Below are positions 1 through 33,858 of a stretch of DNA of 33,858 nt, piece by piece (position 1 is the stretch's first letter; each line of letters begins with the position of its first letter). The stretch is from an uncultured Spartobacteria bacterium (GTDB taxonomy: Bacteria > Verrucomicrobiota > Verrucomicrobiia > Chthoniobacterales > Chthoniobacteraceae). The DNA lies in NCBI GenBank assembly GCA_903919125.1, contig CAIXGS010000047.1, positions 1-33,858 on the forward strand, in the 5' to 3' direction. The notes below the pieces were generated by a model, which was given only the letters and a program-made list of their open reading frames with translations, was not told the origin of the DNA and made no database searches. The position numbers were made by a program, and so were the translations under genes.

Positions 1-5
1 GTTCT

Positions 6-139
6 TCTCTCCCGGGAACGCGGAGCCCTAGCTCCGCTTTGACGCCCCAAAAGCTCGGACAGGCATTGCGGAGCTGGGGCTCCGCGCTCCCAGGTGCTGA
101 GGTCTCTTGAATCATCCAGAAAACTTAAATAGGTGGTAT
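6..139 (+). repeat. Left copy of a 134-bp perfect terminal inverted repeat
   Basis: Read base by base, 6-139 is the exact reverse complement of 33725-33858. Identity stops at base 140 (t here, the other copy reads a). The outer 84 bases hold a pair of inverted REP-like palindromes. The inner 45 bases (95-139) are ordinary unique-looking sequence that both copies also share, so the repeat unit is larger than the palindrome pair. It lies 45 bases beyond the stop codon of the yqjK-like gene. The simplest reading is a dispersed intergenic repeat at which the assembly ended. Bases 1-5 lie outside the matched part only because the other copy runs off the window. Confidence 0.95.
11..94 (+). repeat. 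REPIN-like doublet of two inverted REP palindromes (left)
   Basis: Arm 1 (11-37) and the reverse complement of arm 2 (68-94) agree at 24 of 27 bases, and all three differences are transitions. Each arm contains its own hairpin with the same 7-bp stem GCGGAGC/GCTCCGC: 20-37 with loop CCTA and 68-85 with loop TGGG. The arms are separated by 30 bases. Two REP-type palindromes in inverted order are the defining layout of REPINs, which are mobilised by RAYT (REP-associated tyrosine) transposases in other bacteria. No RAYT gene is present in this window, so the class assignment rests on structure alone. Confidence 0.75.
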
Positions 140-184
140 TAGGCCCTCGAATCGGTTTAACCAATGCGAGTCTGTCGGCGAAGG

Positions 185-595
185 CTAGGTCTGAGTTTTA
201 TCGGCAGCGCGGGATTGGGTAGTCACTAGAGTAGTCAAACGGAGCGTAATCCATTCCAAAAGAGCAGGTTTAGCTAGTTCGAAGCCCATTTTAAAAAGCG
301 TTGCAAACAACCCCGCCTGCCCACTGGTGGAGCGGGTACTCGATGCGCTGCCGTGGTTGGGTTGATTCACGCTTGGCGCGGGGCGCCCCAGCCGAAGCGC
401 CAAAATTTTAGACAGTAACCAACCGCTTAGTGCTGCGCTAGAGAGCCATGTTACTGGACTGCTGCGCACGCTTTGGCGCAGCCTAGAAGCGAGGTCCAGC
501 TGATATTCGCAGGAGCGAAAGGCGTGGCGGATTTCGCCCCGAGAAACCTCCAGCTCAGCGATCAGCGTGGCTTTTCTGTTGTCGATCTCAACCAT
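185..595 (-). CDS. YqjK-like small membrane-associated protein
   Basis: This 136-residue protein follows the YqjE-like gene and overlaps it by 34 bases, so the two are probably translationally coupled. Residues 1-45 are charged and likely helical. Residues 47-67 form a short hydrophobic stretch ending in an Arg-containing segment. A Ser/Thr/Gly-rich linker follows (about 72-93), then a second amphipathic or hydrophobic region (95-124). The position as third gene after a YqjD-like and a YqjE-like gene matches the enterobacterial yqjD-yqjE-yqjK arrangement, in which the products are small inner-membrane proteins. The sequence similarity itself is weak, so the name rests mainly on context. The start at 595 is the only convenient ATG; no Shine-Dalgarno sequence decides it. 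Confidence 0.6.
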   Translation of the reverse strand: MVEIDNRKATLIAELEVSRGEIRHAFRSCEYQLDLASRLRQSVRSSPVTWLSSAALSGWLLSKILALRLGRPAPSVNQPNHGSASSTRSTSGQAGLFATLFKMGFELAKPALLEWITLRLTTLVTTQSRAADKTQT

Positions 596-984
596 GCGTC
601 ATCCTTTCGAAATTCATCGAGTGTTGTGGCAAACATTGGCTTGCGCAACCATCCACGGGCGCCGCGCAAGACCGCCCATGCAAGAAACAAATGGAGGGCG
701 CCGGTAGTGGCTGCAATCGAAATCCACGCATGTTCGCTTCCGGCGAGACGCGCGATTCCGAAGACCAGCGCCAAACAAAGCAGTAGATATCCCGCAATGC
801 TCAGCGTGATGGCCACAGCAGCGAGCACAAGTATCCCGCCCAAGCGCGCTACGGCCTCTTTGCTTTCCAAACCGGCTAATTCCAGCCTGGCCCTTAAGTA
901 GCTCAGCGCCGATAGACAAAACAGCCGCAGGGGGCCACCAAGGTCGTTGTCCTGCGGGCTGTTTTTTTGAGTCTCACGGTTCAT
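562..984 (-). CDS. YqjE/DUF1469 family membrane protein (phage holin superfamily III-like)
   Basis: The 140-residue product has a conserved-looking amphipathic entry (residues 28-48, with the pattern LRARLELAGLESKEA typical of YqjE/DUF1469 proteins). Two strong transmembrane helices follow (about 50-80 and 90-110), then a basic C-terminal tail. Members are inner-membrane proteins usually encoded directly after a YqjD/ElaB-type gene, as here, where that gene ends 159 bases upstream. Their exact function is not established; YqjD-type partners tether ribosomes to the membrane in stationary phase in Escherichia coli. Codons for residues 6-23 lie in a strong stem-loop (918-968). No alternative ATG exists after that hairpin, so the start at 984 is kept. 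The downstream gene begins before this one stops. Confidence 0.8.
   Translation of the reverse strand: MNRETQKNSPQDNDLGGPLRLFCLSALSYLRARLELAGLESKEAVARLGGILVLAAVAITLSIAGYLLLCLALVFGIARLAGSEHAWISIAATTGALHLFLAWAVLRGARGWLRKPMFATTLDEFRKDDAWLRSTTEKPR
918..968. terminator. Terminator-like stem-loop inside the yqjE-like coding region
   Basis: Bases 918-931 pair with 951-965 through a 14-bp stem carrying a one-base bulge. The loop is 19 bases and a run of seven T (962-968) lies on the plus strand. Read on the minus strand, the same stem is followed by TTTT. It lies in the 5' end of the yqjE-like reading frame. No plus-strand gene precedes it, so a minus-strand role in the leader of the gene (attenuator or processing site) is as likely as plus-strand termination. 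Structure is seen directly; function is inferred. Confidence 0.45.
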
Positions 985-1143
985 CCAGAGGGGTGGTGGC
1001 TATCGCGGGGTGCTGCAGATGCTACAAGCGGGTCGAGATGGTTTAATGCGATTGGGCAATTTGGCGGTTTGGCGATTTGTACTTTGCGACTATCGCTCAG
1101 GTGGGCACCCAAGCGATGTACGTGCGGCGACCGTTCCGAGCGG

Positions 1144-1488
1144 TTAGCGGCGGGCGATGATGCCCACTACGAAGCCCGCTCCGAGCGCGATGCACACAGC
1201 AGTTAGGGGGTTTTCTCTTACGTACCCCTCAGTATCGTGACGCAGCGCCTCAGCACGGACCTTAGCATCTGCGTAAACGGCTTCGGCTTTGGCCTTGAGT
1301 TGCGCGGCTTTTTCATCAGCGGCGTGGAGGAACTCTCTGCCTTTGGTCTCCATGGCTGATTTCAGCTCGTCGGCAGCCATGAAACTAGCGGCGCCCAGAG
1401 TGTGGGGGCGGTGAGCGGCCTCGCCGGAAAGCTGAGGGTTGTCGTGGTGGTTTTCAGTGATGGGCGTGGATGCGACATTAGTTGTCAT
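1144..1488 (-). CDS. YqjD/ElaB (DUF883) family tail-anchored membrane protein
   Basis: The 114-residue product has a disordered N-terminus (1-32), a long charged helix rich in Ala, Lys and Glu (about 35-88), the family-like phrase YVRENPLTAV (89-98), and a C-terminal glycine-containing hydrophobic helix (99-112) ending in two arginines. This is the layout of DUF883/ElaB/YqjD proteins, which anchor in the inner membrane by the C-terminal helix while the N-terminal part can bind ribosomes in E. coli. It is the first gene of a likely operon with the YqjE-like and YqjK-like genes. Unlike most genes here it has a clear Shine-Dalgarno sequence (AAGGAG, five bases before the ATG), which fixes the start. 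Confidence 0.85.
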   Translation of the reverse strand: MTTNVASTPITENHHDNPQLSGEAAHRPHTLGAASFMAADELKSAMETKGREFLHAADEKAAQLKAKAEAVYADAKVRAEALRHDTEGYVRENPLTAVCIALGAGFVVGIIARR

Positions 1489-1493
1489 AGAAT

Positions 1494-1500
1494 CTCCTTA
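1494..1500 (-). promoter_or_regulatory. Shine-Dalgarno sequence of the yqjD-like gene
   Basis: The minus strand reads TAAGGAG five bases upstream of the ATG at 1488-1486. It is one of very few good Shine-Dalgarno matches in the window and it decides the start of the DUF883 gene. Confidence 0.75.
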
Positions 1501-2007
1501 TTTAATCTCTTAATCAGTCAGATTTTAACACAATAGAAAACATCAGATGGCGACAGGGGAAAACTGGGGAGGAGCTGGGGAGGAGCTGGGGAGGAGCTGG
1601 GGGATGCTTTATTAAACGAAGGTTCGGAGGCGAGATGCGTTAACGCAGTGGAAGGGTTTGGATTGGGAGGTGGGAAGGGTTAGCTCGAGGGGTGAAAGTG
1701 CTCTCTGGGAGAGGAACCGCCATGGAAAGCGAGAAGAGCGATGTACACTTTGCAAGACCTAGGCAGAGAGATGGGCAGAGGAACAAAAAGATTCAGAAAG
1801 GCTGCGGAGCGTGGTCAGAAAGTTTTTTCTAGTTCTTTCTTAGTTTTCGCTGAGATTTCTCAACACTTCTGAACTAAGCTTTATGCCCAGTTTTACTTGG
1901 TTTCTGATAAACTAGTTTCTGAACTAGTTTCCGAGCGGTTCTAACATCAGTTGGCCCTCACTATATGCTACGGAAAATCGAGGTTCGCGGGAGCTATAAA
2001 AATAAAA
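1501..2007. other. Gene-poor 0.5-kb interval between infA and the yqjD-like gene
   Basis: This interval follows infA and precedes the yqjD-like gene in minus-strand transcription order. It holds the 11-bp tandem repeat and an AT-rich stretch (about 1825-1935) containing a 12-bp direct repeat with one mismatch at 1910-1933 (unit AACTAGTTTCTG). Very short open frames exist, for example a 43-codon frame at 1741-1872 on the plus strand. None has a convincing ribosome binding site or recognisable sequence, so no gene is called. No tRNA-like fold was recognised. Confidence 0.6.
1564..1602 (+). repeat. 11-bp tandem repeat, about 3.5 units
   Basis: The unit CTGGGGAGGAG occurs at 1564-1574, 1575-1585 and 1586-1596 without mismatch, followed by a partial unit CTGGGG. 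It is purine-rich on the plus strand and lies 75 bases upstream of the yqjD-like gene start, within its possible promoter region. The 11-bp period is close to one helical turn. No function can be assigned. Confidence 0.9.
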
Positions 2008-2226
2008 CTATTTGGCTCGAAACGTAATTCGAGCCTTTGAGAGATCATAAGGAGAGAGCTCTACTTCCACATTGTCACCGGGCACAATACGGATGAAATG
2101 CTTGCGCATTTTTCCTGAAATGTGAGCGAGCACCAAGGCTCCTTCTTTAAGTTGAACTCGGAACATGGTTCCGGGAAGTACTTCTTTGACGACTCCTTGA
2201 GTCTTAATTGCGTCCTCTTTACCCAT
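2008..2226 (-). CDS. infA: Translation initiation factor IF-1
   Basis: This 72-residue protein has the usual IF-1 length and sequence: a start MGKED, the central segments GTMFRVQL and [15 protein letters not shown], then [14 protein letters not shown] and a C-terminal RITFR. IF-1 is an OB-fold protein that binds the 30S A site during initiation and helps IF-2 and IF-3. The start at 2226 is chosen because all family members begin with this motif; the frame stays open upstream to 2271, but those 15 residues do not resemble IF-1. The gene stands alone here, without ribosomal protein or secY genes beside it. Start and stop are intact and nothing essential is missing. Confidence 0.97.
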
Positions 2227-2508
2227 AGTTTTTGAATCTTGCCTGTGGATTGAAGGGAAAGCAACACCCACGTATCCGGAGATAGCGGCTTGGGGTCAGG
2301 AAGCCTTGGGCAAATTTACTCCTGAGTGTTGCCTTTAGCTAACCGTCTCATGCAAAGAGGCGCCGGTCTGATGCCAATTGCTGCCAGTCGGATTCTCTTT
2401 TTGGTTCTACAAACGTAGACAGGCTGGAGAGTGATTTTAAAGTGGCACCCACTTATCGCATTGGAGTTCTGATGCCTCCCAACGCATCAGAAAAATGCGC
2501 TATTGGAA
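2227..2508. other. Intergenic region upstream of infA
   Basis: This 282-base interval should contain the infA promoter and the 3' end of the acyltransferase operon. A perfect 9-bp stem-loop at 2467-2492 lies 16 bases after the stop codon of the AlgX-like gene and is listed separately. No open frame with recognisable content was seen, and no clear promoter hexamers could be chosen. Confidence 0.5.
2467..2492 (-). terminator. Stem-loop downstream of the AlgX-like gene
   Basis: TTCTGATGC (2467-2475) pairs perfectly with GCATCAGAA (2484-2492) across an 8-base loop. It lies 16 bases beyond the stop codon of the MBOAT/AlgX operon, where a terminator or 3'-stabilising hairpin is expected. There is no T tract on the minus strand after the stem, so intrinsic termination is uncertain. 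Confidence 0.45.
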
Positions 2509-4227
2509 TCAGTGCCGGATTAAGTCTGCGCCTTCACTCCAAAGCAGCGGTTGCGCCAGCAATGAGACATCATCCAGTTCGCTGCGTTGAAACTTCTCCC
2601 TCGTCTCGGCGACATCCTCCCAAGACTGGACACCCAGAGTGATTCTGTCCCCGGGGTGCAGTCCGGCTGCGGCGGAGAGTTGCCGCTCCTGAATGCTCCA
2701 AGTAAATACAAGGCACTCTTTTCGGGTGTCAGTCTCGGATCCATCCACTTCTACATCAACTAGATGAAGGCAGGCAACGTGCTCTTTATACGGCACGTTC
2801 CCTGGCCTTGGAATAGGAGACCTCTCTACGAGCGTGCCCGTGATTCGTGCGGTCTTACCTGATTGGGGACAATAAAATGTCGCGTCCTTCACGTCCTTTT
2901 GGGGGGCTGTTTCTAAAGGGATGTGTTTCCAGTCACCGAAGGCGAGTTCTCTCACAGCAAATTGCCAAATGAGAAGCTTTTTCCCCTTCAGTCGGTCGCG
3001 TCCTGCAGCGAGCTCTCTTTGAAGAATTTGACGCGTAGCAAATGCGCCGTCGCTGTTGCGTGCGATGAGATCGAGAGGTTGGTCCAGCGCCTGGCTCAAG
3101 TGTTCGGCGAGGCCGGCGCTCTCTCCCCAGCCCATGGCGTGGAGGGAGAAAATGTTGGTGAAGCTGTCCCCGAGCAACAATATTTCGGCTGTGGTTGAGG
3201 GCATCCAGAGAGAGCCTCCTTGAGATACTGGATGAATGGTGAGTGTTTGGGGTGCAAACTCCTTCTGGTCTTTAGGCAAACCAAGAAGTCCGACAGTATC
3301 TCCTAGGGCTGCGACTGATGCTGTGGGTTGATTTCCTGGCGGGGTGGCTGCGATTTCGGGGTTTAGAAATTTTGCCAGAGCGAGGGCCGCAGCCTCCATC
3401 GCGTCTGGCGTCCAATGGGTGTCAGCTTCGAGATACTGCGGCTGAGCGGTGGTGCGCAGGCGCTCCATCAGGAGGGGTGCCGGGTCGAAAACGGAGATAC
3501 CGAGGCGATGTAAGTCCGCCAAAAACTTAGCAAATCCTGCATTTTGTCGAAACTTTAACTCTCCAAGAGGCCGGTTTTGGTTGCGGAGTCGATCTCCTTC
3601 GATGCACGGCTTCACAGGAATTGGGAGCAGGACCAATCGGATTCCTCGTTCGGCGAGTTGGTGATGAAACTCAGTGATGGCCGCAAGAGGATCGGTGGCA
3701 ACATTCTCTTTAAGCTTACGGATTCGCTGGATGCGTGAATCCATAAAGTCTGGGCCATTGACGTAGTCGAGATCCTTGCGGAAAAATAGCCAGTGCTGGG
3801 GTGCGAGTATGACCTGTTCGTTACCTAAGCGAAACGTTTGCAGAAAGAACTGCTGCACAGAGGGGCGGAACGACCTCACCAAGGGGGCGTTGTCTTCGAG
3901 TTTTTTTTCGACCTCCTTTGTAGTCGCAGGAGAGGGGAGTTTTGCCCAGAATCTGTTTAGAATTCCCGACTCCTTCTCTGGATGATGCGTGGCATTGAGG
4001 CGGGAGATGATCGAGGAGAATGATTCTCTAGAAGGATCTGCTTTTTGAGCAAAAAACATCAAGGCTCCAGCACAAATGGTTAGTAAAAAGCCACCTATGC
4101 AGACGCGTTTTGCCATGGGAAAAAAGACAGTCCCGCCAAGGTCCTTGCGCGCCTGCTCTTCTCTGGACAATGCGGGCAACGCAGAGTTGGAGGCGGGTTT
4201 GGGGCTTTGGGATACTGGGGTGCCCAT
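2509..4227 (-). CDS. AlgX/AlgJ-like SGNH acetyltransferase with extra C-terminal domain
   Basis: This 572-residue protein is probably anchored by one N-terminal transmembrane helix (about 41-60) with its body outside the cytoplasm. The AlgX/AlgJ-type SGNH fold is shown by the phrase LAERGIRLVLLPIPVK (192-207), by DTHW with the catalytic Asp and His (D269, H271), and by GDSF with the nucleophile S355. Such proteins take acyl groups passed across the membrane by an MBOAT partner and transfer them to polysaccharide. The start is set at 4227 because it lies one base after the stop codon of the MBOAT gene, which points to translational coupling; an in-frame ATG at 4287 would overlap that gene by 59 bases. 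Residues about 450-550 form an additional domain that resembles the C-terminus of the 483-residue SGNH protein at 6862-8313. Acceptor polymer unknown. Confidence 0.85.
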   Translation of the reverse strand: MGTPVSQSPKPASNSALPALSREEQARKDLGGTVFFPMAKRVCIGGFLLTICAGALMFFAQKADPSRESFSSIISRLNATHHPEKESGILNRFWAKLPSPATTKEVEKKLEDNAPLVRSFRPSVQQFFLQTFRLGNEQVILAPQHWLFFRKDLDYVNGPDFMDSRIQRIRKLKENVATDPLAAITEFHHQLAERGIRLVLLPIPVKPCIEGDRLRNQNRPLGELKFRQNAGFAKFLADLHRLGISVFDPAPLLMERLRTTAQPQYLEADTHWTPDAMEAAALALAKFLNPEIAATPPGNQPTASVAALGDTVGLLGLPKDQKEFAPQTLTIHPVSQGGSLWMPSTTAEILLLGDSFTNIFSLHAMGWGESAGLAEHLSQALDQPLDLIARNSDGAFATRQILQRELAAGRDRLKGKKLLIWQFAVRELAFGDWKHIPLETAPQKDVKDATFYCPQSGKTARITGTLVERSPIPRPGNVPYKEHVACLHLVDVEVDGSETDTRKECLVFTWSIQERQLSAAAGLHPGDRITLGVQSWEDVAETREKFQRSELDDVSLLAQPLLWSEGADLIRH

Positions 4228-4228
4228 G

Positions 4229-5707
4229 CTAAAAGATGAAGTAGATGAACGGGTTGTAGTCTTGAGTGAGGAGGGAAACAATCGCAACCCAACCTAACGC
4301 GACGACCAGAGTTGCCTTGCGCCAGGTCAAAGACTGGGTCCAATCCCAAGTCTGGCTTCCGAAAAAGACAAAGCTGGCGGCCAAGAGGAGTTCAATCATG
4401 TAAAACGGCTGTTGTACAGGTCCCCCGAGGATTGAAAAAAGAGAATCCGTCTGGGGAATTGAGTGTATTGCAAACATGGTTCCCAAGTATTCTAGTGCCG
4501 CTGGGAGCGTGTCTGCCCGGAAAAAGACCCAGCCCACGCAGACAAAGGCGAAGGTCAGCCCGGTTGCCGCCCAATTTGGGAGTCGCAACTCTGGGAATTG
4601 TTTTGCAGCGATACGTTCTCCGGCCAAGGCCGCTCCGTGGAGTGCGCCCCAGACGAGAAAGTTCCAAGAGGCCCCGTGCCAGAGGCCGCCCAGTAGCATG
4701 GTTAGAAATAGATTGAAACAGGTGCGAACTTCTCCGCCGCGATTTCCCCCGAGCGGAATATAAAGATAATCTCGTAACCAAGAGGACAGTGAGATGTGCC
4801 AGCGGCGCCAAAAGTCAGTGATGGAAGTCGCGGAGTAAGGAGCATTAAAGTTTTGCGCAAAAATAAAGCCAAACATTAAACCCAGACCTATCGCCATATC
4901 GGAGTATCCGCCGAAGTCGAAATAGATCTGAAATGCGTAAGCAGTGACTCCGGTCCAGGCCTCCCAGACCGTTCTGGAGGCGGCGAAGAAATATGCGTCG
5001 GCGATTTTTCCACAGGGATTTGCGAGCAAGACTTTCTTTGCCAGTCCCAATAGAAAGAACATAGTCCCCCGAGAGAACTTATCAATGGTCAGGGTACGGC
5101 TTTTGAGTTGTTGAGCGAGGAAGGAAAACTTTAAAATGGGGCCGGCGACGAGATGAGGAAACATGGAAACGAAGCAGGAGAAATCGATAAAATTCTCCAT
5201 GGCTTCCGCCTCCCCACGATAGACATCGATGATATAGCTAAGGGCTTGAAATGTATAAAAGCTGATGCCGAGAGGGAGCACCACATGAAGAGTGGTTTGA
5301 AGGGAGGCACTGGAGAGGCCGAGGCTTGAGGCGATGGTATTCCAAGCCTCTATTCCGAAGTGAAAGTATTTAAAAAAGCCCAGTGCGGCGAGGTTGCTGG
5401 TGAGCGATAGTAACAGTGCTATTTTCTGGGTGGAACTCGGAGAGCGAGTGACGGGTGAGGGCTCTGTGTGGCTGCCTATCCAAAACAGCCAACGGTTTCT
5501 GGCGATGACCAGACTCAGTAGCCAGTCCAGGGTGGTTGTTGCGCCCATGAGGAGCACGAATCGAGGCTCCGCCCATCCGTAAAAGACATAACCGGTTAGC
5601 ACCAGCCACAAGTTGCGGATGCGAGTGGAGGCTCCAGCCAGCAGGTAATAGCCCGCCAGTGAGAGTGGCAGGAAATAGAATAAAAAAAGATGCGAACTAA
5701 ACACCAT
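4229..5707 (-). CDS. AlgI-like MBOAT membrane O-acyltransferase
   Basis: This 492-residue polytopic membrane protein has the AlgI/DltB-type MBOAT signature in order: PLGISFYTFQALSYIIDVYR (145-164), FWRRWHISLSSWLRDYLYIP (299-318), and GGLWHGA with the presumed catalytic histidine H344. In AlgI, PatA and DltB systems this protein moves an acyl group, usually acetyl from acetyl-CoA, across the inner membrane to a periplasmic SGNH partner. Here that partner is the AlgX-like gene directly downstream. The length is normal for AlgI (about 500). No alginate, cellulose or other polymer synthesis genes are in the window, so the modified glycan cannot be named. Transcription diverges from a second SGNH operon starting 105 bases away. 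The symbol algI is not given because the pathway is unproven. Confidence 0.92.
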   Translation of the reverse strand: MVFSSHLFLFYFLPLSLAGYYLLAGASTRIRNLWLVLTGYVFYGWAEPRFVLLMGATTTLDWLLSLVIARNRWLFWIGSHTEPSPVTRSPSSTQKIALLLSLTSNLAALGFFKYFHFGIEAWNTIASSLGLSSASLQTTLHVVLPLGISFYTFQALSYIIDVYRGEAEAMENFIDFSCFVSMFPHLVAGPILKFSFLAQQLKSRTLTIDKFSRGTMFFLLGLAKKVLLANPCGKIADAYFFAASRTVWEAWTGVTAYAFQIYFDFGGYSDMAIGLGLMFGFIFAQNFNAPYSATSITDFWRRWHISLSSWLRDYLYIPLGGNRGGEVRTCFNLFLTMLLGGLWHGASWNFLVWGALHGAALAGERIAAKQFPELRLPNWAATGLTFAFVCVGWVFFRADTLPAALEYLGTMFAIHSIPQTDSLFSILGGPVQQPFYMIELLLAASFVFFGSQTWDWTQSLTWRKATLVVALGWVAIVSLLTQDYNPFIYFIF

Positions 5708-5811
5708 GCGACTCGTGCGCCAAGCGGCAGAAGAACTTTTAACTGGAAAATATTGGTAGAGTACAACAGAAGAGCTTCAGCGATCCTCTGTTCACGCAAC
5801 GCCCCCCGAGT
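5708..5811. promoter_or_regulatory. Divergent promoter region of the two O-acylation operons
   Basis: Only 104 bases separate the starts of the MBOAT gene (minus) and the AlgX-like gene (plus), so promoters for both must lie here or overlap the genes. A weak plus-strand candidate is TTTAAC (5738-5743) and TACAAC (5762-5767), spaced 18 bases apart. No operator palindrome was seen. A shared region would allow the two operons to be co-regulated. Confidence 0.35.
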
Positions 5812-6849
5812 ATGACCATCAAAGCCCGAGCTGTTAATCCCATTTTGCAAGCGGTTTTGCGCATGATCTACATGGTTGCAGTGGGAATGGTGTTTTATAC
5901 TGGGCCGTTGTACGCAGCGGGCCCGGTTGGCGCTGGTGACAGCAGCAAGGCGGTTGTAGAGGGAAAAAATGGCAACCTTTTTCTTGCAGACGAGCTTCGA
6001 TTTCTGAGCTTCCCGAGCTTTTGGGGCTCGGCTTCTGCCAAGGCAGCGCACACCAGCAAGCCTGAGTTTTCTGACCCACTGCCAGCGATTTTTGACTTTC
6101 AAAGGCAATTACAGGAGCGCGGCATCATGTTACTCCTAGTGCCGGTACCCCCGAAGATCGAGATGGTCGACCGAGCGCTTGCGGACGGCTTGGAGGGTGT
6201 CCGTGCGAATGCTCTTTCGAAGTTCTACGAGCAGCTCCACGCGGGCGGGGTCGAAGTTCTGGATCTTCATGAGGTATTTGCTGCGCAGCAAGATGCTGGC
6301 ATCTCTATGTATTGCAAAACGGACTCTCATTGGTCTGGTGCCGGGTGTGTTACTGCGGCTCAATCCGTCGCCAAGAGGATCGCTGAAAAGCTGCCCGAGC
6401 TACAGAAGGACCACATCGAGTTTCAAGCTCAGTGGGAGGAACGCGTCATCCGAGGAGATCTCGCGGAACTTCTTGCGGCCGGCAAGCCCGAGGAAGAAAG
6501 CCTGAAGGTCAGGCGCATTTCGGGCGGTGCGGTGAGATCCGATCCTAAGAGTCCTCTGCTGATTATCGGCGACAGCCATACGCTGGCATTTCATGACTTT
6601 CTGGGGGACGCCGCAGGGTTTCCCGACCAATTAGCGTTTGAACTCAAGCTGCTGCCTGAATGGATAGGCACCCGTGGATCCGCAGCTAATGCTGTCCGGT
6701 TAAGTCTGTTGCGGCGCGCAACTAGAGAGGTTGACTATTTGGGATGTAAAAAAATCGTCGTTTGGTTGTTCGCGGCGCGCGAATTTACTGAAGCGGACCA
6801 AGGGTGGCAGAAAATTCCGTTGTCGGTACGCGGTGGCAGCGGGAAGTAA
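5812..6849 (+). CDS. Secreted AlgX/AlgJ-like SGNH protein
   Basis: This 345-residue protein has a likely signal segment (hydrophobic core about 18-35, ending near YAAG). The AlgX-type catalytic set is TDSHW, giving D171 and H173, and GDSH, giving the nucleophile S255. The segment LQERGIMLLLVPVPPK (100-115) matches LAERGIRLVLLPIPVK in the neighbouring 572-residue protein, so the two are homologous. It lacks that protein's C-terminal domain. It is the first gene of a plus-strand operon with two GDSL-type SGNH genes; the next gene starts 12 bases after its stop. A role in acylating an extracytoplasmic polysaccharide, or in removing the acyl group, is inferred. An ATG at 5863 is an alternative start that would shorten the signal peptide; no Shine-Dalgarno sequence decides. 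Confidence 0.8.
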   Translation: MTIKARAVNPILQAVLRMIYMVAVGMVFYTGPLYAAGPVGAGDSSKAVVEGKNGNLFLADELRFLSFPSFWGSASAKAAHTSKPEFSDPLPAIFDFQRQLQERGIMLLLVPVPPKIEMVDRALADGLEGVRANALSKFYEQLHAGGVEVLDLHEVFAAQQDAGISMYCKTDSHWSGAGCVTAAQSVAKRIAEKLPELQKDHIEFQAQWEERVIRGDLAELLAAGKPEEESLKVRRISGGAVRSDPKSPLLIIGDSHTLAFHDFLGDAAGFPDQLAFELKLLPEWIGTRGSAANAVRLSLLRRATREVDYLGCKKIVVWLFAAREFTEADQGWQKIPLSVRGGSGK

Positions 6850-6861
6850 TGGGATTCAGTA

Positions 6862-8313
6862 ATGAAGCATTTCACTCAACGGCTCGGTAATTTTACGTCG
6901 CACACTTCTTGTGTAAAAGTGGGTGTGCTTTTTTTTGCGGTGGTGAGCCTCATTTCTCCATTCGGCCATTTCGCGCGCGCGGAGGAAGGGCGGTGTCCTT
7001 GTGCAGAAAGCGAGGTTGAAAATTCAACGATCCATGAGGGGAAATCAGTTGGACTGGAGAAAAACCCACTGAACTTTGGAGCAACCGCTGCGGTGGCCTC
7101 ATCGGGATTGGTCGAAAAGAAGAATTTGGATACTCGGGTAGCGGGAGGTAACTTGTCTAAGGGGGCGAGTGTATTGGTTTTGGGAGATTCACTGGCTCTT
7201 TGCGGTTTTGGAAAAACACTCGATAACCGGTTGCGGAAGTGTCCTGATGTTACAGCGGTTTATTCCTACATGGCATGTGGAACAGTGCCAGTGAGTTGGT
7301 TGAAATCTGCTGGTTTCGCCAAAGTCCACACAGCCTGCGGGTTGTGGACTATACTGGGAAAGAGAGGGGAACGTCCGGCTGAGTTTCAGGACACCTATGG
7401 GATGGAAAAGGGAAAGCGTCCGGGGTCTCATCCGGTTCCAAAGTTGGAGCTGCTGCTCGAGGAGCATCACCCTGATATTCTTGTGGTTCAGAATGGCACC
7501 AATTTGCTTAGCCTATTTAGTGACGGCAAAACGCTGATACCGGTTCGGCACGAGGCCCAACTGCGCAACTATGTTGAGCCCTTCATAGCTTATCTTGCCG
7601 AACACGCGCCTACGCTAAAAAAGATCTATTGGGTTGCACCTCCTGTATCCGGTCGGGTGACGCCGGAGATTCAGGATTTTCTATTCAAGCACTTAGATGC
7701 TTATGCAAGTCCATTTTTCCAAACCATTGACAGCCGAGCGCTTCTGAAGCACCCCTACAAGGGGACGATGCCTGATAAAGAGCATTTTATGGGGCGCGAT
7801 ATGGATCTTTGGGCAGAGAGTGTTTTTGAGCAGGTTACTAAAGATTTAGCGGGAGGAGTCCTCAATGGCGCGCCGTTATCGAGAGAGCGGTTGTTGGTTT
7901 CCAAAAGGAAAGATAGCAATCAGAAAGGAACGCCAATCAGCGAGCGCCGCAAAAGCCTAGTGGTGAGGGCAAAATTGGTTGCCAAATCGACGCCGATTGA
8001 GACGGAACGATTGTTGCCCTACCAGGAATCATTGGTCAGTTATCTCTATCAGGTGAAGGAGCTTATTTCGGGCGAATACAAAGAGTCTGAGCTGACTGTG
8101 ATGCATCCTGCGCACGTCCGTTTAAATCCGCAGGCCCTCTCGAAATACAAGATTGGACGAACCTACACTCTTGATTTGGTTGATTTCGAAGGATCCCCTT
8201 GGGAGGCGATCAAGCGCAGCGAAGAGACAGGGCGAATCGAGCTTAGCCCTTACATTCGTCGGGAAGACGAGGTGAGATTTCCGTCTGTCGGCAATCAAGA
8301 GCAAAATCCATGA
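6862..8313 (+). CDS. Secreted GDSL/SGNH hydrolase-like protein with extra C-terminal domain
   Basis: The 483-residue product starts with a signal peptide (hydrophobic 19-33, cleavage probably after FARA). A variable, cysteine-containing linker (41-100) follows. The SGNH domain (about 102-330) has GDSL (S110), an NGTN block (211-214), and DKEH giving D305 and H308. Paired cysteines in MACG and TACG may form a disulphide. Its SGNH domain is clearly paralogous to the next gene: both have CG...W, P-KLE-LL and GTN in the same order. Residues about 365-460 form a further domain resembling the C-terminus of the AlgX-like protein at 2509-4227, which suggests both work on the same substrate or complex. 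SGNH family members include acetyl-esterases and acetyltransferases; the direction of the reaction cannot be told. The gene overlaps the next by ATGA. Confidence 0.75.
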   Translation: MKHFTQRLGNFTSHTSCVKVGVLFFAVVSLISPFGHFARAEEGRCPCAESEVENSTIHEGKSVGLEKNPLNFGATAAVASSGLVEKKNLDTRVAGGNLSKGASVLVLGDSLALCGFGKTLDNRLRKCPDVTAVYSYMACGTVPVSWLKSAGFAKVHTACGLWTILGKRGERPAEFQDTYGMEKGKRPGSHPVPKLELLLEEHHPDILVVQNGTNLLSLFSDGKTLIPVRHEAQLRNYVEPFIAYLAEHAPTLKKIYWVAPPVSGRVTPEIQDFLFKHLDAYASPFFQTIDSRALLKHPYKGTMPDKEHFMGRDMDLWAESVFEQVTKDLAGGVLNGAPLSRERLLVSKRKDSNQKGTPISERRKSLVVRAKLVAKSTPIETERLLPYQESLVSYLYQVKELISGEYKESELTVMHPAHVRLNPQALSKYKIGRTYTLDLVDFEGSPWEAIKRSEETGRIELSPYIRREDEVRFPSVGNQEQNP

Positions 8314-9053
8314 GAACTAATTGGCTTATATTTTCCTGTTTTCTGACGTTTTTTACTCCAAGTCTCGACGCGACTTATGGTGCCAGTTGGCCATTTGTCG
8401 GGCAGAAAAAGGTGTTATTGATTGGCGACTCACTTTCCGCAGGGCCGTTTGGCAAGGAGATGCAGGAGTATTTGATCGATCGTTTCTCGGAAACCAAAGT
8501 GTACGTGTATGCATCGTGTGGATCCTCTCCTGAGCATTGGCTTTCGTCTGAACCCACTTTCGTGTCTAAGTGCGGTTTCCGCGTTAAAACACCCACTAAA
8601 TTTTTACACGGTGACTTTGAGAAGGGGCGTCCGCCTGAGCCCTACGCGACCCCAAAGCTCGAGTCGTTGTTACGGGACATCAGGCCCCAGGTTGTCATTG
8701 TCCAGCTTGGCACGAATTGGTTCGACGTATTGAATGACAGACTCGACGACGAACAGATCGCTCGCCTTCGTACTTTCGTGGAAAGGTTCGCGAGTGAGGT
8801 TAAGGCGCGCGACCCTCGCACTCAGCTCATTTGGATCACGCCACCGGACTCCTCTAAGTTTCGTCGCATTCAACCCGAGGTGACTCGTTTGATCCGCTCT
8901 GTGCAGCGGCGAATGGGTTTTTCATTGGTGGATTCCTCTGAATTGGTGCGATACGTCCCCGGCCAGACGGGCAGCGACGGAGTGCATTACAGCTCGGCGG
9001 ATGCGCAAAAATGGGCTGAGGGCGTGCAGCGCCAGCTAAGACGGTTTTTATAA
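8310..9053 (+). CDS. Secreted GDSL/SGNH hydrolase-like protein
   Basis: This 247-residue protein has a short N-terminal hydrophobic signal (5-18). It is a minimal SGNH domain: GDSL with S41, a GTNW block (134-137), and SDGVH giving D223 and H226. It is a paralogue of the SGNH domain in the preceding gene without that protein's C-terminal extension, so a local duplication followed by domain gain or loss is likely. The ATGA overlap with the upstream stop codon points to translational coupling and probably fixed stoichiometry. It closes a three-gene SGNH operon facing the MBOAT operon. Substrate unknown; O-acetyl transfer or removal on a polysaccharide is the best inference from context. Confidence 0.8.
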   Translation: MRTNWLIFSCFLTFFTPSLDATYGASWPFVGQKKVLLIGDSLSAGPFGKEMQEYLIDRFSETKVYVYASCGSSPEHWLSSEPTFVSKCGFRVKTPTKFLHGDFEKGRPPEPYATPKLESLLRDIRPQVVIVQLGTNWFDVLNDRLDDEQIARLRTFVERFASEVKARDPRTQLIWITPPDSSKFRRIQPEVTRLIRSVQRRMGFSLVDSSELVRYVPGQTGSDGVHYSSADAQKWAEGVQRQLRRFL

Positions 9054-9078
9054 TTGCTTGGGATGCAATCGTGTTTTT
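9053..9078 (+). terminator. Weak terminator-like hairpin after the SGNH operon
   Basis: ATTGC (9053-9057) pairs with GCAAT (9065-9069) across 7 bases, and five T follow at 9074-9078. The 5-bp stem is short, but the position directly after the stop codon of the last SGNH gene is right. Confidence 0.3.
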
Positions 9079-9142
9079 CGTTAGCCGGCTTTCGATGCGC
9101 AGCTTCGTTAAATTTGACTCGCCGAGTGCACCGCAGGCAGTG

Positions 9143-12100
9143 CTATTTGGAAAGCGTCCAAGTGCCTGTGGTTAGGCTGGGTACCACGCCGCTTTCCATC
9201 CAGCCTTGGGCCGCGCGCGAGCTGCTGGTGCCGGAATCGATTGAGGCACCTACAAATGTTCTTCGGGCGCCCGATGCAATATAGAAGCCCGACCACAAGC
9301 CTGTGGTGCGGTCTAGGCGCGGTCGGAATACGGGAGAAATCGTGGTGCCGTCTGAGGCTGTGTTCGAAACTGCGCTGACAACCGCAGAGGTTGAAATGGT
9401 GATCGCCCAAGAGTAGGTGAGTGAGGGGCCTGAAACTTGAGGATCGACGACACTCAGGGTCAGCGCGGTCGCGGTGGGTAGGAAGGTTGGCAAAGTTGCG
9501 GAACTGGTCCCGCACCAGCGTGCGCCGTCGTTGTGGGTAAAGGCGACTTTTGAGACGCCCGTAGAGTTTGTGCCGAGGGCGAACAGGGAGCCTGAGTAAA
9601 CTGGCACAATGCCGAGAGTGCCAGAGGCGCTTTTGAGCAGGTAGCTGGCTTGTTTTTCGAGGGTGCCAGAGTCGAGGGAAGCCGCCCAGAGAGAGCCGCT
9701 ACTAATATTGAAGTTGAGTTCCGCAAGTAGGCTTGTGGAGTTGTGCAGCTTGGTGGATGTAACCTGGCGGCCTTCGTACAACGAAACGGAGGGATTCGTG
9801 AGATCTGTGGTGTTGAGGTAGCCGGTACCGGTGCCTGTATAACCTTTGAGTCTCGTGTTCCAGAGCACCCGCCCGGAGGTGACCACTTGCGATTGGATAA
9901 AGGCTTGTTCGCCCACATTCGCAGCCAGCAGGTACTTGCCTACCAGCGTACTCAGGCTGCCGGCGGTCAAGCTCGTCGCCGCTTTGGCGATGTTGGCAGC
10001 CGCGCTTACACAGGTTCCACTTTGAAGGGAAACGAAGTCCGAGAGAGATGCACTCAATGTGGGGGCGGCTTGGGAGAGATCAAATTCTATGGTTAAACTT
10101 TGGCGCGCTGCTTGGGCTGTGGTTCCCAGCTTTGGCGTGAGTGTCATGGTCGAGGGTACCCCAGTTTTTGGGGCTAACCTTCCCGCAAACGTACGCACTA
10201 TAGGCGCATAAACCCGCTCTCCTGACGTGCCGCCCGAGAGCAGTGTCGCCTCGTTAAATTGCAGTCGTCCGGAAACTGAGCCGCTACGACTGACGGTTAC
10301 AGTGAGAAGTCCACGGTAGACGGAGCCGTCGTTGAGGGCGGTTGCGGCGGCGGATTCATTGGCTAGCAAGGTTTGGTAGGTGCCCATGGCGGAATCCCAT
10401 GTGGCGAAGGTCAGGTTAAACGGCTTGGAGAAGTCGTAAATTTTACCAGAGGCACTGGTGCGCTCGAAGCGGACGGAGTACGAACCGGAATCCGTCAACG
10501 ATTTGAGCGGGATATAAGCCACTCCAGTCGCGGAAACCGAACCGCTCACGGCGGTGGCAGTGGCGGTGCCGGAGTAAAGCGTGTAGGTGGTTTGAGTGCC
10601 GTTGGGTGGGGCGAAAAGGCTGATGGCGAGAGTCGCCTCGGAGCCCTTAATGAGTGCGACATCAGACGGAGGTTGAACGGAAACGAGCGAGCCGCTTTGG
10701 AGACTCACCGCGTTGACCAAGAGCACGACGCTGGCGCTGGTGAGACTTGTGCTCGTTGCGGAATCGGTGATTTGCACACTGTAGGAACCGGAGTCCGAGG
10801 TGGCCGCGCTTGGGATCGTGTAGCTTGAGCCAGTGCCGCCACTGACGGCAGAGCCGTCCTTTTTCCACTGGTAGGAAAGGGTCCCGCTTCCGACTGCCAG
10901 AACTGAAAAGGCTGCTGCGCTCCCCTCATCGAGTGTGAGGGCGGAAGGTTGAGTCAGAATCTCCAGCGAACCGCCAGTGAGAAGCGAGCCGCTTTGCCAG
11001 ATTTGACCGCTGCCGCCCACGATGAGAAAGGTGTTGTTGAAGAAGGTGGCGGCTTTTTCGCTGACTGCTCCGCTCGGCGCGTTGGATTGCGTCCAAGTCG
11101 CTCCATCCGTGGAGAGGACGTGGATTTTTGCATTACTGGATTCTTGGTCAACGCCTGCTGCAAGATAAACTCCTCCACCATAGGCAAGTGCTGGAGTTAG
11201 TTCGGTGGTGGAACGGGTGGTGGTGAACGTGGCGCCATTGTCGGTGGAAACTCTTAATTTGGAGTACCATCCGCTCCCCACGAATCGGTTGTTGAGGTAG
11301 GCGATGCTGTTGAGGTCGGTTGAGCTAGTGAGTCCGGAACCCGAGGTTTTAGTGACCCAGTTGGAGCCGTCTGTGGAGGTGTAAATCTGTCCGTCACCGC
11401 TGGCGCTGGAGAGGTTGTAGTTGTGTGATGTGGCCACAAATGTGCCTGAACCATAAGCAAGGCCAGTCACGGAATGCAGAGATGAGATAGAAACTGTGCC
11501 GGATGAAACGGAAGTCCATGCGCTGCCCCCGTCTGTGGAGCGTAGCAATCGGCCCGCATCGCCGCCCACGAGGAGAGTCCCTCCGACGCCCGCGACCGAT
11601 CGGAAGGCATTAATCGAAGAGGTGGAGGTGCTCGATGTGTATTTTTTACTCCACGTGATGCCGTCCGTGGACGTGTGAATTACTCCCACCCAACCGGTCG
11701 TGTAATCCAGACCGACCGCGACGAAGCGGGTTCCGTCCCAAGCAACCCCTTGGAGATACATGTTCGTCGGCGAGGAGAGCGTACGATCCGTCCAGATCTT
11801 CCCATCCGTTGAGGTCACGACCTTGCCCCTGTCGCCTACGGCAACCGCCAGCGAGCCGCTCGAGGCAATGCCATTGAGCGTAACCGTCCCGCTTGCCGTC
11901 GCGCTCCCGCCGGAAACCAGAGTGAAGCTCTGCGCCGGGTCACTGACCACCAACGAGGTGCCGCTGGTGACTGAGCCGCCTTTGCCATCGTTGACCGTCA
12001 GCGAGACGCTGTACGTTCCGCCCGCTGCGTACGTGTTGGTGAAAACGCTCGAGGTGCCGCTGTGAACTCCGTCGCCGGCGTCCCACCGGTAGCTCAGTGA

Positions 12101-15100
12101 GTCTCCGTCGGCGTCCGTCGCGGTTACAGCGAGCGTAATGGGCGCTCGGGCACTGCGCATGGTTTGCGCCACAAGCGAGGTGATAACTGGGGCGTTGTTG
12201 GTCGTCGCCAGGGTGTTGCTTTGGTATATTGCTCCTCCTGAACCAACACTAATGAGGCGGTTGTTGAAAAAGATCCCGTCATTCTGGTAGCTCATGCCTG
12301 TTGTAGGCGTGGAAGTTTTCCAGGTTCCTCCATCAATCGAGTACAGGTTAATGGGAGTGTAGGCGGTCGTCGTGTTACTCCCGACGGTGGTTTGCGTCAC
12401 AGTGTTTCCCGAAGCGAAGTAAAGTCCGGAGGCGTAGCCCAGCACGCTTGCGAGATCCGTTTCGGTACGCGAAGTGGAAAAGGTCAGCGTCCCGTTGTTG
12501 ATCGTCCCGGTTTTGAGTCCGGAGAGCCAACCGCTGGTGATAAATTTGCCGTTGAGGTAAGCGATTTTCTGGAAGTCTTCGTAAGTTGAGGAGAAACCAG
12601 CGCCCGTGGTTTGGTCAGTCCATGTCTCCCCAGTGGGCGAAGTGCAGACCACTCCATTTCCTGTAACCAACGACTCTGACCTTGCTGTGAGCACGAAAAG
12701 GCTTCCGCCGAACGCTATTCCACGACAAGACATCAAGCCGGAACTGACCGATGGGATTCCCGTGATAGCGGTCCAATTTGTCCCTCCATCCACGGAACGC
12801 AGCACCGTGCCAGAGTCGCCTACCGCGAGGATGACGTTATTCGCAGCGCAAACGGAACGAATCACGGTCTGGTCCATCGAAGAGCTGTAACGGCGCGTCC
12901 AAACGAGCCCATCAGACGAAGTATAGATGACTCCGTACCAACCAGCTGTATCACTATAATCCTGCCCCCCGACAATAAACCGGGTTCCGTCCCAAGTGAC
13001 GCATTCGAGGTAGATGTTCAAGGTCGATTCCGCAACGGCGCGCTCCGTCCAGACTATCCCGTCGGGTGAGGTGCGAATGACGTTGGAATTTCCCCCAGAT
13101 CCGTGATCTCCGACGGCGACAATCAGCGTGGGACTTGCAGCGACGGCATTGATGTCGGCGCTAGTGCCGCTGGTTCGCGAAGCGAATTTTTGCGCAGGAT
13201 CTTGGACATCGACGGACGCAGAAGCGGTGGCGGTGGCGCCCTTCATATCGCTCACTGTGAGGTTGATTGTGTAAGTTCCACCTGTGACGTAGGTGTGCGT
13301 GAATGTGGCGGCGCTTGCGCCTGAGCCGCCCGTGATCGTGCCGTCGCCCGCGTCCCAGAAATAGGCGAGGGTTGCGCCGGTGGAGCAGGTGGCGTTCGCT
13401 GTGAAAGTAGTCGCTGAGCGTGCGTTGAAGGTGCTTGTTCCCGCAGAAATCGAGGCAGTGCAAGACCCCGTGCTTAGCGTCCCCGTGTGGATTTGGACAT
13501 CGAGGTACTTGTTGTAGCCGCTACCGCCGTAACCCACAGGAGTGATATGCACTTTGGCGGTGGCGTCGGAATACGTGCGGCCGACGTCTAGTCCGGAGTC
13601 GGCCTTGCCTACAGTGGTTGATCCTAGCGAGGCCGTTCCAGAGGTAAGCGGGGTGGTGTCGATAAGCATGCACTTATCCTGCGAGTTTACCGAGGGGTAC
13701 CGCTCCCAAAGCATATATGCGCCTTGAGTAAGGTGCTGGTTGTCCGTGTTAGTGGGACGGTAACCGATCCAGTAGTACTCAGAGGTGGAGGTGCCTCCGG
13801 TGGTGGTGGTTCCTTTGGTGAGCCGTACGCCTCGGAGCGTTCCTGTGGTGAGCTCCGAATCAATCTGGTAAATGCGGTACAAATTGGAGCCCAAAGCGGT
13901 GGCGTCCTGCCATTGGGGAGTGGTTGCGCTGGCGGAGTCCGCACTACTGATCCAGCCCAGTTTCTGCTTGGCTTGAGGATGAAAGTGGCCGTTTGGAAGG
14001 GAGCCGTCTCCCATCACGTCGTATGGATCGCCATACTCCTTTTCAGCGCCGTCGCCCACGGCCGAGGAGGTGCCGGCGGTGACTTGCCAGAAATTGGAGT
14101 GGCCCAAACCGTAAACATGACCCATCTCGTGGACGTAGACCTTTGCGTCGTTGTTACCCTGCATCCAAAAATCTCCGCCACCGACGCTCGCGAGCCCTGC
14201 GATTTTGACTCCATTGCCATAACACCCGATGTCCACAAAGGTCACCCCAACGATGTCATAATCGCCCAAGTCGCCGCCTAAAATTCCCACTGTGGCTAGC
14301 GTCCCGATGTTGATGGCTGCGTCAGCCCCCGATTTAGTGGAGCGAAACTTCGTGCGTGCATCTTCCAGCAGCGTCGACATTTTACTGGTGAAGGTGCCCG
14401 CCGCTACTGAGTCTGATGGCCGCGTGCCGGCGTAGTATGTTGCGGTATTCGCTAGTTGATAAGTGCCGGAACTCACTGTGGTCGTCACGTAAGTGTTTCC
14501 ATATGAAAATTGGTAAAGTGAGGCGGCTGTCGTTCCCGCATTCGAAGTCCCGTTGATGACCGTTTCCGCCGCGCTTTTAGTGACAATAGACGTGTTGGAG
14601 GTGCCTGAGATCACGGCGCGGATTAAAAACATTTTCTTTGGCGTGCTCGTCCAATCCGTGGCAGCGGCTGCTGCTTGCATTTCTGCGGCGGGCAGGTTGA
14701 AGGCGGTAATGTTGCCGCTGGCTCCATCAACACTGTAGGGGAGCGAAAAGATCGCCCGCGAACCTGCGTGTGGACCAGGCTTTGTGTCCAACTTCGCGAT
14801 GGCGGCGTCAAATTTGAGCAATTCTTCCGAACTGGCGAAAGTGAACCGCTTGCCTCCAGCCAAGGCCGTTACCGCTTCACCTGTAATCGGTTCGCCCGTC
14901 ACAAAGCTACGCTTTGGATCGGGTTGTCCCGCAGGGAATTTAAGGGCAGCGACGCTCGCTTCCTCCGCGTTCAAGGGTTGAAATACGCCGTCGCGTAGAG
15001 CCGCTATTCCGTCCAAGGCGATGCCTTGAGTTGGCAGCCCTTGCTTGGAGTTGACTGCGGTTTTCTCTCCATAAACGAACCCTTGCACCACTTCGCCACT

Positions 15101-15685
15101 GGCAAATTGGATCTCGATCAAGGCCTGCCGAGCGTTGGGAGAATCATTCGCAGAGTTTCCCGGGCTCGGACACACTGGAAACAATTTGTAATTCACGGGT
15201 TCACTGAACGGCTTTTCCACCTCAGCCCTAATTCCAACGGGGAGCGCCTCCCATTCGTTTAAGTGAAGCGCCTCCTGAATGGCGGATTCCGGGTTGGAGC
15301 GGATCAACTGGGCCATGACGGGGCGGCGGGCCTGAGCGAGGGCGAGACCGGCTTCGAGCGCGTCCTTTTGCTGGTCTGGGGAGGCTTGTAGGTAATCCGC
15401 GAGCCACTGGCGAAAGGCGACGAGGGGCGGCAATACAGCAGAGGGGAGCGCTGGAGTGGCTACGGCTGGGAGCGGTGCTATTGAGTTGACGGGCGCGACT
15501 GGGGCGGGGGACGTCCCAGCAGGCGGAGCAAAGTTTGTCGAGGGCGCGCTCGTAGCGGTTTCCGGTGCGGGCGCGGGTTTGGAAACGTTTGCCTGACGCA
15601 TTTCAAAAACGAGCGCAACAAGGGAAAGGAATGCGCAGGTTAAGATTAACCAACGCACCGAAGGCCAAAGGGGTGTTTTTTTCAT
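9143..15685 (-). CDS. Giant surface-type metzincin metalloprotease with duplicated PKD and propeller modules
   Basis: The 2180-residue product begins with a hydrophobic segment (11-28) acting as signal or anchor, then a Pro/Ala/Thr-rich linker (34-88). The catalytic region lies within about 350-735. The zinc motif HExxHxxGxxH is at H519, E520, H523, G526 and H529, and YDVMGD (M558) supplies the Met-turn expected of metzincin-like peptidases. A PKD domain (about 740-828, WDAGDG at 777) precedes a BNR/WD-like propeller (about 832-1160). A second PKD (1164-1250, WDAGDG at 1201) and a second propeller (1254-1565) repeat this order. An Ig-like domain (about 1575-1658) and a Ser/Gly-rich C-terminal half (about 1760-2180) follow. 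It presumably acts outside the cell or on its surface. Substrate and anchoring are unknown. It is monocistronic, between convergent SGNH genes and a divergent secreted protein. Confidence 0.85.
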   Translation of the reverse strand: MKKTPLWPSVRWLILTCAFLSLVALVFEMRQANVSKPAPAPETATSAPSTNFAPPAGTSPAPVAPVNSIAPLPAVATPALPSAVLPPLVAFRQWLADYLQASPDQQKDALEAGLALAQARRPVMAQLIRSNPESAIQEALHLNEWEALPVGIRAEVEKPFSEPVNYKLFPVCPSPGNSANDSPNARQALIEIQFASGEVVQGFVYGEKTAVNSKQGLPTQGIALDGIAALRDGVFQPLNAEEASVAALKFPAGQPDPKRSFVTGEPITGEAVTALAGGKRFTFASSEELLKFDAAIAKLDTKPGPHAGSRAIFSLPYSVDGASGNITAFNLPAAEMQAAAAATDWTSTPKKMFLIRAVISGTSNTSIVTKSAAETVINGTSNAGTTAASLYQFSYGNTYVTTTVSSGTYQLANTATYYAGTRPSDSVAAGTFTSKMSTLLEDARTKFRSTKSGADAAINIGTLATVGILGGDLGDYDIVGVTFVDIGCYGNGVKIAGLASVGGGDFWMQGNNDAKVYVHEMGHVYGLGHSNFWQVTAGTSSAVGDGAEKEYGDPYDVMGDGSLPNGHFHPQAKQKLGWISSADSASATTPQWQDATALGSNLYRIYQIDSELTTGTLRGVRLTKGTTTTGGTSTSEYYWIGYRPTNTDNQHLTQGAYMLWERYPSVNSQDKCMLIDTTPLTSGTASLGSTTVGKADSGLDVGRTYSDATAKVHITPVGYGGSGYNKYLDVQIHTGTLSTGSCTASISAGTSTFNARSATTFTANATCSTGATLAYFWDAGDGTITGGSGASAATFTHTYVTGGTYTINLTVSDMKGATATASASVDVQDPAQKFASRTSGTSADINAVAASPTLIVAVGDHGSGGNSNVIRTSPDGIVWTERAVAESTLNIYLECVTWDGTRFIVGGQDYSDTAGWYGVIYTSSDGLVWTRRYSSSMDQTVIRSVCAANNVILAVGDSGTVLRSVDGGTNWTAITGIPSVSSGLMSCRGIAFGGSLFVLTARSESLVTGNGVVCTSPTGETWTDQTTGAGFSSTYEDFQKIAYLNGKFITSGWLSGLKTGTINNGTLTFSTSRTETDLASVLGYASGLYFASGNTVTQTTVGSNTTTAYTPINLYSIDGGTWKTSTPTTGMSYQNDGIFFNNRLISVGSGGAIYQSNTLATTNNAPVITSLVAQTMRSARAPITLAVTATDADGDSLSYRWDAGDGVHSGTSSVFTNTYAAGGTYSVSLTVNDGKGGSVTSGTSLVVSDPAQSFTLVSGGSATASGTVTLNGIASSGSLAVAVGDRGKVVTSTDGKIWTDRTLSSPTNMYLQGVAWDGTRFVAVGLDYTTGWVGVIHTSTDGITWSKKYTSSTSTSSINAFRSVAGVGGTLLVGGDAGRLLRSTDGGSAWTSVSSGTVSISSLHSVTGLAYGSGTFVATSHNYNLSSASGDGQIYTSTDGSNWVTKTSGSGLTSSTDLNSIAYLNNRFVGSGWYSKLRVSTDNGATFTTTRSTTELTPALAYGGGVYLAAGVDQESSNAKIHVLSTDGATWTQSNAPSGAVSEKAATFFNNTFLIVGGSGQIWQSGSLLTGGSLEILTQPSALTLDEGSAAAFSVLAVGSGTLSYQWKKDGSAVSGGTGSSYTIPSAATSDSGSYSVQITDSATSTSLTSASVVLLVNAVSLQSGSLVSVQPPSDVALIKGSEATLAISLFAPPNGTQTTYTLYSGTATATAVSGSVSATGVAYIPLKSLTDSGSYSVRFERTSASGKIYDFSKPFNLTFATWDSAMGTYQTLLANESAAATALNDGSVYRGLLTVTVSRSGSVSGRLQFNEATLLSGGTSGERVYAPIVRTFAGRLAPKTGVPSTMTLTPKLGTTAQAARQSLTIEFDLSQAAPTLSASLSDFVSLQSGTCVSAAANIAKAATSLTAGSLSTLVGKYLLAANVGEQAFIQSQVVTSGRVLWNTRLKGYTGTGTGYLNTTDLTNPSVSLYEGRQVTSTKLHNSTSLLAELNFNISSGSLWAASLDSGTLEKQASYLLKSASGTLGIVPVYSGSLFALGTNSTGVSKVAFTHNDGARWCGTSSATLPTFLPTATALTLSVVDPQVSGPSLTYSWAITISTSAVVSAVSNTASDGTTISPVFRPRLDRTTGLWSGFYIASGARRTFVGASIDSGTSSSRAAQGWMESGVVPSLTTGTWTLSK

Positions 15686-15941
15686 GCCGGAAAGTTAGCT
15701 AATGAAGAGCGATCTGCCTGAGTACATCATGGCTAGCAGCCCCGATGAAGCAGCTTTCATGAAAGTTTACCTCTTATTTTCCCGACCGAATGTTTGTCGT
15801 TGGTGAACAAGTGCGGCTTTGTGAAGGAGTCTTGCCTTCGGGCCGGATTCTCAATTTTGCGCACCTCCTAATGTCGCTTGCTTATTAGGCTCTACTCTGG
15901 AGCAATCGGATTCATTCAAATCACAATAATCCCTCACTCTT
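15686..15941. promoter_or_regulatory. Divergent intergenic region between the protease and the secreted glycan-type protein
   Basis: These 256 bases separate two divergent genes and should hold both promoters. No confident -35/-10 pair, operator palindrome or small gene was recognised. Confidence 0.35.
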
Positions 15942-16682
15942 ATGCGTTCCCTCCTACTGGTTCCTTTCGTGTTAGCTTCCGCCGCCGTGGCTGCTGATTT
16001 GCCCGTCATTCCGTCTGCGCCTATCGCTCAGAAAAAGGAGCTTCTATTTTCCGACGACTTTCAGGGGGCCGAGCCCGCCAAGGTTTGGCATAAAGTCGTC
16101 CCTACTTTTTCTGTCGAAGATGGCGTTTTGAAAGGCACTCAGACCCGCGATACGGATGTCCCGGCGGCGGACGGCAAACCCGCAGTGAAGTCTCATGCAG
16201 CAGTGCATGGTTTGGAGATTCCAACCAAAGACAGCGTGGTGGAGGTCAAAATCCGCTTCGAAGGCGCCAGCATGATTGACGTCGAGTTCGATGACCGCGC
16301 GTACACAGGCGCGCATTACGGGCACCTTTGCCGGGCGCAGGTTCGTCTCAATGGCGTCACCCTGATTGACGAGCGGGACGGAGGAATGCGCAACGACATC
16401 CGTGAAATGGGTAATGATCCCACCAAAAAAGAAGAGCGCGCCAAGCTTTTGCAGGGACGTAGCGCGACTTTTCCTGCCGCTTTTGTCCCGGGTAAATGGT
16501 ACACGCTTCAGGTTGAAACCGTCGGGGACGCCATGCGCGTTTCCATGGATGGCACGCCCGTTGGCTACTTAAAGTCCTCGGGGATCGCTCATGCCACCAA
16601 ATCCAAGATCGAGCTCGGCGTGGCTGGTAAGAGCGGCTTGTTTGATGACATCAAGGTTTGGAACGCCGAAGCAGCGAAGTAA
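15942..16682 (+). CDS. Secreted protein of the DUF1080/3-keto-disaccharide hydrolase-like fold
   Basis: This 246-residue protein has a clear signal peptide (MRSLLLVPFVLASAAVAADL, cleavage near residue 18). A concanavalin-like beta-rich domain follows: LLFSDDFQG (34-42), VEDGVLKGT (58-66), a central VVEVKIRFEG and IDVEFDD, then VPGKWYTLQVETVGD (185-199) and FDDIKVWNA at the C-terminus. This order is typical of the DUF1080/3-keto-disaccharide hydrolase family and of LamG-type glycan-binding domains. Enzymatic activity cannot be asserted because I cannot verify catalytic residues. It precedes a CehA-like metallohydrolase by 109 bases, but a good stem-loop lies between them, so they may be separate transcripts. 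Confidence 0.7.
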   Translation: MRSLLLVPFVLASAAVAADLPVIPSAPIAQKKELLFSDDFQGAEPAKVWHKVVPTFSVEDGVLKGTQTRDTDVPAADGKPAVKSHAAVHGLEIPTKDSVVEVKIRFEGASMIDVEFDDRAYTGAHYGHLCRAQVRLNGVTLIDERDGGMRNDIREMGNDPTKKEERAKLLQGRSATFPAAFVPGKWYTLQVETVGDAMRVSMDGTPVGYLKSSGIAHATKSKIELGVAGKSGLFDDIKVWNAEAAK

Positions 16683-16705
16683 AAGCTCCGTTTTCGTTTC
16701 AGGCG

Positions 16706-16736
16706 CAGCAGCCGATTCTATCGGTTGCTGCCTTTG
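16706..16736 (+). terminator. Strong stem-loop after the DUF1080-like gene
   Basis: Bases 16706-16717 pair with 16721-16732 over 12 bp, with one G-T wobble, across the 3-base loop TCT. CTTT follows. The stem starts 23 bases after the stop codon. It probably ends or attenuates transcription before the CehA-like gene. The short T run makes its efficiency uncertain. Confidence 0.6.
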
Positions 16737-16791
16737 AATCCTCACATTTGTGGGCTTGCTCTTGAGGCTTTGAGGGACTTTATCAGGTGGG

Positions 16792-19410
16792 GTGATTCTC
16801 CCCATCTATCCCTGCCTGTCTCCCTCAGCGCGTCTCTCCACCGCTGCCTGTCTTGTAGTTTTCTCCGGTTTTGTCGCGCAAGTGCAGGCGAAGCCCGAGG
16901 TGCTGGAAGTAACGTCTGCCACCACCGCTCAACTCCCTCAAGGCAAGGAGGCCGATGGAATTATCGGCGATTTCGTCCTGCGTAATGATCGCATCGAAGC
17001 CGTCATCAGCGGCAATTTGCCTCTGCGCAGGGCCAATATGTCGACGTTTTACGGCGCCGACGGCATCACGCCAGGCTGTCTTTATGACCTGACTTTGCGC
17101 GGGGCCCAAAACGACCAGATCACTGTTTTCACTCCGGCATTTCAACAGGGAGCGGTTTCCTGGGTGCGAATCGTTGAACCGTCAACTTCGGGAGAGACTG
17201 CCGTGGAATGCGTCGTGACTGCGGCAAACGGTGGGGGTGTCTATCGAAAGCACGTCTACAGCTTGCAGGACGGTTGGCAGGGCTTGTTGGTGACCACCAC
17301 GCTACGCAACGAGAGCGAGACCGCGAAAAAGGTAGTTTTCGAAGACCGCTGGACGAACTTTCTGAAAACTGGAGTGGCTCCGGGCGGGATCCTTTGGGCG
17401 GATGCCGTCGATCCCGACGACCGGTGCGGGTACGCGGTCGGTCCGTTGCAGGATCCCTCAGGCGCCCTGAAGCGGGCTTCCGGAGAGTTGGCCCCCGGTG
17501 AAAGTGTGACATACACGCGCTTTTTGAGCGTCGGCCATTCTCCGACTGAGGCGGTCAACGAAGTCGCCCGCAAGCAAGGTCTGACCTCGACACTCTCGGG
17601 CTCAGTCCTCGATGCCATGGGGAACCCAGTCAAGAATGCCGCCGTTTGGGTGCGTCCCAGTTTTCCTGTCGAACTTCCTGCCAGCACCAAGACGCGCTCC
17701 AACCAACCCGACTTCAACGGGCGCCTTGCGGGAATCGCCTACGTGGACGCTGCCGGTAAGTTTGAAGCCGTTTTGCCTCCAGGTACTTACGAACTCACTG
17801 CGAGTGCGCCAGGCCGCGCCGACATTCAGCTCCCAGTGGAATGTCGCTCCAATTCAAACATTGCGGCGAATTTCAATCTGGGCCCCAGTGCTGGCATAGC
17901 CTTCGAGATCCAAGATGAGCAAGGCGTGTCTATTCCGTGCAAAGTGCAGTTTCTCGCGTTACCCGGTACGGAAGCCGTCAACCTTGGGCCCGACCAGCGC
18001 GCACACGGTTGCCGCGATCAATATCACAGTGAGAACGGGCGCTTCGAAGTGGCTATTCCTGCGGGACGTTACCATGTCGTCGTGACTCGCGGGATTGAAT
18101 ATAGCCATCTCGCGCAGGATGTTGAGCTCCTCCCGGGCAAGCCCGTCCGCATCGCTGGCACGCTGAAGCGCCTCGTTGATACACGCGGTTGGGTCAGCGC
18201 AGATTACCACACGCATTCCACCCCCAGCGGCGACAACGTGTGCGGCACCGCGGATCGCCTGATTAACCTTGCCGCGGAGCACATCGAATTCGCCCCGACT
18301 ACTGAACATAATCGTATCTTCAACTGGCGCCCTGAAATTGAGCGCCTCGGCCTGACGCAATTTTTGCAGACGGTTGTCGGAATCGAGTCCACGGGAAATA
18401 AGGCGCACTTTAACTCGTTCCCATTTGAACCCGTTCCGTTTACGCAGGACAATGGCGCTCCTGTCTGGAATGCCGATCCGCGCCTGAACGCTCTTACGTT
18501 ACGCGAGTGGCAAAAAGTGGAGCCCGATCGTTGGATTCAGATCAACCATCCTGATTTGGTGGCCAACTTTTTCACACCCCGTGGCACTGGAGACAAAGAA
18601 GGGGGTTATGCCGGTTTAGTGAAGCTCATCGACGGGTATGAGACTCAGAACTACAGCGAGTCTCGCATCTTGGATGGTAAGCCGTTTTCCATCACGCGTG
18701 GCGTTAGTGGTAACGAAACGATCACTTGGAACCGCGAGTTTTTGTGGCTGCAAATGCTCAATCAAGGTCGCCACACCAACGCGGTGGCGGTGAGCGATTC
18801 GCACACCGTTTTCGGTAATGGCGTGGGCGGGTGGCGGATGTTTATGCCTTCCGCGTCGGATGAGCCCGCGAAGATCGACTGGCGCGAAAATGTGCGTGCC
18901 GCCAAAGAGGGCCGCTCGTACCTAACCACCGGGCCGTTTCTACAAGTCACGACTCCCGAGGGCACCGGTCCCGGAGGTACGGTTCACTCCAAGGGGAAAC
19001 CCGTTAAATTGCAGGTCCGCGTGCAGTGCACCGATTGGATCGACATTGACCGAGTGCAAGTGCTCGTCAACGGACGTGCTTCCAAGGAGTTGAACTTCAC
19101 GCGTGCAACGCATCCCAGCTTTTTCAAGGACGGTGTGGTGAAGTTCGAACAGGTCATCGACGTGCCGTTAAAGGCGGCTGCGCACCTGATTGTAGTGGCT
19201 TACGGTGAAAACTTTACGCTTCAGACGGGCTACGGCTCGAGTCCTCAGGCATCCATTCACCCGATAGCTTATCACAATCCAATCTGGGTGGACGTCGACG
19301 GCCGGGGTTACACCCACAACGACGATCCCCTTGATTTTCCGGCTACGGGCCAAAAGGTGAGTCTGGAGGACGCGAAGTCGTTTTTGCAGAGTAAGGCGAA
19401 GACTCCCTAA
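16792..19410 (+). CDS. Exported CehA/McbA-like PHP-type metallohydrolase
   Basis: The 872-residue protein starts at GTG (16792), preceded by AGGTGG, and has a signal peptide (hydrophobic about 17-29, cleavage near VQA). Residues about 35-260 form a beta-rich N-terminal domain of unknown role. Residues about 266-345 look like a carboxypeptidase-regulatory-type beta-sandwich (SGSVLDAMGNPV to LPPGTYELTASAPG). The PHP-like catalytic domain (about 465-720) has DYHTHS (H473, H475), TTEHN (E505, H506), INHP (H586) and SDSH (D669, H671), all plausible metal ligands. A C-terminal beta region follows. CehA/McbA members include carbaryl hydrolase, but most act on unknown phosphoester, ester or amide substrates. 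Export and the glycan-type neighbour suggest an extracytoplasmic substrate. Function beyond metal-dependent hydrolysis is not asserted. Confidence 0.75.
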   Translation: MILPIYPCLSPSARLSTAACLVVFSGFVAQVQAKPEVLEVTSATTAQLPQGKEADGIIGDFVLRNDRIEAVISGNLPLRRANMSTFYGADGITPGCLYDLTLRGAQNDQITVFTPAFQQGAVSWVRIVEPSTSGETAVECVVTAANGGGVYRKHVYSLQDGWQGLLVTTTLRNESETAKKVVFEDRWTNFLKTGVAPGGILWADAVDPDDRCGYAVGPLQDPSGALKRASGELAPGESVTYTRFLSVGHSPTEAVNEVARKQGLTSTLSGSVLDAMGNPVKNAAVWVRPSFPVELPASTKTRSNQPDFNGRLAGIAYVDAAGKFEAVLPPGTYELTASAPGRADIQLPVECRSNSNIAANFNLGPSAGIAFEIQDEQGVSIPCKVQFLALPGTEAVNLGPDQRAHGCRDQYHSENGRFEVAIPAGRYHVVVTRGIEYSHLAQDVELLPGKPVRIAGTLKRLVDTRGWVSADYHTHSTPSGDNVCGTADRLINLAAEHIEFAPTTEHNRIFNWRPEIERLGLTQFLQTVVGIESTGNKAHFNSFPFEPVPFTQDNGAPVWNADPRLNALTLREWQKVEPDRWIQINHPDLVANFFTPRGTGDKEGGYAGLVKLIDGYETQNYSESRILDGKPFSITRGVSGNETITWNREFLWLQMLNQGRHTNAVAVSDSHTVFGNGVGGWRMFMPSASDEPAKIDWRENVRAAKEGRSYLTTGPFLQVTTPEGTGPGGTVHSKGKPVKLQVRVQCTDWIDIDRVQVLVNGRASKELNFTRATHPSFFKDGVVKFEQVIDVPLKAAAHLIVVAYGENFTLQTGYGSSPQASIHPIAYHNPIWVDVDGRGYTHNDDPLDFPATGQKVSLEDAKSFLQSKAKTP

Positions 19411-19489
19411 AACGCGCGACGGCTCGGCGCGGTGCTGCTCGGTGAGCTTCGAGGCTCGACGTTGCGGGCGGCTCTGTTTTCCTAAGCTC

Positions 19490-20545
19490 ATGTCACCCTT
19501 TTTTGCAGAACTCGGCCAGACGGTTGCCGAGCGTTGGCAGGCACTCAACTTCTCGCCCGGCTCGTTTCCCACTCTGGCCCGGCTTGCACTTGAGGAACGG
19601 CCTCCCTCGGAGCATGTAGATCTAACAGAGCTACTTCATGAGTTTCTATCCGACGATTCGCAGCCCTCTCAGAGTCAGTCGGGGTTTGGGCAACCTGAGC
19701 TCGTGGTCTTTGAGCATCCTCGTTTTTATATCCAGCTTTTGTTTTGGTTGGATGGAACCACGGACATTCACCAGCATACTTTTTCCGGTGCGTTCCACGT
19801 GTTGGAGGGCTCCAGCATTCATACGGAGTTCGCCTTTTTGGAGCCGGAACCGGTTTCGGCGCATCTGCAAGTCGGGCGGTTGGAGCGTCTCAAAACGCAG
19901 CTGCTGGAAAAGGGTGAGACGGTAGAAATCGTTTCAGGGAAGGGGTTTATCCACTCACTTTTCCATCTCGAAACACCTTCCATCACCGTAGTGGTTCGCA
20001 CGCATACCGATCCGAGCTCCAGCCCCCAATTCACCTACCTGCCGCCGCATCTCGCCGTAGATCCGTTTCAAAACGATTCGCTTACCCTCCGGCGCAAACA
20101 ACTCTTGGACGTGCTCGAGACTCTTGGCGATCCCTCTTACCCAACACTCGTGTGTGAAATGCTGGAGAATCTCGATTTTGAACGTGGCTTTTTCATCCTT
20201 CAGAATGGGATGGTTCACCTTCAGGCGAGCGGTTTCTGGGATGAAGTGTGGTCTGTTTTTGAAGCGAAACACGGGCGTCTCGCCGACTTCGTGCGTCCAA
20301 CCCTTGAGGAAATTCTGCGCCGCGACGCCCTCGTGGGCTTGAGAAGTTGTGTGGTGGAAGTCGAGCACCGCTTCTTTTTAGCGCTGATATTAAACAATCT
20401 GGATCGTAAAGACTTACTGCGGTTCGTCGGGCAGCGTTATGGCGGCGATCCGGCGGATACTGTGGCGCGTTGGCAGGCTGAATTGGAGGAAAACTACGAA
20501 GACGCTGCTTGGGTTTTGCAGGGGGCTGCCTCGATTTTGAACTGA
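19490..20545 (+). CDS. Cupin-like protein of unknown function
   Basis: The 351-residue product has no signal peptide, so it is probably cytoplasmic. Residues about 80-170 carry a cupin-like double motif: IHQHTFSGAFHVLEG supplies H94, H96 and E106, and GFIHSLFHLETPS supplies H155 and H159. That set could bind a metal. The C-terminal half (about 190-350) is mostly helical, rich in Leu, Phe and charged residues, and matches nothing I recognise. The start at 19490 is preferred over an in-frame ATG at 19442 because the extra 16 residues are Arg/Cys-rich and unlike a folded start; neither has a good ribosome binding site. It lies between the CehA-like gene and yaeQ, which faces it, with no clear functional link. 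Confidence 0.6.
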   Translation: MSPFFAELGQTVAERWQALNFSPGSFPTLARLALEERPPSEHVDLTELLHEFLSDDSQPSQSQSGFGQPELVVFEHPRFYIQLLFWLDGTTDIHQHTFSGAFHVLEGSSIHTEFAFLEPEPVSAHLQVGRLERLKTQLLEKGETVEIVSGKGFIHSLFHLETPSITVVVRTHTDPSSSPQFTYLPPHLAVDPFQNDSLTLRRKQLLDVLETLGDPSYPTLVCEMLENLDFERGFFILQNGMVHLQASGFWDEVWSVFEAKHGRLADFVRPTLEEILRRDALVGLRSCVVEVEHRFFLALILNNLDRKDLLRFVGQRYGGDPADTVARWQAELEENYEDAAWVLQGAASILN

Positions 20546-20578
20546 AGAGAGAAGGAGGGGCAGGGGAGTGCGCGCAGC

Positions 20579-21127
20579 CTAAGCTCCGTATAGTTTCACA
20601 GGCGTCACTTCGACGGAATGTTTGTCGTTGCTGACGTAAACGGCTCCGTCCTGGACGGTGATTTGAAGACTCATGGTGCGCTCAGCAAGGGTCGCCAGCG
20701 CTTGGCTTTGATCTTGTGGCACCTGCCACACCCAAAGGTTTTGTGCGCGACTGAGTTTGTTTGCAATACCATCCCACCACGTGTGAGTCCCGTAGTTGTA
20801 GACGCTAACTTTCGCGACGCGGGCACTTGCCCGAAGGAGACGCTTGTCGTCGGGTTGCCCGAGCTCGATCCAGTGTAGCAGTCTGCCGGTAAGGTCTTTC
20901 TGCCAAATCGCCGGTTCGTCAGCATCCCACATATCTTTGGCAAATTCCAAGGGTCCCTGATCGTCATTGGGCGGCATGTTCAATGCAAAGGCCAGTAGGC
21001 GGTTCATCAGGCGCTCGTTATTTTCCGAGGGATGCTGCGCGATGACGGTGTTTTGCGTGAGATAAAGCTGACGGTCGAGGTCCGACAATTCGAGGGTTGC
21101 CTTGCAGATAGTTGCCTTGATTGCCAT
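20579..21127 (-). CDS. yaeQ: YaeQ family protein
   Basis: This 182-residue protein matches YaeQ in length and sequence order: MAIKATICKATLELSDLDRQ at the start, HPSENNERLMNRLLAFAL (32-49), DEPAIWQKD (70-78), HWIELGQPDDKRL (85-97), VSVYNYG (107-113) and a beta-rich C-terminus. YaeQ proteins adopt a PD-(D/E)XK nuclease-like fold. Candidate acidic residues lie in EPAIWQKD and ELGQPDDK. In E. coli YaeQ was first reported as a suppressor of rfaH defects; its true role is not settled. It lies downstream of gltB on the same strand, beyond a strong terminator, and converges with the cupin-like gene. Confidence 0.93.
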   Translation of the reverse strand: MAIKATICKATLELSDLDRQLYLTQNTVIAQHPSENNERLMNRLLAFALNMPPNDDQGPLEFAKDMWDADEPAIWQKDLTGRLLHWIELGQPDDKRLLRASARVAKVSVYNYGTHTWWDGIANKLSRAQNLWVWQVPQDQSQALATLAERTMSLQITVQDGAVYVSNDKHSVEVTPVKLYGA

Positions 21128-21173
21128 GAAGTTATTTTTAAGGAAAGAAGGTCAGGGGAAGCCGCGGAAGGCT

Positions 21174-21230
21174 AAAAAACAAGAGCCCGGAGACGGCCGG
21201 GAAGCGAAATTCCCTCCCGAGCTCCGGGCT
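21174..21230 (-). terminator. Rho-independent terminator of gltB
   Basis: On the minus strand AGCCCGGAG (21230-21222) pairs perfectly with CTCCGGGCT (21192-21184). Further pairing inside the loop is possible between GGGA and TCCC segments. Six T follow at 21179-21174. It begins 24 bases after the gltB stop codon and ends 46 bases before the yaeQ start, so yaeQ needs its own promoter or read-through. Confidence 0.88.
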
Positions 21231-21254
21231 GCTTTAAACGGTTGGAATGAGGTG

Positions 21255-25904
<4,650 letters not shown>

Positions 25905-26115
25905 TGGAGCGTTGAAGGTTCGGCCCCGGGGGAAGGGGCCATTACAGTAAGTATTTGAGGCAACCGTTCAAGACAAATTAGTGGGCATTAATAGCAGAAA
26001 TAAGACTCAAAAAGCACTTTGGTTGTATTAAAATAGGCAAAATAAGTGGTTTTTTGTCTCAAATTAGTCAGTGTGGTGTTTTGTTGCCTCTCTACCTCCC
26101 CCAACCTCTAGTCCC
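25905..26115. promoter_or_regulatory. gltB / Lrp-type regulator divergent control region
   Basis: This AT-rich region carries paired motifs. GAGGCAAC (25957-25964) is an exact inverted match of GTTGCCTC (26083-26090). CAAATTAGT occurs directly repeated at 25974-25982 and 26060-26068, 86 bases apart. A small GC dyad, GGCCCC/GGGGCC (25922-25939), lies near the gltB start. Lrp-type octamers often bind several spaced, degenerate sites, so these could be operators for the adjacent regulator. The repeats are seen; binding is inferred. Confidence 0.4.
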
Positions 26116-26724
26116 ATGCATGAAATCCACCCCCAAGCCGACTCCGTGCGCGACCTTGATGAACAGGAGCGTAAAATCCTCCGTGCTCTCATCCGGGACC
26201 CGCGTCAGTCGGACAATTCCATCGGTGAAGCCGTTGGCGTGAATATCCGGACCGTGAGCCGGAAGCGTCAGCGTTTGGAGCAGGATGGAATTCTATCTTA
26301 CTATGCGGACGTAAACTTGGGCGCCTCGGGCTCCGGTCAGTACAAGACTCGGCATCTTTACACCATCAAGTTCCGCATCGGAGTGACCTACAAGCAGCTC
26401 CTGGAGGATATTCAAAAAGAGCCGGCCGTGCGTTCCGTTTTCACAGAAGTTCTTTACGAAAGTCACATCGCGGAGATCGACGGGAAGCTGGCGATGCTGC
26501 TGTTCATCGATGGAGAAAACGATCTGGATATCGTGCAGACTGTGCAGGAGAAGCTGATTCCGAGCCTTCGCCGCAATCACGGTGAGGACTCGATTGAGGA
26601 AGTCAGCACCGTGCGAATCCTTTCCCAAGTCAGAGCACTTCGCAATTACGTGTTGCCAGTCAACATGGAAGCGGGCGCCATGCGGGAGGACTGGCCTGAG
26701 GAAGCAATTTACGTTGGTCGCTGA
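26116..26724 (+). CDS. Lrp/AsnC family transcriptional regulator
   Basis: This 202-residue protein has an N-terminal winged helix-turn-helix (about 15-65: LDEQERKILRALIRDPRQSD, then IGEAVGVNIRTVSRKRQRLEQDGIL). A beta-alpha-beta ligand/oligomerisation region follows (about 80-165). It is longer than the usual 150-165 residues because of a C-terminal extension (about 170-202) ending in EDWPEEAIYVGR. The ATG at 26116 is chosen over an upstream start at 26071, whose 15 extra residues are Pro/Ser-rich and lie in the control region. It is transcribed divergently from gltB. Lrp controls gltBD in E. coli, so regulation of glutamate synthesis in response to an amino acid is the natural inference. The ligand is unknown. 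Confidence 0.85.
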   Translation: MHEIHPQADSVRDLDEQERKILRALIRDPRQSDNSIGEAVGVNIRTVSRKRQRLEQDGILSYYADVNLGASGSGQYKTRHLYTIKFRIGVTYKQLLEDIQKEPAVRSVFTEVLYESHIAEIDGKLAMLLFIDGENDLDIVQTVQEKLIPSLRRNHGEDSIEEVSTVRILSQVRALRNYVLPVNMEAGAMREDWPEEAIYVGR

Positions 26725-26800
26725 TGGGGCGAGCGACGGCGTGAACGCTAAGCTAGGGCGAGCAGGTTTACCCGCCCCAAAGCTCAGCAAAGTTTAACTT

Positions 26801-26827
26801 CGGGAAGGGGGCGCAATTCCTTTCCCG
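26801..26827. terminator. Hairpin between the convergent Lrp-type gene and secDF
   Basis: CGGGAAGGG (26801-26809) pairs with CCTTTCCCG (26819-26827), eight of nine pairs. It lies 13 bases after the secDF stop codon and 76 after the regulator's. It has no T tract, so it is only a plausible bidirectional terminator. Confidence 0.35.
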
Positions 26828-26840
26828 CTTCTCCAGTCGC

Positions 26841-29216
26841 TTATGCTCCGGCTTGGCCAGGTGTCAGGCGGGTGACTTCTGTGTGTTTGCTGGATTTCTG
26901 TTTGCCGTTCCACCAGAGCACCACCGGTGCTGCCACGAAGACCGAAGAATACGTTCCCACGAGAACTCCGATGAGAATGGCCAACGCGAAATCTGCCAGC
27001 ACAGGGCCACCGAAGAAGAACAACGAAATCGTCGAGAGCAACGTCACTCCGCCAGTGATGATGGTGCGCGACAGTGTCTCGTTGATGCTCAAATTCATGA
27101 TGTCCATCACCGAACCTTTGCGGCCAGTCTGCATGCCTTCGCGAATGCGGTCGAAGACCACGATGGTGTCGTTCACTGAGTAACCCGCGATGGTCAGCAC
27201 TGCGCCGACGGTGACCAGCGAGAGTTCGCGGCCCAGAAGCGCAAAGACTCCAATTGTAATAGTCACGTCATGCAACAGAGCCACGAGCGCTCCAAGCGCG
27301 AAGGAAAACTCGAAGCGAACCGTGACATAAACCAAAATCCCAAGCATCCCGAGCAAGAGCGCCATGAGCGAGTTGCGCGCGAGTTCGCCCCCGACGAGGC
27401 TGCCGACGGTTTCCACCGCTTCCACGCGGAATTCCGCCTGAGGAAACTTTGCTTTGATCCCTTCCGCGAGCTTCTCTCCCGTGCCCTGGGGACTGCGAAT
27501 GGTGAAAAACTCCTTGGCCGCCGACTTCTCGATTTGCACGGCTGCTTCGCCCACTTTTTGAGCATCCACAACTTCGCGGACTTCTTTGATTTCGGGTTTG
27601 ACTTTGACTGCCTCCAAAACGACGCGGTCGCCGCCCTTGAAATCGACACCAAAGTTCTTTTCGCCACGTGCCCAAAAAAGAGCCAATGAGGCGAAGATAA
27701 CGCTCAGCGAGCAGGCGATCGCCAGCTTACGCCAGCGCAGGAAATTGAAGTTTGAAGTAACCAGAAGGCGGCCCATGGAGACATTCTTGAGCAGGCCTAA
27801 TTCAATGGCCCAGCCGAAGAAATTGCGCGAAGCAATCAAGGCAGTGAACAACGTCGCCAGAATCCCAATGCATAATGCCACAGCGAAGCCTTTCACGGGA
27901 CCGGTGGCCTTCCAGAAAAGGATTAGGGCGGTAATCAAGGTGGTGATGTTCGAGTCGAAAATGGCTGGGAAAGCCTTTTCAAACGCTGAACGTACGACGG
28001 CAGCCAGCGGGCGTTTGTCCGACATTTCTTCGCGCAACCGCTCGTAAACCAGAACGTTGGCGTCCACGGCCATGCCAAGGGTCAAAATGATCCCCGCAAT
28101 CCCGGGCAAAGTCAAAACCGTGCCGAATAGGCCCATGGCACCAAAAAGCAGTACTAGGTTCACGATGAGCGCAAGATTTGCGATCACCCCGCTGAAGCGG
28201 TAATACACAAGGACGAAGAGCGCTATCATCGCCAGACCAAGTAATCCGGAGAAAATTCCGCTGTTAATCGAGTCCTCCCCGAGTGAGGCCGAGGCGGTAC
28301 GCTCTTCTTCGATGACCACAGGCGTTTGGAGCGGATTTTCCAGCACGCTGGCGAGATTGCGCGCTTGTGCTTCGGTAAAGTGCCCCGTGATCGAGGCGTT
28401 TCCACCTGTGATTGCTTCTCTAATTACCGGTGCGGATTGCACTTTGCCGTCCAACATAATGGCGAAACGTTTGCCGACGTTTTCCTGCGTCAACTTCGCA
28501 AACAAACTAGCTCCCTCGGCACTGAAACTCAGACTCACTCCCCACCCTTGCGTGTCAAAAAAAGCGCGAGCTCCATTGACCATGCTGCCGGGAATGTCCG
28601 CCTTTTTTTTGACCACGAGGCGCTCTTCGATTTCCTTGCCATCGCGTTCATCTTTGTACACCTCCAATTTGAAGGCGGGATCCGGTGGAACCAACCCTTG
28701 GACGATGCTGTCGCTCTGGGGGTGCACGAGCTTAAAGTCGAGCTTTGCGGGGCGATAAAGCTGCTCCCTTGCCTCCTGCAATTTGCCGGTATTCATCCCG
28801 GGAATTTGAACCATAATGCGATCCGTACCCTGTGGCGCAATCACGGGTTCGCTTGTGCCCATCGAGTCGACGCGGCGCCGGATCACTTCCCGCGCCTGAT
28901 CGAGCATCGCGGGGGTGATAGGGCGCACTGTGCCAGTTTCGTCAGGCTCCGCCTTCAGGCGGATGAGGAACGACGTACCGCCTTTGAGGTCAAGCCCCAG
29001 CGGGAGCTTTTCCTCGGGCGGATAAACCGAACCGATGGCAAATGCGACCACGAGCACCGTCAAAATGCTGCCTAAATGGCGGCGAATGGTTTCGCTGTCT
29101 GTGAGGAAATACCATACGAAGAGGACTGCCAGAAGGAGTCCCATGAGGAAAACGAGGGCGGGAGTCATGAGTGGGTAGGAGGAAAAAAGGGGGTTAAAAT
29201 TATCCGGAAGTTGCAT
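26841..29216 (-). CDS. secDF: SecD-SecF fusion, protein translocase accessory subunit
   Basis: The 791-residue protein joins SecD (about 1-480) and SecF (about 490-780). SecD shows LGLDLKGGTSF (73-83), the P1 periplasmic region, and the proton-relay helix GMAVDANVLVYERLREE (381-397). SecF shows FGVDFKGGDRV (522-532) and GYSVNDTIVVFDRIREG (678-694). It uses the proton gradient to pull secreted proteins across the inner membrane with SecYEG and YajC. Compared with E. coli SecD, an extra hydrophobic helix sits at 17-37 before the usual first helix (about 49-63). Fusion of SecD and SecF is found in several phyla and is not damage. YajC is encoded 31 bases upstream, so yajC-secDF form one operon. 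An ATG at residue 17 (29168) is a possible alternative start. Confidence 0.96.
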   Translation of the reverse strand: MQLPDNFNPLFSSYPLMTPALVFLMGLLLAVLFVWYFLTDSETIRRHLGSILTVLVVAFAIGSVYPPEEKLPLGLDLKGGTSFLIRLKAEPDETGTVRPITPAMLDQAREVIRRRVDSMGTSEPVIAPQGTDRIMVQIPGMNTGKLQEAREQLYRPAKLDFKLVHPQSDSIVQGLVPPDPAFKLEVYKDERDGKEIEERLVVKKKADIPGSMVNGARAFFDTQGWGVSLSFSAEGASLFAKLTQENVGKRFAIMLDGKVQSAPVIREAITGGNASITGHFTEAQARNLASVLENPLQTPVVIEEERTASASLGEDSINSGIFSGLLGLAMIALFVLVYYRFSGVIANLALIVNLVLLFGAMGLFGTVLTLPGIAGIILTLGMAVDANVLVYERLREEMSDKRPLAAVVRSAFEKAFPAIFDSNITTLITALILFWKATGPVKGFAVALCIGILATLFTALIASRNFFGWAIELGLLKNVSMGRLLVTSNFNFLRWRKLAIACSLSVIFASLALFWARGEKNFGVDFKGGDRVVLEAVKVKPEIKEVREVVDAQKVGEAAVQIEKSAAKEFFTIRSPQGTGEKLAEGIKAKFPQAEFRVEAVETVGSLVGGELARNSLMALLLGMLGILVYVTVRFEFSFALGALVALLHDVTITIGVFALLGRELSLVTVGAVLTIAGYSVNDTIVVFDRIREGMQTGRKGSVMDIMNLSINETLSRTIITGGVTLLSTISLFFFGGPVLADFALAILIGVLVGTYSSVFVAAPVVLWWNGKQKSSKHTEVTRLTPGQAGA

Positions 29217-29247
29217 CCGGAGCTTAGTTTAGGGGGAGCGGCAGTGC

Positions 29248-29586
29248 TTAGACTTTCTCGAGCGTTGGCTCCTTGAGCACTGTTGAGATGGAGGTTTTCT
29301 CCACCTTGATTCGCACATTGTCCGCGACCTTGAGCATTAGAGTGCCACTGTCGGTAACATTACTGACAATCCCATGAATGCCGCCATTGGTGACTACTGC
29401 ATCGCCCGTTTTTAATTGGTCCACCAGTTCGCGAAGCTGTTTTTCTTTCTTCTGCTGCGGACGAATCATGAGGAAATACATGATCGCAAAGATACAGATC
29501 ATGGGCACCAACATGCCGCCAATGCCGGGAGGTTGTCCTTGAGCAGGGGCAGTGACTTGGGCCAACCAAAAGGGAAAGTGTAACAT
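29248..29586 (-). CDS. yajC: Preprotein translocase subunit YajC
   Basis: This 112-residue protein has one transmembrane helix (about 25-44: MLVPMICIFAIMYFLMI), followed by the hallmark IRPQQKKEKQ (44-53) and a small cytoplasmic beta domain with LKTGDAVVTNGGIHGIVSNV (58-77). YajC binds SecDF and the AcrB-type exporters in E. coli. The ATG at 29586 gives a normal YajC length; a GTG at 29628 would add 14 residues with no family support. No Shine-Dalgarno sequence is visible for either. The gene lies 31 bases before secDF, the classical arrangement. Confidence 0.95.
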   Translation of the reverse strand: MLHFPFWLAQVTAPAQGQPPGIGGMLVPMICIFAIMYFLMIRPQQKKEKQLRELVDQLKTGDAVVTNGGIHGIVSNVTDSGTLMLKVADNVRIKVEKTSISTVLKEPTLEKV

Positions 29587-29945
29587 ATGTTTTGTCAGAT
29601 TTTCGGAAGTTAAAAATGGAGGAGTCACGGAAAAGAAATATCAAACAGTGACGACTGGGGATGGGAAGTTTCTAAAATTTAATGTTTTACAAATGTGTGA
29701 TGCATATCCTCGAACTGATCTTTATCACCAAGTTCAACCTCCAACCGTTTCAAACAGTCAATTCGGTGCGCGTGGGCGTTAGATACGGGATTGGTGAGCG
29801 TAACCTTCGAGGGAACTTTGTCCAAGATTTTCCATTTGCGAAATGCAGCATTCGCAGCAATCTGGCATCGGGCGGTCGTACGTCGTGTTTTGGCGCGGCC
29901 ATCCGGATCTCTCGGCCGGGGCAAGCCAGAGCGTATTGCGGGCTC
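29587..29945. other. Interval between pheA and yajC without a confident gene
   Basis: These 359 bases should contain the yajC-secDF promoter and the end of the scpA-scpB-pheA transcript. The only long frame that fits is 81 codons on the minus strand (29924-29679). Its product is basic at the start, with RKWKILDKVPSKVTLTNP in the middle. It resembles nothing I recognise and has no ribosome binding site. A plus-strand frame here runs on antisense into pheA and is rejected. The part nearest yajC (29587-29700) is AT-rich. Confidence 0.45.
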
Positions 29946-31031
29946 CTAATCCGTCTGCGCAACGGAGGTGACAGGAAAAGTGCCCAAAATCTTAACCTGC
30001 GTACAACGCCTGCCCAACTCTGCCAGCACGTCTTGGAGATGCGGTTCTGTTACATGCCCCTCCACGTCCAAGAAGAAGCAGTACTCCCAAGCCTTGCGCC
30101 GAGAAGGGCGGCTTTCGATTTTGCCGATGTTGATTTTCTTCAGATAGAACGGCTCAAGCGCCCGGTAAAGTGCGCCCGGTTCATGCGAAACACTGAAAAG
30201 CAGCGAGGTGCGATCCGTTCCCGTAGCAGGCGAGGGGCGAAGGCCGATGACCAGAAAACGCGTCGTATTTTCTGCGGAATCCTGAATTCCGGACTCCAAC
30301 ACGTCCAAACCATGCAATTCCCCCGCGAGAAGTCCCGCGATGGCAGCCGCTCCGTCTTCGCGTGCCGCGCACTCCGCCGCGCGTGTGGTGCTAGAGACTT
30401 CCACGCACTCGACTCCCGGTAAGTTGGCGCGAAGCCAATTGCGCGTTTGGGCGAAAGCTTGAGGGTGACTGTACACCGTGCGTATCTGCTCTTTCGCACA
30501 GCGCGCGAGCAAGTGGTGCTCTATCCTCAAGAGCACTTGCGCGCAAACCTGAGCGTCGCTGTCGATAAACATATCCAAAGTATGGTTCACCGCGCCTTCC
30601 CATGAGTTCTCCACCGGCACCACTCCGTAGTCCGCTTGTCCGCGAGTGACCGCTTCAAACACGTCGCCGATCCCTGGTTGAGGCGTGTACTTCACGCTCG
30701 CCCCGAATTTTGAGCGCGCCGCCTGATGCGTGAACGTGGCTTCCGGTCCGAGATAAGCGATCCTCAGGTCTTTCTCCAACGCCAGAGACGCTGACATAAT
30801 TTCTCGGTACACAGCCCGCACTGCGCTTTCGGGCAAACGGCCTCCGATGCGCGCATTACGTTCAGTGAGCGAGCGATAGACTTGTTCCTCGCGCTCTGGA
30901 GCGTAGATTTCCAGTCCTTCGGCCTTCTTAAACTCGCCGACTTCGTGGACACATTCCGCCCGCGCGTTCAGCAGTTGGAGAATCTGTTCGTCCAGAGAAT
31001 CTATCTTTTTTCGGATATCAACGAGGTTCAT
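29946..31031 (-). CDS. pheA: Bifunctional chorismate mutase / prephenate dehydratase
   Basis: The 361-residue enzyme converts chorismate to prephenate and then to phenylpyruvate in phenylalanine synthesis. Residues 1-85 are an AroQ-type chorismate mutase (IRKKIDSLDEQILQLLNARA; R51 in the EEQ/ER region). Residues 88-265 are the dehydratase (IAYLGPEATFTHQAA, VVPVENSWEGAVNHTLD, and NTTRFLVIG with the catalytic Thr-Arg-Phe at 257-259). Residues 275-355 are an ACT domain with ESRPSR (306-311), which supplies phenylalanine feedback control. Length and order match PheA of the P-protein type. The start codon lies within the last codons of scpB (14-base overlap), so it is translated from the scpA-scpB transcript. 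Confidence 0.97.
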   Translation of the reverse strand: MNLVDIRKKIDSLDEQILQLLNARAECVHEVGEFKKAEGLEIYAPEREEQVYRSLTERNARIGGRLPESAVRAVYREIMSASLALEKDLRIAYLGPEATFTHQAARSKFGASVKYTPQPGIGDVFEAVTRGQADYGVVPVENSWEGAVNHTLDMFIDSDAQVCAQVLLRIEHHLLARCAKEQIRTVYSHPQAFAQTRNWLRANLPGVECVEVSSTTRAAECAAREDGAAAIAGLLAGELHGLDVLESGIQDSAENTTRFLVIGLRPSPATGTDRTSLLFSVSHEPGALYRALEPFYLKKINIGKIESRPSRRKAWEYCFFLDVEGHVTEPHLQDVLAELGRRCTQVKILGTFPVTSVAQTD

Positions 31032-31866
31032 TTGAAAAGTCGGTTACTGAGTCTGTCTGTTGAGAAGGTGGCTCATTCTCTTGGAGGAGTCCATGGGCAG
31101 CCTCCTGAAAGAAAGGCTCCTGCGCGGTTGTCTCCTCGCGCGTGTGCTGTTCTGAAGGGACTGGTTCTGGAGGGGCGGATTCCGAGGGAGCCATTTCTGG
31201 AGCGGCGGATTCTTGCGCGAAGGGTAATTCCGGCGAGGCTTCCTCGTCTTTTGCGCCTCTTCGTTTGGCAGCTTTTTCTTCCGGCGGCGGGGCTTTGGGC
31301 AGGTTGATGCGAGCCAGTTCGCTTGCGTTTGGCAATTCCTGGGTCGATTTCAGGCCGAAATGCTCCAGAAAATAATCCGTTGTGGCGTACAAAAGTGGCC
31401 TGCCGGGAACATCCGCCCTCCCAGTAATCCGCACTAGGCTCCGATCCAAAAGCACCTGCATCACGCCGTCGACGGCGACGCCACGCACGGCCTCGATGTC
31501 CGCGCGCGTGACGGGTTGGCGGTAGGCAATGATCGCAAGTGTCTCCAGCGCAGGTCCGCTCAGACGCGCCGGTTTGGCTTCCGGGTAGAGGCTGCGCACC
31601 CACGGCGCGAACTCTGGGCGCGTGACCAAGTTCCAGCCGCTGGCCTGCTCCACGAGTCGAAACGCCCGGTCACTTTGCTCAAACGCTTCCCCCAACTCCG
31701 TCAAAGCTTGGAGCACCTCCTCGCAAGAAGCCGCCGCGAGCCCCTGTGCAGCCTCAGTCTCACAGGACGCCCCAGCAGCCTGAATCGCCGCCAGCATTTC
31801 CTCAGTGGAAAGCGGCTTTGGGGCGGCAAAAATCAACGCTTCAAGCACTTGGGGCAAGGTCATCAC
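31018..31866 (-). CDS. scpB: Segregation and condensation protein B
   Basis: The 282-residue protein contains the two winged-helix domains of ScpB (about 1-180): LPQVLEALIFAAPKPLSTEE at the start, RLVEQASGWNLVTRPEFAPW (110-129), LSGPALETLAIIAYRQPVTR (140-159), the start of the second domain, and ITGRADVPGRPLLYATTDYF. ScpB dimers bind ScpA and the Smc ATPase and help to organise and separate chromosomes. Residues about 195-282 are an acidic Glu/Pro/Ala/Gln-rich tail with repeated APSESAPPEPVPSEQ-like phrases; ScpB is often about 190-200 residues, so this tail is extra. The gene follows scpA by 8 bases and overlaps pheA by 14. Confidence 0.95.
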   Translation of the reverse strand: MMTLPQVLEALIFAAPKPLSTEEMLAAIQAAGASCETEAAQGLAAASCEEVLQALTELGEAFEQSDRAFRLVEQASGWNLVTRPEFAPWVRSLYPEAKPARLSGPALETLAIIAYRQPVTRADIEAVRGVAVDGVMQVLLDRSLVRITGRADVPGRPLLYATTDYFLEHFGLKSTQELPNASELARINLPKAPPPEEKAAKRRGAKDEEASPELPFAQESAAPEMAPSESAPPEPVPSEQHTREETTAQEPFFQEAAHGLLQENEPPSQQTDSVTDFSNEPR

Positions 31867-31874
31867 AGTCCCTC

Positions 31875-32594
31875 CTAGGCTCGGGTAAGCTCAATTTTTC
31901 CAAACGGCTCCAATTGCACCGCCTTTAATTGTTTCAGTCGTATCAACTCCAGTACCGCCAAAAACGTCACCACGATCTCCGCCCTTGAGGCGATCCCCGA
32001 AAACAACTCCGTGAAGTCCATCGGCACGCCGCCAGAGAGCATCTTCAAGACGAGCTCAATTTTATCAGACACCGTAAAGTTTTCTTCGAAAATCTCCCGT
32101 AAGTCTTCCCTCTGATTGATCCGCTTGAGCACCCCGTTAAATGCTGCAATCAAGTCCAGCACGCTGACTTCTCCCAGCGGACGCTCGGGTTGATGATCCG
32201 GAAGCTCGGAGATCCGACTGAATAGTGCTTCTTGGGCCAATTCTCTCTGGTGCAACCCCGCTGCGGCGTCCTTGAATTTTTTGTACTCGATTAATTGCCT
32301 GACCAGCTCCCAGCGCGGATCTTCCTCCTCGGCCTCCTCTTCAGGCGGTTGCACGCTGACGGGCAGCAGGCTTCGGCTCTTAATATAAATTAAGTTGGAC
32401 GCCATCACGATGAATTCCCCAGCCACATCTAAGTCCAGCGCCTTAAACGCCTCCATGAATTCGAGGTACTGCTGGGTGATCCGCTCCAGGGAAACATCGT
32501 AGATATCCACCTCTTCCCGCTTGATGAGGTACCACAATAAGTCCAATGGCCCTTCGAACACTTCCAACTTCACCTTGTAATCCTGCGTTAACAT
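31875..32594 (-). CDS. scpA: Segregation and condensation protein A (kleisin)
   Basis: This 239-residue protein has the ScpA N-terminal signature YKVKLEVFEGPLDLLWYLIK (6-25), then EEVDIYDVSLERITQQYLE, AGEFIVMASNLIYIKSRSLL (60-79) and a C-terminal winged helix ending with TFLAVLELIRLKQLKAVQ. ScpA is the kleisin that bridges the heads of the Smc dimer and recruits ScpB. Its length is normal. It is the first gene of a tight minus-strand run scpA-scpB-pheA. The 141-base gap upstream of its start is where the promoter should be; no clear hexamers were found there. Confidence 0.96.
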   Translation of the reverse strand: MLTQDYKVKLEVFEGPLDLLWYLIKREEVDIYDVSLERITQQYLEFMEAFKALDLDVAGEFIVMASNLIYIKSRSLLPVSVQPPEEEAEEEDPRWELVRQLIEYKKFKDAAAGLHQRELAQEALFSRISELPDHQPERPLGEVSVLDLIAAFNGVLKRINQREDLREIFEENFTVSDKIELVLKMLSGGVPMDFTELFSGIASRAEIVVTFLAVLELIRLKQLKAVQLEPFGKIELTRA

Positions 32595-32735
32595 TCAGCC
32601 GCACTTTACACAAAGTTTGTCGAGATGCTCAACCAGCGTTTAGGCCACACGGCGTTTAGCTCCGATTAGAGTATCGCAAAGGGGCAAAAACTTATGTGAA
32701 ACGCTACTTTAAGCGCCCTTCTTTAAGTTTACATT

Positions 32736-33026
32736 TTACGACGTTTTCGAAAGCAACTCCCTCATGCTGATTTTTTTCAAAACCGACGTGCAGGTTTCCC
32801 AATCGTCGTCTTCTACCCTGCCATGTTTGGTATCAAGAGGGTTGCGAGTCGCGGTAGTGAGGTCGATGAGTTGATCATCCGCGTGTTGTGACAGGCTCAA
32901 TCGGTACAGAAAGCGCTCCAGCGTGAATCGCACCAAGATCTGATTAAACTCAACGCCCTGTACCTTGGCGAGATTGAGCAAGCGGGCACGGACAGAAGCC
33001 GCAAAGTTGGACGGGGTCTGGCTCAT
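32736..33026 (-). pseudogene. Truncated AbiEii/AbiGii-type toxin remnant
   Basis: The 96-codon frame starts with ATG overlapping the antitoxin stop (ATGA), the normal AbiE operon layout. Residues 1-48 match the N-terminus of AbiEii nucleotidyltransferase toxins (SVRARLLNLAKVQGVEFNQI and RFTLERFLYRLSLSQHAD). In intact relatives the nucleotidyltransferase core follows at once, with a VLKGA-type segment, GS and a paired-Asp motif, giving about 300 residues. Here residues 49-96 are unrelated to that, ending KKISMRELLSKTS. The catalytic core is therefore missing and the toxin should be inactive as a nucleotidyltransferase. A deletion joining to downstream DNA is the likely cause. An alternative is a short protein with a new role, but there is no support for it. 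Confidence 0.7.
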
Positions 33027-33631
33027 CCGATACTCTCCAAGTAGGGCCGCATGACATTGGCCACTCGGCAGATTTTGGCGCAACGCCAGATTTCATCGAA
33101 AGTGGCCTTCTTGCTCGAGATTGCGTCTCTAAGTGCCTCAAGTGCTGTGTCCAATCCGATCTTATTGCGGTGCTTAAAACAGTCGGCAACCGTTTTTGCC
33201 ACATTATAAATTCGTAGGGCAACTCCTTCCCTTTCGACGGTCTGTATCCCTGTTGAATAGGCCTCACCAGTAAACTGCACCATTTTAACCGGGGGATAAT
33301 CCAGCCGAGGGGTGTGGCTTCCACGTGGCATCGCAATCCAGACTTGTCGCGGTAGTTGTGTGGTTAGTTCGTGAAATTGTAGGGCACTTAGCAGGCAAAA
33401 AACCGCTTGAGGCGCCTTAATGGCTACCGTCTCTAAACTTTCCAGCTCAGATCCATGCGCCCCCGGCAAGCGGTATAGCCCACGTCCAACTTTTTCTAGC
33501 AACCCCGTGGTGCGCAGACGAGTGAGCACGATTCGTGGCGCACCAATGGCGTCGAGGTCGCTAGCTCGCAGTATCCCTTTCCGTCCCGCCAAGGAAAGCA
33601 CGCGCTGGTTGTGTGTGGAGGCCGTCATCAT
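33023..33631 (-). CDS. AbiEi-type antitoxin / transcriptional repressor
   Basis: The 202-residue protein has an N-terminal winged helix (about 5-57: RVLSLAGRKGILRASDLDAI, then LEKVGRGLYRLPG). The AbiEi C-terminal domain follows with VFCLLSALQFHELTTQLPRQ, VWIAMPRG and VALRIYNVAKTVADCFKHRN. In type IV AbiE systems this protein represses its own operon through the winged helix and counteracts the AbiEii nucleotidyltransferase without touching it. An ATG pair at 33631/33628 is the chosen start; the frame stays open upstream to 33757, into the terminal repeat, but those 42 residues are unlike the family. The toxin gene that follows is truncated, so only the repressor half remains whole. It lies 93 bases inside the right-hand repeat. 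Confidence 0.88.
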   Translation of the reverse strand: MMTASTHNQRVLSLAGRKGILRASDLDAIGAPRIVLTRLRTTGLLEKVGRGLYRLPGAHGSELESLETVAIKAPQAVFCLLSALQFHELTTQLPRQVWIAMPRGSHTPRLDYPPVKMVQFTGEAYSTGIQTVEREGVALRIYNVAKTVADCFKHRNKIGLDTALEALRDAISSKKATFDEIWRCAKICRVANVMRPYLESIG

Positions 33632-33724
33632 CGACAAAATGTTCCAATTATTCGTTGAAAGCAATAAAAAGACGAAATATAGGAACAGTCTTGTTACACC
33701 TCGCGACACTTGGGACTCGATCTT

Positions 33725-33858
33725 ATACCACCTATTTAAGTTTTCTGGATGATTCAAGAGACCTCAGCACCTGGGAGCGCGGAGCCCCAGCTCCGCAATG
33801 CCTGTCCGAGCTTTTGGGGCGTCAAAGCGGAGCTAGGGCTCCGCGTTCCCGGGAGAGA
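33725..33858 (-). repeat. Right copy of the 134-bp perfect terminal inverted repeat
   Basis: This is the exact reverse complement of bases 6-139, with no mismatch. The window ends inside or at the edge of the repeat. Its inner edge is 93 bases upstream of the AbiEi-type gene, so the repeat may lie next to that operon's promoter. Perfect identity between the copies means a recent spread, gene conversion, or a collapsed repeat in the assembly. Confidence 0.95.
33770..33853 (-). repeat. REPIN-like doublet of two inverted REP palindromes (right)
   Basis: This is the second copy of the palindrome pair at 11-94, identical but in opposite orientation. It carries the same GCGGAGC/GCTCCGC stems with loops CCTA and TGGG and the same 30-base spacer. 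Confidence 0.75.

Follow-up and report, generated by a model that had tools for sequence, protein, structure and literature searches.

In this genome a REP doublet (REPIN) has probably been captured by a MITE, the resulting composite amplified by the MITE transposase, and its hairpins targeted by a group II intron. Contig C47 as a whole is the window that was analyzed, a stretch of 33,858 nucleotides, and both of its ends fall inside young copies of the composite. The host genome (G000) is a 95% complete MAG assembled in 87 contigs with a total of 4.34 Mb. Relatives and other copies were compared at the loci around the matches.

Composite copies in the window and in the genome

The features of the window that belong to the composite are as follows.

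1–138, plus strand: composite copy 1 (MITE with REP doublet); right terminus ...GGTGGTA at 138, placed by aligning copies with their flanks
11–94, no strand: REP doublet, the REPIN-like core, from arms and fold; G006 and G008 have this core with no MITE ends around it
11–37, minus strand: REP arm 1, read on the minus strand as GCGGAGCTAGGGCTCCGC + GTTCCCGGG; palindrome at 20–37
38–67, no strand: inter-arm spacer of 30 bases; the 48-bp pitch is kept in 40 doublets
68–94, plus strand: REP arm 2, GCGGAGCTGGGGCTCCGC + GCTCCCAGG; palindrome at 68–85
95–138, plus strand: MITE right end (the 45-base flank of the sequence-only reading), closed by the terminal inverted repeat ...TGGTA
139–141, no strand: putative target-site duplication TTA, seen on one side with the other past the contig end; TNA rule from 23 copies
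33726–33858, minus strand: composite copy 2, truncated at the contig end; TTA precedes it at 33723–33725
33770–33853, no strand: REP doublet of copy 2, in inverse order relative to the doublet of copy 1

The inverted arms of copy 1 are 27 nt each, 24/27 (89%) complementary, and separated by 30 nt. A 7-bp hairpin, GCGGAGC/GCTCCGC, is formed separately by each arm, and the 84-mer doublet is predicted to fold as a single strand into one long hairpin (−31.3 kcal/mol, z = −6.3, 0 of 200 shuffles). The numbers given in the sequence-only reading for the arms, the spacer, and a hairpin in each arm were all reproduced. Its shared 45-base flank is real, with 6–142 an inverted match of 33722–33858 at 99%. 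Because both contig ends are assembly breaks within the same repeat, this flank forms the right end of a longer element, and the larger MITE-like unit that had been suggested is a MITE of 160 bp. The left 22 bases of copy 1 are absent, past the contig end. Most other young copies likewise lie at contig ends because the assembler broke there.

The palindrome GCGGAGCNNNNGCTCCGC appears at 90 sites in the 4.34-Mb genome versus 0 for the reversed control pattern, and its abundance is not due to chance. When 93 arms were paired by script with one mismatch allowed and the unrelated site C60:10499 excluded, 40 doublets were obtained in −/+ order with a pitch of exactly 48 bp. The 13 unpaired arms include 10 that are interrupted by an intron. 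A genome-wide count and the doublet spacing had been proposed as a check in the sequence-only reading, and both came out in its favor. Many inverted REP pairs at a conserved spacing are therefore present, as in a REPIN. The doublet itself is not the replicating unit in G000; homology extends to the MITE ends, and nearly all doublets lie within them. From the left and right junctions of aligned copies, the composite is estimated to occupy about 40 loci in G000, a figure in which copies at contig ends may be counted twice and other copies are missing from the assembly.

With a 159-bp query, the composite or parts of it were detected in 7 of the 12 genomes from this genus and in none of the 28 from the other genera of the family. 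The congeners are Chthoniobacteraceae (Verrucomicrobiota) MAGs, in agreement with the verrucomicrobial lineage first proposed. Two of these genomes bear doubtful names (Akkermansia muciniphila and Opitutus sp. GAS368).

The window also encodes, on the minus strand at 9143–15685, a protein of 2180 aa that contains PKD and Ig domains as well as a pair of diverged internal repeats (11703–11765 and 12957–13019). The neighbors of its gene include those for glutamate synthase (21255–25904) and SecDF (26841–29216). An Acido-Lenti-1 RNA was identified at L132:25–69 on the minus strand (44.5 bits, gathering score 37). Rfam matches of the repeats to microRNA families are below gathering scores and were rejected as chance matches to long hairpins.

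MITE boundaries, empty MITEs, and free REPs

When the copies were aligned with their flanks, homology was found to continue past the doublet, to TACCAAATCTTGAAGAAAACTGG... at the left and ...GGTGGTA at the right. Complete composites are 159–162 bp long with the ends TACCA...TGGTA. The terminal inverted repeats are strictly inverted for the outer 5 bases only and imperfect in the remainder. TNA appears on both sides of 23 copies, counted over composites and short forms from G000 and related genomes. The duplications are identical in 18 of these copies and differ in the other 5, and 0 of 20,000 shuffles reach 18. The element is short and noncoding, with terminal inverted repeats and a TNA target-site duplication, as is a MITE.

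Bacterial MITEs with 2–3-bp duplications, such as those derived from the IS5 family, are short and noncoding and have terminal inverted repeats and a short A/T-rich duplication. The layout found here is the same. The differences are the REPIN cargo and the parent transposase: no parent transposon with matching ends was found among the DDE_Tnp_1 loci retrieved for the genus, which lack terminal inverted repeats of this kind. A 3-bp TNA duplication together with inverted ends is characteristic of DDE-type elements, and HUH/Y1 transposition leaves no target duplication. The MITE transposase is probably of the DDE type, as judged from the 3-bp TNA duplication. From the near-identity of its young copies, the composite appears to be active at the present day.

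Seven empty MITEs of exactly 81 bp were identified in G000 (C66 and C4), G001 (C23, C20, and C10), and G009 (C1 and C87). TNA is present on both sides of 4 of the 7 and is identical in 2 of those 4. When 78 bp are taken out of the 159-bp composites, this 81-bp sequence is restored in register. Short MITEs of 87, 88, 95, and 111 bp still hold scraps of REP and are plainly deletion products. G006 and G008 contain REP arms and doublets that lack MITE ends, and REPs of the same 27-bp consensus were found in Phycisphaerae, Chlorobi, a Lentisphaerae MAG, and Microbulbifer. Among REPs from relatives and from other phyla, GCTCCCAGG is the most frequent tail, with 40 arms against 7 for the runner-up. 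Since empty 81-bp MITEs and free REPs are both present in the genus, the element most likely arose when a REPIN entered a MITE, with which it now travels.

In the reverse order of events, the 160-bp palindrome-bearing element would be the original MITE, with REP-like hairpins of its own, and the short forms would all be deletion derivatives. Short forms of several lengths do retain REP remnants, and the insert is bracketed by CCCGGG and CCCAGG; the 81-bp form could stem from a precise deletion between these two sequences and not be ancestral. This order is nevertheless unlikely, given seven short forms of exactly 81 bp in three species and REP arms that have no MITE ends in G006, G008, Phycisphaerae, and Chlorobi, where a RAYT is present in some cases. 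We infer that the REPIN went into the MITE.

At L117:1498–1650, L120:177–400, and L128:1500–1652 (G004 and G010), a right end resembling that of the MITE, ATACCACTTATTTGAGTTTTCTGGATGATT, adjoins an interior of another sequence, GCCCCGTAAGGGGCACTTCTC... These junctions suggest that the cargo of the MITE is different in other species.

RAYT genes and group II intron junctions

An HUH/Y1 gene is located between two REP pairs at G009:C21, and a RAYT homologue 64% identical to it is located at G006:C23 with several REP arms on one side. Both genes came from the Y1_Tnp profile search and not from REP matches, so the REP/RAYT linkage is not a search artifact. The Chlorobi loci L200, L203, and L209, fetched via REP, contain RAYT homologues (50–61%) with the same REP beside the gene or in frame within it. 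The in-frame REPs of L200 and L203 translate as ELGLRVP. The G009, G006, and Chlorobi genes encode the HUH and single-Tyr motifs of a RAYT (NHVH/NHLH and Y[IT]H[NQ]NP) and are flanked or interrupted by REPs. In NCBIfam, NF047646 (REP_Tyr_transpos) is the family of the REP-associated tyrosine transposase. The G006, L203, and L200 proteins score 82.5–92.2 against its cutoff of 80, and the G009 protein scores 79.3. More distant RAYT homologues (35–44%) appear in G004 without a GCGGAGC-type REP.

No match for a cognate RAYT was obtained in the assembly of G000 or in G003, the other composite-rich genome. The Y1_Tnp profile search of G000 gave 5 matches, each of which was checked. The candidates on C36 and C69 were rejected as RAYT-like genes with no GCGGAGC REP nearby, C49 as an IS200-type TnpA, and C61:141527 (L069:2462–2734), approximately 120 bp from a composite copy, as the C-terminal remnant of an IS200-type TnpA. 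As the MAG is 95% complete and loses multicopy elements, a RAYT or the MITE transposase may simply be missing from the assembly. The C36 and C69 genes lie amid a different repeat, GTGTCTGTCCCC, that also flanks some composite copies; sites of this repeat or of the RAYT-like genes are L071:1–1224, L072:3490–4686, and L134 (C56) near 560 and 720. The repeat may be a second REP family, for which these genes would supply the RAYT.

The sequence-only reading had proposed a REPIN mobilized by a RAYT and a search for a RAYT gene flanked by the same REP. This proposal is partly supported by relatives, where the arms are real REPs that flank a RAYT in G009, adjoin one in G006, and accompany RAYTs at three Chlorobi loci. 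It is not supported in G000, where no cognate RAYT was found and the copies have terminal inverted repeats and TNA duplications, neither of which is a product of HUH/Y1 (RAYT) transposition. For lack of a cognate RAYT in G000, the window element is not classed as a stand-alone REPIN; with the terminal inverted repeats and TNA duplications also taken into account, the enclosing MITE is the unit spreading in G000 and the REPIN is its cargo.

A classical REPIN, with the 84-bp doublet moved by an HUH/Y1 RAYT of G000 and the flanks shared through segmental duplication only, would account for the doublet layout, the hairpin, and the same REP around RAYT genes in congeners and Chlorobi. It is very unlikely here because the shared sequence reaches TACCA...TGGTA beyond the doublet ends, TNA duplications are present, nearly all G000 doublets lie inside MITE ends, and the cognate RAYT is absent from the assembly. 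Nonmobile structural repeats under selection, such as transcription terminators or nucleoid sites, would suit the very stable hairpins and can be given almost no credence, as near-identity over 160 bp at unrelated flanks speaks against them and the TNA duplications already contradict them.

Capture by the MITE was apparently followed by invasion of the arms. Ten palindromes are split at one fixed base, where GCGGAGCTNGGGC is followed by GTGCGCTGGGG...; at the 3′ junctions, ...CTCCCTACTCTAT is followed by TCCGC. The uninterrupted target site is GCGGAGCTNGGGC followed by TCCGC. A group II domain V (RF00029, 54 bits) is located just upstream of the 3′ junctions. The GTGCG start (GUGYG 5′ end), domain V, and the 3′ end CTCTAT (AY) are those of a group II intron, and an IS110-like element was ruled out as the cause of the split arms by these junctions and domain V. 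The position and orientation of the intron relative to the REP arm are constant in the copies seen, and the intron body is absent from the assembly. Class C group II introns insert after terminator hairpins, whereas the cut observed here falls inside the 3′ strand of the hairpin stem. The split arms are at G000 contig ends C4, C7, C17, C25, C31, C54, C55, C56, C85, and C86 and at L248, L249, L250, L254, and L256. Related intron 3′ ends appear at G001:C3 and G009:C16.

Proposed history and related systems

In the proposed history, a REPIN, whose REP still has a cognate RAYT in sister species and Chlorobi, would have inserted into an 81-bp MITE to give the 159/160-bp composite. In G000, apparently RAYT-less, the composite would spread as a MITE, with the transposase acting on the TACCA...TGGTA ends and the REP doublet carried along. 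The strong REP hairpins would then serve as the landing site of the group II intron, which would split the arm at one fixed base.

The REPINs of Pseudomonas fluorescens SBW25 (PMC3116915) are similar in their inverted REP doublets, fixed spacing, single hairpin, and link to a RAYT, which here is found in relatives. The composite differs in its pitch (48 bp versus 71 bp for SBW25 GI doublets; PMC3116915), in the MITE with terminal inverted repeats and TNA duplication that encloses the doublet, in a cognate RAYT not found in the host assembly, and in having no GTAG tag. REPtrons and TnpA-REP, in the excerpted text of PMC6006769, likewise have an HUH-Y1 gene flanked or invaded by REPs and the motifs NHVH/NHLH and Y[IT]H[NQ]NP. 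The likeness extends by features, without formal subclass assignment, to subclass 2.6 (and class 3), with REPs that lack GT[AG]G as do those found here, and to subclass 2.4, with REPs inserted within the gene (compare L200 and L203). No mention of a MITE-borne doublet was found in that excerpt.

The GTAG/CGTC REP superfamilies with RAYT/TIRYT (PMC3733652) also include hairpin REPs in PVC bacteria and Chlorobi. The arms described here differ in carrying no consistent GTAG or CGTC tag, the GCTCCCAGG tail being conserved instead, and were rejected as CGTC-tagged REPs on that inconsistency. ISPpu9, ISPsy8, and ISPa11 (PMC1525189) are mobile elements that insert specifically in REP, whereas the invader here is a group II intron. 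No report of REPs nested in MITEs or of group II introns in REPs was found among open-license papers.

REPINs are generally assumed to depend on their own RAYT. Chances are even that this REPIN population outlived its RAYT by a change of vehicle, through capture by a MITE and amplification by an unrelated transposase. If this is true, REP doublets do not need an enzyme of their own to persist and expand, and a clear case of vehicle switching would account for REP families whose genomes have no matching RAYT. A group II intron, with REP hairpins as its fixed landing site, joins the IS elements known to target REPs. The genus holds all of the states together (free REP, empty MITE, composite, and RAYT present or absent), which makes the question testable.

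Follow-up and report, generated by a model that had tools for sequence, protein, structure and literature searches.

Layout of the ORF

The window, the whole stretch of 33,858 nucleotides that we analysed, carries a very large zinc protease ORF of a Verrucomicrobiota bacterium (9143..15685, minus strand, 2180 aa), and all features described below lie on this minus strand. Residues 1-30 (15596..15685) show by eye a positively charged start followed by a hydrophobic stretch, likely a signal peptide or an N-terminal anchor. They are followed by an N-terminal domain common to relatives and mostly well predicted in our model, a possible prodomain (residues 87-329, 14699..15427), and by a metzincin-like catalytic domain, placed by sequence comparisons (residues 330-735, 13481..14698). 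Two cassettes, each made of a PKD domain and then a beta-propeller, occupy residues 740-1160 (12206..13468) and 1161-1572 (10970..12205). The chain continues with an Ig-like domain (residues 1573-1655, 10721..10969), matched by Pfam I-set and by Ig_3 (residues 1576-1639, 34.5 bits, cutoff 30), and ends in a 525-aa C-terminal module for which no Pfam match was found (residues 1656-2180, 9146..10720). An earlier, sequence-only reading of this DNA had described a zinc motif with a YDVM turn, two consecutive WDAGDG-PKD plus propeller units, an Ig-like domain and a long C-terminal region, and our analysis bears out each of these elements.

Catalytic domain and family placement

The zinc motif HEMGHVYGLGH (residues 519-529, 14099..14131) is the only HExxHxxGxxH found in the window protease, and the motif is kept in all 82 protease ORFs. 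A Met-turn, EYGDPYDVMG, follows the third His (residues 550-559, 14009..14038), and its Met is invariant in the 25 rows of alignment A1. The pattern search from which the best 80 of 472 loci were kept used a pattern that spanned the Met-turn stretch, and conservation of the turn is unbiased only in the order-relative rows, which were found without the pattern. This order-relative set (28 rows: the window and 27 of the 36 fetched order relatives, 25 of the 28 forming A1) carries the zinc motif in every row. The metal ligands are thus conserved in homologues, and the zinc motif and Met-turn of the relatives support the proposal that the window protein is a metzincin-type zinc protease, with predicted catalytic activity.

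The protease group appears nearest to Pfam Peptidase_M11 (PF05548), the gametolysin-like metzincins. The likeness consists of the HExxHxxGxxH motif with its Met-turn and of the profile matches of relatives: 35 of the 59 members of alignment A2 (59 of the 82 protease rows, 23, mostly close relatives, having been omitted by hand) match Peptidase_M11 at E<=0.001, the best at 2.3e-9, and L114 (29.8 bits) and L101 (22.9 bits) both exceed the cutoff of 21. The window itself lies below the reach of this model, which gave no match to the whole protein at E<=1 or to the catalytic domain alone at E<=0.1, and the model holds no PKD-propeller cassettes. When the catalytic domain alone was searched against PDB sequences, only MMP-12 chains were recovered (best E 0.088). 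A PDB profile search matched MMPs (best E 6e-4) and two NPCBM/NEW2 proteins (E 0.006-0.007), in most cases along the part of the domain around the zinc motif, and among the matches listed (60 of 101) none bore the name OgpA or M11. Our model of residues 87-1160 is confident, but its structure match lists, filled by propellers, bear on the cassette and not on a metzincin catalytic fold.

OgpA of Akkermansia muciniphila, a zinc peptidase from another verrucomicrobial species, has three His ligands and a Met-turn and is assigned to M11 in NCBI annotation; its metal-binding motif and structure are reported to be closest to M12, a new family has been proposed, and the paper reports no evidence of OgpA being a proenzyme (PMC7518263). 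By description, then, OgpA and the window protein are alike as verrucomicrobial zinc peptidases with three His and a Met-turn, whereas O-glycopeptidase activity is a feature of OgpA and not one that we ascribe to the window protein.

N-terminal domain and Cys172

Within the N-terminal domain, Cys172 (15170..15172) lies in the sequence FPVCPSPG. A Cys occupies this column in 30 of 31 cassette-bearing rows versus 9 of 44 other rows, a count that covers 75 of the 82 protease rows; the remaining 35 non-cassette relatives do not have it. No other Cys of the modelled region is conserved: this one stands in 31 of 33 cassette-group rows, against 10 of 33 for the next best column, and in 4 of these 33 rows its equivalent is the sole Cys of the stretch examined. 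By conservation, Cys172 would be free, outside any conserved disulphide, and we regard it as a candidate cysteine switch. In the predicted model it adjoins a low-confidence loop.

Cysteine-switch zymogens include mammalian MMPs (PRCGXPD) and bacterial mirolysin, according to a published account (PMC6949598). The likeness to the window's group lies in a Cys that is conserved ahead of the catalytic domain, within a PxC, often PxCG, in most cassette-bearing rows. In length the two differ: the domain before the catalytic part measures about 240 residues in the window, whereas the prodomains reported in the same account have 34 residues in mirolysin and 70-90 in MMPs (PMC6949598). The comparison is one of resemblance and does not imply homology, and contact of Cys172 with the zinc is putative.

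PKD-propeller cassettes

Each cassette carries one WDAGDG, at residues 777 and 1201, and two stretches of the window protein match both Pfam PKD_4 (E=2.7e-26, 91.9 bits, cutoff 27) and Pfam PKD (58.5 bits, cutoff 23.5). Aligned by BLASTP, residues 740-1160 and 1161-1572 give 241 bits (E=2e-80), with 170 of 416 positions identical (41%) and 59% positives, so that the self-alignment suggested in the sequence-only reading is highly significant. At the DNA level only short stretches of the two cassettes still align, the best being 42 bases at 81%, which argues that the copies are old.

No Pfam propeller model matched the window, PF14870 being absent at E<=1; the propeller call is based on the PF14870 match found in relative L101 (2 of the 59 A2 members match this model at E<=0.001) and on an AlphaFold2 model of residues 87-1160 (pLDDT 88.8). 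With the modelled cassette as query, Foldseek placed YCF48 rows on top (E 5.3e-12), and VIA-align gave virginiamycin B lyase (Z 29.6, 283 residues, 2.5 A). As modelled, each cassette is a PKD domain plus a YCF48-like beta-propeller, probably seven-bladed, cassette 2 through its homology to cassette 1; the Foldseek list also includes eight- and six-bladed designed proteins. The similarity to YCF48-type propellers (PF14870; 2xbg, 5ojr) amounts to 14-19% identity in the top Foldseek matches, whereas YCF48 itself is a photosystem II assembly factor and the window has no PF14870 profile match.

Cassette number and history

For the counts, a PKD match above 50 bits was taken as a cassette where the ORF also matched a propeller above 15 bits. 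Of the complete ORFs with cassettes, 24 in all, 19 carry two, four carry one and one carries three, while 38 complete relatives have the protease and no propeller match. L087 and L092 are partial; the L092 ORF has an odd tail and its single cassette is doubtful, yet it is labelled first+second in the protease tree. In the Verrucomicrobiaceae-type group, the matches of first cassettes to the propeller profile are weak and fragmentary. The combination of protease and cassettes had seemed unusual from the sequence alone, but it recurs in Verrucomicrobiota and so is not a one-off.

In the cassette tree, the first and second cassettes of the window's genus fall together in a 14-row set (99/97) that sits within a 34-row set (99/96) holding 20 of the 21 second cassettes. 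Most two-cassette relatives outside the genus have an old first-type/second-type pair, and in the protease tree the window's genus (9 rows, 100/99) joins 11 first+second-type rows in a set of 20 rows (100/98). The cassette tree omitted L042 and L047 (the same as L086 and L103) and pieces under 300 aa, and L068 gave no row. One origin for all first cassettes, as a single clade, was rejected by AU tests (p=0.006; p=0.001 without L088), run after the tree had been seen, with grouping by position and L139 in neither group. These comparisons indicate that in the window's genus cassette 1, like cassette 2, derives from what is the "second" type in relatives. Since both are second-type, the pair would have been rebuilt by copying or conversion, which suggests that it was not simply inherited and that one unit gave way to a copy of its partner.

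The odd letter make-up of window cassette 1 is a caveat on the cassette tree. Its identity to L091 is 31% for cassette 1 and 43% for cassette 2; with L103 the values are 35% and 31%, raw identities that do not follow the second-type pattern. Against six relatives of the genus, the window's first cassette shares 42-58% identity with theirs and its second cassette 44-69%, and in two of the six, L043 and L088, one crossed comparison is nearly as close or closer. A recent duplication is ruled out by the 41% identity, the little DNA similarity left and the mostly orthologous cassettes across the genus. The proposal that the array grew by duplication of a whole cassette therefore holds in part: the array does change by whole-cassette copying, with one to three units in relatives, but the trees and AU tests do not fit one simple duplication.

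C-terminal module and neighbouring genes

The C-terminal module is nearly limited to the window's genus. Five near-full copies occur in the window's genome, each at the C-terminus of its ORF, and of the other large proteins bearing it two of the three scanned have Ig domains. The protease ORFs of two members of this genus, L043 and L088, gave no match to the module. Structure prediction from four sequences was poor (pLDDT 58.3, pTM 0.43), so the idea that the module anchors the protein rests on its position. To the eye, its alignment suggests internal repeats.

A conserved operon was also considered and rejected: when the 10 neighbouring genes of the window were compared with the short flanks fetched, little was kept beyond the closest relative, L084, in which four neighbour genes match at 87-98% identity. 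In the other flanks, L082 had a single match at 30% and L094 a single MBOAT match at 40%. Judged by title and the start of the abstract, no paper on this protease-cassette architecture was found among the literature matches listed.

Discussion

The explanation we favour, and consider somewhat better than even, is a secreted gametolysin-like metzincin with a targeting array of cassettes that turns over, a genus-specific C-terminal anchor and latency through Cys172. The protease would be exported and directed to its target by the PKD-propeller array, with its presumed binding propellers, and the Ig-like domain; the C-terminal module may hold it at or near the cell surface, and Cys172 of the N-terminal domain would probably block the zinc, keeping the enzyme latent. 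On the stem of the genus, an ancestral first-type cassette may have been lost or overwritten by a second-type copy, if we read the direction correctly. Large polymers or other cells are the presumed substrate.

The protein could instead be mainly a giant adhesin that holds cells or matrix by its propeller, PKD and Ig domains, with a protease that serves self-trimming or plays a minor role. The part of the chain beyond the protease, residues 740-2180, makes up two thirds of its length, the L190 ORF has PKD and propeller pieces with no protease detected in it, and the C-terminal module sits on other large, partly Ig-bearing proteins. Yet we think this unlikely: the catalytic motif is intact in every protease ORF and many relatives keep the protease without propellers, which makes the protease the constant part. 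That the propellers act as lyase or sialidase-like enzymes instead of binding a target seems very improbable to us; the closest match by Z-score is indeed the virginiamycin B lyase and the next is CylK, an alkylating enzyme, but identity in these rows is 8-12%, and a common propeller fold indicates no function.

The rebuilding of the genus pair within the favoured explanation has a serious competitor, to which we give somewhat less than an even chance: gene conversion between two ever-present cassettes, in place of loss and re-duplication. The pairs of L088 (96/97) and of Cerasicoccus L139 (99/95) group with themselves, as repeated homogenisation would give. Within the genus, however, cassettes of the first position (6 rows, 96/87) separate from those of the second (6 rows, 92/91) except in L088, so that any conversion on the stem would have happened once and long ago; the two routes yield identical topology, and nothing decisive speaks against conversion. 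More speculatively, the Verrucomicrobiota proteases might form a latent family with cassette number near two, in which copies of the neighbouring cassette overwrite the first one again and again (on the genus stem, in L088, with the extra copy of L101 and in Cerasicoccus); the outcome would be surface proteases that can be retargeted and that carry a cysteine switch as a safety catch.

On the favoured explanation, the protease stays constant while the sequences record the history of its binding array, with an old pair in most two-cassette relatives, a replacement in one genus and an extra copy elsewhere. It would offer an expressible system for asking what PKD-propeller cassettes bind, and it opens the question of whether array turnover tracks changes of target and whether such enzymes are kept latent by a cysteine switch.

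Domain organization of the giant protease

The minus-strand ORF 9143-15685 codes for a protein of 2180 aa. By eye, it begins with a hydrophobic segment and a proline-rich linker, and these are followed by an N-terminal domain common to relatives (residues ~87-329) and by a catalytic domain (residues 330-735) containing HEMGHVYGLGH (residues 519-529) and EYGDPYDVMG (residues 550-559). Then come two PKD-propeller cassettes (residues 740-1160 and 1161-1572; 41% identical, E=2e-80 by BLASTP), one Ig-like domain and a C-terminal module of 525 residues (window 9146-10720). Pfam searches of this ORF detected the two PKD domains as well as the Ig domain, left the protease below cutoff (best M10, 15.7 bits; cutoff 24) and returned no match for the propellers.

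We modelled residues 87-1160 with AlphaFold2, using 58 relatives (mean pLDDT 88.8, pTM 0.82). Propellers fill the match lists of this model: the top PDB matches in Foldseek are YCF48 propellers (E 5.3e-12), and VIA-align gives Z 29.6 over 283 residues to virginiamycin B lyase and Z 26.5 to a designed seven-bladed protein, while the Foldseek list also includes designed proteins with eight and six blades. On these matches, the modelled cassette 1 is a PKD domain plus a propeller, which is probably seven-bladed; cassette 2 is, as predicted from its homology to cassette 1, a PKD domain plus a propeller too.

Relatives of the protease

Protease matches were found in 27 of 213 genomes of the window's order at E<=1e-10, and in 37 of 387 genomes of a phylum sample at E<=1e-20. 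Among the best 80 of 472 candidates kept from a scan of named genomes, nearly all are labelled Verrucomicrobiota and one Kiritimatiellales, although several MAG labels look unreliable. Two of the kept relatives (L104 and L107) lie on short contigs filed as gammaproteobacterial MAGs (Cocleimonas, Neptunomonas), which may reflect transfer or misbinning. HExxHxxGxxH is present in all 82 protease ORFs, the window counted, and in 28/28 rows of the set formed by the window and 27 of its order relatives. The nearest Pfam family is Peptidase_M11, matched at E<=0.001 by 35 of the 59 members of the A2 set of protease rows. Since the window protease gave no match to the Peptidase_M11 model, we term it M11-like and leave it outside the family.

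Number and history of the cassettes

Among complete ORFs, including that of the window, 38 have no propeller match, four have one cassette (L092 doubtfully), 19 have two and one (L101) has three; 20 further ORFs are cut by contig ends and stand outside these counts. For members of the Verrucomicrobiaceae-type group, the match to the first propeller consists of weak pieces only. The ORF of a genus relative, L190 (1146 aa inside the fetched stretch; G011:C1), has a PKD domain plus propeller pieces, the propeller being interrupted by a low-complexity insert, and Ig domains after them; no protease was found in this ORF. Three paralogous genus proteins (L055, L065, L068), on a very long branch, combine the protease with a single divergent cassette and with several Ig domains.

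In a tree of 56 cassettes, a 20-row set (90/81) includes 15 of the 22 first cassettes; another set, of 34 rows (99/96), includes 20 of 21 second cassettes together with the seven first cassettes of the window's genus. The genus cassettes from both positions (14 rows) group together at 99/97. In the protease tree, the genus (9 rows, 100/99) adjoins 11 rows carrying one cassette of the first type and one of the second, the joint 20 rows being held at 100/98. Holding all first cassettes together was rejected (p=0.006; p=0.001 without L088). Hence, judging from the trees and this rejection, on the genus stem either the first-type cassette would have disappeared and the second been copied, or conversion would have overwritten the first. 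Against this history stand the midpoint root of the tree, the odd letter make-up of six rows (the window's cassette 1 among them) and the absence of the pattern from raw identities to the relative L103. Cassette copying recurred, since grouping with one another is also seen for the first two cassettes of L101 (100/97) and for the pairs of L088 (96/97) and of Cerasicoccus (99/95).

C-terminal module and neighbouring genes

The C-terminal module has no Pfam match. A protein search found it in 9 of 213 genomes (E<=1e-8), all of the window's genus, and a profile search in 13 of 213 (E<=1e-6), where two non-genus genomes and two genus members match weakly, over the first third only. This genome holds five near-full copies, the window's included, each terminating its ORF, and a sixth that is a fragment. 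Scans of three of the other four ORFs showed YHYH and Lcl_C domains in one, Ig domains with PATR repeats in another and Ig domains in the third. From its position, the module is a candidate lineage-specific sorting or anchoring module.

At window 2509-8313, two AlgX-like SGNH proteins flank an MBOAT O-acyltransferase, together with a protein whose DUF459 match falls below cutoff; this looks like a polysaccharide O-acetylation locus. Of the genes at window 15942-20545, one codes for a protein whose 3-keto-disaccharide hydrolase match falls below cutoff, one for a CehA/McbA family metallohydrolase that includes a carboxypeptidase-regulatory domain, and a third is an unassigned ORF; close matches to them were found in L084 only.

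Possible latency and proposed working

At the position of Cys172 (FPVCPSPG), a cysteine stands in 30 of the 31 cassette-bearing rows versus 9 of 44 others; of these nine, L093, L096 and L109 are truncated by contig ends and are similar to the cassette group. No other Cys of the modelled region is conserved: Cys172 is found in 31 of 33 cassette-group rows (the exceptions are L104 and L107) against 10 of 33 for the next column, and in four rows it is the sole Cys of that region. Several relatives have PVCGAP at this site, which recalls the MMP motif PRCGXPD (PMC6949598). Cysteine-switch latency via Cys172 is a testable possibility.

To the observed domain layout and placing of the cassettes we would add the following steps: the giant protease would be exported, kept latent by its N-terminal domain and activated by processing; the cassettes and the Ig domain may then guide it, while the C-terminal module would hold the protein.
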